Assembly (NCBI RefSeq): GCF_002937075.1
Contig: NZ_NHSJ01000033.1
Span: forward strand, 1-48,563
Origin: Rhodoblastus sphagnicola
Lineage (GTDB): Bacteria > Pseudomonadota > Alphaproteobacteria > Rhizobiales > Beijerinckiaceae
DNA: 48,563 nt
Direction of reading: 5' to 3'
A program made the position numbers and the translations under genes. Of the stretch, positions 1-48,563 are shown piece by piece. The notes beneath the pieces were generated by a model. The model had not been told where the DNA came from. It saw nothing but the letters and a program-made list of their open reading frames with translations, and ran no database searches. The stretch's first letter is position 1. Every line of letters starts with the position of its first letter.

Positions 1-840
1 CCAGGAGGAGGGCCGCCTGGCTTTCCCGGCGGCCCGCCCCCCGGCGCTCCAGGCGGCCCTCCTCCTGGCTTTGCTGGCGGCCCTCCGCCCGGGCCGCCGC
101 CCGAGGACGAAGACCTCATATTGGCCGCCATGCGCGCTCACGGGCCGCTCTGGCCCGGATTGCCTGTTCCCTCGGCCGATCCGCGTGATCTTGAAGGCGT
201 ATGGGTGCATGATCTGCCTCTGGCGCCGCAAATCCTGGCCGATATGTACGGCGACGCGATCCCGATCAACGAGGCCGGCAAAAAAGTGCTGGCGCGGCGG
301 CTCGCCTCCCTTCGCGACGGCGCGCCCTTCATCAACGCATCCTCGGTCTGCCGCCCGCCCGGTCAGCCCTGGCTGCATGAACTCAACATGCCGTTCCGCA
401 TCTTCCAGTCGGAAGCGCGCATCGATCTCGTCTATGAGGAATATCATTCGGCATGGCATATCGCCATGAACGACAAGCCCGAGGCGCAAAACGGACCCAA
501 GCCCTATATGGGACGGTCGTTCGGCCATTGGGATGGCTCTACGCTGGTGGTCGAAACCAAGGATTATCGCCAACCGCTCTGGCTCGACGTCAACGGGACG
601 CCCGCCTCGGAAAACGTCAAGCTGACCGAGCGCATACGCAAGGTCTATGACGGACACTGGTTCTTGGAAATCGTCTACACGGTTGACGACCCAACCTATT
701 TCACGCGGTCCTGGTCCTTCGTGCGCACTTACGGCTGGATGCCGTGGAAGGCCATTTTCGCCGAGTACAATTGCGAAGAGCAAATCGGCAACAAGGACTA
801 CCTGAAACAGTCTGGTCTCGCGCCAGAACCGAAGGATTGA
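1..840 (+). CDS. secreted-type protein of unknown function, 3' part (5' end outside window)
   Basis: The reading frame is open from base 1, so the start lies upstream of the window. The first 35 or so codons are a low-complexity Pro/Gly segment with repeated PPPG and PGGPPPG units, followed by an acidic EDED stretch. The remaining 240 residues form a folded domain with FINASSVCRPPGQPW, MPFRIFQS and FGHWDGSTLVVET. The last two resemble MPMKFFQSPG and IAHWEGDTLVIDS in the protein at 29448-30314, so I place both in one uncharacterised family whose members often sit beside DUF6152 proteins. A short start at TTG 121 is possible, but the Pro/Gly codons upstream are in frame and non-random. Function unknown. 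Confidence 0.6.
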   Translation, partial: PGGGPPGFPGGPPPGAPGGPPPGFAGGPPPGPPPEDEDLILAAMRAHGPLWPGLPVPSADPRDLEGVWVHDLPLAPQILADMYGDAIPINEAGKKVLARRLASLRDGAPFINASSVCRPPGQPWLHELNMPFRIFQSEARIDLVYEEYHSAWHIAMNDKPEAQNGPKPYMGRSFGHWDGSTLVVETKDYRQPLWLDVNGTPASENVKLTERIRKVYDGHWFLEIVYTVDDPTYFTRSWSFVRTYGWMPWKAIFAEYNCEEQIGNKDYLKQSGLAPEPKD

Positions 841-978
841 TCCCGACAACGGCGCCAGCACGGGTTCCGGCCAGAGAGAAAGCAGAGCGTATTCGGTGAA
901 TTCCCGACCACCGACCGCGCTCTTTGCTTGCCAAGCGCGTCGCGCGCAGGCGCGCCGGACTGATGAGAAATATTCAGC

Positions 979-990
979 AATGGCGCCATT
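979..990. promoter_or_regulatory. 12-bp perfect palindrome upstream of the lig cluster
   Basis: AATGGCGCCATT is self-complementary and lies about 70 bp before the chosen start of the first gene of the protocatechuate 4,5-cleavage cluster, in an otherwise gene-free stretch (841-1058). It could be a regulator operator. No regulator gene is adjacent, so this is only a candidate site. Confidence 0.3.
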
Positions 991-1058
991 TTGATCATTT
1001 TTTTCAAAGCGTTCGGCGCGGCATTTTCAGGCCGCAACCCATTGGAGCTCGCCTGGAT

Positions 1059-1871
1059 TTGCCCGCAAAGATCGCATTCATCGGCTACGGCGAAGTTGGT
1101 CAGCTGTTTTCGCGTCAATTGCGCGAAGGGCATCGCGTCGCCATCCGCGCTTACGACCTCAAGCTTGATAAGGATGAGAGCGCCGCGCCGCTGATCGCCA
1201 CCGCGCAGGCGAGCGGCGTCGTGTTGGCGAAGGACGCGGCCGACGCCGCCGCAGGGGCCGACATCATCTTTTCGACCGTCACCGCCGACGCCGCCGAACT
1301 GGTGGCGAGAGAATCCGCCGCCTATCTGCAACCGGGTCAGATTTTCTTCGACATCAATTCCGCCTCGCCCTCGACCAAGACCGGCGTCGCCCAGGCGTTG
1401 TCGGAAAAAGGTCTCGACTATGTGGAGGGCGCGGTGATGGCTCCGGTGGTCGAACCGGGGATCGAGGTCGAGATTCTCACCGGCGGCCCGCGCGCGGCGG
1501 AACTCACGGACAGGCTGAACGCGCTCGGCATGAACCTGCGCGCGGTGGCGGAGAAGGTGGGGCGCGCCTCGGCGACCAAACTCTGCCGGTCGATCATGAT
1601 CAAGGGCATCGAGGCGTTGATCATCGACAGCGCCAACGCCTGCGCGCACTGGGGCGTCGCCGAGGATGTGTTCGCCTCGCTCAACGCCAGCTTCCAGGGC
1701 GCCGACTGGGCCGATTTGGCGAAAAAGATGGACGCGCGTGTCGCCAAGCACGGCGTGCGCCGCGCCGCTGAAATGCGCGAAGCCGCGGCCATGCTCATGG
1801 ATATGGGGCGCGATCCCTCCCTGGCGCTCGCCGTCGCCGACCGCCACGCATTTCGCGCCCAACAGAAATAA
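1059..1871 (+). CDS. NAD(P)-binding dehydrogenase, 3-hydroxyisobutyrate dehydrogenase superfamily (DUF1932 type)
   Basis: The product has an N-terminal Rossmann fold (KIAFIGYGEVGQLF, glycine motif near residues 7-14) and a helical C-terminal half with KLCRSIMIKGIEAL, which carries the conserved lysine region of beta-hydroxyacid dehydrogenases. Length 270 aa fits the family. I chose TTG 1059 because it puts the Rossmann strand at the very N-terminus; longer forms from ATG 963 or TTG 924 add unlike sequence. A weak GGAG lies at 1044-1047. It is the first gene of the lig cluster, 10 bp before the tautomerase gene. No step of the known pathway needs it, so its substrate is unknown; a hydroxy-acid side product is one guess. 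Confidence 0.75.
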   Translation: MPAKIAFIGYGEVGQLFSRQLREGHRVAIRAYDLKLDKDESAAPLIATAQASGVVLAKDAADAAAGADIIFSTVTADAAELVARESAAYLQPGQIFFDINSASPSTKTGVAQALSEKGLDYVEGAVMAPVVEPGIEVEILTGGPRAAELTDRLNALGMNLRAVAEKVGRASATKLCRSIMIKGIEALIIDSANACAHWGVAEDVFASLNASFQGADWADLAKKMDARVAKHGVRRAAEMREAAAMLMDMGRDPSLALAVADRHAFRAQQK

Positions 1872-1881
1872 GGTTTGAGCC

Positions 1882-3000
1882 ATGTCTTCACAGCGCGCCA
1901 TTCCCTGCCTGCTGATGCGGGGCGGCACCTCCAAGGGACCGTTCTTCAACGCGAGCGATCTGCCCCAGGACATTGCGACCCGCGACAAGGTTTTGCTGGC
2001 GGCCATGGGGTCGCCCGACCGCCGACAGATCGACGGGCTCGGCGGCGCGCACCCGCTCACCAGCAAGGTCGGCATCGTCAGCAAGAGCGCAACGCCCGGC
2101 GTCGATCTCGATTTCCTGTTCGCGCAATTGCAGCCCGACAAGGATAATGTGGATACGACGCCCAACTGCGGCAACATGCTGGCCGCTGTCGTGCCCTTCG
2201 CACTGGAAACCGGCATGATCGCGGCGCAGGGCGACACCAGCACGTTTCGCGTGCTCACCCGCAACACCGACATGCAATGCGACATCACCGTCGAGACCTC
2301 GGTCGGCCCAGTGAATTACGAAGGGACAGCGCGCATCGATGGCGCGCCGGGGACCTCAGCGCCCATCACCATCAATTTTCTGGATACGGCGGGGTCGGTT
2401 TGCTCCGGTCTGCTGCCAACCGGCGCGGTGGGCGACCGCATCGAGGTCGCCGGCGCAGGTTTTGATCCCTTCGCCATCGATGTCACCTGTATCGACAATG
2501 GCATGCCGCTGGTGATTTTCCGCGCCGACGCGCTGGGGCGCACCGGTTATGAGAGCGTCGCCGATCTCAACGCCGATGCCGAGTTGAAAAAGCGGATCGA
2601 AGCGCTGCGGCTCATCGTCTCCAAACAGATGGGCCTCGGCGACGTCAGCGCGAAGAACTATCCGAAAATGACCCTGATCGCGCCGCCGCGCGCGGGCGGC
2701 GCGCTGACAACGCGCAGCTTCATCCCGCATGTCTGCCACGACGCCATCGGCGTGCTCGCGGCGGTCACGGTCGCCACCGCCTGCGTCTTGCCGGGGTCGG
2801 TGTGCGAAGGCGTCGCGGTCATGCCGCAGGGCGGCGCGCCGACGGTTTCGGTCGAACATCCGACCGGCGAATTCTCGGTCTCGCTGGAGACCGATCCCAA
2901 CGACCCGACCAAGGTGACCAAGGCGGCGCTCCTGCGCACGGCGCGTCTGATCATGCGGGGCGAGGTCATGGTCCCGCGCGGCCTGTGGCCGCAGGACTGA
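1882..3000 (+). CDS. galD: 4-oxalomesaconate tautomerase (GalD/LigU-like, PrpF family)
   Basis: This cofactor-independent isomerase should interconvert keto and enol forms of 4-oxalomesaconate between the pyrone hydrolase (LigI) and hydratase (LigJ) steps. PrpF-family features are the N-terminal CLLMRGGTSKGPFF, the NCGNMLAAVVPFALE segment with its conserved Cys, and the late FIPHVCHDAIGVLAAV segment with the second Cys region. Length 372 aa is close to that of known GalD proteins. It starts 10 bp after the dehydrogenase gene, and a ligJ-like gene follows. PrpF itself (2-methylaconitate isomerase) is the main alternative, but the lig context favours GalD/LigU. Confidence 0.85.
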   Translation: MSSQRAIPCLLMRGGTSKGPFFNASDLPQDIATRDKVLLAAMGSPDRRQIDGLGGAHPLTSKVGIVSKSATPGVDLDFLFAQLQPDKDNVDTTPNCGNMLAAVVPFALETGMIAAQGDTSTFRVLTRNTDMQCDITVETSVGPVNYEGTARIDGAPGTSAPITINFLDTAGSVCSGLLPTGAVGDRIEVAGAGFDPFAIDVTCIDNGMPLVIFRADALGRTGYESVADLNADAELKKRIEALRLIVSKQMGLGDVSAKNYPKMTLIAPPRAGGALTTRSFIPHVCHDAIGVLAAVTVATACVLPGSVCEGVAVMPQGGAPTVSVEHPTGEFSVSLETDPNDPTKVTKAALLRTARLIMRGEVMVPRGLWPQD

Positions 3001-3072
3001 AGCTGGGGCAGGGCGCGCCCTGAAGGCGCGGCGCAAGCAACCCTTCACTGACGAGCAAAAACGAGGACGCTC

Positions 3073-4101
3073 ATGATCATCGATTGCCACGGCCATTACA
3101 CCACGGCGCCTAAGGCGCTGGAAGACTGGCGCAACCGCCAGATCGCCGCGATCAAGGACCCTTCGCAGGCGCCGAAACCTTCCGAGCTGAAGATTTCCGA
3201 CGATGAATTGCGCGAGACGATTGAAAAGAATCAGCTGCGCCTGATGAAGGAGCGCGGCAGCGACCTCACCATCTTCTCGCCGCGCGCCAGTTTCATGGCC
3301 CACCATATCGGCGACTTCCAGGTGTCCTCGACCTGGGCGGCGATCTGCAATGAATTGTGCTTCCGCGTGGCCGAGTTGTTTCCCGACAGTTTCATCGGGG
3401 CCGCCATGCTACCGCAAAGCCCCGGCGTCGATCCCAAAACCTGCATTCCCGAACTGGAGAAATGCATCAAGGATTATGGATTCGTCGGCATCAACCTCAA
3501 TCCCGATCCCTCCGGCGGCCACTGGACCAGCCCGCCGCTGACCGACCGCCACTGGTATCCGATCTACGAGAAGATGGTCGAATATGACATTCCCGCCATG
3601 GTCCATGTATCCACCAGCTGCAACGCCTGTTTCCACACCACCGGCGCGCATTACATCAACGCCGACACCACCGCGATCATGCAGCTGATCCAGGGCGACC
3701 TGTTCAAGGATTTCCCGACCCTGCGCTTCGTCGTGCCGCATGGCGGCGGCGCCGCGCCCTATCATTGGGGCCGCTATCGCGGTCTAGCGCAGGAGCTGAA
3801 AAAGCCGCTGCTGTCCGAGCATCTTTTGCAGAACGTGTTCTTCGACACCTGCGTCTATCACCAGCCGGGCGTCGATCTGCTGACCAAGGTGATCCCCGTC
3901 GACAATATCCTGTTCGCCTCGGAAATGATCGGCGCGGTGCGCGGGATCGATCCGGAAACAGGCCACTATTACGACGACACCAAGCGCTATATCGAGGCGA
4001 CGCTCAACCTCGACGAGACCGAGCGCTTCAAGATTTACGAAGGCAACGCCCGCCGCGTCTATCCGCGCCTCGACGCCGCGCTGAAGGCCAAGGGCCGCTG
4101 A
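3073..4101 (+). CDS. ligJ: 4-oxalomesaconate hydratase (LigJ)
   Basis: The enzyme adds water to 4-oxalomesaconate to give 4-carboxy-4-hydroxy-2-oxoadipate in protocatechuate 4,5-cleavage. It is an amidohydrolase-superfamily protein: the HxH metal motif is at residues 6-8 (IDCHGH), with later histidines in PAMVHVSTS and VVPHGGGAAPYHWGRY and an acidic residue in LFASEMIGAV. The 342-aa length is almost that of Sphingobium LigJ. ATG 3073 puts the HxH motif at the start, as expected, and a GAGGA lies just upstream. It lies between the tautomerase and aldolase genes, so pathway order is kept. Confidence 0.9.
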   Translation: MIIDCHGHYTTAPKALEDWRNRQIAAIKDPSQAPKPSELKISDDELRETIEKNQLRLMKERGSDLTIFSPRASFMAHHIGDFQVSSTWAAICNELCFRVAELFPDSFIGAAMLPQSPGVDPKTCIPELEKCIKDYGFVGINLNPDPSGGHWTSPPLTDRHWYPIYEKMVEYDIPAMVHVSTSCNACFHTTGAHYINADTTAIMQLIQGDLFKDFPTLRFVVPHGGGAAPYHWGRYRGLAQELKKPLLSEHLLQNVFFDTCVYHQPGVDLLTKVIPVDNILFASEMIGAVRGIDPETGHYYDDTKRYIEATLNLDETERFKIYEGNARRVYPRLDAALKAKGR

Positions 4102-4125
4102 CGGGACCGCCTGGAGATCATTCCC

Positions 4126-4809
4126 ATGACTGAACTTGGAATCGTCAAGCGCAACATCACCCGCGCCGAACGCGCCGCCGTCGACGCCATGGCGCAATTC
4201 GGCGCCGCCACGGTTCACGAGGCGCAGGGGCGCGTCGGCTTGATGAAGCCCTATATGCGGCCGATCTATCCGGGCTGCGCCGTGTCGGGAACGGCAGTGA
4301 CCGTGCTGCTGCATCCCGGCGACAACTGGATGATGCATGTCGCCGCCGAACAGATCCAGCCTGGCGACATTGTCGTCGCGGCCATCACCGCAGAATGCAC
4401 GGACGGTTATTTCGGCGACCTGCTCGCCACCTCGTTCATGGCGCGCGGCGCCCGCGCCCTGATCATCGATGCTGGCGTGCGCGACGTGCGCGTGTTGCAG
4501 GAAATGGGCTTTCCGGTCTGGAGTAAATGCATCAGCGCCAAGGGCGCGATCAAGGCGACGCTCGGCTCCGTCAATATCCCCGTCGTCTGCGCCGGCGCTC
4601 TGGTCAATCCGGGCGACGCCATTGTCGCCGACGATGACGGCGTCTGCGTCGTTCCCGCCGCCTGGGCGCCGCGCATCGCCGAGGCCGCGCAGAAGCGCGA
4701 GAGTTTTGAAGGCGAGAAGCGCGAGAAGCTCGCCTCCGGCGTGCTTGGCCTCGACATGTACAAGATGCGCGAGCCGCTGGAAAAAGCCGGCCTCAAATAT
4801 ATCGATTGA
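4126..4809 (+). CDS. ligK: 4-carboxy-4-hydroxy-2-oxoadipate aldolase / oxaloacetate decarboxylase (LigK, RraA-like)
   Basis: This class II aldolase splits 4-carboxy-4-hydroxy-2-oxoadipate into pyruvate and oxaloacetate, the last step of the pathway, and usually also decarboxylates oxaloacetate. The 227-aa product has the RraA-like fold signatures: [13 protein letters not shown] near the N-terminus, [20 protein letters not shown] and RDVRVLQEM with the Arg-Asp pair of this family, then a DDDGVCVVP turn. A purine-rich ribosome site (GGAGATCATTCCC) precedes ATG 4126. It is 24 bp after ligJ and 11 bp before the ligI start. Confidence 0.9.
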
Positions 4810-4820
4810 CGGGAGTGAGC

Positions 4821-5759
4821 ATGTCCAAGTCCACCAGCGGACCCTTCGAGAAAACCAAGGGCTGGCTCGATTGGTATGAGGGGCCGAGCAAACCGCGCTT
4901 CGCGCCTCCGCCGGGCGCGGTGGACGCCCATTGCCATGTGTTCGGGCCGGGGGAGAAATTCCCCTACGCGCCGGAGCGCAAATATACGCCCTGCGACGCC
5001 AGCAAGGCGCAATTGTTCGCACTGCGCGACCATCTCGGCTTCTCGCGCAATGTCATCGTCCAGGCGACCTGCCACGGCGCGGACAATGAGGCGATGGTGG
5101 ACGCCTGCCTGTCTTCGCAAGGCAAGGCGCGCGGCGTCGCCACCGTGCGCCGCTCGGTGAGCGACGAGGAGCTGAAGCGCCTCGACGCCGCCGGGGTGCG
5201 CGGCGTTCGCTTCAATTTCGTCAAGCGTCTGGTGGATTTTACCCCCAAGGACGAATTGCTGGAGATCGCCGGCCGCGTCGCCGAACTCGGCTGGCATGTC
5301 GTCATCTATTTCGAGGCGGTCGATCTGCCAGAACTGTGGGATTTCTTCACCGCCCTGCCGACGACCGTTGTGGTCGATCACATGGGGCGTCCGGACGTAT
5401 CGAAGGCGATCGACGGCCCGGAATTCGAATTGTTCCTCAAATTCATGCGCGAGCACCAAAATGTCTGGAGCAAGGTGAGCTGCCCCGAGCGCCTCTCGGT
5501 GAGCGGACCGCGCGCGCTAAATGGCGAGCAGGGGGCCTATCGCGATGTGGTTCCCTTCGCCCGCCGCGTGGTCGAGGAATTTCCCGATCGCGTGTTGTGG
5601 GGCACGGACTGGCCGCATCCCAATCTGAAGGATCACATGCCCGACGACGGCCTGCTGGTCGACTTCATCCCGCATATCGCGCCGACGGCGGCGTTGCAGC
5701 GCAAGCTGCTGGTGGACAATCCGATGCGGCTCTACTGGCCCGAAGAAATCGGAGGCTGA
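4821..5759 (+). CDS. ligI: 2-pyrone-4,6-dicarboxylate hydrolase (LigI)
   Basis: The lactonase opens 2-pyrone-4,6-dicarboxylate to 4-oxalomesaconate. It is an amidohydrolase-superfamily protein with VDAHCHVFGPG near residue 35 (HxH), TVVVDHMGRPD and the late WGTDWPHPN motif whose Asp is the general acid/base in LigI. ATG 4821 is preceded by GGGAGTG at 4811-4817. An in-frame TTG at 4806 overlaps the ligK stop codon and is less likely. The product is 312 aa. The stop codon is followed after one base by the GTG start of ligA, so the genes are tightly coupled. Confidence 0.9.
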   Translation: MSKSTSGPFEKTKGWLDWYEGPSKPRFAPPPGAVDAHCHVFGPGEKFPYAPERKYTPCDASKAQLFALRDHLGFSRNVIVQATCHGADNEAMVDACLSSQGKARGVATVRRSVSDEELKRLDAAGVRGVRFNFVKRLVDFTPKDELLEIAGRVAELGWHVVIYFEAVDLPELWDFFTALPTTVVVDHMGRPDVSKAIDGPEFELFLKFMREHQNVWSKVSCPERLSVSGPRALNGEQGAYRDVVPFARRVVEEFPDRVLWGTDWPHPNLKDHMPDDGLLVDFIPHIAPTAALQRKLLVDNPMRLYWPEEIGG

Positions 5760-5760
5760 T

Positions 5761-6240
5761 GTGGCGCTCGACAAACCCTATCTCGACGTGCCCGGCACGA
5801 CGATCTTTGACGCGGAACAATCGCGCAAGGGCTATTGGCTCAACCAGTTCTGCACCTCGCTGATGAAGCCGGAGAATCGCGCGCGTTTCCTTGCGGGCGA
5901 GCGCGCCTATCTCGATCAATGGCCCATGAGCGAGCAACAGAAACTGGCGGTGCTGGCGCGAGACCTCAACCGCTGCATCGCGCTCGGCGGCAACATCTAT
6001 TTCCTCGCCCGCATCGGCGCGACCGACGGCAAGAGCTTTCAGCAGATGGCCGGCAGCATGACCGGCATGAGCGAAGAGGAATACCGCGCCATGATGGTGG
6101 CGGGCGGCCGCTCGCCGGAGGGCAACCGAGTCCTCGGCGAGGAGGGCGACGCGCAACCGCACAACCAGCCGCAAGGCGAAGCCAGCCGAATGTTCCGCGA
6201 AGCGGGTTGCTTGGCGCGGGCGAAGAACGGAGGCGCCTGA
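5761..6240 (+). CDS. ligA: protocatechuate 4,5-dioxygenase, alpha subunit (LigA)
   Basis: This is the small helical subunit that caps the active site of the LigAB extradiol dioxygenase. It contains GTTIFDAEQSRKGYWLNQFC and the ALGGNIYFLARIGATDGKSF stretch typical of LigA, and at 159 aa is slightly longer than the 139-aa Sphingobium subunit, with an extended Gly/Gln-rich C-terminus. The start is GTG 5761 after GGAGG at 5751-5755; an overlapping ATG at 5759 is out of frame. The stop codon directly abuts the ATG of ligB at 6241, consistent with coupled synthesis of the two subunits. Confidence 0.9.
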   Translation: MALDKPYLDVPGTTIFDAEQSRKGYWLNQFCTSLMKPENRARFLAGERAYLDQWPMSEQQKLAVLARDLNRCIALGGNIYFLARIGATDGKSFQQMAGSMTGMSEEEYRAMMVAGGRSPEGNRVLGEEGDAQPHNQPQGEASRMFREAGCLARAKNGGA

Positions 6241-7098
<858 letters not shown>

Positions 7099-7106
7099 GG
7101 CTGATC

Positions 7107-8057
7107 ATGAGCAAGGTCAAAATCGCGCTCGCAGGCGCCGGCGCCTTCGGTGTCAAGCACATCGAAGCGCTCCAGGCGATCGTTGACGCCGAGGTGGTGG
7201 CGCTGGTGAGCCCCGAGGCCGAAAAGGTCAAAGGCTTGGCGCAGAAATTCGGCATTGCTCATACCGGCGCCGATCTCGCCGATGCGCTGGCGCTCAACGA
7301 GGTGGATGCCGTCATCCTCACCACGCCGACGCCGATCCACGCCGCCCAATCGATCCAGGCGCTCAGGGCCGGCAAGCATGTGATGGTGGAAATTCCACTC
7401 GCCGACAGCCTCAAGGACGCCGAAGAGGTGGTGGCCCTGCAAAGGGAGACGGGCCTCGTCGCCATGTGCGGCCACACCCGTCGCTTCAACCCGTCGCACC
7501 AGTTCGTGCGCAACAGAATCGTCGGCGGCGAATTCAACATCCAGCAGATGGATGTGCAGACCTTCTTCTTCCGCCGCAGCAATCTGAACGCGCTCGGCGA
7601 GCCGCGCAGCTGGACCGACCACCTGCTGTGGCACCACGCGGCCCATACGGTCGATCTCTTCGCTTATCAAACCCGCAGCCCGATCGTGAAAGCCAATGCG
7701 ATTCAAGGGCCGATCCATCCGACGCTTGGCATCGCCATGGATATGTCGATCCAGCTCAAGGCGGAAAACGGCGCCATCTGCACCCTGTCGCTGTCCTTCA
7801 ACAATGACGGGCCGCTCGGCGCCTTCTTCCGCTACATCGGCGACAGCGCCACCTACATCGCGCGCTATGATGATCTCGTCACCGGTAAGGACGAAAAGAT
7901 CGACGTGAGCAAAGTCGATGTCTCGATGAACGGCATCGAATTGCAGGACCGCGAGTTCGTCGCGGCGATCCGCGAAGGGCGCGAGCCCAACGCCAGCGTT
8001 GCACAGGTGCTGCCCTGCTACAAGGTTCTTCAAGACCTTGAGCGGCAACTGATCTGA
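7107..8057 (+). CDS. ligC: 4-carboxy-2-hydroxymuconate-6-semialdehyde dehydrogenase (LigC)
   Basis: It oxidises the cyclised ring-cleavage product (hemiacetal form) to 2-pyrone-4,6-dicarboxylate with NAD(P)+. The protein belongs to the Gfo/Idh/MocA family: Rossmann motif IALAGAGAFGVKHIEAL at residues 6-22, EIPLADSLKDAEE where the family has its EKP-type motif, and WTDHLLWHHAAHTVDLF typical of LigC. Length is 316 aa. The start ATG 7107 is 8 bp after the ligB stop. With ligI, ligJ, ligK and galD it completes the route from protocatechuate to pyruvate and oxaloacetate. Confidence 0.9.
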   Translation: MSKVKIALAGAGAFGVKHIEALQAIVDAEVVALVSPEAEKVKGLAQKFGIAHTGADLADALALNEVDAVILTTPTPIHAAQSIQALRAGKHVMVEIPLADSLKDAEEVVALQRETGLVAMCGHTRRFNPSHQFVRNRIVGGEFNIQQMDVQTFFFRRSNLNALGEPRSWTDHLLWHHAAHTVDLFAYQTRSPIVKANAIQGPIHPTLGIAMDMSIQLKAENGAICTLSLSFNNDGPLGAFFRYIGDSATYIARYDDLVTGKDEKIDVSKVDVSMNGIELQDREFVAAIREGREPNASVAQVLPCYKVLQDLERQLI

Positions 8058-8125
8058 CGCTTCCTCCCTCTGCGAACGATCCTTTGGGTGCGGCTGAACC
8101 GCACCGATTGCTTGAGGAGAACAGG

Positions 8126-9136
8126 ATGCAGACTCGCAAGCTCGGTCCCTTCAACGTCGGCGTTATTGGCCTCGGCTGCATGAATCTCAGTCATGCTTAC
8201 GGACCGCCGGTCAGCGTGGACCAGGCGGATCGGGTGATCGCGGCGGCGATCGAGGCCGGGGTCGATCATTTCGATACAGCGACGCTCTATGGTTTCGGCG
8301 CCAACGAGGAACTGGTCGGACGCCTGCTCAAACCGCATCGACGCAAGATCACGCTCGCCAGCAAATGCGGCATGGAGGGGCGTCCCGACGCGCAGGGCGT
8401 GATACGCAAGGCCATCGACGCGCGCCCCTCCACGCTGGCGCGACAATGCGAGCAGAGCCTTCGTCGCCTGCAGACGGATGCGATCGACCTCTACTATCTG
8501 CATCGCTATGACCGCAGCGTGCCGATCGAAGACAGCGTCGGCGCGCTGGGCGATCTCGTGCGCAAGGGCGTCGTTCGGTCCATCGGCCTGTCGGAAGTCT
8601 CTGCGCCAATCCTGCTCCGCGCGCATCGAGAATTTCCGATCAGCGCCGTGCAGACGGAATATTCCTTGTGGACCCGCAACGCCGAGATCGCCGTGCTCGC
8701 CGCCGCGCGTGAAATCGGCGCCTCCTTTGTCGCGTTCAGCCCGCTCGCCCGCGCCTTCCTGACGGGCGCCCTCACCGATGTCACGACGCTTCACGCCACC
8801 GACATCCGCCGCGCCATGCCGCGCTTTGCGTCCGACGCCTACGCCGAGAATCTGAAACTGCTCGGACCGTTCAAGGCGCTGGCGCGACAGGCGGGCTGCA
8901 CGCCAGCGCAACTGGCGCTCGCCTGGCTGCTCGCCCAGGATGACCACATCCTGCCGATCGTCGGCACGACCAGCGTCGCGCATTTGCGTGAAAACCTCGT
9001 TGCGGCCGATCTGGCGTTGCCGCCCGATCTTCTCGCCGCCGCCGATGCGCTCATCAATGAAAAGACGGTGACGGGCGCGCGCTACAATACGCAGGGCGAA
9101 ACGGAAGTGAACACGGAAACATTTGCGCCCGCTTAA
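8126..9136 (+). CDS. aldo/keto reductase
   Basis: This is a cytosolic NADPH-dependent (beta/alpha)8 barrel oxidoreductase. The catalytic tetrad is visible as D50 and Y55 (DTATLYG), K80 (ASKCG) and H126 (YYLHRYD). The C-terminal SPLARAFLTGAL and GTTSVAHLREN segments fit the cofactor site of the AKR11/12-like (YajO/Tas-like) group. The start ATG 8126 follows GAGGAGAACAGG, and the product is 336 aa. It lies in line with the lig genes, 68 bp after ligC, but no step of protocatechuate 4,5-cleavage needs an AKR. Reduction of an aromatic or ring-cleavage aldehyde is conceivable. The exact substrate cannot be read from sequence. Confidence 0.8.
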   Translation: MQTRKLGPFNVGVIGLGCMNLSHAYGPPVSVDQADRVIAAAIEAGVDHFDTATLYGFGANEELVGRLLKPHRRKITLASKCGMEGRPDAQGVIRKAIDARPSTLARQCEQSLRRLQTDAIDLYYLHRYDRSVPIEDSVGALGDLVRKGVVRSIGLSEVSAPILLRAHREFPISAVQTEYSLWTRNAEIAVLAAAREIGASFVAFSPLARAFLTGALTDVTTLHATDIRRAMPRFASDAYAENLKLLGPFKALARQAGCTPAQLALAWLLAQDDHILPIVGTTSVAHLRENLVAADLALPPDLLAAADALINEKTVTGARYNTQGETEVNTETFAPA

Positions 9137-9140
9137 AGGC

Positions 9141-9176
9141 CTGGGGCCGCGCCGCAGCCTGCGGGCGCAGGCCTCA
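9141..9176 (+). terminator. hairpin between aldo/keto reductase and second ligA
   Basis: AGGCCTG and CAGGCCT form a 7-bp stem enclosing a GC-rich inner hairpin just after the reductase stop codon. There is no clear U-tract, so it may weaken rather than stop transcription into the second ligAB pair. Confidence 0.4.
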
Positions 9177-9253
9177 ACCTTCGCCATCGCCAGAGCGTTC
9201 GCGCCGCGTATGAACGTTAGAAAAAGAAGCTTCTGACAAAAGGGGAGGACGCC

Positions 9254-9613
9254 TTGAACGCACAGCCGCAGATTTTCGGAACCTATCTTTTCGACGGCGC
9301 CGCCGCACAGCGCGGCTACGCGCTGAACAAGATGTGCTATTCCTTCAACAGCGCCGCCAATCGCGAAGCTTTCCTCGCCGGCGAGGAAGGCTACATGCGC
9401 GCTTACGGTCTGAATGAAGCGCAAGCGCAGGCCATTCGCGCGCGCGACGTTCTGGGCCTGCTGCACGCCGGCGGCAACGTCTATTACCTCGCCAAATTCG
9501 CCGGCATCCTTAAGCTCGACGTGCAGGATCTCGGCGCGGCGCAAACCGGCGTGAGCAAGGATGAATTCAAAGCGCGTCTCGTCGCGCAAAACAATCAGCC
9601 GGATCATCTCTGA
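9254..9613 (+). CDS. second LigA-like extradiol dioxygenase alpha subunit
   Basis: A 119-aa homologue of the LigA at 5761-6240, sharing the FDGAAAQRGYALNKMCYSF and LHAGGNVYYLAKFAGI segments but lacking its long C-terminal extension. The TTG start at 9254 follows a strong AGGGGAGG at 9241-9248. Its catalytic partner follows 25 bp downstream. The pair is separated from the main cluster by a 117-bp gap with a hairpin, so it may have its own promoter. It probably acts on protocatechuate or on a relative such as gallate or 3-O-methylgallate; the sequence does not decide. Confidence 0.82.
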   Translation: MNAQPQIFGTYLFDGAAAQRGYALNKMCYSFNSAANREAFLAGEEGYMRAYGLNEAQAQAIRARDVLGLLHAGGNVYYLAKFAGILKLDVQDLGAAQTGVSKDEFKARLVAQNNQPDHL

Positions 9614-9638
9614 AACGCGATCGCGAAGGATTATCATC

Positions 9639-10493
9639 ATGGCCAGGATTCTCGGCGCCCTCACCACATCCCACGTGCCGGCCATCGGCGGCGCTCTCGC
9701 CCGGGGGGCGCAGGACGAGCCCTATTGGAAGCCATTTTTCGACGGTTTCAAGCCGGTGCGCGCCTGGCTCGACGAAGTGAAGCCCGATGTCGCCGTGGTC
9801 TTCTACAACGATCACGGATTGAATTTTTTCCTCGACAAGCTGCCGACCTTCGCTGTCGGCGCAGCGAAACAATATGTCAATGAGGACGAGGGCTGGGGCA
9901 TCCCGAGCCTGCCCCCGATTCCGGGTATTCCCGAACTGTCGTGGGCGATCATCGAGCGGCTCGTCGCCAGCGATTTCGACGTGACCACTTGCCAGGAAAT
10001 GCTGGTCGACCACGCATTCACCTTGCCGCTGAAACTGTTCTGGCCCGAGACGTTCCAGACCATCGTCACCGTGCCGGTCTGCATCAACACTGTTCAGTTT
10101 CCTCTGCCGAGCGCGAAACGCTGCATCGCGCTGGGTCGGGAGATCGGTGAAGCTGTGGCGGCGTGGAACAGCGACAAGAAGGTGGTGATGGTTGGCTCGG
10201 GCGGCCTCAGCCACCAGCTCGAAGGCGAGCGCGCCGGCTTCATCAACAAGCCCTTCGATCTCGCCTTCATGCGGAGCCTGATCGACGATCCCGAATGGGC
10301 GGCGCAATACACCATTCCGCAGCTTGTCGAAAAGACCGGGACGCAGGGCGTCGAGCTGTTGATGTGGTTGGCCGCGCGCGCCGCCGTGCCGGGCGCCGTG
10401 CGCGAGGTTCACCGCAACTATCACATCCCCATCAGCAATACGGCCGCCGGCACGATGGCGATGGCCGCGAAGGATTTGATCGCGACGGAATGA
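9639..10493 (+). CDS. second LigB-like extradiol dioxygenase catalytic subunit
   Basis: A 284-aa type II extradiol dioxygenase with the same iron and catalytic residues as LigB at 6241: H12 (TSHVPAIG), H59 (YNDHG), SGGLSHQLEG for the catalytic His and GTQGVELLMW for the Glu ligand. Overall it is clearly diverged from the first copy, which suggests substrate specialisation rather than a recent duplication. The start ATG 9639 follows GAAGGA, and a longer in-frame start at 9561 would overlap the alpha subunit gene. It is the last gene of the plus-strand catabolic run; two terminator hairpins follow. Candidate substrates are protocatechuate, gallate or a methoxylated catechol. Confidence 0.85.
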   Translation: MARILGALTTSHVPAIGGALARGAQDEPYWKPFFDGFKPVRAWLDEVKPDVAVVFYNDHGLNFFLDKLPTFAVGAAKQYVNEDEGWGIPSLPPIPGIPELSWAIIERLVASDFDVTTCQEMLVDHAFTLPLKLFWPETFQTIVTVPVCINTVQFPLPSAKRCIALGREIGEAVAAWNSDKKVVMVGSGGLSHQLEGERAGFINKPFDLAFMRSLIDDPEWAAQYTIPQLVEKTGTQGVELLMWLAARAAVPGAVREVHRNYHIPISNTAAGTMAMAAKDLIATE

Positions 10494-10501
10494 AGCAGGA
10501 A

Positions 10502-10532
10502 CGCCCGTCGTCGGAATGCGGCGGGCGCTTTT
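10502..10532 (+). terminator. Rho-independent terminator after the lig cluster
   Basis: CGCCCGTCG and CGGCGGGCG pair over 9 bp (one wobble) around an 8-nt loop and are followed by CTTTT. It lies 8 bp after the second ligB stop codon. Confidence 0.75.
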
Positions 10533-10568
10533 GCTGTTCGTAATGATCGTTGAATGGCGCCAGCGCAG

Positions 10569-10588
10569 AAAAGCGCGGGGACGCTTTT
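10569..10588. terminator. bidirectional terminator between convergent lig and ferredoxin reductase genes
   Basis: AAAAGCG and CGCTTTT form a perfect 7-bp stem with a 6-nt loop. Each strand ends in a T-run, so it can serve both the plus-strand lig genes and the minus-strand electron-transfer genes. It abuts the reductase stop codon. Confidence 0.7.
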
Positions 10589-11821
10589 TCAGGCTGGCGC
10601 GCCGACAGCGAGCAGGTTTTTGAGATCGAAATCGGGATTGGAAACCTGTTCGATGGTCGGCGATAACGAGGCGTCGAGCAATTTGCGGGCGAGCATGTGA
10701 TCGCCCGGACGATTGACCGTATCGACGCCGATCAGCTTGCCTCCCCTGAAATAGAACAGGGAGAAGTGATTCTGCGCCATCGAGCCGCGCAGCGCCGCCT
10801 TGTCGGCCTGTGCCGAGGTTCCAGCCATTTGCAGCTTCGCGTCGTACTGGTCCGACCAGAACCAGGGCGCGGCATGAAAAGGCCGGTCCTTGCCCATCAG
10901 GGCCGCCGCCGCCGACTTGCCCTGCTCGACCGCGTTTTGCACCGATTCCAGTCGCGACAGCGCGCCATCGCCGTGACGGCGGGCCGTGCAATCGCCCGCG
11001 GCGAAAATCGCGGGGTCGCTGGTGCGAGAACAGGCGTCCACGATCACGCCGCGATCACAGGCGAGCCCGGCGCTGCGCGCCAGCTCGTCGTTGGCGACCG
11101 CGCCCACGCCGACCACGACGAGATCGGCCGGGAAGGACCGACCATCGGCGGTCTCCACGGCGCGCACGGAGCCATTCTCGCCGACGAGGCGCGAAACCTT
11201 GGCGTTGGTGATCGCGTGGACGCCATGACCGGCATGCAGGCGCGCGACATATTCCGAGACCGCAGGCGAGGCGACGCGCGCCAGCAGCCTGTCCATGGCT
11301 TCGAGCACGATCACGGAACGTCCACGCTTGCGCGCGGCGGCCGCAACTTCAAGGCCGATGAAGCCGCCGCCGATGACAACGACATTATCGGCCCTGTCGA
11401 TCCGTGCGCCGATCTCCGCGGAATCCTCAAGCGTGCGCAGCGAGGCGACTCCGCTGAGGCGCGCGCCTTCGATGCCAAGTTCGCGCGGACGCGAACCGGT
11501 CGCCAGCACGAGGCCCGCGCATTGCCGGCGACTGCCATCGTCCAGCACGATGGAGTGCGCGTCGGGTTCGATGGCGCTGACCGTGTGTGCGGCGCACAGC
11601 TCTATCCGCTTCTTGGCGAAAAATTCCGCTCCGCGAATGGTGAGTTGGGCGGCGGGCGTCTCGCCGAGCAAATAGCCCTTGGAGAGCGGCGGGCGGTTGT
11701 AGGGCGCGTGCTTTTCGGCGCCGTAGATCACGATTTCGTCCCGCCAGCCTTCCGCGCGCAGGGCCTCGGCGGCAGCGAGGCCCGCCTGGCCTGCGCCGAC
11801 GATAATGATCGGCTCCCCCAT
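10589..11821 (-). CDS. NAD(P)H-dependent ferredoxin reductase (putidaredoxin/palustrisredoxin reductase-like)
   Basis: This FAD flavoprotein takes electrons from NADH to the neighbouring [2Fe-2S] ferredoxin. It has an N-terminal FAD motif (IIIVGAGQAGLAAAEAL), YNRPPLSKGYL typical of oxygenase-coupled reductases, an NAD motif (VVVIGGGFIGLEVAAAARKRG) and a second FAD motif (IFAAGDCTA), followed by FWSDQYDAKLQMAG in the C-terminal domain. The 410-aa length is that of putidaredoxin reductase. ATG 11821 overlaps the ferredoxin stop codon by one base (TGATG), so the two are translationally coupled; a frame opening further upstream would read through the ferredoxin gene and is rejected. It forms one set with the ferredoxin and P450. 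Confidence 0.9.
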   Translation of the reverse strand: MGEPIIIVGAGQAGLAAAEALRAEGWRDEIVIYGAEKHAPYNRPPLSKGYLLGETPAAQLTIRGAEFFAKKRIELCAAHTVSAIEPDAHSIVLDDGSRRQCAGLVLATGSRPRELGIEGARLSGVASLRTLEDSAEIGARIDRADNVVVIGGGFIGLEVAAAARKRGRSVIVLEAMDRLLARVASPAVSEYVARLHAGHGVHAITNAKVSRLVGENGSVRAVETADGRSFPADLVVVGVGAVANDELARSAGLACDRGVIVDACSRTSDPAIFAAGDCTARRHGDGALSRLESVQNAVEQGKSAAAALMGKDRPFHAAPWFWSDQYDAKLQMAGTSAQADKAALRGSMAQNHFSLFYFRGGKLIGVDTVNRPGDHMLARKLLDASLSPTIEQVSNPDFDLKNLLAVGAPA

Positions 11822-12144
11822 CAGCTCTGCGCCTCCGGCATGCGCACGATCAGGCCTTCGAGATCGGGCGCCATCTTGATCTGACAGCTCAGGCGGCTGT
11901 TGGGCAGGCGCGCGGCGACGACGTTGTCGAGCATTTCGAGCTCTGTTTGCGTCGGTGTCGGGAGGTGGGCCGCGGGCTCGCCCTCGATATAGCAATGGCA
12001 GGTGGCGCAGGCGCAGGAGCCGCCGCATTCCGCCTCAATGCCCTCGACGCCCTGAGACGTCGCCGCCTGCATCAGCGTCCAGCCATCGGCGATGTCGATT
12101 TCGACTTCAGCGCCTTGGGGTTCAATAAAGGTGATCCTGGTCAT
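11821..12144 (-). CDS. [2Fe-2S] ferredoxin of the adrenodoxin/putidaredoxin type
   Basis: A 107-aa electron carrier between the reductase and the P450. Cluster ligands are C40, C46, C49 and C87, with the C-x5-C-x2-C spacing (ECGGSCACATC) and the late LSCQIK typical of this type. Two more cysteines (C44 and C51) lie in the same loop. The C-terminus is short and acidic-hydrophobic. It is encoded between P450 (82 bp upstream) and reductase (1-base overlap), giving a complete class I P450 system. Confidence 0.92.
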   Translation of the reverse strand: MTRITFIEPQGAEVEIDIADGWTLMQAATSQGVEGIEAECGGSCACATCHCYIEGEPAAHLPTPTQTELEMLDNVVAARLPNSRLSCQIKMAPDLEGLIVRMPEAQS

Positions 12145-12172
12145 TCTGAACGTCTCTCATGTTGTCGAGCCA

Positions 12173-12194
12173 CCGGCGCGGGGTGAGGCGCCGG
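12173..12194 (-). other. hairpin between P450 and ferredoxin genes
   Basis: CCGGCGC and GCGCCGG pair perfectly around an 8-nt loop in the 82-bp gap between the P450 stop and the ferredoxin start. There is no T-run, so it more likely stabilises or attenuates the message than ends it. Confidence 0.4.
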
Positions 12195-12226
12195 CGTGTA
12201 TCTGCAAGTTAAGGCGTGGCGTGCGG

Positions 12227-13408
12227 TCAGCGCGCGGTGGCGGACGTCACGCGCGCAAGCTCGAGACGCAACGGGCTGCGGAAGGTGGAGGAGGGCATCC
12301 AGGGCAGTTGCTCCTGCACGCGCGCGTAATCGGGAACGACCGCGTGGAATTCCTCCATAGCGATGTTCAGCGCGAGGCGCGCGATCGCATTGCCGAGGCA
12401 GGCGTGGACGCCGCCGCCGAAGCCCAGATGTCCTTTGGGGCGACGCGCCAGATCGTAAACATCGGCGTTGGCGAACTGCCGGTCGTCGCGATTGCCCGAT
12501 CCATAGGCGAGGCATACGAAATCGCCCTCGCGCATGGTCTTGCCGTGGATGTCCACGTCACGCGTCAGGCAGCGGCGGAAGCGCTGGCCCGATGTGTTGT
12601 AGCGCAGCGATTCCTCGATGGCGTCCGGAAGCCGGGCCGGATCGGCGACGACCGCGCGGCGCGCGTCGGCGTGGTCGGCGAGATTGAGCGTCAGCATCGA
12701 CATGAAGCCGCCGAGCGACTCGATGCCGGCCATGATCAAGGTCGTGGTGGTCAGCAACACCTCGCGTTCGTCGAGCCGGTCGCCGTCGATTTCAGCCAGG
12801 CTGAAATGCGAGATCAGGTCGTCTTGCGGATTGGCGCGGCGTTCCGCGATCACCTTGGACGCATAGTCCTGCATCCAGGTGTAGGCGGCGATATGCTCCG
12901 GCCCCTTGGTGCGGGTGCGCGGATCTGACTGCACCATCAGCACCGCTTTTTCCCGCACCACCGCTTCATCGCCAAGAGGCAGGCCAAGCGCCGCAAACAG
13001 AACGCGCACCGTAAATTTGGACGTGAAGTCGGCGATGAAATCGAATTGCGCGGAATCCTTGAGGTCGCCGGCGACGTCACGCGCGATGCCTCGGATCGGC
13101 TCAGCGAGTCCTTCCAGATTGCGCTTGAGGAAGGCGCGCTGCACCAGGCCGCGCAGGCGGTCATGCCGTGGCGGATCGGTGGTGCCGAGCGTCGCGCCGG
13201 CGCGGTTGGGCAGTTCCGTCATCAGGTTGCCCTTGGCCGAGGAATAGGTCCGCCAATCGTTCAGCGCCGTCACAATATCGGCGTAGCGCGTCAGCACCCA
13301 GATGTTCGCTTCCTCGCTCCAGTAGCACGGGAAGTCGTCGCGCAGGCGCTTGTAAAAAGGGAAGGGGTCGGCGTCCACCGCCGGCGAATAGGGATCGAAT
13401 GAGAACAT
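12227..13408 (-). CDS. cytochrome P450, candidate aromatic O-demethylase
   Basis: A soluble 393-aa bacterial P450. The haem loop is FGGGVHACLG (residues 330-339, ligand C337) and the K-helix ExxR is E266-R269. The I-helix reads AGIES at 227-231, so the usual acid-Thr pair is Glu-Ser. Ferredoxin and reductase genes follow on the same strand and an AraC regulator precedes it by 78 bp. That gene borders pobA, so the likely substrate is one that yields 4-hydroxybenzoate, such as 4-methoxybenzoate. It does not closely resemble CYP199A or GcoA from memory, so the substrate remains inference. The start ATG 13408 has a strong AGGAGGAG site. Confidence 0.85.
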   Translation of the reverse strand: MFSFDPYSPAVDADPFPFYKRLRDDFPCYWSEEANIWVLTRYADIVTALNDWRTYSSAKGNLMTELPNRAGATLGTTDPPRHDRLRGLVQRAFLKRNLEGLAEPIRGIARDVAGDLKDSAQFDFIADFTSKFTVRVLFAALGLPLGDEAVVREKAVLMVQSDPRTRTKGPEHIAAYTWMQDYASKVIAERRANPQDDLISHFSLAEIDGDRLDEREVLLTTTTLIMAGIESLGGFMSMLTLNLADHADARRAVVADPARLPDAIEESLRYNTSGQRFRRCLTRDVDIHGKTMREGDFVCLAYGSGNRDDRQFANADVYDLARRPKGHLGFGGGVHACLGNAIARLALNIAMEEFHAVVPDYARVQEQLPWMPSSTFRSPLRLELARVTSATAR

Positions 13409-13486
13409 GAAGTCTCCTCCTCTTTTGCTCTTTCCGGCGACGGTAAGAGCGCGAGGCGGCAGACGGAATGGATGATTTTTTCTGAT

Positions 13487-14416
13487 TCATGCAGTTTCCG
13501 GACGCAGTCCGCGCGGTTCACGCTCTCCGCTCAGCCGCGCGCGGAACTGCTTCGCCGATACGCCGCTTGCGGCGGTGAAGACGCGACTGAAATAGGCGGG
13601 ATCCTCAAAGCCGAGCGTGTAGGAAATCGTGGAGACTGGCAGGTTGGTGAAAACGAGGTTGCGGCGCGCCTCCTGAATGAGGCGCTCCTGGATGAGTTGC
13701 GCCGCCGAGAGTCCGGTCGCAGCGCGCAGGGCTCTGCTCAAATGGGTGGCGCTGACGCCCAGAGCGCGAGCGTAGTCCTGCACTTTCCAGTGCTGACGGT
13801 AGTGTTCTTCCCGCAGCTCCTCGAACCTGCGCGCCAGCGGGTTCAGATCTCGCGGCGTCTGCGCTTCGCTCTGCTCCGCGCCAGCGCGCGCCGCGGCGCC
13901 CAGAAGCGCGCCGCAAAGCGAGCGCAACACCTGCGCGCGGGCGAAAAGGCGTTCGGCGAATTCCCGGAAAATCTGCGTCATCAGATCGGCGGCGACATCG
14001 TCCACGTTTGCGGCGAAAGCGGCGTTGAGGTAGCGGCGCAACCCCTCTTTCGCCGGGAGATTTTCATCGAGAAATTCGCTGGCGAGCGTGACCACGAAGC
14101 CTTGCGTTCCCGGCGCGAAACTGAAGGCGTGAATGACGCTTGCGGGCACATTGGCCAGGCGGTTCGCGACGAGGTCCTCGCGCCTGTCGTCAAAACGCGC
14201 GAGGCCCCCGCCGCTGGTGACCAGGATGATCTGATGCAGCCGTGTGTGCCGGTGTGGCGTCAGCTCCCAGTCGTGCAGCGAGGCGCGATCGAAAATAGTT
14301 TCGCAATGCACGACGTCCGGCAGATCGCCCGTCTCGCCGAACAGGTTGAAATTGGCGATCTCAGAAGTCGTCAGCGCCATGTCGTGTTTCTGCAAGTCTT
14401 TGATCGTTCGCTCCAT
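13487..14416 (-). CDS. AraC-family regulator, probable PobC/PobR-type activator
   Basis: The N-terminal half is a cupin-like effector domain (HDWELTPHRHTRLHQIILVTSGG), and the C-terminal 100 residues hold two helix-turn-helix motifs (VQDYARALGVSATHLSRALR and ISYTLGFEDPAYFSRVF). It is divergent from pobA with about 67 bp between starts and lies upstream of the P450 genes on the same strand. AraC-type regulators of pobA that sense 4-hydroxybenzoate are known in pseudomonads and rhizobia, so control of pobA and perhaps of the P450 operon is likely. The start is uncertain: ATG 14416 is used, and ATG 14380 is also plausible. Confidence 0.82.
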   Translation of the reverse strand: MERTIKDLQKHDMALTTSEIANFNLFGETGDLPDVVHCETIFDRASLHDWELTPHRHTRLHQIILVTSGGGLARFDDRREDLVANRLANVPASVIHAFSFAPGTQGFVVTLASEFLDENLPAKEGLRRYLNAAFAANVDDVAADLMTQIFREFAERLFARAQVLRSLCGALLGAAARAGAEQSEAQTPRDLNPLARRFEELREEHYRQHWKVQDYARALGVSATHLSRALRAATGLSAAQLIQERLIQEARRNLVFTNLPVSTISYTLGFEDPAYFSRVFTAASGVSAKQFRARLSGEREPRGLRPETA

Positions 14417-14447
14417 TCGGAGCACGCGAACCGAAGGCTAAAGTTGA

Positions 14448-15656
<1,209 letters not shown>

Positions 15657-15663
15657 TCGAACG

Positions 15664-15687
15664 CGTCCCCGGCGGAAGCCGGGGACG
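15664..15687 (+). terminator. hairpin after pobA
   Basis: CGTCCCCGGC and GCCGGGGACG form a perfect 10-bp stem with a GGAA loop, 8 bp after the pobA stop. No T-run follows. It could be a factor-assisted terminator or a repetitive extragenic palindrome. Confidence 0.5.
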
Positions 15688-15798
15688 ATCAGACCACGCC
15701 GATCCGGTTGATGCAGACCCACGGCACAGGATGGGGCGCGCGCTCGATGCAATGGCGAAAAACTCGTTATGGGTGGGGCCCCGCTGAGCCTCGATCTA

Positions 15799-15829
15799 CT
15801 CCCGCTCCCCGCTCGCGGGGCGAGGGGAG
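15799..15829. repeat. imperfect GC-rich extragenic palindrome
   Basis: A long, bulged stem is built around CCCCGC-TC-GCGGGG, with flanking CTCCC and GGGAG arms. Similar dispersed palindromes occur in many alphaproteobacterial genomes (general knowledge). It lies in the 342-bp gene-free stretch 15657-15998 between convergent pobA and the ATPase gene; apart from the two hairpins I see no gene there. Confidence 0.4.
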
Positions 15830-15998
15830 GCGGAGCGAAGGCGTCGTCGATGTAGAACTGGGTCGGTCGAAGAAGGGACAGAGGTCCGACAATAGCGACT
15901 GACGCACGGCTTTCCGGCTTTTATCAACTCGTTCCGCCCGGCGCCTGTGGCAACGAGGCGGGCATCGCTCCGACGCCCGCCTCCAAAGACTGACAACT

Positions 15999-18012
<2,014 letters not shown>

Positions 18013-18026
<14 letters not shown>

Positions 18027-18867
18027 AGGCAGGGCTCCGTTCGGCGATCAACACCAGCATGTCGTCAACAGTGCGGGGCGGCGCGGCGTCTTGCGCGAGC
18101 AGGCCGCGGGTTTTCAGGGCGCCGGCCAGACGGGCGAGCAGGGGCGGGGCGAGCCGCGCCTCCGCAAGGGCGCGCTCATTGGTGAGCAGTTCGGTCGCCG
18201 GCCCTTGAGCGATGACGCCGCCGTTGCGGAACAGGGCGGCCTCGTCGGCAAAGGACCAGGCGAAATCGACTTCGTGGGTCGTGAAGATGAGCGTGGTTCC
18301 GGCGTCGGAGAGGCGTTGCAACGCCTCCGTCAGCAAGGCCGAGCCCTGTTGGTCGAGACCGGCGGTCGGCTCGTCGAGCATCAGGATTTCCGGGCGCATG
18401 GCGATGGCGCCCGCAATGGCCGCGCGCTTTTTTTGTCCGAAGGACAGCATGTGCGTGGGGCGGTCGGCCAGGTGGGAGATGTTGAGCGCGGCGAGCGCCT
18501 CCGCGACGCGCTGGCGCGCCTCGTCCTCGCCAAGGCCGAGATTGAGCGGGCCGAAGGACACATCCTCGGCCACCGACGCCGCAAACAGCTGATCGTCGGC
18601 GTCCTGGAGCACGAGCCCCACGCGTCTGCGCCAGTCGTTGAGCGCTTGCCGGCCATAGCTCATGCGCGCGCCGTCGAGCCGGATCTCGCCGGAGGCCGGG
18701 CGCAGCGAACCGTTGAGATGCAGCAGCAGCGTGGTCTTGCCCGCGCCGTTCGGTCCGAGGATCGCCAGTTTGCGTCCGCGAGGGATACGCAGATCGAGGC
18801 CGTCGAGCGCAGTGACGCCACCCGGGTAGCGATAGGTGAGGCCGGAAACATCCATCAGCGGCGTCAT
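18013..18867 (-). CDS. cbiO: cobalt ECF transporter ATP-binding protein CbiO
   Basis: The ABC ATPase energises the ECF-type cobalt importer. Walker A is GPNGAGKTT (38-46), the Q-loop is in VGLVLQDADDQLF, the signature is LSFGQ (141-145), Walker B is ILMLDEP (161-167) and the switch His is in FTTHEVDF. DDQLF after the Q-loop is typical of ECF ATPases. Length is 284 aa. ATG 18867 overlaps the cbiQ stop by 4 bp (ATGA), and its own end overlaps the ATPase start by 14 bp. Confidence 0.92.
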
Positions 18868-19589
18868 GCGAACAGTCCTACCAGGGCGATGGCGGCGAGA
18901 GTTGCGCTGATGGCGGCCAATCCCGAAGCCGTGGCGGCGGTTCGGTCGGCCAGCACACGCATCTCGCCGCGCCAGCCGCGAGATGCGAGCGCAATTTCCA
19001 TGCGGCGCGCGCGGTCGAGGGCGCGCGGCAGCAGGTTGGCGGCGATCAGGCCCGCGGACATCACGCGGCGGCGCGCGGTGGCGTGGCCGAGCCTCGCCGC
19101 CTGCGCGGCGTCCATCGCCACGGCGGAGTCTCCGAGGATGAAAAGGAACCGGTACATCAGCAGCGCAAGGTCCACGATTTCGCTGGGAAGGCCGAGCCTG
19201 CCCAGACCTCCAACCAGGTCGCTCGCCGGCGTGGTCAGCGCCAGGAACAGCATGCAGGTCAAGCCGGCGACCGAACGGGCGACGAGCGCGCCCGCCTCAG
19301 CGAAGCCGCCTGGCGCGAGGCCAATGCCGTGCGCGTCGACGCGCAGCGCGAGCGTCACCACGCCCACAGCCAGAAAGCCGAGCGGCGCGGCCATGCAGCC
19401 GAACCAGAGGCGGGGAGAAACGCGCGCGCCGACGAGCGCAGCCGCCGACATCGTGGATGCGACAAGCACAGCGGCGGCGGGCTTGAGCGCCAGGGCGAGA
19501 ACAAGCAGGCCGAGCGCGAGCAAGGTTTTTTCCGCCAGCGGCTTGCGCCGCCAGCGGTTCAGATGGGCCTCGCGGTCAATGGGCGACAT
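18864..19589 (-). CDS. cbiQ: cobalt ECF transporter transmembrane protein CbiQ
   Basis: The transmembrane coupling subunit of the importer, 241 aa. Several hydrophobic helices are visible (for example LLALGLLVLALALKPAAAVL near the N-terminus). The cytosolic coupling segment includes RALDRARRMEIALASRGWRG, which holds the A-R-G-type motif that binds the ATPase in ECF T-proteins. It overlaps cbiN by 14 bp upstream and cbiO by 4 bp downstream, so the complex is probably made in fixed ratio. Confidence 0.9.
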   Translation of the reverse strand: MSPIDREAHLNRWRRKPLAEKTLLALGLLVLALALKPAAAVLVASTMSAAALVGARVSPRLWFGCMAAPLGFLAVGVVTLALRVDAHGIGLAPGGFAEAGALVARSVAGLTCMLFLALTTPASDLVGGLGRLGLPSEIVDLALLMYRFLFILGDSAVAMDAAQAARLGHATARRRVMSAGLIAANLLPRALDRARRMEIALASRGWRGEMRVLADRTAATASGLAAISATLAAIALVGLFA

Positions 19590-19857
19590 TCTTCTGTCCG
19601 GCGCGCCGTCCGATCACATAGCCCACCAGGCCGGCGCCGATCGCCGCCTGCAAGGCGAACAGGCCGGTCTCGACTTCACCGCTCGGCGGCTTCCACAAGG
19701 GTTCGAACCAGGGCTTGTAGCCCGGCCTGGCGTCGCTGATGGCTTCGGAGCCGCGATCGTCGGCGCCCTTGAACTCGCCTCCGAGGCCAGGAATGACGAG
19801 AGGCGCGGCGATGATGGCGAGAGCGGCGACCACGAGCCACAGAGAACGGTTTTTCAT
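19576..19857 (-). CDS. cbiN: cobalt transport auxiliary subunit CbiN
   Basis: A 93-aa membrane protein with one N-terminal and one C-terminal helix joined by a periplasmic loop. The loop reads [13 protein letters not shown] and [17 protein letters not shown] and the second helix [19 protein letters not shown]; these are hallmarks of CbiN, which loads Co(II) onto CbiM. Its presence favours cobalt over nickel. The ATG at 19857 overlaps the cbiM stop codon by 4 bp. Confidence 0.92.
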
Positions 19858-20525
19858 TGGCGGACCTCACCGGCGAGAATTGCGATTTCGTCGGGTTTTC
19901 CCGCGCTTCCGGACAGGGCGTTCATCACCACGACCGTCAGCAATCCCTCGGCGATGGCGAGCGGAATCTGCGTAACCGCGTAAATGCTGGCGAATTTGAC
20001 GAAGGCGCCGACGACGCCGCTCTCGGCGTCGGGATAGGCGAGCGACAATTGGACGGCGGTGGTGACGTAAGTCGAGAGGTCGCCGAGCGCGGCGGCGGCG
20101 AACACGGACACCGCGACGGAAACGCCGAAGGATTGCAGCAGACGCCAGAGGCCATAGCTGACCCAGGGTCCCACAATCGCCATGGAGAACACATTGGCGC
20201 CAAGCGTGGTCAGGCCGCCATGCGCGATCAGCAGAGCCTGGAACAGGAGGATGATCGTGCCGAGCACCGCCATGACCGACGGGCCGAAGATCACAGCGCC
20301 GAGGCCGACGCCGGTCGGATGGGTGCAGGAGCCGGTCACGCTGGGCATTTTCAGAGCCGAGAGCACGAAGGCAAAGGCGCCGGAGGCCGCCAGATTTAGA
20401 CGGGCCTCGGGCCGCTCGCGCAGGATCTTGCGCGTCGACAGGCAGCCGGCGATGACGAACGGCGATGAAATCACGAACCACCCGACGGCATGGCCGACTG
20501 GGAGAAACCCTTCCATAATGTGCAT
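19854..20525 (-). CDS. cbiM: cobalt ECF transporter substrate-binding membrane protein CbiM
   Basis: The S-component that binds the metal. The mature N-terminus [13 protein letters not shown] provides His2 and the N-terminal metal site typical of CbiM/NikM; later [13 protein letters not shown] and [18 protein letters not shown] are also diagnostic. The product is 223 aa with six or seven hydrophobic segments. I chose ATG 20525 because the family needs MHI at the start and a strong GGGAGGTC lies before it; longer frames lack sense. It is the first gene of cbiMNQO-ATPase. The 243-bp divergent region to the receiver gene holds a folded leader but no convincing cobalamin riboswitch. Confidence 0.92.
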
Positions 20526-20583
20526 TTCTGACCTCCCGGTATTTGCAAGCTCCCGTAAGACAGGAACGGCGCGCCGTGTCATG

Positions 20584-20629
20584 CCGCCAAGTCCGCGCTT
20601 CAAAGACTTGCCTTTTTGTCCGGCGGAAA
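20584..20629 (-). promoter_or_regulatory. structured leader upstream of cbiM
   Basis: On the minus strand CCGCC and GGCGG enclose CAAGTC/GACTTG, a perfect 6-bp stem with an 11-nt loop and an A-rich internal bulge. It lies some 60-100 nt before cbiM. It could be a cis-acting metal- or cofactor-responsive element. It does not match the cobalamin riboswitch core that I know. Confidence 0.3.
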
Positions 20630-20768
20630 TGTTGGCCTCCGGCGACCGGCGAAAATAGCCACCTGTTTGCGCGGCATTACGTTGATTGGAAGCGAAAAAG
20701 GGCGGCTTATTCGGTCCTGGCGCCAGCGATAGTCTTGAATGGAGTTGCAAATCTGGAGGCGCCCGCAG

Positions 20769-21206
20769 ATGGCAAGCCAAAATCGTCCCATGGTTCTTGT
20801 CGTCGAGGATGACGCGCTGGTGGCGATCGCCATGGCGTCGTTCCTTGAGGCATACGACGTGGAAACATGCTTCGCCGCCAGTTTAGCGACGGCTGAAATG
20901 GCGCTCGGCGAGCCGGTCGACTTCGCATTCCTGGACGTCAATGTTGTCGACGGAAACACCTACCAGTTGGCGCGGAGGCTTAGCCGCGAAAACGTCCCGT
21001 TCGTCTTTGTCTCCGGCAGCGATCCCGCGCGCGTTCCGGCGGATCTGCGCAGCGCGCAGTTCCTGGCGAAACCCTGCCCAGTTTCCGTGATCGCCAAAGC
21101 CATGAAGACGGCCTGGGACAAGGGGAACGGCGCCAGCCGACTTCCTCGGTCAATCTTGCGTAGCGCCAATCACCGCTCGGTGGCTCGCCCGCGTTCGATC
21201 TGCTAA
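20769..21206 (+). CDS. single-domain response regulator receiver
   Basis: A 145-aa receiver domain with no output domain. VVEDD (acid pocket), D56 in FLDVNVVDG (phosphorylation site), S82/S84 in FVSGSDP and K101 in FLAKPC are all present. The tail after residue 115 is basic and probably disordered. ATG 20769 is preceded by GGAGG at 20755-20759; ATG 20739 would give ten more residues. It precedes a histidine kinase gene by 26 bp and is divergent from cbiM. It may act as a phosphate sink or partner for the kinase. Confidence 0.82.
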
Positions 21207-21232
21207 AACAGTGACAGACAAAAGGTTTGCGG

Positions 21233-22594
21233 ATGTTGCGCTTTCTCGATACGGCGCGGGGTCAGATCATAGCGATCGCTTGCGGCGCGCTTCTGGCGAC
21301 GTTTGTCGTTGTGGTCATCCTCGCCGCGCTTTCCCAGCCGGCAAATCCACCCCTGCCGCCCGGTCCCTGGCCGCCGACGCTCCAGATCATGACGCTGGTG
21401 AAGGCGCTCGCCGGCGCGCCGGCGGCGGAGCGGCCTGCAATCGCCCGCTCCATTTCGTCCGACGATCTGCGCGTTCGGCTTGAACGCGCCGAGCCTTGCT
21501 CCGCATCTGCGTCAGGCTACTGGACGGACAGCCTGACATCGCTTCTGAGAGAGGGGCTTCACGATCGCGTGGGCTCATTGTCGGTCAAGGTCTGTATGCG
21601 CGAAGACGGCGTCAGCCGGATGCTTCGTGTCGAAACAACTGTAGAGGGTGAGTTTGTCACGATCGACACCACTCTGCAGGAAGGATTGTCGCAACTCATC
21701 ATCGTGACCTTTCCGGTTTTGCTGACGGTTTCCTTTCTGTTCCTGCTGGTGATTGCGCTCTCGGTCTGGACCCTGGCGCGGATCAACAGGCCGTTGCGCG
21801 AACTCGCCGGCACTGTCGAGAAATTCGGACAGGATGTGGCGAACAAGCCGCTGCCGGTGAGAGGCGCAGTCGAGATCCGTCAGCTCATTCAGGCCTTTAA
21901 TCGCATGCAGGAGCGTGTTACCGAACTGATGGAGGAGCGCCGCCGCATGCTGATGGCGGTTGGGCACGACCTGCGCACGCCCCTGACCCGCCTCAAGCTG
22001 CGCGTCGAGCTCGAACCTGCTTTGGAAGGGCGTGGCGACATTTCGCGCGATCTCGACCTCATGCAGAAAATGGTCAATGGCGCGCTGGCCTATCTCAATG
22101 ACGAGCCCGACGGAGAGCCTTTCGAGATCGTCGATCTCGGATCGCTGATTGAAAGTGTTGCTCTCGAATTCCAGGACGATGGCCATGACGTGTCCTTCAC
22201 CGGCGCCTACGGTCTGGAGTGTCGCTGCCAGGCCACGGCGATCACGCGCGCCGTCGCGAACCTGATCGAGAACAGCTGCCGTTACGCGACGCAGACCCGT
22301 GTCGATGTGAGGGCCGGCGTCGAGCAGGTCGTCATCAACGTCAGCGACAACGGACCGGGGATCCCCGCAGGGGAGCGGGAACGCGTGCTGTCGCCGTTCG
22401 AACGTCTCGATCCAGCGCGAGCGGCGGAGGGGCGGCTGGGCCTGGGTTTGTCGATCGTTTCCGACATTGTTCGTTGGCACGGCGGCGAATTGGTTCTGCT
22501 GGACGCCGAGCCTCAGGGATTGCTGGCGCGCATCACGCTCCCGATGAACGCAGCGGGAGACAATCAGGCGTCGATCGCGCTGGAAGGGGTGTGA
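21233..22594 (+). CDS. membrane sensor histidine kinase (EnvZ-like)
   Basis: A 453-aa kinase. It has an N-terminal helix (about 11-34), a periplasmic domain of about 120 residues with two cysteines (89 and 121), a second helix (155-182), HAMP, a dimerisation domain with H245 (VGHDLRTPLTRLK) and a catalytic domain with NLIENSCRYA, SDNGPGIP and GLGLSIV. The start ATG 21233 follows AAAAGG; TTG 21227 is an alternative. The cognate regulator is probably the OmpR-type gene at 22914, but a 213-bp inverted-repeat element now lies between them, starting one base after the kinase stop codon. Confidence 0.88.
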   Translation: MLRFLDTARGQIIAIACGALLATFVVVVILAALSQPANPPLPPGPWPPTLQIMTLVKALAGAPAAERPAIARSISSDDLRVRLERAEPCSASASGYWTDSLTSLLREGLHDRVGSLSVKVCMREDGVSRMLRVETTVEGEFVTIDTTLQEGLSQLIIVTFPVLLTVSFLFLLVIALSVWTLARINRPLRELAGTVEKFGQDVANKPLPVRGAVEIRQLIQAFNRMQERVTELMEERRRMLMAVGHDLRTPLTRLKLRVELEPALEGRGDISRDLDLMQKMVNGALAYLNDEPDGEPFEIVDLGSLIESVALEFQDDGHDVSFTGAYGLECRCQATAITRAVANLIENSCRYATQTRVDVRAGVEQVVINVSDNGPGIPAGERERVLSPFERLDPARAAEGRLGLGLSIVSDIVRWHGGELVLLDAEPQGLLARITLPMNAAGDNQASIALEGV

Positions 22595-22595
22595 T

Positions 22596-22808
22596 CCCAT
22601 AGGCGCTAGTTAGTCTGCTGAAAAAGCCGTGGACCGCCCTCGCCCTTCGAGACGCCCGCTGCGCGGGCTCCTCAGGGTGAGGGCTACTGGGTTGATTCCA
22701 TTGATACCCTCATGCTGAGGAGGCGAGCGAAGCTCGCCGTCTCGAAGCACGAGGGTATCACACACGCATCGTGCAGCAGCCGCCAAACCTAATCCTAGCG
22801 CCTATGGG
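22596..22808. mobile_element. 213-bp MITE-like element with 14-bp terminal inverted repeats
   Basis: CCCATAGGCGCTAG (22596-22609) is the exact reverse complement of CTAGCGCCTATGGG (22795-22808). Inside are two imperfect hairpins in the style of the dispersed CCTC...GAGG palindromes of alphaproteobacteria: one around GCCCGC-TGC-GCGGGC, the other around GGCGAGC-GAA-GCTCGCC within arms TACCCTC and GAGGGTA. There is no coding sequence. It separates the kinase gene from its likely regulator gene. Confidence 0.7.
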
Positions 22809-22913
22809 CCTGATCCCCTTGCATCAACGCTGTTCTTCGTCTTGCCAAGGTTTTGTAGCGCCGGTAGCTTGGTTCTGTCGGAGCCATATCGATCCGAGGA
22901 AAGCCTTGCGTGT

Positions 22914-23639
22914 ATGAACGCTGAAATTCAGGCCGCGCCGCATGCCGCGCTGCGCATCCTCATTATCGAGGACGATCCCGAGATCAGCAGGCTCGTGGCG
23001 CAGTTTCTGCGGGACAAGGATTATCACGTCACCGCGGTCGGCGACGGGAAGGCCATGCGCGCGGTCATTGCGGCGCAGGCGGTTGATATCGTGTTGCTTG
23101 ACCTCATGCTTCCTGACGACAGCGGCTTGGATCTCTGCAAGCAGATCCGAGCGACGTGCGGCGCCCGCATCATCATGGTGACCGCCTTGGCGAGCCTGTC
23201 GGATCGGGTGGCGGGACTGGATTCCGGCGCGGACGATTATGTCAGCAAGCCGTTTGCCTTGCCCGAGCTTGAAGCGCGCATTCGCGCCGTTTCGCGCCGC
23301 GGGCAGGATGGGCCGGATCAATCAAACGACGGCGTCATCCGGTTCGGCGGATGGCGGTTCGACGCCAAAAGGCGCATTCTTTATTCGCCCAAAGGCGTGC
23401 GCATCACGCTGACCGCCGCGGAGGCGGACCTCCTCCAGGCTTTTCAAAAGAATGCGCATCAGGTTCTCAGCCGACCGCAACTGATCGAACTCACGCGCGG
23501 GAAAGGCGAAGATGTGTCGGACCGCGCCGTCGACCTTCTGGTCAGCCGGTTGCGGCGAAAGCTGGCGCTTGGCGGACGGCAATTGGAAATCATCCAGACC
23601 GTGAGAAGCGACGGCTACGTTTTCAATCCCGAGGATTGA
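22914..23639 (+). CDS. OmpR/PhoB-type response regulator
   Basis: A 241-aa DNA-binding regulator. The receiver has IIEDD, D63 (VLLDLMLPDDSG), T90 and K112 (SKPFALPELEARIRAV). The C-terminal winged helix has LTAAEADLLQAFQKNAHQVLSR, SDRAVDLLVSRLRRKL and IIQTVRSDGYVF. It is probably the partner of the kinase at 21233. ATG 22914 is used; there is a GAGGA 13 bp before it, and a frame from 22842 would add unlike residues. Because the inserted element lies upstream, it may have its own promoter. Target genes are unknown. Confidence 0.88.
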   Translation: MNAEIQAAPHAALRILIIEDDPEISRLVAQFLRDKDYHVTAVGDGKAMRAVIAAQAVDIVLLDLMLPDDSGLDLCKQIRATCGARIIMVTALASLSDRVAGLDSGADDYVSKPFALPELEARIRAVSRRGQDGPDQSNDGVIRFGGWRFDAKRRILYSPKGVRITLTAAEADLLQAFQKNAHQVLSRPQLIELTRGKGEDVSDRAVDLLVSRLRRKLALGGRQLEIIQTVRSDGYVFNPED

Positions 23640-23642
23640 ACC

Positions 23643-23681
23643 AGCGCCATCGAAGCGACGCGACGCCGCCTCGATGGCGCT
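23643..23681. terminator. hairpin between convergent regulator genes
   Basis: AGCGCCATCGA and TCGATGGCGCT pair perfectly over 11 bp around a 17-nt loop. It sits exactly between the OmpR-type gene (+) and the double-GntR gene (-) and can serve both, although no T-run follows. Confidence 0.5.
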
Positions 23682-23686
23682 CAGGT

Positions 23687-24943
23687 TCAATGCTTGACGG
23701 CTCCGTTGTTCTTTCGATGCCCGAAGGCGTCGAACATGGCGATGAAAAGCTTGGTCAGAGCGTTTTGCGATCCGCAGGGACGCTCCGTCCGAGCCAAGGC
23801 GTTGTCGAGCATGCCGGCCGCCAGTTGAGCGTCGGCGATGGTGACGCGCTGGTGAATGAGATAGGCGAAGGTCTGGGAAAGGATCTCGGCAAGAACAGGT
23901 TTGCGGGTGAAAAGGCCGCCCTTGCGGCCCAGCCTGGATTCAAGCACGCCCATGTCTTCCAGAATTCGGGAGGCCTGCCGCACGCTTTCGAGGCTGAAAA
24001 CGTATTGATCGGAGATATCCCGTTCGGAGCCGAGAAACGTCGATTGCACATGAGGCAGGCGCATGATGTCGCCGAGCATTTTGAAAGCGAGCTGGGTTGA
24101 ATAGCGGCAGGCGTTCAGCGAGGTCGTAGGTCTGATCCAGCGCATGAGATCGAGATCGCCGCTGGTTTGCGCGGGGGCGGCGCTGTAGACGAAGTCGGCC
24201 ACGCCCGCCATGTCGCCCGCCACGAGAGATTTCGAAATCGCTGCAAGACGGCGCGGATCGAACGCGTTGGTCGTCTCGGCGCGCGGTCCGGCGAGAACGT
24301 CCAGGACGCTGGCCATAACCGATAAAGCCGAATTGCCCGTCATTTTCACCAGCGCGCTCAGCAGGTCGCCGGTTTCGGCAAAGGTCGCCGAGAGTTCAAC
24401 GGCGAGCGCCCTTTCTTCATGAAAACGTTGCAAGAGCAGCCAAGCCGCGATCTCGGCCAACGTGCGGGCGGCCCGGTCCAGATCGGCGCGCGTCGCCTTT
24501 TCGGCGAGCAGATAGAGCGCGAAAGATTGCAGTACGTTTTTCAACCTGGGCTGCGCGATCACGAGGCCGCCGCCGCGTCCCCGCCGCATATCCGCCGACC
24601 CGCGCATTTCGAGGATGCGGATCGCCTCGCGCACCGCCCATCTGCCGATCTTGTAGCGCTGCTGAATCTCGGATTGCACGCCAAACAGCAGACCCGTTGG
24701 CCATCCCGCGCTGTGAAATTCTCTTTCGATCATCAACGCCACCTCCAGGCCGAGCTTGTTCTCGCGGCCGAGGTCTTGTTCCGAAGCTCCGCTGGCTTGG
24801 ACTTGCCCCTTCTCGGCGGTCGGGATCACATCCAGACGTCGAACAGGCGTCTTGGCGCGCTGCGTTATGAAAGAATCCGCCGTGGCGGGGTTCGGATTTG
24901 AAAAAGCAATAGCATGCCCTTCGGCAATGCGCATGTGTCTCAT
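23687..24943 (-). CDS. regulator with two GntR-like winged helices (paralogue of 40303-41601)
   Basis: A 418-aa protein of unusual build. Residues of about 65-130 form a GntR-type winged helix (RYKIGRWAVREAIRILEMRG, then MRRGRGGGLVIAQP). The middle has FCD-like helices (LVKMTGNSALSVMASVL). Residues of about 290-350 form a second winged helix (SLESVRQASRILEDMG, then ESRLGRKGGLFTRKP). The paralogue at 40303 shares both halves. The two genes stand at opposite ends of the second catabolic island; this one is divergent from the iclR gene. Probably a transcription regulator of the island, with effector unknown. The N-terminal start is uncertain; several in-frame ATGs exist. Confidence 0.72.
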   Translation of the reverse strand: MRHMRIAEGHAIAFSNPNPATADSFITQRAKTPVRRLDVIPTAEKGQVQASGASEQDLGRENKLGLEVALMIEREFHSAGWPTGLLFGVQSEIQQRYKIGRWAVREAIRILEMRGSADMRRGRGGGLVIAQPRLKNVLQSFALYLLAEKATRADLDRAARTLAEIAAWLLLQRFHEERALAVELSATFAETGDLLSALVKMTGNSALSVMASVLDVLAGPRAETTNAFDPRRLAAISKSLVAGDMAGVADFVYSAAPAQTSGDLDLMRWIRPTTSLNACRYSTQLAFKMLGDIMRLPHVQSTFLGSERDISDQYVFSLESVRQASRILEDMGVLESRLGRKGGLFTRKPVLAEILSQTFAYLIHQRVTIADAQLAAGMLDNALARTERPCGSQNALTKLFIAMFDAFGHRKNNGAVKH

Positions 24944-25058
24944 GCGGCCGTCCTCCCTTTGATTATTTGTGTGCGTCAGTTCGCGTCGCGTCTGCGCTTA
25001 CGTTTTGCTTGTGCAGCGATCTTTTTGGCGCTTTGGCCTGTCGCGTTGCGTTGCAACA

Positions 25059-25072
25059 TCGGAATTTTTCTG
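25059..25072. promoter_or_regulatory. candidate operator upstream of iclR-type gene
   Basis: TCGGAATTTTTCTG recurs with one mismatch on the opposite strand at 26096-26109, upstream of the extradiol dioxygenase gene. It lies in the AT-rich 349-bp divergent region 24944-25292, in which I see no gene. A 5-bp inverted repeat (GATAC...GTATC, about 25137-25154) lies closer to iclR. Confidence 0.4.
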
Positions 25073-25292
25073 AATCCGACGAAATAATGACTATACGCTA
25101 CAAAGCTGACCGTCGAGTATAAGCTCTGACATATTTGATACACATTTGCGTATCTTGGCGCGCCGCGCCGTGAATGGGCCTCGTTCAGGGCGGAGGCGAG
25201 AGGGCGGCTCGGCAGGGCGAACAGTCGCGCGACAAAGCGCGGACAGCTATAACGGCGGCGCGCCGGACGGGAGAGCGCAACAGGAAACCAAT

Positions 25293-26060
25293 ATGAAGAA
25301 GGTCGCTACAGCGGACAGAGTTCTCTCGATCCTTCGTCTGTTTTCTACGGAGCGACCGGAATGGCAGGTGGAGGACCTCGGCGCCGAACTTCAGCTTTCC
25401 GCCAGCACGGCTTACGAATATGTTGGCAGCCTGGTTGGCGCGGGGCTTCTGGTGGCCGGACGCACGGGCCATTACACCATTGGACCCGCCGCAATCGAGC
25501 TTGACCTTATTGCGCGACGAGTCGATCCGCTGACCCGCAACGCGCGCGAAATTCTCCGAAAACTCGTCGAAGAGAGCGGGGCCGGGACCATCGGACTGCT
25601 CTGCCGGCTCTATCAGCTGCAGGTCATGTGCGTTGACGAGTATTCCATCGACCCTCCTCCAATCGAAACGAGCTACGAGCGGGGCCGGCCCATGCCCTTG
25701 ATCCGCGGTTCAGCGTCCAAGGCGATCCTCGTCAATCTGCCGGCGCGGACGCTTCGTCGGTTCTTCGATCTCGAGCGCGAAGCCGTCGCCGCGATGGGGC
25801 TGGGGCGCGACTGGGAGTCGTTCAAGGCGGAGACGCGGCGCCTTCGTCGCAGCGCGCCGCTCGTCAGCATCGGCGAACTCGACGCAGGGGCGCTGGGCGT
25901 CTCCGCGCCCGTGTTCGGCGAGAATGATCTCATCCTCGGGAGCATAGGGCTGGTTTTGTCGGCCGAGGCCGTGCGCGAGGATTCTGCGCGGATCGAGAGT
26001 CTTAGAACGCTTGTGGGCGCCGCCGGGCAAGCGGTGACGCGCGCCCTTCTTGCGCCCTGA
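25293..26060 (+). CDS. IclR-family transcription regulator
   Basis: A 255-aa regulator. The N-terminal winged helix has VEDLGAELQLSASTAYEYVGSLVGAGLL, and the C-terminal GAF-like effector domain includes ERGRPMPLIRGSASKAILVNLP and GVSAPVFGENDLILGSIGLV. IclR proteins often control aromatic ring-cleavage operons in response to pathway acids. ATG 25293 follows AGGAAA; the frame is open to 25146, but that part is Arg/Gly-rich and not family-like. It is followed by a type I extradiol dioxygenase gene with a shared sequence motif in both promoter regions. Confidence 0.85.
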   Translation: MKKVATADRVLSILRLFSTERPEWQVEDLGAELQLSASTAYEYVGSLVGAGLLVAGRTGHYTIGPAAIELDLIARRVDPLTRNAREILRKLVEESGAGTIGLLCRLYQLQVMCVDEYSIDPPPIETSYERGRPMPLIRGSASKAILVNLPARTLRRFFDLEREAVAAMGLGRDWESFKAETRRLRRSAPLVSIGELDAGALGVSAPVFGENDLILGSIGLVLSAEAVREDSARIESLRTLVGAAGQAVTRALLAP

Positions 26061-26095
26061 AAGAGTCAGCGCATTCTGCCTCCATGCCAAGTTGA

Positions 26096-26125
26096 CAGCA
26101 AAATTCCGAAATAATAGGAATTTTG
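26096..26125. promoter_or_regulatory. inverted-repeat operator and promoter before extradiol dioxygenase gene
   Basis: CAAAATTCC (26099-26107) and GGAATTTTG (26117-26125) are perfect inverted repeats with a 9-nt AT-rich spacer. TTGACA at 26092-26097 reads as a -35 box, so a protein bound here would cover the promoter. The left arm and flank (26096-26109) match, on the opposite strand, the motif upstream of the iclR gene. Confidence 0.55.
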
Positions 26126-26168
26126 TATAAGCCAGGGATGAGCGCCCTCGCGTGATCAGGGAGGAGTA

Positions 26169-27026
26169 ATGTCTGGAAATCTTCACCACGCGGGCAGAGA
26201 CAAGGACGCTGTCGTCGCCGACTTGCACTATCTTGAAGTCGGCTGTGCAGACGTCGAAAGGAGCGCCCAGTTCTATGAGCGGGCGCTCGGGTTTACTTTC
26301 TCGAAACAGGGCGACGCGTGGATCGGGCGCGGTCCTGATCGTCGGCTCGTTCTGCTTCCGGGCGCTGGCCGCAAGCTGGTGTCTTCGGGTTTTGCCGTCA
26401 CCCGCGAAGCACTCGAACATCTGCGCGAGCGCATCCGCAAGTCAGGCTGGGCTGCAAGCAACGGGCCGACGCGCTTTTTCTCGGATAGCGTCATCGTCCG
26501 CGACCCCGACGGCAATTGCTATGCGTTCGGCATTCCCGAAGCGGAGCAGAGAATCGTCACGGCTCATCCGCAGGCGCGAATGCAACATGTCGTCTCGTCG
26601 AGCCCCAATCCCGCCGCCATTGTCCAGTTTCTGGTGGATGTCGTGGGTTTCAGCGTGACCGACATCGTGCTGGACGACCAGCGCGACATGCGCGTGACGT
26701 TCCTGCGTTGCAATAACGAGCATCACAATGTCGCGGTCTTCAAGGCGGCCGAAAGCCGCTTCGATCATCATTCCTATGAGCTTTCCAGCTGGAATGACAT
26801 TCGCGACTGGGCCGACCATATGGCGCGGGAGCATATTCAGCTCCAGTGGGGTCCCGGCCGTCATGGACCCGGCCACAATCTGTTCATGTTCGTCCACGAT
26901 CCCGATGGCAATTGGATCGAGCTTTCCGCCGATCTCGAAATCATCGGCGAGGGGCGGCCGGTCGGCGAATGGCCGCACGAACACCGGACCTTGAACGAAT
27001 GGGGTCTGGGGCGTTTGCGCAGCTGA
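26169..27026 (+). CDS. type I extradiol (VOC-family) ring-cleavage dioxygenase
   Basis: A 285-aa two-module VOC enzyme like catechol 2,3-dioxygenases and BphC. The C-terminal module keeps all three Fe(II) ligands: H140 (RMQHVVSSSPN), H200 (FDHHSYEL) and E251 (GNWIELSADLE). H236 (GPGHNLFMFVHDPDGN) lies where the active-site histidine is expected. It should open a catechol next to one hydroxyl; the substrate is unknown. ATG 26169 follows GGGAGGAG. It lies alone behind the IclR gene and a palindromic operator and resembles the enzyme at 36881 only distantly. Confidence 0.87.
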   Translation: MSGNLHHAGRDKDAVVADLHYLEVGCADVERSAQFYERALGFTFSKQGDAWIGRGPDRRLVLLPGAGRKLVSSGFAVTREALEHLRERIRKSGWAASNGPTRFFSDSVIVRDPDGNCYAFGIPEAEQRIVTAHPQARMQHVVSSSPNPAAIVQFLVDVVGFSVTDIVLDDQRDMRVTFLRCNNEHHNVAVFKAAESRFDHHSYELSSWNDIRDWADHMAREHIQLQWGPGRHGPGHNLFMFVHDPDGNWIELSADLEIIGEGRPVGEWPHEHRTLNEWGLGRLRS

Positions 27027-27037
27027 TCTTGCGATCC

Positions 27038-27069
27038 CACGACCCTTCGCCTGCACGACCCTTCGCCTG
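27038..27069. repeat. perfect 16-bp tandem duplication
   Basis: CACGACCCTTCGCCTG is present twice in a row, 12 bp after the dioxygenase stop codon. Probably a slippage product; no function is suggested. Confidence 0.6.
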
Positions 27070-27198
27070 GTGGAATATTGACGGCTATTTCGTGCGCAAC
27101 GGTCGTGGTCTGTCGAACATGGCGCCACATTCAGTCCGAAAGGCTTTGGACGGATTCAAGCAATAACGCCAAGGGCGCCCTCAACGGAGGAAGTGTTG

Positions 27199-27438
27199 AT
27201 GGCAATATCAAAACGCCGGAAGGCGTTTCGTTTGGTCGGAGCCGTCATGATCACCGGCTTCATGGGAGCGATGGTTGGGGAAGCCATGGCGCAGGACGAA
27301 CCGCCCAAGCCGCCGTCGGGTTTCAAGCCGCCGCCCGGATGCGAGCCGCCGCCGGGCTTCAAGCCGGGCGACCCGCCACCTCCCGGCTTCAAGCCTGACC
27401 CGCGTTGCATGCCGCCGGGCGCCAAGCCGTCGCAATAA
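27199..27438 (+). CDS. small secreted Pro-rich protein
   Basis: A 79-aa protein. Residues 1-31 form a Sec-type signal (RRK, then a hydrophobic stretch ending AMA before QDE). The mature part is Pro-rich with repeats of PPPGFKP, PPSGFKP and PPPGCEP and two cysteines (48 and 70) that could form a disulphide. ATG 27199 follows ACGGAGGAA; upstream in-frame GTG and TTG codons are less favoured. A perfect terminator follows, so it may be its own transcription unit or end the dioxygenase message. The repeat style recalls the Pro/Gly segment of the first gene of the window. Function unknown. Confidence 0.7.
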   Translation: MAISKRRKAFRLVGAVMITGFMGAMVGEAMAQDEPPKPPSGFKPPPGCEPPPGFKPGDPPPPGFKPDPRCMPPGAKPSQ

Positions 27439-27481
27439 TTCAGCCGCGCCTCCCGCGCAAGGTTGATCGACAACGAATTGT

Positions 27482-27511
27482 AGGAGCGTTCCTGCCGGAA
27501 CGCTCCTTCTT
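27482..27511 (+). terminator. Rho-independent terminator after the Pro-rich gene
   Basis: AGGAGCGTTCC and GGAACGCTCCT form a perfect 11-bp stem with a TGCC loop, followed by TCTTCATT. Confidence 0.8.
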
Positions 27512-27531
27512 CATTCTGGTGGGGCCGATCC

Positions 27532-28743
27532 ATGCCGCATGAACAATCTTCATCGTTATGGCACCTTTCTCCGCTCTTCGCGGTCGTCGCCATTGATGTC
27601 GCGGGCGGCGCCATCATTCTTCCGCTCCTGCCGTTTTTCGCGACGCGGTTTGGCGCGACGCCGGTCACGCTGGGCGCCATCGTCGCCGCATTTTCGCTCG
27701 CGCAATTCGTTGCGGGTCCATGGCTCGGACGGCTGTCGGATCGGCTCGGACGCAAGCGCGTCCTGATGTTGTGCCAGACCGGATCGTTCATCAGCTTCAT
27801 TCTCCTCGGCAGTGCGAATACGATCGCCCTTCTTTTTCTGGCGCAGGTCGTCAACGGCTTCACGGCCGGGAACATGGCGGTGGCCGCCGCGCTCGCAACC
27901 GACCGCGCGCCGCCGCACCTGTATCGGCACGCCCTCGGCGCGCTGAGCGCGGCCATTGGCGTCGGCGTAATGATCGGCCCGGCGCTTTCTGCGGCCTTGG
28001 CCGGTCTCTCAGCAACCGCGCCGATCTGGGCGGCCGTGGCCCTGTCTGGACTGACGCTGATTGCGAGCGCCCTTCTGTTGCCAGCCGATCATGGTCGAGC
28101 CGATTCGGCGGCGGTCGTTGCGAAAGAACCGGCTCCGCGTTGGTCAGTCCTGCGCGAGGTTGCGTGGCCGCTTGCCGCCAGCGCCTTCTTCCACCTGAGC
28201 TTCACCATGTTCATGGCGCAATTTGCGCTCTTCGCCGCCAGCCAGCTCACCTGGCGATCCCACGCCTTCGGGCTGCAAGAGGTTGGAAGCGTGTTCGCGG
28301 TCATGGGCGCGATTTCCATCTACGTTCAGTTGCTGGGCATGAGGCAGGCGGAACGGGTTCTCGATCCCGAGCTCATTCCCTTGCTTGGACTGGCCGTGCT
28401 CGGAGCCGGTTTCCTCATGTTCTGCAGCGTTGGGCCGATCACGGTCGCGCTCGGCGTTTTGATGGTGAGCTTCGGTTCGTCGATCTCGCGGCCTTATCTG
28501 CTCGATTACATTGCGCGCGCAGCGCACAGCAGCGGCCGCGGACAGGCCCTGGGGCTTAACAGCGCCGCAATGGCCGGCGCCAACATGATCGGCCCGCTGG
28601 CGGCCGGCTACTTGATCGCGCAGGAGCGCTTCGCGCTGTGGGGCGTAGCCATGGCCGCATCGGCGATTCTTTCGCTTTCGCTCGTCTGTCTGTCCAGAGC
28701 GTCGCGATCCGGAGGGTCGATCCTCGGCCATGAAGACGCCTGA
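27532..28743 (+). CDS. MFS transporter (TCR/Tet-like, DHA1 type)
   Basis: A 403-aa protein with about twelve hydrophobic helices. The loop 2-3 signature is GRLSDRLGRKRVLML, and motif C-like GVGVMIGPALSAAL is in helix 5, which points to a drug/H+ antiporter-like export carrier. The C-terminal half has SSISRPYLLDYIARAAHSSGRGQALGLN. The start ATG 27532 follows GGGGCCG, a weak ribosome site. It sits between the Pro-rich gene's terminator and the DUF6152 pair. It could export aromatic intermediates or toxic substrates. The 237-bp gap to the next gene shows nothing notable. Confidence 0.82.
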   Translation: MPHEQSSSLWHLSPLFAVVAIDVAGGAIILPLLPFFATRFGATPVTLGAIVAAFSLAQFVAGPWLGRLSDRLGRKRVLMLCQTGSFISFILLGSANTIALLFLAQVVNGFTAGNMAVAAALATDRAPPHLYRHALGALSAAIGVGVMIGPALSAALAGLSATAPIWAAVALSGLTLIASALLLPADHGRADSAAVVAKEPAPRWSVLREVAWPLAASAFFHLSFTMFMAQFALFAASQLTWRSHAFGLQEVGSVFAVMGAISIYVQLLGMRQAERVLDPELIPLLGLAVLGAGFLMFCSVGPITVALGVLMVSFGSSISRPYLLDYIARAAHSSGRGQALGLNSAAMAGANMIGPLAAGYLIAQERFALWGVAMAASAILSLSLVCLSRASRSGGSILGHEDA

Positions 28744-28980
28744 AGTCGAACTTTATCGCCGCGAGGCGCGCGAGATGGAGGCTCCGACAAGCCGATATCA
28801 CGAGATAAAGGCAGCTATTTCGTCCGCCTTCCGGGGAACTATCAAACTCTGGACCGAGAGCATCGGGGGGGCTGCGTCCATCAAGCGGCGCTGAGTCGCA
28901 CTTGGCGCATATCGTGAGCCATTTGGAATGCGCTCTGGCATCACAGCCTGACCGGGGGCGGAAGGAACAAGAGGTCACCA

Positions 28981-29451
28981 ATGAAACATGCAGTCCATGA
29001 CAAGCGGACCGCGCTAAGGCTTTTGCTCGCCGGCGCCGGCGCGCTTTTCCTTACCGCGCCTGCCGCAGCCCACCATTCCTATGCTTTGTTCGACCACAAC
29101 AAGCTGACCTCGCTTGTCGGCACAGTGAAAGAGTTCAAGTGGGCGAACCCCCACGTCTATCTGATGATGGACGTCAAGAAAGCCGACGGAACGATCGAAG
29201 AATGGGCGCTCGTCGGATCCAGCCCCAACATGATGAGCCGCTGGGGTTGGAACGCCGCGGACATCAAGGTCGGCGACCAGCTCACGGTTGATGCGTTTCG
29301 CGCCGTAGACGGGAAGCCGATAGGCCAGCTTTCCGCCGTGTTTTTTCCCAGCGGCAAAGTCCTGCTCGATCCGGGCGGCAAGCCCGGCGAGGAGCTGGCG
29401 AGCGGCCCGAGCAATCTCCCGAGCAAACCGCAAGGCGAGGCCTACAAATGA
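28981..29451 (+). CDS. DUF6152-family secreted protein
   Basis: A 156-aa protein with a Sec signal (LLLAGAGALFLTAPAAA, cleavage before HHSYALF). HHSYALFDHNK at the mature N-terminus, VKEFKWANPHVYLMM and LVGSSPNMMSRWGW are features I associate with DUF6152. The twin His at the new N-terminus could bind a metal such as copper. It is periplasmic by prediction and of unknown function. It precedes, with a 4-bp ATGA overlap, a second secreted protein. Such pairs recur in aromatic and steroid catabolic clusters (memory, not checked). Confidence 0.75.
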   Translation: MKHAVHDKRTALRLLLAGAGALFLTAPAAAHHSYALFDHNKLTSLVGTVKEFKWANPHVYLMMDVKKADGTIEEWALVGSSPNMMSRWGWNAADIKVGDQLTVDAFRAVDGKPIGQLSAVFFPSGKVLLDPGGKPGEELASGPSNLPSKPQGEAYK

Positions 29452-30314
29452 GAAACACACCGAAACGCGAGCGCGCCCTGGCGTCCGCATTGCGCCTCTG
29501 CGCCAGCGCTTTCGTCCTCGGCATCGTGGCGGCCGCTCCGGCAAGCGCCGACGCGCCCGCCGCTCCGCTCTCGAAGGAGCAGTTGGCGGCATCCTGGCGC
29601 GACATGGCGAGCCTGCCGGATTTCTGGCAGGGCACCTGGCAGTCGATCAGCCCGATCGCGGACGACTTCCCGCAGGAGCCGGACTATACGCAGTCGGCCC
29701 TCGACCACATCAAGACCTACAAGCCGGCGGCGGACAGCCCCTTCGCCAACTGCAAGCCCCTCGGCTTGCCCTTCCTGATGAACATCGGCGGCATGCCGAT
29801 GAAATTTTTCCAGTCGCCGGGAATGATCGCGCTCTACGTCGAATCCTCGGGCATGACGCGCTTCATCCATACCGACGGGCGTCAGCACAGCGCCCAACCC
29901 AATCCGAGCTTCCTCGGCGAATCCATTGCGCATTGGGAAGGCGACACGCTCGTGATCGATTCCACCGGGTTCGACCCGGAGACCCTGTTCCAGATCGCCA
30001 AGCTGAAAGACAAGAACCTGAAGCAAGGCGACTTCAATCCAATGTCCGGCGTCGTCTTTGGGCCGCATGGACCCAATCTTCGCATTGTCGAGCGCATGAA
30101 GCTGATCGACTTCAAGACGCTCGAAAGCCAGACCACGCTCTACGACGACACCGTCTTCAAGCAGCCCGTCACCCTTGCCCCCCGGCGGTTTCTGCGTGGC
30201 ATCGAGCGCCGCAACGAGCCGCAGGAATGGGCCTGCACTGACAACAGGGACTATCTCGATCCCACTACGGGCAAGCTGCAATATAACGTCAAGGACAAGG
30301 CGATCAGCCGATAA
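29448..30314 (+). CDS. secreted protein of unknown function, partner of DUF6152 protein
   Basis: A 288-aa protein with a signal peptide (basic start, then CASAFVLGIVAAAPASADA). The mature part contains MPMKFFQSPGMIALY, IHTDGRQH, FLGESIAHWEGDTLVIDST, GPHGPNLRIVERMKLID and EWACTDNRDY near the C-terminus. It shares several of these with the truncated protein at 1-840, so the window has two members. HxDGR and HWxGDTLV motifs suggest a beta-rich binding domain, but no function is known to me. It overlaps the DUF6152 stop codon by 4 bp, so the two are probably co-made and work together in the periplasm. Confidence 0.7.
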   Translation: MRNTPKRERALASALRLCASAFVLGIVAAAPASADAPAAPLSKEQLAASWRDMASLPDFWQGTWQSISPIADDFPQEPDYTQSALDHIKTYKPAADSPFANCKPLGLPFLMNIGGMPMKFFQSPGMIALYVESSGMTRFIHTDGRQHSAQPNPSFLGESIAHWEGDTLVIDSTGFDPETLFQIAKLKDKNLKQGDFNPMSGVVFGPHGPNLRIVERMKLIDFKTLESQTTLYDDTVFKQPVTLAPRRFLRGIERRNEPQEWACTDNRDYLDPTTGKLQYNVKDKAISR

Positions 30315-30379
30315 GAGTTCGATCCGCAATGTTATGGCGCAGAGTTTTCTCCCGGGCTGATGCAGCGACGCCATGTGAA

Positions 30380-30396
30380 ACGAGCCTCCGGCTCGT
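30380..30396 (+). terminator. small hairpin before SDR gene
   Basis: ACGAGCC and GGCTCGT pair perfectly around TCC in the 106-bp gap upstream of the SDR gene. Without a T-run it may be an attenuator or simply an mRNA fold. Confidence 0.35.
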
Positions 30397-30420
30397 CTGT
30401 CGAAAAACGATGAGGATCAG

Positions 30421-31245
30421 ATGCCGGTCGTGCTTATCACAGGTTGCAGCTCGGGCTTCGGCGAAGCCCTCGCCCTCGCTTTCGCGACGCACGGGTATCG
30501 GGTGGTCGCGACGCTGCGCAAACCGGAAGCAGCGTCGCCGAAGCTGAAGGCCCTGGCGGATGAAAAGCCGGATGATTTCCTCTTCGCCTCTCTCGATGTC
30601 GCCAGCGCGGCTTCGCGCAAGGCTGCCGTCGATTTCGCGGTCACGCGGTTTGGTCGTCTGGATGTGCTGATCAACAATGCCGGGGTCGGCGCGCGCGGGG
30701 CTTTCGAGGATACGCCGGAAAGCCAGTGGCGGACGATGTTCGACACCAACCTGTTCGGGCCGTTGGAATTGTCCCGCCTCGTCCTGCCGATCATGCGCGC
30801 GCAGGGCGGGGGGCGCATCATCAATGTCACCTCTGTCGCCGCCGTGCTGAAGACGCCGCTGATGGCCGCCTATTGCGCCAGCAAACACGCGCTCGACACG
30901 GCGACCGCAGCGCTGGACATAGAAGCGCGCGGCTTCGGCGTCCGCGCGATCTGCCTGATGCCCGGCCCGTTCAAGACCGCGCTGCCGCAGAAGTCGCTCG
31001 ATCGCGAGGCCAGCGCGCCTTATGCGGCGATCGCCGCGCATTTCAACGCGACCTTCGACGCGATGGAGGCGAAGGCCCCCGAGGATTTGACTCCCGTGAT
31101 CGACGCGGCGCTCGCGGCCGCCACCGACGCCGACCCCGCGCTGCGCTATCCCGCCGGCGTCGACGCGATCCCGATCCTGCCGCCGATCTTGCAGGCTCTC
31201 GCGCCCTTGCAACCGATCGGCCTGCATCTGACCGGCCAGGGCTGA
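30421..31245 (+). CDS. short-chain dehydrogenase/reductase
   Basis: A 274-aa classical SDR. The cofactor motif is TGCSSGFG (residues 7-14), NNAG is at 85-88, and the catalytic residues are S138, Y151 and K155 (YCASK). An Arg following the second strand (TLRKPE) suggests NADP(H). It starts the run SDR, FAH-family enzyme, aldehyde dehydrogenase, benzaldehyde lyase, VOC protein. In that company a role in oxidising a diaryl diol to its alpha-hydroxyketone, or reducing such a ketone, is attractive but unproven. The C-terminus ends in a proline-rich segment (AIPILPPILQALAP). Confidence 0.82.
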   Translation: MPVVLITGCSSGFGEALALAFATHGYRVVATLRKPEAASPKLKALADEKPDDFLFASLDVASAASRKAAVDFAVTRFGRLDVLINNAGVGARGAFEDTPESQWRTMFDTNLFGPLELSRLVLPIMRAQGGGRIINVTSVAAVLKTPLMAAYCASKHALDTATAALDIEARGFGVRAICLMPGPFKTALPQKSLDREASAPYAAIAAHFNATFDAMEAKAPEDLTPVIDAALAAATDADPALRYPAGVDAIPILPPILQALAPLQPIGLHLTGQG

Positions 31246-31279
31246 AGTCAGCTACCTGCACGAGAAGGAAATACCGGGA

Positions 31280-32137
31280 ATGAAGTTAGCCAGTTTCATC
31301 GTCGCTGACCGTTCGAGCTTTGGCCTTGTCGAGAACGACGAGATCGCCGATGTCGGCGCGCTGCTGAAGGATCGCTACGCCGATCTGAAAGCGCTGATCG
31401 CGGACGGCGGCTTTGCGGAGGCGGCGGCGCGCGCGCCCGAGGCGAAACGCATTTCGCTCTCCGACGCCGTGCTGCTGCCGGTCATTCCCAATCCCGGAAA
31501 GATCTTTTGCGTCGGGCATAATTACGAGTCGCATCGGCAGGAGACCGGACGCGCCAAGACGGAGCACCCTTCGATCTTCCTGCGCTTTGCCGACAGCCAG
31601 ACCGGACATGGGCAGAAGCTGCTGCGTCCCGCCGTCTCCACCATGTTCGATTTCGAGGGCGAACTCGCCGTGGTCATCGGCCAGGGCGGGCGCGCCATCG
31701 CGCCGGAGCGCGCGCTCGATCATGTCGCGGGCTATGCCTGTTACAACGACGCCTCGGTGCGCGACTGGCAGTGGCACACCCACCAGTTCACACCCGGCAA
31801 GAATTTTCCCGGGACCGGCGCCTTCGGGCCCTGGCTCGTCACCGCCGACGAAGTCGGCGATCCCGCGCAGCTTTCGGTCACGACGCGGTTGAACGGCGAG
31901 GTCGTGCAGTCGCAGCCAACCGCGGAGATGATTTTCCCAATCCCCGCGATCATCGCCTATGTCTCGCAATTTACGCCGCTTTCGCCGGGCGACGTCATCG
32001 TCACCGGCACGCCCGGCGGTGTCGGCGCCAAGCGTCAGCCGCCGCTGTGGCTGAAGGACGGCGACAGGATCGAAGTCGAGATTCCAAAGGTCGGCCTGCT
32101 CGTCAACACGGTCGAATGCGAGCGCCCCGCCGCGTGA
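31280..32137 (+). CDS. fumarylacetoacetate hydrolase-family enzyme
   Basis: A 285-aa FAH-fold enzyme that needs a divalent metal. Family features are KIFCVGHNYESHRQETG, the metal-binding Glu pair in FDFEGELAVVIG, the Asp in YNDASVRDWQ and the C-terminal VTGTPGGVGAKRQPPLWLKDGD. Such enzymes hydrolyse C-C bonds of acylpyruvates or hydrate/decarboxylate meta-cleavage products, so it may process the product of one of the extradiol dioxygenases. It starts 34 bp after the SDR gene; a second family member is at 39194. The substrate is not deducible. Confidence 0.85.
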   Translation: MKLASFIVADRSSFGLVENDEIADVGALLKDRYADLKALIADGGFAEAAARAPEAKRISLSDAVLLPVIPNPGKIFCVGHNYESHRQETGRAKTEHPSIFLRFADSQTGHGQKLLRPAVSTMFDFEGELAVVIGQGGRAIAPERALDHVAGYACYNDASVRDWQWHTHQFTPGKNFPGTGAFGPWLVTADEVGDPAQLSVTTRLNGEVVQSQPTAEMIFPIPAIIAYVSQFTPLSPGDVIVTGTPGGVGAKRQPPLWLKDGDRIEVEIPKVGLLVNTVECERPAA

Positions 32138-32178
32138 AGGTCGTGAGCGAATCAAACGTGAATCAGTGGGAGATTGCG

Positions 32179-33675
32179 ATGTCGAGTGTCACTCTTGAGA
32201 CCAGCGCCGTAAAAGGCGCTTCGCTGCTCGATCCTGGCGCCTGGGACGGAAAACTGTTCGATGGCGACTGGAAAGCCGCGCCGAAAACCTTCACCGTCCG
32301 CGAACCGGCGACCGGGGAAGCGCTTGGCCAGGTCGGCGCCTCCGATCCCCAGCAGATGGGCGCGACGGTCGCCCGCGCCCGCGAGGCGCAACGCGAATGG
32401 GCCTCCTGGACAGGAGAAAAGCGCGCCGCGGTGATGCGCGAGGCGGCTCGCCTGTTTGAGGCGAACCGCGCGGAGATCGTCGATTGCATCATTCGCGAGA
32501 CCGGCGGCGTGCGCGGCAAGGGCGAAACCGAGATTCAGGGCTCCATCGACGAGCTCTACCATTCGGCCGCGCTGTTGATCCAGCCGGAAGGCGAACTGCT
32601 GCCGAGCCCCAATCCGGCGCGTCTCAGCCTTGCCCGCCGCGTGCCGATCGGCATTGTCGGCGTGATCGCGCCCTGGAACTTTCCGATGCTGCTCGCGATG
32701 CGCTCGGTCGCCCCGGCGATCGCGCTCGGCAACGCCGTGATCCTCAAGCCCGACCCGCAGACCGCGATCGTCGGGGGCGTGGTGATCGCGCGCGTGTTCG
32801 AATCCGCCGGCGTACCCAAGGGCGTGTTCTCCGTCGTCAATGGCGGCGCGGATGTTGGCGAGGCGCTGGTTTCGGCGCCGGGCGTGCGCATGATCACGTT
32901 CACCGGCTCGACGGCTGTCGGTCGGCGCGTCGGCGAACTCGCCGGGCGCAATCTGAAGAAGGTGGCGCTCGAACTTGGCGGCAAGAGCCCGTTCATCGTG
33001 CTCGACGACGCCGATCTCGAAGCCGCGGCTTCGGCGGGCGCCTGGGGCTCCTTCCTGCATCAGGGCCAGATCTGCATGGCGACGGGACGGCACATCGTGC
33101 TGCGCAAGGTCGCCGATCAGTACATCGAACTGCTGGCCAACAAGGCCAAACATCTGCCCGTTGGCGATCCCTTCCGCGCGGAGGTCGCGATCGGCCCGAT
33201 CATGAACGCCAAACAGCTCGAACGGGTGCATCAGATTGTCACCGACACGGTGCAGGCGGGGGCGCAACTCGCCGCTGGCGGCTCCTATGAAGGGCTGTTC
33301 TACAAGCCGACGGTGCTCACTGGGGTTACCGCCGGCATGCCCGCCTATGATCTCGAAATCTTCGGTCCCGTGGCCGCCGTGGTGGTGGTCGAGGATGAGG
33401 AGGAAGCGATCCGCGTCGCCAATGACACGGAATACGGTCTCTCGGGCGCGGTTCAGACCGGCTCGCTCGAGCGCGGCCTGCGCGTCGCGCAGCAGATCCG
33501 CTCCGGCCTCGTGCACATCAACGACCAGACGATCGGCGACATGGCGGGCATTCCCTTCGGCGGCTGCGGCGCCTCGGGCAATGGCTCGCGCTTCGGCTCG
33601 ACGACCAATATCGACGAGTTCACGGAATGGCAGTGGATGACGATCGGCGCCACGCCGACGCGCTATCCGTTCTGA
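32179..33675 (+). CDS. aryl-aldehyde (benzaldehyde-type) dehydrogenase
   Basis: A 498-aa NAD(P)-dependent aldehyde dehydrogenase. Catalytic residues are N167 (APWNFP), E265 (ELGGKSPFIV) and C299 (HQGQICMATGR). The QGQICMATGRHIVL context is that of benzaldehyde and vanillin dehydrogenases. It should oxidise aromatic aldehydes to acids. It stands directly before the benzaldehyde lyase gene, whose product would be its substrate. ATG 32179 gives the normal length; an open frame upstream runs through the FAH gene in another phase. A terminator hairpin follows the stop codon. Confidence 0.88.
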   Translation: MSSVTLETSAVKGASLLDPGAWDGKLFDGDWKAAPKTFTVREPATGEALGQVGASDPQQMGATVARAREAQREWASWTGEKRAAVMREAARLFEANRAEIVDCIIRETGGVRGKGETEIQGSIDELYHSAALLIQPEGELLPSPNPARLSLARRVPIGIVGVIAPWNFPMLLAMRSVAPAIALGNAVILKPDPQTAIVGGVVIARVFESAGVPKGVFSVVNGGADVGEALVSAPGVRMITFTGSTAVGRRVGELAGRNLKKVALELGGKSPFIVLDDADLEAAASAGAWGSFLHQGQICMATGRHIVLRKVADQYIELLANKAKHLPVGDPFRAEVAIGPIMNAKQLERVHQIVTDTVQAGAQLAAGGSYEGLFYKPTVLTGVTAGMPAYDLEIFGPVAAVVVVEDEEEAIRVANDTEYGLSGAVQTGSLERGLRVAQQIRSGLVHINDQTIGDMAGIPFGGCGASGNGSRFGSTTNIDEFTEWQWMTIGATPTRYPF

Positions 33676-33682
33676 CGACACA

Positions 33683-33706
33683 AGGGGCGCCTGAACGGGC
33701 GCCCCT
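33683..33706 (+). terminator. terminator-like hairpin between aldehyde dehydrogenase and benzaldehyde lyase genes
   Basis: AGGGGCGCC and GGCGCCCCT form a perfect 9-bp stem with a 6-nt loop, then CTTG. The U-tract is poor, so it may lower rather than stop expression of the lyase. Confidence 0.55.
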
Positions 33707-33739
33707 CTTGAATTGGTTCATGGTTCTGGAGCGGAATGG

Positions 33740-35449
33740 ATGGCGAGCGGCGGTGAATTGGTGGTGCGCACTTTGCAAGCCGCCGGGGTGGATCGGGTGT
33801 TCGGGCTTCACGGCGCGCATATTGATTCCATCTTCCAGGCGGCGATGGACGCGGGCCTGCCGATTATCGACACGCGCAACGAGGCGACGGCGGGCCATGC
33901 CGCGGAGGGTTACGCCCGCACCGCGCACAAGCTCGGCGTCGCCCTGGTGACGGCGGGGGGCGGCATGACGAATGTCGTGACGCCGCTCGCGCAAGCCTTC
34001 ATGGACCGCACGCCGATCCTGGTGATCGCCGGCTCCGGCCCGATCGGGGACGACGAGACCAACACGCTGCAGGCGACCATCGACCAGGTCGCCATTGCCA
34101 CGCCGATTACCAAATGGGCGCATCGCGTCCGCGCCGCCGACCATATTCCGCGCCTGCTCGCCCAGGCGATCCGCATCGCCAACACCGCGCCGCGCGGGCC
34201 AGTGCTGCTCGATATTCCCTGGGACCTGCTGACGGCGCAGGTCGAGGAGACATCGAAGAGAGAAATCTTCGTCACCGCCGGCAATGCGCTCGGTCCCGAC
34301 GATCAGGCGCGCTGTCTCGACATTCTCGGCAAGGCCAAACGCCCGGTCATCGTGGTCGGCTCTGAGGCGAAGAGGGGCCGGGCGCACGCCGCGCTGAAAA
34401 GGCTGATCGCGAAGACCGGCATTCCCGTGCTCGCCGATTTCGAGGGCCTGAGCACGATCAGCGCGATTCCGCCGAGCCATCGCATCGGGCTGGTGCAGGC
34501 GCTCTGGGGCCTTGGAGTCAAGGGCGAGGCTGGCGCCAAGGGCGAGGCGCCCGACGCCGTGTTGCTGCTCGGCGTGCGCTTCGGCCTCAACACGGCGCAT
34601 GGATCGGGCGCGCTGATCCCGCATGACGCGCGCGTGGCGCAGATCGACCCGGACGGCCGCGAACTCGGTCGCCTGCAAGGCGTCGAACTCGGGATCGCCG
34701 CCGATGTCGCGCCCTCGGTCGCCGCGCTGGCGCAGGCGGCGGAGGCCGTGGACTGGCCCGACTTTTCCATCTGGCGGCAAAGCCTGCGCGCCCACGCCGA
34801 TTTGCGCGTTGAGAAGATCAAGGCCAATACCAAGGCGACGCCCCGCCTGCATCCGTTCGAGGCCTCGCAGGTTCTGGCCCGCCATATCGGCGCCGACACG
34901 ATCGTCGTGGCTGATGGCGCGCTGACCTATCTTTGGCTGAGCGAGGTCATCGCCGACGCCGCCCCGGGCGAATTCCTGTGCCACGGCTATCTCGGCTCGA
35001 TGGGCGTCGGCTTCGGCCTCGCGCTCGGCGCGCAGAGCGTGGGCAAGGGCGATGGCCGCCGCACGATCCTGGTGACCGGGGACGGATCGCTCGGCTTCGC
35101 GCTGGCGGAATTCGACAGCGCCGTGCGTCATGACTTGCCCGTGATCGTCGTGGTGATGAACAACCGCAGTTGGGGCGCGACCCTGCACTTCCAGGAGCTG
35201 GCGGTCGGCCCCAACAGCGTCACCAACACCCGGCTCGACAACGGCTCCTACGATGGCGCGGCCATCGCGCTCGGCGCCGATGGTTATCATGTCGCCACGG
35301 CGGCGGAATTCGACGCCGCGCTGCGCGAAGCCCTGTCGAAGGACAGGCCCGCCTGCATCAATGTCGAAGTCGATCTCGATCCGATCCCGCCGGAGGAAAT
35401 GCTCCTCATCGGCCTCGATCCCTTCAATCCCCCGGAGACAAAAGCGTGA
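33740..35449 (+). CDS. benzaldehyde lyase-like ThDP enzyme
   Basis: A 569-aa thiamine-diphosphate enzyme. It matches, from memory and at high identity, Pseudomonas benzaldehyde lyase, which splits (R)-benzoin and anisoin into two aromatic aldehydes. Shared hallmarks: GGELVVRTL, FGLHGAHID, EGYAR, TLQATIDQVA, ADGALTYLWLSEV, NNRSWGATLHFQ and DPIPPEE. Catalytic positions A28, H29, E50 and Q113 of that enzyme correspond to A26, H27, E48 and Q111 here. The ThDP/Mg motif is GDGS...NN. ATG 33740 follows GGAGCGGA. Flanked by an aryl-aldehyde dehydrogenase gene and, with a 4-bp overlap, a VOC protein gene. Confidence 0.88.
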   Translation: MASGGELVVRTLQAAGVDRVFGLHGAHIDSIFQAAMDAGLPIIDTRNEATAGHAAEGYARTAHKLGVALVTAGGGMTNVVTPLAQAFMDRTPILVIAGSGPIGDDETNTLQATIDQVAIATPITKWAHRVRAADHIPRLLAQAIRIANTAPRGPVLLDIPWDLLTAQVEETSKREIFVTAGNALGPDDQARCLDILGKAKRPVIVVGSEAKRGRAHAALKRLIAKTGIPVLADFEGLSTISAIPPSHRIGLVQALWGLGVKGEAGAKGEAPDAVLLLGVRFGLNTAHGSGALIPHDARVAQIDPDGRELGRLQGVELGIAADVAPSVAALAQAAEAVDWPDFSIWRQSLRAHADLRVEKIKANTKATPRLHPFEASQVLARHIGADTIVVADGALTYLWLSEVIADAAPGEFLCHGYLGSMGVGFGLALGAQSVGKGDGRRTILVTGDGSLGFALAEFDSAVRHDLPVIVVVMNNRSWGATLHFQELAVGPNSVTNTRLDNGSYDGAAIALGADGYHVATAAEFDAALREALSKDRPACINVEVDLDPIPPEEMLLIGLDPFNPPETKA

Positions 35450-35991
35450 AGACTTTCGGTTTCGGCCAGCCGCATGACGGCGTCATCCAGCAGGCCTATG
35501 TCGTGCGCGATCTCGCCGAGGGCATGAAGGAATGGACCGAGTTGCTCGGCATCGGACCCTGGTTCGCGCTGCGCCGCTTCGCCGGCCTCAACCCGCTGTT
35601 TCGCGGCAAGCCCGCTATCGCCCGCGCCGATGTCGCCTTCGCCTTCGCCGGCCATATGCAGATCGAGCTGATCCATCAGCTCGACGAGGAGCCGTCGATT
35701 TATCGTCGGGAAGATGGCGGCCTGAAGGTCGGCTTCCACCACTACGGCATGGGGACCACCGATTTCACCCATGAGGCCGCGCGGCTGGAAAGGCGGGGGT
35801 TTGAGGCGCTGTTCACCGCCGTCGTGCCCTCGGGCGGGCGCGTCGCGGCCTATGACACCAAGGGTTTGCTGCCCGGCATGATCGAATTGATCGAAGCCGA
35901 TGCGATGATGGACGAGATGTTCACCAATATGTATCGCGCCAGTGTCGACTGGGACGGAAGCGACCCGGTTCGCGAGATCAAGATCGCCTGA
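35446..35991 (+). CDS. VOC-family protein (glyoxalase-like)
   Basis: A 181-aa protein of the glyoxalase/methylmalonyl-CoA epimerase group: HDGVIQQAYVVRDLAEGMKEW at the N-terminus, then MQIELIHQLDEEPSIY and FHHYGMGTTDF in the second half, with GMIELIEAD giving the late Glu. H and E positions would suit one metal site. GTG 35446 overlaps the lyase stop codon (GTGA), so it is translationally coupled to benzaldehyde lyase. A role as epimerase or isomerase of the lyase substrate is a possibility; benzoin is chiral and the lyase is R-selective. Function not established. Confidence 0.75.
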   Translation: MKTFGFGQPHDGVIQQAYVVRDLAEGMKEWTELLGIGPWFALRRFAGLNPLFRGKPAIARADVAFAFAGHMQIELIHQLDEEPSIYRREDGGLKVGFHHYGMGTTDFTHEAARLERRGFEALFTAVVPSGGRVAAYDTKGLLPGMIELIEADAMMDEMFTNMYRASVDWDGSDPVREIKIA

Positions 35992-36003
35992 CGCCGCCGC
36001 GCG

Positions 36004-36708
36004 TCACTCGACTGTTTGGGGCGGGAACTGCGGCTCAATCGCAGAGATCGCGATGTCCGCCGTGATTCGGAAATGCTGGTTGAGCAGGGCGATGGCGCCG
36101 CTCACGTCGCGCGCGATGACAGCATCCACGATCCGCTGATGTTCGCCTGCGACGTCGCGGGTCGAGCGGTCGTGAAGGACGGCTATGTGCCGGCTGCGGT
36201 CCGCGAGGTCGAAAAGCGTTTCGTGGAACTCACGCAGCCAGTGCGACGGGCAGGCGGCGATCAGAGCGAAATGGAACTGGCGGTGCAACGCCTCCCATTC
36301 TGGATCCGGGCCGATCGAAGTCTCGTGGTAGCGCTTGAGGCGATGATGCGCGAGAACGACGCTTTCCTCCCAGGCGGCGTCGCCGGCGCGGATGGATTCG
36401 CGAATGGCGATTTCGCTGACCCAGCATCGGGTCATCGCCAGTTCGACCAATGTCTCATGAGAAATCAGCGCGATGCGAAAACCACGCTGGTCGATCTTTT
36501 CGACCAGATGAAGCGCCGACAGGCGGTTGAGCGCCTCCCGAAGGGGACTCGCGCCGATGCCGTAGCGCGACTTCAGCGCTTCTATGCGCAGCTTTTCGCC
36601 CGGGGCGATCACGCCCTGCAAAATGTCCGCGCGCAAGCGTTCGAACGCCGACATGTTCAGCGTTGCGCCGACGCTTCCGTCCTCTTGCCTGGTCGATGTC
36701 CGCGCCAT
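36004..36708 (-). CDS. GntR-family regulator with FCD domain
   Basis: A 234-aa regulator. The N-terminal winged helix has LRIEALKSRYGIGASPLREALNRLSALHLVEKIDQRG. The C-terminal FCD domain has ELAMTRCWVSEIAIRES, LHRQFHFALIAACPS and AGEHQRIVDAVIARDVSGAIALLNQH, in which the metal-binding D/H residues lie. ATG 36708 follows GAGGAT; a longer frame from 36786 lacks family features. It is divergent from the extradiol dioxygenase gene at 36881 and convergent with the VOC gene (12 bp between stops). Likely repressor of the 36881-40042 operon, responding to an aromatic acid or ring-cleavage product. Confidence 0.85.
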   Translation of the reverse strand: MARTSTRQEDGSVGATLNMSAFERLRADILQGVIAPGEKLRIEALKSRYGIGASPLREALNRLSALHLVEKIDQRGFRIALISHETLVELAMTRCWVSEIAIRESIRAGDAAWEESVVLAHHRLKRYHETSIGPDPEWEALHRQFHFALIAACPSHWLREFHETLFDLADRSRHIAVLHDRSTRDVAGEHQRIVDAVIARDVSGAIALLNQHFRITADIAISAIEPQFPPQTVE

Positions 36709-36732
36709 ACTCAAATCATCCTCATATCGGCC

Positions 36733-36738
36733 ATTATA
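36733..36738 (-). promoter_or_regulatory. -10 box (TATAAT) of the GntR gene
   Basis: TATAAT is perfect on the minus strand, 24 bp before the GntR start codon. A clear -35 box at the usual spacing is not seen. Confidence 0.4.
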
Positions 36739-36832
36739 AAACCAACCGCAGGTGGCGGCCACAAGCCCGCTTGCAGGCGGGAGCAAAACTGACAGCGGCT
36801 TTTTATCGTTTTTCGCGGTGACGCTGCTAATT

Positions 36833-36842
36833 TAATCGATTA
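36833..36842. promoter_or_regulatory. 10-bp palindrome before extradiol dioxygenase gene
   Basis: TAATCGATTA is a perfect palindrome in an AT-rich patch about 40 bp before the dioxygenase start and between the divergent genes. It could be the operator of the adjacent GntR regulator. Confidence 0.35.
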
Positions 36843-36880
36843 TTTTCTCCCGACAAGAAAAACGTCCGGGAGCTCGCCAA

Positions 36881-37825
36881 ATGATTTCCATTCAAGACGT
36901 GGTTTATGCCCGCTATCAGGTGGTGAATCTCGATCGCGCCTCTGAGTTCATGCAGGATTTCGGCCTGTTGCCGAGCGCCCGCACGGACAAGGCGCTCTAC
37001 CTGCGCGGCTACGGCGAGAACCACCACGCCTATGTCGCGGAACTTGGGACGGAAAACCGCTCAATCGGCTTCGCCGTGGCGGCCGGGAGCGCCGACGATC
37101 TCGATCGATTTGCCGAAGAGGTCGGCGCGCCGGTGGAGATCATCAACGAGCCGGGCGGCGGCCGGCGCGTCGTCATCACCGACCCCTCGGGCTATCGCGT
37201 CGAGGTCGTCCACGGCATCGAAAAGCTCTCGCCTGCGCCCATGCCGCGCCTGCAGGCGCTGAACTTCGGCGGCCAGCGCGTGCGCGTCAACGATGTCGTG
37301 CGGCCCAAGCCCGGTCCAGCCCATGTGATGCGGCTTGCCCATGTGGCCCTGCACGTGAAGGACATCCGCGAGTCCATCGCCTTTTACGAGAGCCGGTTCG
37401 GCATGAAAATCGCCGACACCTATTACCTCTTCGACGACAAGGAGAAGATGGTTGCCGCATTTCTGCGCTGCGGTCTTGGCGACCAGCTGACCGATCATCA
37501 CACGGTGGCCATGGTCGAACTGCCCAAGCCCGGCTTCGATCATATTTCCTTCGAAGTGCTCAACTGGGACGACATCGTGGTGGGCCACCATCACCTCAAG
37601 GAGCTTGGCAAGTACAAGCACACCTGGGGCGTCGGCCGCCACGTCGATGGCTCGAATGTTTTCGACTACTGGCGTGATCCCTTCGGCAACAAGATCGAAC
37701 ATTTCACCGACGGCGACAGTGTCAACGACCTTTATCCTTCGTCGCACAGCCGGTTCGACCCGACCGATCCGAAGACCCAGCTTTCGGTCTGGGGTCCGCC
37801 GCTCGGCGACGACTTCATGGCCTGA
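36881..37825 (+). CDS. type I extradiol (VOC-family) ring-cleavage dioxygenase, second copy
   Basis: A 314-aa two-module VOC enzyme. Iron ligands: H154 (RLAHVALHVKD), H221 (FDHISFEV) and E273 (NKIEHFTDG). The RDPFGNKIEHF motif and the TYYLFDDKEKMVAAFLRC stretch fit catechol 2,3-dioxygenase/BphC-like enzymes. ATG 36881 follows GGGAG. It starts a compact operon with an MFS carrier and a FAH-family enzyme (36881-40042), a minimal uptake, ring-opening and hydrolysis set. The substrate is unknown. It differs clearly from the copy at 26169. Confidence 0.87.
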   Translation: MISIQDVVYARYQVVNLDRASEFMQDFGLLPSARTDKALYLRGYGENHHAYVAELGTENRSIGFAVAAGSADDLDRFAEEVGAPVEIINEPGGGRRVVITDPSGYRVEVVHGIEKLSPAPMPRLQALNFGGQRVRVNDVVRPKPGPAHVMRLAHVALHVKDIRESIAFYESRFGMKIADTYYLFDDKEKMVAAFLRCGLGDQLTDHHTVAMVELPKPGFDHISFEVLNWDDIVVGHHHLKELGKYKHTWGVGRHVDGSNVFDYWRDPFGNKIEHFTDGDSVNDLYPSSHSRFDPTDPKTQLSVWGPPLGDDFMA

Positions 37826-37885
37826 AGGCGCAGCAAAGCAAGCAATAGACAGGGCGCAACAGTCGCCCCACAGGGAGTGTGCAGC

Positions 37886-39151
37886 ATGGCGGCGGTTGGC
37901 AAGATCGGTGAACGGCGAACGAGCGCGGAATACAGCCGCGACTACGAATTCAAGGCTGTGGGATTGCTCGCCCTCGGCTTCGGCATGGTCGGCCTCGACC
38001 GTTTCATCATCAGCCCGCTGTTTCCGACCATGCAGAAGGAGCTCGGCCTGACCTACCAGGACCTCGGCCTGATCTCCGCCGTGCTGGCGCTGACCTGGGG
38101 CGCGGCTTCGATTTTCTCCGGCCAGATCTCGGACCGCCTTGGCCACAAGCCGGTCATTGTGGTTTCCGCCATCGTCTTCTCCGTGCTGGTGGCGACCACG
38201 GGCCTCGCTGGCGGCCTCCTCAGCCTCGTCGCCCTGCGCGCCATGATGGGCGTCGCGGAAGGCGCCTTCGTGCCCGCGAGCATCACCGCGACCGTGGAAG
38301 CGTCCAAGCCCAGCCGCATCGGCATGAACGTCGGCATCCAGCAGACGGCGGCGCCCTTGTTCGGCCTCGGCTTCGGTCCGCTGATCGCGGTCGCCCTGCT
38401 CAAGGAGTTGCCGAGCTGGCATTACGTGTTTGGCGTGGTCGCCATTCCCGGCTTCATCGTGGCTCTGCTGCTGGCGAAGGTGCTGCGCCACGACCCTCCC
38501 CATTCGGTCGAGGATCACACGGCGGAAAAGTCGATCGGCTTTCTCCACGCGCTGGGCAATCGCAACGTCATTTTCAACATTCTCGGCATGTGCCTCTACC
38601 TCGCGACACTGATCGTGCTGTCGGCCTTCATGCCGAGCTACCTCACCGATCATCTGAAACTGGGCGTCGATGCGATGGGCATGGTCCTCGCCGGCATGGG
38701 GCTTGGCAGCTTCATCGGCATGGTCGCCATCCCCGCCATCTCGGACCGTCTCGGACGCAAGCCGGTGATGCTTGTGAGCCTCGCCGTCGAGTTCGCGGCG
38801 CTGCTGACGCTGATGCAGGTCGGCGCCAGCCCCCTGGCGCTTTTCGCAACGATTTTCGTCGCCACTTTCATGAATGCCGGCGTGGTCGCCATCACGGTCG
38901 GTCCGTTGACCCACGCCTCGGTTCCGCCGGCGATCGCCGCAACGGCGACCGGCCTCGTGGTGGGCGTCGGCGAGATCTTTGGCGGCGCGCTGGCGCCGGT
39001 CGTGGCTGGAGGTCTGGCGGACGCCATGGGTCTGCCGGTCATCATCAAGATCGGCGCGCTGGCGATTGGCCTGGCCTTCTTCGCCGTGCTCTTCGGCGTC
39101 CGCGAGCCCGACATCGGTCTCGAGGCGCATGAGGCGCCGAGCGCCAGCTGA
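37886..39151 (+). CDS. MFS transporter, probable aromatic-acid uptake carrier
   Basis: A 421-aa protein with about twelve membrane helices. SGQISDRLGHKPVIVV and the repeat in the second half, AISDRLGRKPVMLVS, are MFS loop signatures. MMGVAEGAFVPASITATVE and the Asp in GMVGLDRFIISPLFPTM recall the anion/aromatic-acid symporters. ATG 37886 follows AGGGAG. It lies between an extradiol dioxygenase and a FAH-family gene in one operon, so import of the ring substrate is likely. The exact substrate cannot be told. Confidence 0.82.
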   Translation: MAAVGKIGERRTSAEYSRDYEFKAVGLLALGFGMVGLDRFIISPLFPTMQKELGLTYQDLGLISAVLALTWGAASIFSGQISDRLGHKPVIVVSAIVFSVLVATTGLAGGLLSLVALRAMMGVAEGAFVPASITATVEASKPSRIGMNVGIQQTAAPLFGLGFGPLIAVALLKELPSWHYVFGVVAIPGFIVALLLAKVLRHDPPHSVEDHTAEKSIGFLHALGNRNVIFNILGMCLYLATLIVLSAFMPSYLTDHLKLGVDAMGMVLAGMGLGSFIGMVAIPAISDRLGRKPVMLVSLAVEFAALLTLMQVGASPLALFATIFVATFMNAGVVAITVGPLTHASVPPAIAATATGLVVGVGEIFGGALAPVVAGGLADAMGLPVIIKIGALAIGLAFFAVLFGVREPDIGLEAHEAPSAS

Positions 39152-39193
39152 CCAAACAAACCTTTTCGACCAAGCGAAATCATCGGAGGACAT

Positions 39194-40042
39194 ATGAAGC
39201 TCGCCCGTTTCACGCGCGATGGAAAGACCGCGATCGGCAAGGTCGATGGCGACCGGATCGTCGACCTGTCCGCCGTCACCAAAGGCTGCGATTCCATGCG
39301 CCGATTCCTGACGGACCTGCCGGCCCTGAAGGGAGAGGCGGAGGCGGTTTCCGAGCCGGCCTATCCGCTCGCTTCGGTGCATATCGAGGCGCCGATTGAC
39401 GATCCCCAGAAATTTCTCGGCATCGGCATGAACTATCAGGCGCATGCCGACGAGGCCGCGAAGGCGGGCATTCCGATCCCGAAAACGCAATTGTGGTTCA
39501 ACAAGCAGGTGAGCTGCATCGCGGGGCCGACAGACAAGGTCGTTCTGCCCTCCGTGTCCGACCAGCTCGATTACGAAGGCGAGCTCGCCTATGTCATCGG
39601 CACGCGTTGCCGGCAGGTCAAGCGCGAAGACGCGCTGTCGGTGATCGCTGGCTATCTGGTTTGCAACGATTTCTCGGTGCGCGACTGGCAGCATCGTTCC
39701 CCGACCTACACGCTCGGAAAATCGTTCGACACTCATGGCGTGATTGGCCCCTGGATCACCACCGCCGATGACGTCGCCAATGCCCAGAACCTGCGGCTGC
39801 GACTGTTCGTGAACGGCAAGGAAAAGCAGAGCAGCCTGACCGACGACCTGATTTACAAAATTGAGGACCAGATCGCGCATCTGAGCACGGTGATGACCCT
39901 GGAGCCGGGCGACCTCATCACCACCGGCACGCCGGCGGGCGTCGCCGCCGTCGATCAAAGCTGGCTCAAGCCGGGCGACGTGGTCCGGGTCGAGATCGAT
40001 GGCCTCGGCGCCATCGAGAACACCATTGTCGCGGAAGTCTGA
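39194..40042 (+). CDS. fumarylacetoacetate hydrolase-family enzyme, second copy
   Basis: A 282-aa FAH-fold enzyme with FLGIGMNYQAHADEAAKAG, the metal-binding LDYEGELAYVIG and NDFSVRDWQHRSPTYTLGKSFD, and the C-terminal TTGTPAGVAAVDQSWLKPGDVV. These resemble 2-hydroxyhepta-2,4-diene-1,7-dioate isomerase/5-oxopent-3-ene decarboxylase-like members more than true fumarylacetoacetase. ATG 39194 follows GGAGGA. It closes the operon with the dioxygenase at 36881 and probably handles its product. It is a diverged paralogue of 31280-32137. Confidence 0.85.
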   Translation: MKLARFTRDGKTAIGKVDGDRIVDLSAVTKGCDSMRRFLTDLPALKGEAEAVSEPAYPLASVHIEAPIDDPQKFLGIGMNYQAHADEAAKAGIPIPKTQLWFNKQVSCIAGPTDKVVLPSVSDQLDYEGELAYVIGTRCRQVKREDALSVIAGYLVCNDFSVRDWQHRSPTYTLGKSFDTHGVIGPWITTADDVANAQNLRLRLFVNGKEKQSSLTDDLIYKIEDQIAHLSTVMTLEPGDLITTGTPAGVAAVDQSWLKPGDVVRVEIDGLGAIENTIVAEV

Positions 40043-40302
40043 AGAACGCTTCCCAGGAGGGCCGCTGAAGCGCTCCCCGGATGCGTCGCCAACATTGGCG
40101 CCGTGGCCTTCTTGTTGCACGGCGAGGATGACCGAGCGTCCCAGCCTTGTTTTTAAATACACGGTTAAGTTTGAATGAAGCAATCAAAGTAGTGTGCGGC
40201 GAGTCAACTTAAGCAGCCAGCGGTTCATCCCGTCAAGCGCTGCACAAAAGAGCGCGCTGAAGCGCGCCGGGCGGCGAGCACGCGAAGAATGGGGAGGATC
40301 AT

Positions 40303-41601
40303 ATGAGACACTCGCAAGTGATCGAGGGATCGCGGCTTATTCCAGTAAGGCCCATGGGCGGCGACGCCTCCTTTGGGAGAACCGGCGGCGTGTCGCCGGC
40401 AATCAAGCTCAAGAAGTCTGATCGGGCTCGCGCCGCAAGCGTCGGCGCCATCGGCTTCCACTCCAATGTCTTGATCGATAGCGCGCCAGTGGCCAAAGAC
40501 GATCCGAATCCCTCTCTCAATCGCAAGCTTGGGTCGGAGATCGCCTTGAGGCTGGAGGAAGAGTTTCTGTCCGCCGGGTGGTCCGTAGGGCAGGTCTTCG
40601 GGCTTCAGGCTGACATTCAGCGGCGTTACAAGATCGGGCGTTGGGCTTTGCGGGAAGCCATCCGCATCCTTGAGATGCGCGGCTCCGCGATCATGCGGCG
40701 GGGCCGGGGCGGTGGGCTGACCATCGCCGATCCCGGCATCGAAAATATCATGAAGCCTTGCGCGCTTCACCTGTTGACACATCGCGCCACGCGCGAGCAG
40801 TTCAATCAGGCGAAAAGCCTGCTGACAGTCGTCGCGGCCCGGCTGATTGCGCGTCGCGGCGTCGAGGCGCAGCAATTCGCAAACGAGCTGGTGGACTCGC
40901 TCTCCACCGATCGCGCCGTTTTGACGGCGCTCGCCAAGGCGACCCAAAATCCCGCCTTCCAATTCGTTGAAGGCATACTCCGCCCGGTTGGCGGATGCAG
41001 GTTCATGGGCGGCGAGCGCGTGAACCCTTCGCGGCTTGAGCCGCTCGTCGCCGCCGTTGTCGAGTCTCGTTTCGAGGCGCTGCCTGGCGTGTCCAGCCAG
41101 GTTACGAGCTATACCCCGCCGCAGAGCCAGAACGGGCTTGAATTGTTTGGCTGGTTGAGGCCGGATTCATCGCTCAATCATTGCCGCTATTCCGCGCAGC
41201 TGGCTTTCAAGATCCTCGACGACGTCATGGCGCGGCCGGCCGCAAAGCCGGTGTTCCTCGGCAGCGAATGGGAGATGGCTGAGCGTTACAGCTATAGCCT
41301 TGAAGTCGTGCGGCAGGCGTCGCGCATTCTCGAAGACATGGGCGTTATTGAAAGCCGCCTCGGCCGCAACGGCGGACTGTATACGTGCAAGCCCGCCGAA
41401 AAGGAGGTGTCTCCGCAAATTTTCGCCTATTGCGCCAAGCAGAGCGTCGGGTATTCCGATGCTGTCGATGTCTTGACCGTCATCGAACGGCAAATGGCTC
41501 TTGAGGGCGTGAAAGACGTCGCGGCCAACCCTATTCTGGCCCTGTTCGCCTCGATGCTGAAGGCCTATGCCGGCTGGGCGCAATCTTCGGCGTCCGTCTG
41601 A
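40303..41601 (+). CDS. regulator with two GntR-like winged helices (paralogue of 23687-24943)
   Basis: A 432-aa protein. First winged helix near residues 90-145 (RYKIGRWALREAIRILEMRG, then MRRGRGGGLTIADP); middle helical part with LAKATQNPAFQFVEGIL; second winged helix near 315-370 (SLEVVRQASRILEDMG, then ESRLGRNGGLYTCKP). It aligns along its length with the regulator at 23687, and the two winged helices are the best conserved parts. ATG 40303 follows a strong GGGGAGGATC. It ends the catabolic island on the right as its twin does on the left. The 260-bp gap before it (40043-40302) holds an imperfect TTAAGTT...AACTTAA inverted repeat. Confidence 0.75.
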   Translation: MRHSQVIEGSRLIPVRPMGGDASFGRTGGVSPAIKLKKSDRARAASVGAIGFHSNVLIDSAPVAKDDPNPSLNRKLGSEIALRLEEEFLSAGWSVGQVFGLQADIQRRYKIGRWALREAIRILEMRGSAIMRRGRGGGLTIADPGIENIMKPCALHLLTHRATREQFNQAKSLLTVVAARLIARRGVEAQQFANELVDSLSTDRAVLTALAKATQNPAFQFVEGILRPVGGCRFMGGERVNPSRLEPLVAAVVESRFEALPGVSSQVTSYTPPQSQNGLELFGWLRPDSSLNHCRYSAQLAFKILDDVMARPAAKPVFLGSEWEMAERYSYSLEVVRQASRILEDMGVIESRLGRNGGLYTCKPAEKEVSPQIFAYCAKQSVGYSDAVDVLTVIERQMALEGVKDVAANPILALFASMLKAYAGWAQSSASV

Positions 41602-41609
41602 ACGAAAGC

Positions 41610-41634
41610 GAGGTTCGGCGGAAACGCCAACCTC
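41610..41634. terminator. bidirectional terminator between convergent regulator genes
   Basis: GAGGTTcGGCG and CGCCAACCTC pair with one bulged C around a GAAA tetraloop and are followed by ATTTC; the minus strand also has a short T-run beyond. It serves the double-GntR gene and the TetR gene. Confidence 0.65.
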
Positions 41635-41637
41635 ATT

Positions 41638-42291
41638 TCACTGCGCCGGCCCCAGGATGGTTTCCATGGCGTCGCGCGCGATCGGCTCCGCGTCAGCTTC
41701 CGCCGTTCCAAGTGCGCGGAGCAGGGCCATCGCGATCGATCTCGCAAGGGCGGGCGGATGTCCAACGAAGTCGCACGCCATGATGCGGCGGACCGTTTCC
41801 ATGATCAGGCCAAGCACGATCAGCACGCCGGCTTCAGTGTTCAATCCGTTGAAGCGACCGATGCTTAGCCCTTCCGTGACATCACGGGTGACGCCATCGT
41901 TGAGCGGCGCGTCGGCGCCGCGCCGGCCTGCAAGGCTCAGGAAAGCCGAAAGTTTCTCGGGATGAATTTGCGCGTGACGCAGCACAACACAAAGCGCCCG
42001 GGCGACGCGAACCGCCGGATCGAGCTCGCCCGAATTCGCGGTGCTGATCTCCAGTTCGAGTTCGCCATGCACGCCAGCGTAAATCTCATTCGCGAAGGCG
42101 TCCTTGTCCGCGAAATGATTGTAGAAGCTTCCCTTGGCGACCTCGGCTTCTTCTGCGATGTCGTTGATGGTGACGCTGTCTGCAGGCTTTCCCGCGTACA
42201 CTTTTTGTCCTGCGGCCAGCAAAGCTTTGCGCGTCCGCTGCCATTGTCGGTTACCGCGTCGCAATGAGGTTTCTGTGGGGTTGTCTGACAT
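41638..42291 (-). CDS. TetR-family regulator
   Basis: A 217-aa repressor-type protein. The N-terminal helix-turn-helix reads SVTINDIAEEAEVAKGSFYNHFADKDAF, and the rest is a helical ligand-binding domain. The start ATG 42291 lies downstream of TTGGAG. It is divergent from the membrane/cytochrome gene set starting at 42599. The 307-bp region between the two (42292-42598) carries a perfect 10-bp inverted repeat, so it probably controls that set and itself. Confidence 0.85.
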   Translation of the reverse strand: MSDNPTETSLRRGNRQWQRTRKALLAAGQKVYAGKPADSVTINDIAEEAEVAKGSFYNHFADKDAFANEIYAGVHGELELEISTANSGELDPAVRVARALCVVLRHAQIHPEKLSAFLSLAGRRGADAPLNDGVTRDVTEGLSIGRFNGLNTEAGVLIVLGLIMETVRRIMACDFVGHPPALARSIAMALLRALGTAEADAEPIARDAMETILGPAQ

Positions 42292-42384
42292 ACAAAACTC
42301 CAACAGAGCCTCGGCTTCACTGTCTTTTTGCGCGTTTCACGCCCTCGAAGCGGCGGACCCGGCCTGCGCGCCAGACGATCCCCC

Positions 42385-42417
42385 TTTGTGAACAAGCCTA
42401 TGCAGTCTGTTCACAAA
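42385..42417. promoter_or_regulatory. inverted repeat in tetR/membrane-gene divergent region
   Basis: TTTGTGAACA (42385-42394) and TGTTCACAAA (42408-42417) are perfect inverted repeats with a 13-nt spacer. Each arm is itself nearly palindromic (TGTGAACA), so it may be two half-sites for a TetR dimer pair. I see no gene in 42292-42598. Confidence 0.5.
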
Positions 42418-42598
42418 CTAAGAATGCTCTTGGCAAAGCTCGGTGTAGCTTCATTCAGGCGATGGAAGCGACGGGCCGCATTGATCGAACGCAAAGTTGA
42501 GAAAATGATTTGGGCCTCTTCTTATAAAGTGACAGCTCGTTTTTTTTGTCTCCAATATGTACTTACCTATTCATCAACAATAATCGTTGGAGCGCCCC

Positions 42599-43096
42599 AT
42601 GTCGTTGCATGAATTTTGCCTTTGGGTCGAGAAAACCGACCTTAGTATGTTCGTGAAGTCAAACGATTGGGTAGTTCCGACGCTGCAAACGATACATATT
42701 CTGTGCGTCGCCATCATCCTGTCGTCGATTCTCATGATGACGTTACGTATAATCGGGATTATCGGCAAGGATGAATCCGTGCAAGCTTTCGCTGCGCGTT
42801 TCCTTCCCTGGATTTGGTACACCATTCCCACGCTGGCGATCGGCGGACTCCTTCAAATTTCCGCTGAGCCGGAGCGCTCGCTGTCAAACAAGATCTTCCA
42901 GACGAAAATGGTGCTGCTTGTGGCGGCCATGGCGGGGATGGTCGCGCTGGGGCGCAAGATCCACGCCGCCGCCGGTGAGGCTCCGTCTCCGGCCGCGGGT
43001 ACAATTCAGGTCAAATTCATCGGCATGATCGTCTTCAGTCTCTGGATCGCGATTATCGCCGCGGGGCGGTGGATTGCCTACGCAATCGGTCTGTGA
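42599..43096 (+). CDS. small four-helix membrane protein (DUF6644-like)
   Basis: A 165-aa protein with about four membrane helices. The start MSLHEFCLWVEKTDLSMFVK is followed by a first helix with VPTLQTIHILCVAII and a last helix ending GRWIAYAIGL. The His in the first helix (TIHI) and the basic start of helix 3 could hold a cofactor or quinone. It resembles the next protein (163 aa) in layout: a short amphipathic start, then W/F-P-x-x-x-TIH. I recall this family as DUF6644, with low certainty. Preceded by TTGGAG; the first gene of a set with a cytochrome and a b561. Confidence 0.65.
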   Translation: MSLHEFCLWVEKTDLSMFVKSNDWVVPTLQTIHILCVAIILSSILMMTLRIIGIIGKDESVQAFAARFLPWIWYTIPTLAIGGLLQISAEPERSLSNKIFQTKMVLLVAAMAGMVALGRKIHAAAGEAPSPAAGTIQVKFIGMIVFSLWIAIIAAGRWIAYAIGL

Positions 43097-43152
43097 CCGA
43101 TCGGCGCCTCGTTCAACCCGGTCTCGTCACATAACAATCAAAAGGGGGAAGC

Positions 43153-43644
43153 ATGGAACAGTTCTTTCAGTGGCTTCAGGATTCGCCGCTGGGGGTCGCG
43201 GTCCGCGAGCAGGGCAACCTGTTTCCGGTCTTCGAGACCATCCATGTGATCGCAATCACCATTGCGGTTGGTTGCATCATCATCATGGACTTGCGACTTG
43301 TCGATCTCGTCTGGACCAAGCGTCCTGTCGGCCGAGTGATCGGCGATGCGCTGCCGGCTGTGTGGGTCTCTTTCGGGATCGCGGTCATCACTGGCGTTCT
43401 GCTGTTCACCTCACATGCCGTGAATTACTGGCATGACGCCTGGTTCGTCTGGAAGTTTGTCTTCATGGCGATGGCTTTCGTCAACCAACTGGTCTTCCAC
43501 GCCTTGACCGGCAAGGACCTCAATCATTGGGCAGCCGACTTCCAACTGCCGGTTTCCGCGAAAGTCGCCGGCGCGATTTCGCTGGGGCTTTGGGTGGTGA
43601 TCGTCGCCTGCGGTCGCATGATCGGGTTCACCATGGAAGTGTGA
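43153..43644 (+). CDS. small four-helix membrane protein, paralogue (DUF6644-like)
   Basis: A 163-aa protein with four predicted helices. MEQFFQWLQDSPLGVAVREQ is followed by LFPVFETIHVIAITIAVGCI; the TIH motif of helix 1 is shared with the upstream gene product. LLFTSHAVNYWHDAWFVWKFVFM has two more histidines near the membrane face, and the end is VVIVACGRMIGFTMEV. Conserved His in and near helices suggests haem or quinone contact, as in small cytochrome b-type subunits, but no known family motif proves it. ATG 43153 follows AAAGGGGGA. Confidence 0.65.
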   Translation: MEQFFQWLQDSPLGVAVREQGNLFPVFETIHVIAITIAVGCIIIMDLRLVDLVWTKRPVGRVIGDALPAVWVSFGIAVITGVLLFTSHAVNYWHDAWFVWKFVFMAMAFVNQLVFHALTGKDLNHWAADFQLPVSAKVAGAISLGLWVVIVACGRMIGFTMEV

Positions 43645-43689
43645 ACCCGAAGTACGTCTTTCATGAGCGGCGAGTTTTGCTCGACGCTC

Positions 43690-43707
43690 ATTCTGGTCAG
43701 CCAGAAT
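43690..43707 (+). promoter_or_regulatory. hairpin overlapping the ribosome site region of the cytochrome gene
   Basis: ATTCTGG and CCAGAAT pair perfectly around TCAG, immediately before GGAAGG and 16 bp before the ATG. It may tune translation of the cytochrome relative to the membrane proteins. Confidence 0.35.
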
Positions 43708-43722
43708 GGAAGGTTTTGCACC

Positions 43723-44244
43723 ATGAAAATAGTTTCCCTTGCTGTGGGCCTCGGGGCTTTGATCATCGCCGCTCTGCCCGCCTGCGCCGCCGATGTGACC
43801 TTGAACGACGCCATGAAGGACGTGGTCGCGCCCAAGACGCAGATCGTTTGGGACGTTGGCAACAAGGCGATGAACGACAAAGGCGAGGCGGACGCCTCCA
43901 GGCTCGCTGACGACGACTGGAAACAAATCATCGAGGGCGGCAGTGCGGTCAGCGCAAGTCTCAAGGCTTTGGCAGGCGCCGATCGCCTGAAGGCGGCGCA
44001 GCCGGGCGTCAAGATCCAGAGCGAGGGAAACCCCGGCGCCTGGGGCGCGGCCGACGTGCAGAAGGCGATCGATGCCGATCCGCGCGGATTCAAGGAGCTG
44101 GCGATGAAGCTGGCCACCGCGCTCGACGCGACGGTCGCCGGGGCGAAGGCGCGTAATGGGCAGGCGGTTCAGGACGGCTCCAGCCAAATCGACGGCCTTT
44201 GCGAGGATTGCCACAAGCAGTATTGGTATCCGAACCTCAAGTGA
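43723..44244 (+). CDS. periplasmic cytochrome c with C-terminal CxxCH (cytochrome c'-like)
   Basis: A 173-aa protein with a signal peptide (VGLGALIIAALPACA, then ADVTL). The rest is helical with one haem motif close to the C-terminus, C160-x-x-C163-H164 (CEDCHKQYWYP), as in class II cytochromes c'. Helices around 25-150 fit a four-helix bundle. ATG 43723 follows GGAAGG. It lies between the small membrane proteins and the cytochrome b561 gene, so it probably exchanges electrons with them in the periplasm. The partner enzyme is unknown. Confidence 0.8.
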   Translation: MKIVSLAVGLGALIIAALPACAADVTLNDAMKDVVAPKTQIVWDVGNKAMNDKGEADASRLADDDWKQIIEGGSAVSASLKALAGADRLKAAQPGVKIQSEGNPGAWGAADVQKAIDADPRGFKELAMKLATALDATVAGAKARNGQAVQDGSSQIDGLCEDCHKQYWYPNLK

Positions 44245-44441
44245 TGGCGGGCTGAGCGTCTGTCATTGCTGCGGGAACCGGCGCTTGATCCTCCCCGCGC
44301 TTGTTCCCGCCTTTTTGCTTTGTGGCGCTGACCGCTCGCGAGACATTGAAATCGACAGCTTATTTTTTCAGGCGTTCTCTCTTCACATTGGCGCGACGGT
44401 GAGCCGCGCAAGCTGCCGCCAGGTTTCCCACGGGGTGGCAT

Positions 44442-45266
44442 ATGACAACTTCCGATGTTTCAATGGCGGCGACAGCCGAAAAGACGACCGACCGAAGCCG
44501 GTATTCCCGCGTCGCAATCATCCTGCATTGGGCCATTGCGGGGTTGATCATTTTCAATCTGGCGATCGGCTTCGTCATGGAGGGTTTTCCGCCGCCGGTA
44601 CGCTTCCCCATGGTTCTGGTTCATGTCTCCTCGGGCATGACCGTCCTGGCGCTGACGGTCGTGCGGCTCATCTGGTGGATGACGCATGAGCCGCCGCCGC
44701 ATCTCGTCAGTTTGAAATTTTGGGAGCACCGACTCGCGCGCACGGCTCATGTCCTGCTTTATGTCGCGATGGTCGGGATGCCGCTGACCGGATGGGCCAT
44801 CGTCTCGGCTCATCCGCGTCCGGGCTCCGCCGGCGCCGCGGAGCAGGCGCGCGTTCGACCGAACACAATTCCAGGGCGGCCCGCTGGCGCGTCCCAACCT
44901 GTGCCAGGAGCGCCGACCGTGGCGCAGGCGACGCCCGGCGCGCCGGGCGCCGAAACGACCGCCATGTCTGGCGCTCCTGGCGCCCCCGCCGCGGCTACGG
45001 GCGCGCCGCCGCGGCGCGAGATCAAGCTTTGGGGCTTCATCCCGTTCTCGTCGATCAAGCCTGTTCAGGACATAGGAGAAACGGCGGGTGGCTACGAGCC
45101 GCAGCACGAATTGCACGAGGAATTCGTCGGCTGGCATTCGATCGGCGCCTACCTGCTGCTTCTGGTGCTGGGCATGCACATCGCCGGAGCCCTGAAGCAT
45201 CAGTACATCGACAAGGAGCCTGAACTTCAGCGCATGGGCGTCGGCGGCCGCGACAAGAAAGTCTGA
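44442..45266 (+). CDS. cytochrome b561-type membrane protein with Pro/Gly/Ala-rich insertion
   Basis: A 274-aa dihaem b-type protein. Four helices carry candidate haem ligands H29 (ILHWAIAG), H61 (LVHVSSG), H103 (TAHVLLY) and H232/H246 (GWHSIGAYL, LGMHIAG). This matches bacterial cytochrome b561 (CybB/YodB-like), which links quinone to periplasmic carriers. Between helices 3 and 4, residues 125-192 form a low-complexity insertion with repeated PGAP and GAPG units that normal members lack. The start ATG 44442 is 197 bp after the cytochrome c gene. It is likely the membrane partner of that cytochrome. Confidence 0.82.
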   Translation: MTTSDVSMAATAEKTTDRSRYSRVAIILHWAIAGLIIFNLAIGFVMEGFPPPVRFPMVLVHVSSGMTVLALTVVRLIWWMTHEPPPHLVSLKFWEHRLARTAHVLLYVAMVGMPLTGWAIVSAHPRPGSAGAAEQARVRPNTIPGRPAGASQPVPGAPTVAQATPGAPGAETTAMSGAPGAPAAATGAPPRREIKLWGFIPFSSIKPVQDIGETAGGYEPQHELHEEFVGWHSIGAYLLLLVLGMHIAGALKHQYIDKEPELQRMGVGGRDKKV

Positions 45267-45290
45267 ACCGTTCCGGATGGACGCGGCGCC

Positions 45291-45545
45291 TTAATCGAGC
45301 TTCGCGGCGTGGGCCGCGACTATCCTTCGGGCGAGGATGACGTCTGCGTGCTCAGGGCCGTCGATTTCGACATATATCCGGAGGAATATGTCGAAATCAT
45401 CGGGCCCGTCCGGCTCTGGCAAATCGACGCTGATGAACATTATCGGCTGCCTTGACTTGGCCGACCTCCTGCGCCTATCGGCTCGGCGGGCGGGATACGT
45501 CGCGCCTCGATCCGGACGAATTGGCCGAACTGCAGCGCTTGCCAA
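45291..45545 (+). pseudogene. relic of a MacB/LolD-type ABC transporter ATPase gene
   Basis: Conceptual translation in shifting frames gives LIELRGVGRDYPSG, VLRAVDFDIYPEEYVEIIGP, then after a +1 shift SGSGKSTLMNIIGCLD (Walker A), then after another shift RLGGRDTSRLDPDELAEL. These are consecutive parts of a MacB-like ATPase N-terminus. The start codon is missing, there are at least two frameshifts, and everything after about residue 85 is lost. It lies between the b561 gene and the SnoaL-like gene. No intact permease is near. Confidence 0.75.
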
Positions 45546-45590
45546 AGCCGCTCAGGGAACACCCGGCGACAAGCGTTTGTAGGGCGCACA

Positions 45591-45622
45591 AAAGAGGCTG
45601 GCGTCGTCCGGGACGGCGCCAG
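45591..45622 (-). terminator. Rho-independent terminator of the SnoaL-like gene
   Basis: On the minus strand CTGGCGCCGTCC and GGACGACGCCAG pair over 12 positions (one mismatch/wobble), followed by CCTCTTTT. It begins 8 bp after the stop codon. Confidence 0.75.
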
Positions 45623-45629
45623 AACCAAA

Positions 45630-46121
45630 TCAAGGCTTCGCTGGCGGCAAACCGAAGCCCGGCGTGGAATCCCAATGTTCCGCCAGTTGACCGTTCTCGA
45701 TGCGGAACATGTTCCAGATCAGCGTCGCTTTCGGCGTATGCGTGACTGGGTTGGGGAGGTCGCGCGAGGTGACCTGGATCACCTTGTCGCCGTCGGCCAT
45801 GAGGGCCAAAAGCTTGGCGGGCGGCAGGGGCGGACCGGGCTGCATGCTGCCTAAAAGCTGGACAAAGCCGTCCCTCCCGCTTGGCGCGCCTTCCATGTGC
45901 TGGATGTAATTCGGCGCAAGATATTTCACCGCAATTGCGTCGACCTGATCTTTTATCTTGCCGGAGGCGGTCGCCGTTTCAAGCTCGGCATAAAAGTCCT
46001 GCACAAGTTTGGCGTTGGCGTATTCCTTGGCTTCGTCGCGGGCAAAGCCGGGCGTGGCCAAGCCAAGTGTCGCGGCGGCCACGCCGGCGGCGATGGCTTG
46101 TGTGATCATGCCTTTGTTCAT
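45630..46121 (-). CDS. secreted SnoaL-like (NTF2-fold) protein
   Basis: A 163-aa protein with a signal peptide (AIAAGVAAATLGLATPGFA) and one NTF2-like domain: LVQDFYAELET, VKYLAPNYIQHMEGAPSGRDGF, TLIWNMFRIENGQLAEHWDSTP. The last motif is typical of SnoaL-like polyketide cyclase-type proteins. It is probably periplasmic; the reaction, if any, is unknown. ATG 46121 has a GGGGGAAAAA site. It is divergent from the acetoacetate-decarboxylase-family gene, with 490 bp between the starts. Confidence 0.8.
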   Translation of the reverse strand: MNKGMITQAIAAGVAAATLGLATPGFARDEAKEYANAKLVQDFYAELETATASGKIKDQVDAIAVKYLAPNYIQHMEGAPSGRDGFVQLLGSMQPGPPLPPAKLLALMADGDKVIQVTSRDLPNPVTHTPKATLIWNMFRIENGQLAEHWDSTPGFGLPPAKP

Positions 46122-46184
46122 TTTTCCCCCTGTCTTTCAGTCCTGATCCTTCCCACCTGTCTCGTCGCACAAATCTGTGTGGTC

Positions 46185-46217
46185 GCCCCTGGGTGTGGGG
46201 AGGCAGCACCCAGGGGC
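46185..46217. promoter_or_regulatory. strong hairpin upstream of the SnoaL-like gene
   Basis: GCCCCTGGGTG and CACCCAGGGGC form a perfect 11-bp stem with an 11-nt loop, 64 bp before the SnoaL-like start. The rest of 46122-46611 holds no gene I can support apart from an open but unlike frame leading into the next gene. Confidence 0.4.
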
Positions 46218-46611
46218 TTGAAACGGCGCGCGGTCGGGAGAAATGCCGACGCTTGAAGGCTGGCGCCACCGTTTAAACGCGAGGCCATGTCTGCCAGATC
46301 CGTTTGCGGCGGGAACTCCAGTGACGCCTGCCTCGCCGGAGGCGCCGTCTCATCCATTCCGCGAGCTTCCGATTGGCATGTGTACTTTTTTCTGACGCAG
46401 CAAAAAGCTGCCTCATTAGCGCGGCGGTCGCCGCCCCCCTCCGGCGGCATTGCAACGGACTGGCGGGGAAATGAGTAAGCTAGTTTCTGTTCGCGATACC
46501 GCGCATGATTTCTTGACAGTCGGTAGCGTTAGCGCGGTTTTTGCACAAGACGCCGCTCCCCCCGCTTCAAAGCGTCGACAATCGTCCGATTTCATAGATC
46601 AGGAGCATGGA

Positions 46612-47502
46612 ATGCCCGCGAACATCTTGCCCGGAGTGCGTTACAGGATGCCGGCCGTATTCGGCCCGACCCCCGGACCGCGCCAACATCCTGAGGGTAG
46701 GCCCTGGACGCCGGAAGAGGCCGGCCGGATGAATTCGGACTGGATGAAAATCAGCTATCGGACGGATCCGAAGAAGCTGGAGCGGCTGCTGCCGCCGGGG
46801 TTTTCGCTTCGGGGCGAGCCCATCGTTTCAGTCTCCTGCGCCTGGTTCAAGAACCTGTTTTGGCTGGCGGGGCGCGGTTACGGCATTCTCTCGATCGACT
46901 TTCCGGTGACGTACCAGGGCAAGACCGAGCGACTCGATGGCTCCTTCTGCCCCATCATCTGGGAGGGAAGCCCCGACGCCATCATGACCGGACGCGAAGA
47001 ACTCGGCTTCCCCAAAATGTTCGCCAAATTCACCGATATCGATTGGAACGAAAAGGCGGGCACGGCGCGCTGCTCGGCATCCTGGTTCGAGCACACCTTC
47101 TTCGACATCGAACTGCATGGACTCGTGGAGCTGACGGCGTTCGAAAAGCGGCTTCCGGGTTCGAGCGGCGCGCAGCTCTATTACAAGTATTTTCCGCGCA
47201 CGAGTCCGTTTGGCAAGGAGCGGCCGGACGTGGCCTATGCCACCACGGCCGCGCCGCCGCCCAGCAAGGGCGGCGAAGCGGCCAACATCAATTTCGATGC
47301 GTTCGAATTTCGGAAGTGGGTCGGCAAAGGCGATCTGAATTGGCGTCGCGCGACGTTCGAGCAACTGCCCTTGTCGTTCCATATCGTTAACGGCATGGCG
47401 GATCTCGATTTCATCGAATTCGTCGACGCCGAATTCGTGTCCTTCTCCGGCCCTGCGATTGGCGTTACACTCAACTCCATGCGCGCCATCGAGCCAGCTT
47501 GA
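46612..47502 (+). CDS. acetoacetate decarboxylase-family protein
   Basis: A 296-aa ADC-fold protein. The Schiff-base lysine region is present: GREELGFPKMFAKF, with K135 after the conserved GFP. The preceding Glu residues match the GRE motif of the family. LPPGFSLRGEPIVSVSCAWFKNLFWL and SFCPIIWEGSPDAIMTG also fit. Members act on beta-keto acids or larger keto acids in catabolism and polyketide-like chemistry. ATG 46612 follows AGGAG; the frame is open to 46450, but that stretch is not family-like. It stands alone between the SnoaL-like gene and a broken LysR gene. Confidence 0.8.
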   Translation: MPANILPGVRYRMPAVFGPTPGPRQHPEGRPWTPEEAGRMNSDWMKISYRTDPKKLERLLPPGFSLRGEPIVSVSCAWFKNLFWLAGRGYGILSIDFPVTYQGKTERLDGSFCPIIWEGSPDAIMTGREELGFPKMFAKFTDIDWNEKAGTARCSASWFEHTFFDIELHGLVELTAFEKRLPGSSGAQLYYKYFPRTSPFGKERPDVAYATTAAPPPSKGGEAANINFDAFEFRKWVGKGDLNWRRATFEQLPLSFHIVNGMADLDFIEFVDAEFVSFSGPAIGVTLNSMRAIEPA

Positions 47503-47619
47503 TCGCGCTGCCGCCGCGAGCGCTCTGTCTCGCGGCGGCCTTTCCGTATTTCTTGTTGCTTCGCCTTATGCGGGCGCGCTGAACTACGGTTGATTCGGGC
47601 GTGATCAGCGGACCCTTCA

Positions 47620-47920
47620 ATGCGCATTGATTTCCTTGGCGTCGAAGCTTTCCTGAGCATCGCGGACCGGGGCGGCTTCAATGGCGCCGCCACCCATCTC
47701 AACCTTTCGCAAACGCCGCTCAGTCATCGGCTGTGCAAGTTCGAGGCGGAGCTCGGCGTCAAATTATTCGCCCGCACCACGCGCAAGGCGCCGCTTACCC
47801 CGGCGAGGACGGAACTGCTGCCGCGTGCGCGAGCCATGCTCGACGAGTTGGGCGCCTCTTAAGAAAATCTCAAGGCGCAGGGGCGGCAAAAGCGCAAGGC
47901 TGAGCGCTTCAACACCCCGG
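47620..47920 (+). pseudogene. truncated LysR-family regulator gene
   Basis: Codons 1-80 encode a standard LysR helix-turn-helix (FLSIADRGGFNGAATHLNLSQTPLSHRLCKFEAEL, shown by its 9-30 region, and LFARTTRKAPLTPA). A TAA then interrupts GAS-ENLKAQGRQK, which reads on in frame for about 15 more codons and in another frame as RLSAS. The effector domain is missing: the sequence runs into the end of a chemoreceptor gene on the other strand at about 47921. It is a relic and cannot make a normal regulator. Confidence 0.8.
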
Positions 47921-48226
47921 TCATGCCGCCCTCACGCGCGCAAGGAGGCCGTTGCACTCATCCTGAAGCCGCTGTGTCTGGCAAGCCAGTTCCGACGCCA
48001 ATCGCAGCACGTCCTCGGCGGCGACGCCTGACGTTTGCGCAGCCGCGCGCACGGTGTCCACCATCTCGGAAAGCGCTTGTGTGCGGTCCGAAGATTGCTG
48101 AACGCTTCTCGCAATTTCCCCGGTCGCTTCATTTTGCATGCCGACAGATGAGGCGATCGCTTCGGCTATGACGCACACTTCCCGCGTCGCATGGGCGACC
48201 GACGAGATGCAGGCGGGGGATTCGGA
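47921..48226 (-). pseudogene. 3' remnant of a methyl-accepting chemotaxis protein gene
   Basis: About 100 codons remain: HATREVCVIAEAIASSV, MQNEATGEIARSVQQSSDRT, AAQTSGVAAEDVLRLASELA and a C-terminal LLARVRAA. This is the descending arm of a chemoreceptor signalling coiled coil. It is cut at its upstream end exactly where an IS3-type end begins (48227), so the sensor and most of the signalling domain are missing. Confidence 0.75.
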
Positions 48227-48439
48227 TGAGGTGGTCCCGGAAATTCGGACAGGGCGATAAGCTATTCCCGATCTGAGAATGACGGGACAAAATGGGCAAG
48301 GTTACACGCAAACGGCATAAGGCCGAGTTCAAGGCGAAAGTGGCTTTGGAGGCTGTGAGGGGCGAGCAGACGCTGGCCGAACTGGGGGCCAAGATGGCAT
48401 CCACCAAACCATGATTGCGGCTTGGAAGCGTCAGGCTAT
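48227..48439 (+). mobile_element. left end of an IS3-family element with orfA remnant
   Basis: The element starts TGAGGTGGTCCCGG. ATG 48292 opens an orfA-like frame (MGKVTRKRHKAEFKAKVALE, then GEQTLAELGAK). A one-base loss after GAK shifts the frame to a stop at 48412-48414; the proper frame continues as GIHQTMIAAWKRQAI. It is interrupted at 48440 by a second IS end, so only about 210 bp remain here. It truncates the chemoreceptor gene. Confidence 0.8.
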
Positions 48440-48563
48440 TGAACCGCGCCGGGTTTGCCGGAGGCCATTTTGTTCAAATCAGGCCGCGATGGCGGTCTGA
48501 TTTAGCGAGGCGTAGTAACGCGCCTCGGCCTCGGCTGGCGGGATGTTGCCGATCGGCTCCAGC
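48440..48563 (-). mobile_element. end of a second IS3-family element inserted in the first
   Basis: The terminal repeat begins TGAACCGCGCCGGGTTTGCC, a common IS3-family end. Its transposase is on the minus strand and continues beyond the window. Confidence 0.78.
48479..48563 (-). CDS. IS3-family transposase OrfB, C-terminal end (partial)
   Basis: The last 27 codons are in the window: LEPIGNIPPAEAEARYYASL followed by NQTAIAA and the stop codon. The IGNIPPAEAE motif is typical for the end of the DDE transposase of IS3-family elements. The rest of the gene lies past the right border. Confidence 0.8.
   Translation of the reverse strand, partial: LEPIGNIPPAEAEARYYASLNQTAIAA

Follow-up and report, generated by a model that had tools for sequence, protein, structure and literature searches.

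Benzaldehyde lyase (BAL) is a widely used biocatalyst, and to our knowledge the natural pathway partners of this enzyme are poorly known. The contig NZ_NHSJ01000033.1 of Rhodoblastus sphagnicola, a relative of Methylocella, carries a gene for a BAL-like protein within a compact gene cluster, which raises the question of what natural substrate the cluster might serve. The whole stretch of DNA analysed, 48,563 nt long, is called the window below.

The lyase and its gene surroundings

The preliminary description of the window placed an aldehyde dehydrogenase (ALDH) and an SDR upstream of the lyase and a VOC protein across its stop codon, and all of these genes were located. A FAH-family gene inside the operon had been overlooked, as had a hairpin behind the ALDH gene and the VOC genes of the ring-cleavage type, the FAH gene and the MFS gene on either side; PobA and lig-type genes, also claimed for this contig, are present towards its left end. 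The features are as follows.

1882..10493, + strand: protocatechuate 4,5-cleavage-type (lig) genes, context (three of the six scanned genes above cut-off)
12227..13408, − strand: P450, CYP203A-like, context gene (660 bits to 8fbc)
14475..15656, + strand: PobA, 4-hydroxybenzoate 3-monooxygenase, context (TIGR02360, 690.9 bits vs cut-off 538.7)
25290..26060 (start approximate; ORF 25146-26060), + strand: IclR-type regulator (PF09339 and PF01614)
26169..27026, + strand: VOC26, extradiol-dioxygenase-like
30421..31245, + strand: classical SDR dehydrogenase, proposed alcohol-to-acyloin oxidase (PF00106, 179.7 bits)
31280..32137, + strand: FAH-family protein FAH31, between SDR and ALDH (PF01557, 231 bits)
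32179..33675, + strand: aryl-aldehyde dehydrogenase, ALDH (402 bits to 9jw2)
33683..33706, + strand: hairpin just 3' of ALDH (10-bp stem, from folding); possible attenuator, weak terminator or mRNA-processing element
33740..35449, + strand: BAL (match to 3d7k, identity, compared residues and tree position; see below)
35446..35991, + strand: small VOC protein VOC35, with a 4-base overlap across the BAL stop codon (PF13669, 56 bits)
36004..36786, − strand: GntR-type regulator, family named by eye (88% relative in the same place in L016)
36881..37825, + strand: two-domain VOC36, type I extradiol-dioxygenase-like (PF00903; 88% in L016)
37877..39151, + strand: MFS transporter, possibly for uptake (81% in L016; organic-/aromatic-acid MFS models)
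39194..40042, + strand: second FAH-family protein FAH39 (PF01557, 235 bits)

A phmmer search of solved structures clearly related the lyase to 3d7k (737.8 bits), which, like 2ag0, is a structure of the BAL of Pseudomonas fluorescens; the ThDP-binding protein 8y8m/8y7s scored 628 bits, and the groups beyond BAL, formolase and 8y8m/8y7s reached at most 195 bits among the best 60 of the 149 matches. The window protein is 62.5% identical to the Pseudomonas enzyme, and its A26, H27, E48 and Q111, corresponding to Pseudomonas A28, H29, E50 and Q113, are all conserved, as had been claimed; of the 24 pocket and cofactor residues compared, which include these four, 23 are identical and the sole replacement is I555 to L. 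The full-length protein contains the three ThDP-enzyme domains PF02776, PF00205 and PF02775, all above cut-off. Phylogeny against acetolactate and oxalyl-CoA enzymes had been proposed as a check on the assignment; in the tree, the window, Methylocella silvestris TVC, bog and Pseudomonas BALs form one clade (support 0.998), in agreement with the bit scores, the outgroups being own-genome paralogues, one Arthrobacter protein and a group of 36–42% identity rather than named acetolactate synthases. Acetolactate synthase models do head the NCBIfam list, but the best 25 of the 52 models all fall under their cut-offs (best 288 bits vs 587), BAL structures score 737 bits, and three own-genome ThDP paralogues are only 23–25% identical, the A28-H29 pair appearing in none of them (one is gapped there). 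An ordinary acetolactate-synthase-like enzyme of unrelated function, which has next to no probability, was thus ruled out; judged by its sequence, the ThDP enzyme is a true benzaldehyde lyase, as the preliminary description had it, and neither an acetolactate nor an oxalyl-CoA enzyme. Its cleavage chemistry is expected to be identical to that of the Pseudomonas enzyme; the window gene sits in a module of several genes, together with SDR, FAH, ALDH and VOC genes.

More distant relatives were also compared. The 36–42% group (L009–L015, L045, L046) was set apart from the BALs, with Gly at the A28 position and Met at the A480 position in all nine proteins. One of its members, L045 from the Rhodococcus BG43 plasmid, has ALDH, SDR and FAH genes annotated nearby, which weakens the claim that this combination is special to BAL. 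A plasmid protein of Rhodococcus erythropolis R138, 50–51% identical to the window BAL, adjoins the BAL clade and is presumably ReBAL, an R138 enzyme described in PMC9557007 as cleaving (R)-benzoin. This candidate differs from the window BAL at the Y397, G419, S477 and F484 positions, and its neighbours are unlike the window module: Rieske, VanB-type and aldehyde dehydrogenase genes lie within 6 kb, and the locus also carries hxlA and hxlB. A fourth plasmid match came from Cupriavidus.

Conservation of the gene set

The locus comparison covered 34 chosen window genes, with a single best match per gene per locus at E 1e-8. Four loci have BALs at least 71% identical: the window, TVC (L016) and two gammaproteobacterial bog MAGs (L017 and L018), which are near-duplicates, so that the four loci represent about two lineages. 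The preliminary description had suggested looking for the same gene set in related genomes, and SDR, aryl-ALDH, BAL and VOC35 do occur together in all four loci, in two proteobacterial classes, in the order SDR-FAH-ALDH-BAL-VOC in two and ALDH-SDR-BAL-VOC in the other two; this recurrence in two orders supports a single acyloin-cleaving catabolic module. L017 and L018 share 96% identity over about 6.6 kb, a stretch that takes in the module and runs on for at least 0.76 kb past it. Ahead of the module, by contrast, no more than about 124 bases could be aligned in the 2 kb compared, which suggests that the block was inherited or transferred as a unit. No description of a BAL gene cluster was found in the literature searched on BAL and benzoin breakdown, including PMC9557007, PMC12247030, PMC11672146 and PMC13327070 and with most subscription journals outside the scope. 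In the two other BAL-clade loci, L037 and L020, no VOC35 match was found at E 1e-8 and no SDR match was better than 25%. Both BALs of the G931 contig adjoin VOC26-like and FAH genes; the second one additionally has an IclR regulator and an FAD monooxygenase as neighbours.

The SDR (90% identical to the window protein in L016 and 58% in both L017 and L018) retains a TG motif and YCASK in all four loci, and the ALDH likewise retains the GQICM cysteine and LELGGK glutamate motifs. The best matches of the ALDH are 4-hydroxybenzaldehyde (PDB 9jw2, the best solved relative), benzaldehyde, salicylaldehyde and vanillin dehydrogenases, which place it with the aryl-aldehyde type; the best 25 of the 45 NCBIfam models matched all lie under their cut-offs. 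The solved relatives of FAH31 include a FAH-family protein, HpaG/HpcE and 2,4-diketo-3-deoxyrhamnonate hydrolase. A hairpin follows the ALDH gene in each of the four loci, TVC included; that of the window (−24.2 kcal/mol, z −2.45) and those of L016, L017 and L018 (z −3.64, −2.15 and −2.37, respectively) differ in sequence. Equal co-transcription of BAL with the preceding genes is therefore not certain, and the hairpin may separate BAL expression from ALDH expression in the window and in TVC.

Among the flanking genes, FAH39 has relatives of 89% identity in L016 and 63% in both L017 and L018, and for the IclR-type regulator a 43% relative is found in L037, next to the second BAL. VOC36 has the complete type I extradiol set: its H, H, E ligand positions, second-shell His and Tyr all match those of catechol 2,3-dioxygenase. 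By contrast, VOC26, with relatives in L017 and L018 (39% each) and L037 (48%), lacks the catalytic Tyr, which is replaced by Phe in the window and L037 and by Met in L017 and L018. Against curated extradiol models, VOC36 and VOC26 scored 97 and 94.7 bits, compared with an HpaD cut-off of 321, and no other model reached its cut-off. The best 25 of the 48 organic-acid and aromatic-acid MFS model matches of the transporter were all under cut-off. A SnoaL protein of TVC, compared with solved structures for a relation to lignin beta-1 lyase, gave weak limonene-epoxide-hydrolase matches only.

Candidate pathway and alternative substrates

The block probably forms a module for the breakdown of aromatic acyloins, alpha-hydroxy ketones of either the benzoin or the 2-hydroxy-1-arylalkanone type. 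In the proposed route, the substrate, which the MFS protein may import, would be an aryl 1,2-diol or secondary alcohol oxidised by the SDR to the acyloin, whose stereoisomers or regioisomers VOC35 might interconvert through an enediolate; BAL is described as R-specific, so with such interconversion all of the acyloin could enter the lyase. BAL with ThDP would then split the bond that joins the carbonyl carbon to the carbinol carbon, giving two aldehydes, a step that homology strongly supports, and the ALDH, to judge from its subfamily, would oxidise the aryl aldehyde or aldehydes to benzoates. Ring cleavage of these acids might then proceed through the VOC36 and FAH genes of the cluster or through the more distant PobA and lig genes of the window. 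The cluster's VOC and FAH genes may, on the other hand, act on a different substrate.

The preliminary description went further and envisaged a complete chain in one locus, in which hydrobenzoin or anisoin would pass through anisaldehyde to anisate, followed by demethylation by the P450, hydroxylation by PobA and ring cleavage by the lig enzymes. Every gene type of this chain is indeed present on one 48.6-kb contig, in L017 a 75% relative of the P450 follows the VOC35 gene at a distance of 2.2 kb, PobA is found in all four BAL genomes (92% identical in TVC), and the Rhodococcus BAL relative is located near Rieske and VanB-type genes. P450s known for anisate are of the CYP199A type, but the nearest solved relative of the window P450 is P450-T2 (8fbc; the next structure scores 190 bits), and no CYP199A-labelled entry was found among the best 60 of the 406 P450 matches, many of which are generically named. 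P450-T2 belongs to the CYP203A subfamily, and CYP203A1 is reported to bind 4-hydroxybenzoate among other compounds (PMC11334723, PMC7780096); demethylation by CYP203A, assumed earlier for the window enzyme, was not found in these two sources. The assignment as a CYP199A anisate demethylase was consequently dropped. The P450 was not found in the TVC genome at E 1e-30, although the full operon is present there, and 14 of the 15 carriers among the 199 family genomes sampled have no BAL match at 1e-100. PobA shares a contig with BAL solely in the window (one of the four genomes), and it is widespread in the family, with 108 of 199 genomes carrying it; a conserved linked unit of BAL, PobA and lig genes was not found. 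In the lig region, the 4-oxalomesaconate tautomerase, LigK and class III extradiol dioxygenase genes were above cut-off, and the putative LigJ, LigI and LigC genes, of the six scanned, were under it. The complete chain is not supported in its original form, and we regard it as distinctly unlikely.

Two other readings concern the acyloin-cleaving module itself. Its natural substrate could be an aryl-alkyl acyloin of the C6-C3 or C6-C2 kind, e.g., a 2-hydroxy-1-arylpropanone derived from phenylpropanoid side chains, which BAL would split into an aryl aldehyde and a short aldehyde; this is a possibility to be kept in mind, if not a likely one. BAL acts on 2-hydroxy-1-phenylpropanone, and in TVC a flavoprotein of the p-cresol-methylhydroxylase/vanillyl-alcohol-oxidase type (449 bits to 9h40), a type known to oxidise 4-alkylphenols at the benzylic carbon, is encoded together with a cytochrome c between h29 and the SDR gene. 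Relatives of this flavoprotein occur in each of the remaining three BAL genomes (best 43–46%), and in G932, the genome with L018, one of them (43%) shares the contig with BAL at a distance of about 32 kb. Nevertheless, the benzylic oxidase adjoins the module solely in TVC, no gene for handling the short aldehyde was identified, and the compared residues equal those of the Pseudomonas BAL, an enzyme isolated from an anisoin-degrading strain. It is far less plausible that BAL works in the direction of synthesis, joining aldehydes or fixing formaldehyde like formolase in a facultative methylotroph, even though formolase (4qpz) matches the window BAL at 728 bits, a close relative occurs in Methylocella and hxlA and hxlB lie at the Rhodococcus plasmid locus: the aryl-ALDH, VOC and FAH partner genes fit breakdown, the same module is found in bog gammaproteobacterial MAGs, and O-demethylation can explain the formaldehyde genes of Rhodococcus.

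VOC35 and the natural role of the lyase

Relatives of VOC35 above 70% identity were seen solely next to BAL: of the 23 family genomes that gave a match, 21 did so at no more than 44% identity, and none of the 58 plasmid records with a match reaches 60%. Q15, E74, H98, H99 and E147 are invariant in the four orthologues, and a sequence alignment with a single template, 3gm5, places the Q, E, HH and E at ligand-type positions. These positions could be the metal ligands of a VOC protein of the glyoxalase I or methylmalonyl-CoA epimerase type, but the similarity of VOC35 to solved structures is weak (55–58 bits), and the epimerase 1jc4 was matched only at E 0.58. The structure predicted from the four sequences had a pLDDT of 35.6 and was discarded, so the putative active site is read from the sequence. 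VOC35 might be an acyloin racemase or ketol isomerase acting via an enediolate like glyoxalase I, and with the SDR, BAL and ALDH it would then compose a four-gene cassette that turns racemic 1,2-diaryl diols or benzoins into aryl carboxylates and moves as a unit between proteobacterial classes; this suggestion is a speculative one, and we would rather doubt it. We know of no enzyme assigned to this activity in such a setting, and, if the suggestion is true, such a racemase would be of use where benzoins are to be recycled or resolved.

The conserved set of SDR, aryl-ALDH, BAL and VOC genes provides defined candidates for the reactions that precede and follow the lyase, and with them the natural role of BAL becomes testable.

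Identity and distribution of the benzaldehyde lyase

The ThDP enzyme lies in a block of five genes on the + strand (30421-35991), with intergenic gaps of 34, 41, 64 and -4 bases, in order:

30421-31245 (+), SDR protein (SDR30)
31280-32137 (+), FAH-family protein (FAH31)
32179-33675 (+), aldehyde dehydrogenase (ALDH)
33740-35449 (+), ThDP enzyme (BAL)
35446-35991 (+), small VOC protein (VOC35)

The four genes named in the preliminary description (SDR, ALDH, ThDP enzyme and VOC protein) are present; it overlooked the FAH gene at 31280-32137. A phmmer search against solved structures matched the ThDP enzyme to 3d7k (737.8 bits), 2ag0 (736), formolase (728) and the ThDP-binding protein 8y8m (628), the other groups among the matches listed scoring at most 195 bits. 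The enzyme is 62.5% identical to the Pseudomonas benzaldehyde lyase (BAL), and 23 of the 24 active-site and cofactor positions compared are the same in both. The tree unites it in one clade (support 0.998) with the protein of Methylocella silvestris TVC, three proteins of bog MAGs and the Pseudomonas BAL; a plasmid protein of Rhodococcus R138 (50-51%) stands immediately outside (0.999). Bit scores, identity, residues and clade bear out the earlier assignment, and judged by its sequence the protein is a benzaldehyde lyase. Strain R138 has a BAL, ReBAL, reported to cleave (R)-benzoin reversibly (PMC9557007); given the shared strain, the plasmid protein is presumably ReBAL. A second ThDP group (36-42% identity) has Gly at A28 and Met at A480 in all nine proteins compared, and the BAL label is not warranted for it on present evidence.

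The BAL clade is rare among the genomes sampled. In the family sample, proteins of >80% identity occur in 2/199 genomes (the own genome, 5.09 Mb in 141 contigs including the window, C33, and, evidently, that of TVC, an alphaproteobacterium of the Beijerinckiaceae), with the 38% type in two more. In the class sample (385 genomes, 1e-90), five genomes match in addition to the own genome, at 38-42% identity, and the phylum sample (398 genomes, 1e-95) gave no BAL match outside the own genome. Within the order of the bog gammaproteobacterial MAG G931 (196 genomes, 1e-120), only G931 matched, with two copies. When 84,980 species genomes were scanned with the window BAL, a single-protein query in a mode detecting close relatives only, the matches were to TVC (86%), to two Gammaproteobacteria MAGs from bogs (72 and 71%) and to one protein of 29% identity. 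In the nine further genomes sampled from the genus, BAL, P450, PobA and VOC35 all lacked a match under the thresholds applied, which suggests that the BAL cluster and the P450/PobA cluster were both acquired in this strain's lineage.

BAL reportedly came from a Pseudomonas strain growing on anisoin; a catabolic BAL therefore has a precedent. The literature surveyed on BAL and benzoin breakdown, judged mostly by titles and abstract openings and with most subscription journals outside its coverage, mentioned no BAL gene cluster or such partners.

Conserved gene set and related loci

The TVC locus (L016) contains the five genes in the window order (86-92% identity), followed, as in the window, by GntR, VOC36, MFS and FAH39 (36004-40042). 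The order in the bog loci (L017, L018) is FAH39 (63%), VOC26 (39%), ALDH (73-74%), SDR (58%), BAL (71-72%), VOC35 (71%) and a further FAH gene (36-40%). The set recurs in other genomes: 4/4 loci with a BAL of this group contain SDR, ALDH, BAL and VOC35 together. With 96% identity over ~6.6 kb, the bog loci count as one lineage; their similarity continues past the module and ends before it within the 2 kb compared.

The second BAL of G931 (L037:10212-11945), ~20 kb from the first, is 60% identical to the window BAL and 66% to the Pseudomonas enzyme. The 20-kb stretch of L037 has neither an SDR30 nor a VOC35 match; beside this BAL are relatives of IclR (43%), FAH31 (54%) and VOC26 (48%), plus a FAD-binding monooxygenase. 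Annotated neighbours of the R138 gene are FAD monooxygenase, Rieske, VanB-type and aldehyde dehydrogenase genes. On a Rhodococcus erythropolis BG43 plasmid (L045), ALDH, SDR, FAH, FAD monooxygenase and MFS genes are annotated near a 36% ThDP enzyme; a similar gene-family set here surrounds a non-BAL enzyme.

A hairpin is predicted directly 3' of the ALDH gene in 4/4 loci; the hairpins of the window, TVC and the bog lineage are unrelated in sequence, with modest z-scores.

Hairpins following the ALDH gene (locus; z-score; shuffles folding equally well)
Window 33683-33706; -2.45; 3/200
L016 9925-9990; -3.64; 1/200
L017 9100-9168; -2.15; 7/200
L018 9098-9168; -2.37; 3/200

The hairpin precedes BAL in the window and TVC and SDR in both bog loci, and the window hairpin is not among the terminator-scan predictions. 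Its possible roles are transcription attenuation, weak termination or mRNA processing.

Two long GntR-like proteins (23687-24943 and 40303-41601; 418 and 432 aa), paralogue-like by eye, flank the BAL region. Genes for DUF6152, DUF6644-type and secreted-looking WEGDTLV-motif proteins recur around BAL loci in both bacterial classes:

Window 28981-30314 and 42587-43644
L017 19882-21121
L042 4376-8553

Partner proteins and the distant P450, PobA and lig genes

ALDH best matches 4-hydroxybenzaldehyde dehydrogenase (402 bits), then benzaldehyde, salicylaldehyde and vanillin dehydrogenases, succinate-semialdehyde types scoring lower. The SDR has the classical motifs, and none of the best 25 of 217 NCBIfam models exceeded its cut-off. 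VOC35 belongs to PF13669, with one significant solved relative (3gm5); four orthologues all share Q15, E74, H98, H99 and E147. Human glyoxalase I has a Q-E-H-E set and acts via an enediolate; the VOC35 set resembles it, and by analogy VOC35 might racemise acyloins through an enediolate. VOC35 relatives (1e-20) occur in 23/199 family genomes, exceeding 44% only in the two adjoining BAL. Distant relatives (41-43%) in two annotated settings have no annotated BAL neighbour: one adjoins acyl-CoA dehydrogenase and flavin reductase genes, the other is next to an SDR and ~7.6 kb from the gene of a ThDP-binding protein.

VOC36 retains all extradiol-dioxygenase residues compared; in VOC26, Phe replaces the Tyr (Met in L017 and L018). 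FAH31 and FAH39 are similar to HpaG/HpcE and diketo-acid hydrolases. A VOC dioxygenase and the FAH proteins could plausibly form a ring-cleavage route within the cluster, in which case PobA and the lig genes would not be needed for at least one product.

The preliminary description extended the chain to genes in the left part of the window:

1882-10493 (+), lig genes
12227-13408 (-), P450
14475-15656 (+), PobA

With 690.9 bits against a cut-off of 538.7, PobA is clearly identified; of the lig-type genes, six were scanned and three exceed a cut-off. The P450 scores 660 bits to 8fbc (P450-T2) and 190 to the next entry; P450-T2 shares a reported 73% identity with CYP203A1, whose ligands include 4-hydroxybenzoate. 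The window P450 is CYP203A-like. In favour of a link between P450 and BAL, a 75% relative lies 2.2 kb behind the L017 VOC35 gene, and a 77% relative in G932, the other bog MAG, is on a contig other than that of BAL, beside an AraC gene. Against a link, TVC has no P450 match (1e-30), and the P450 (1e-120) occurs in 15/199 family genomes, among which the own genome alone has a BAL. PobA is found in 4/4 BAL genomes, sharing a contig with BAL in the window alone; its presence is uninformative, since 108/199 family genomes carry it (1e-100). LigB-type genes occur in 4/4 BAL genomes. The window has two distinct class III (LigB-type) extradiol dioxygenase genes (6241-7098 and 9561-10493; 44% identical).

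Candidate substrates

Between h29 (a hypothetical gene) and SDR, TVC carries flavoprotein, cytochrome c and SnoaL-type genes:

L016:830-2925, before SDR in TVC, p-cresol methylhydroxylase/vanillyl-alcohol oxidase-like flavoprotein and cytochrome c

The flavoprotein scores 449 bits to 9h40 and 357 to eugenol oxidase 5fxd. Relatives in the other three BAL genomes reach 43-46% at best, one of them in G932 on the BAL contig, ~32 kb off. Enzymes of this type oxidise the benzylic carbon of 4-alkylphenols, and by analogy the TVC flavoprotein would feed SDR and BAL aryl-alkyl or diaryl compounds with a free para-phenol. Both diaryl benzoins and aryl-alkyl acyloins are kept as candidate substrates of BAL.
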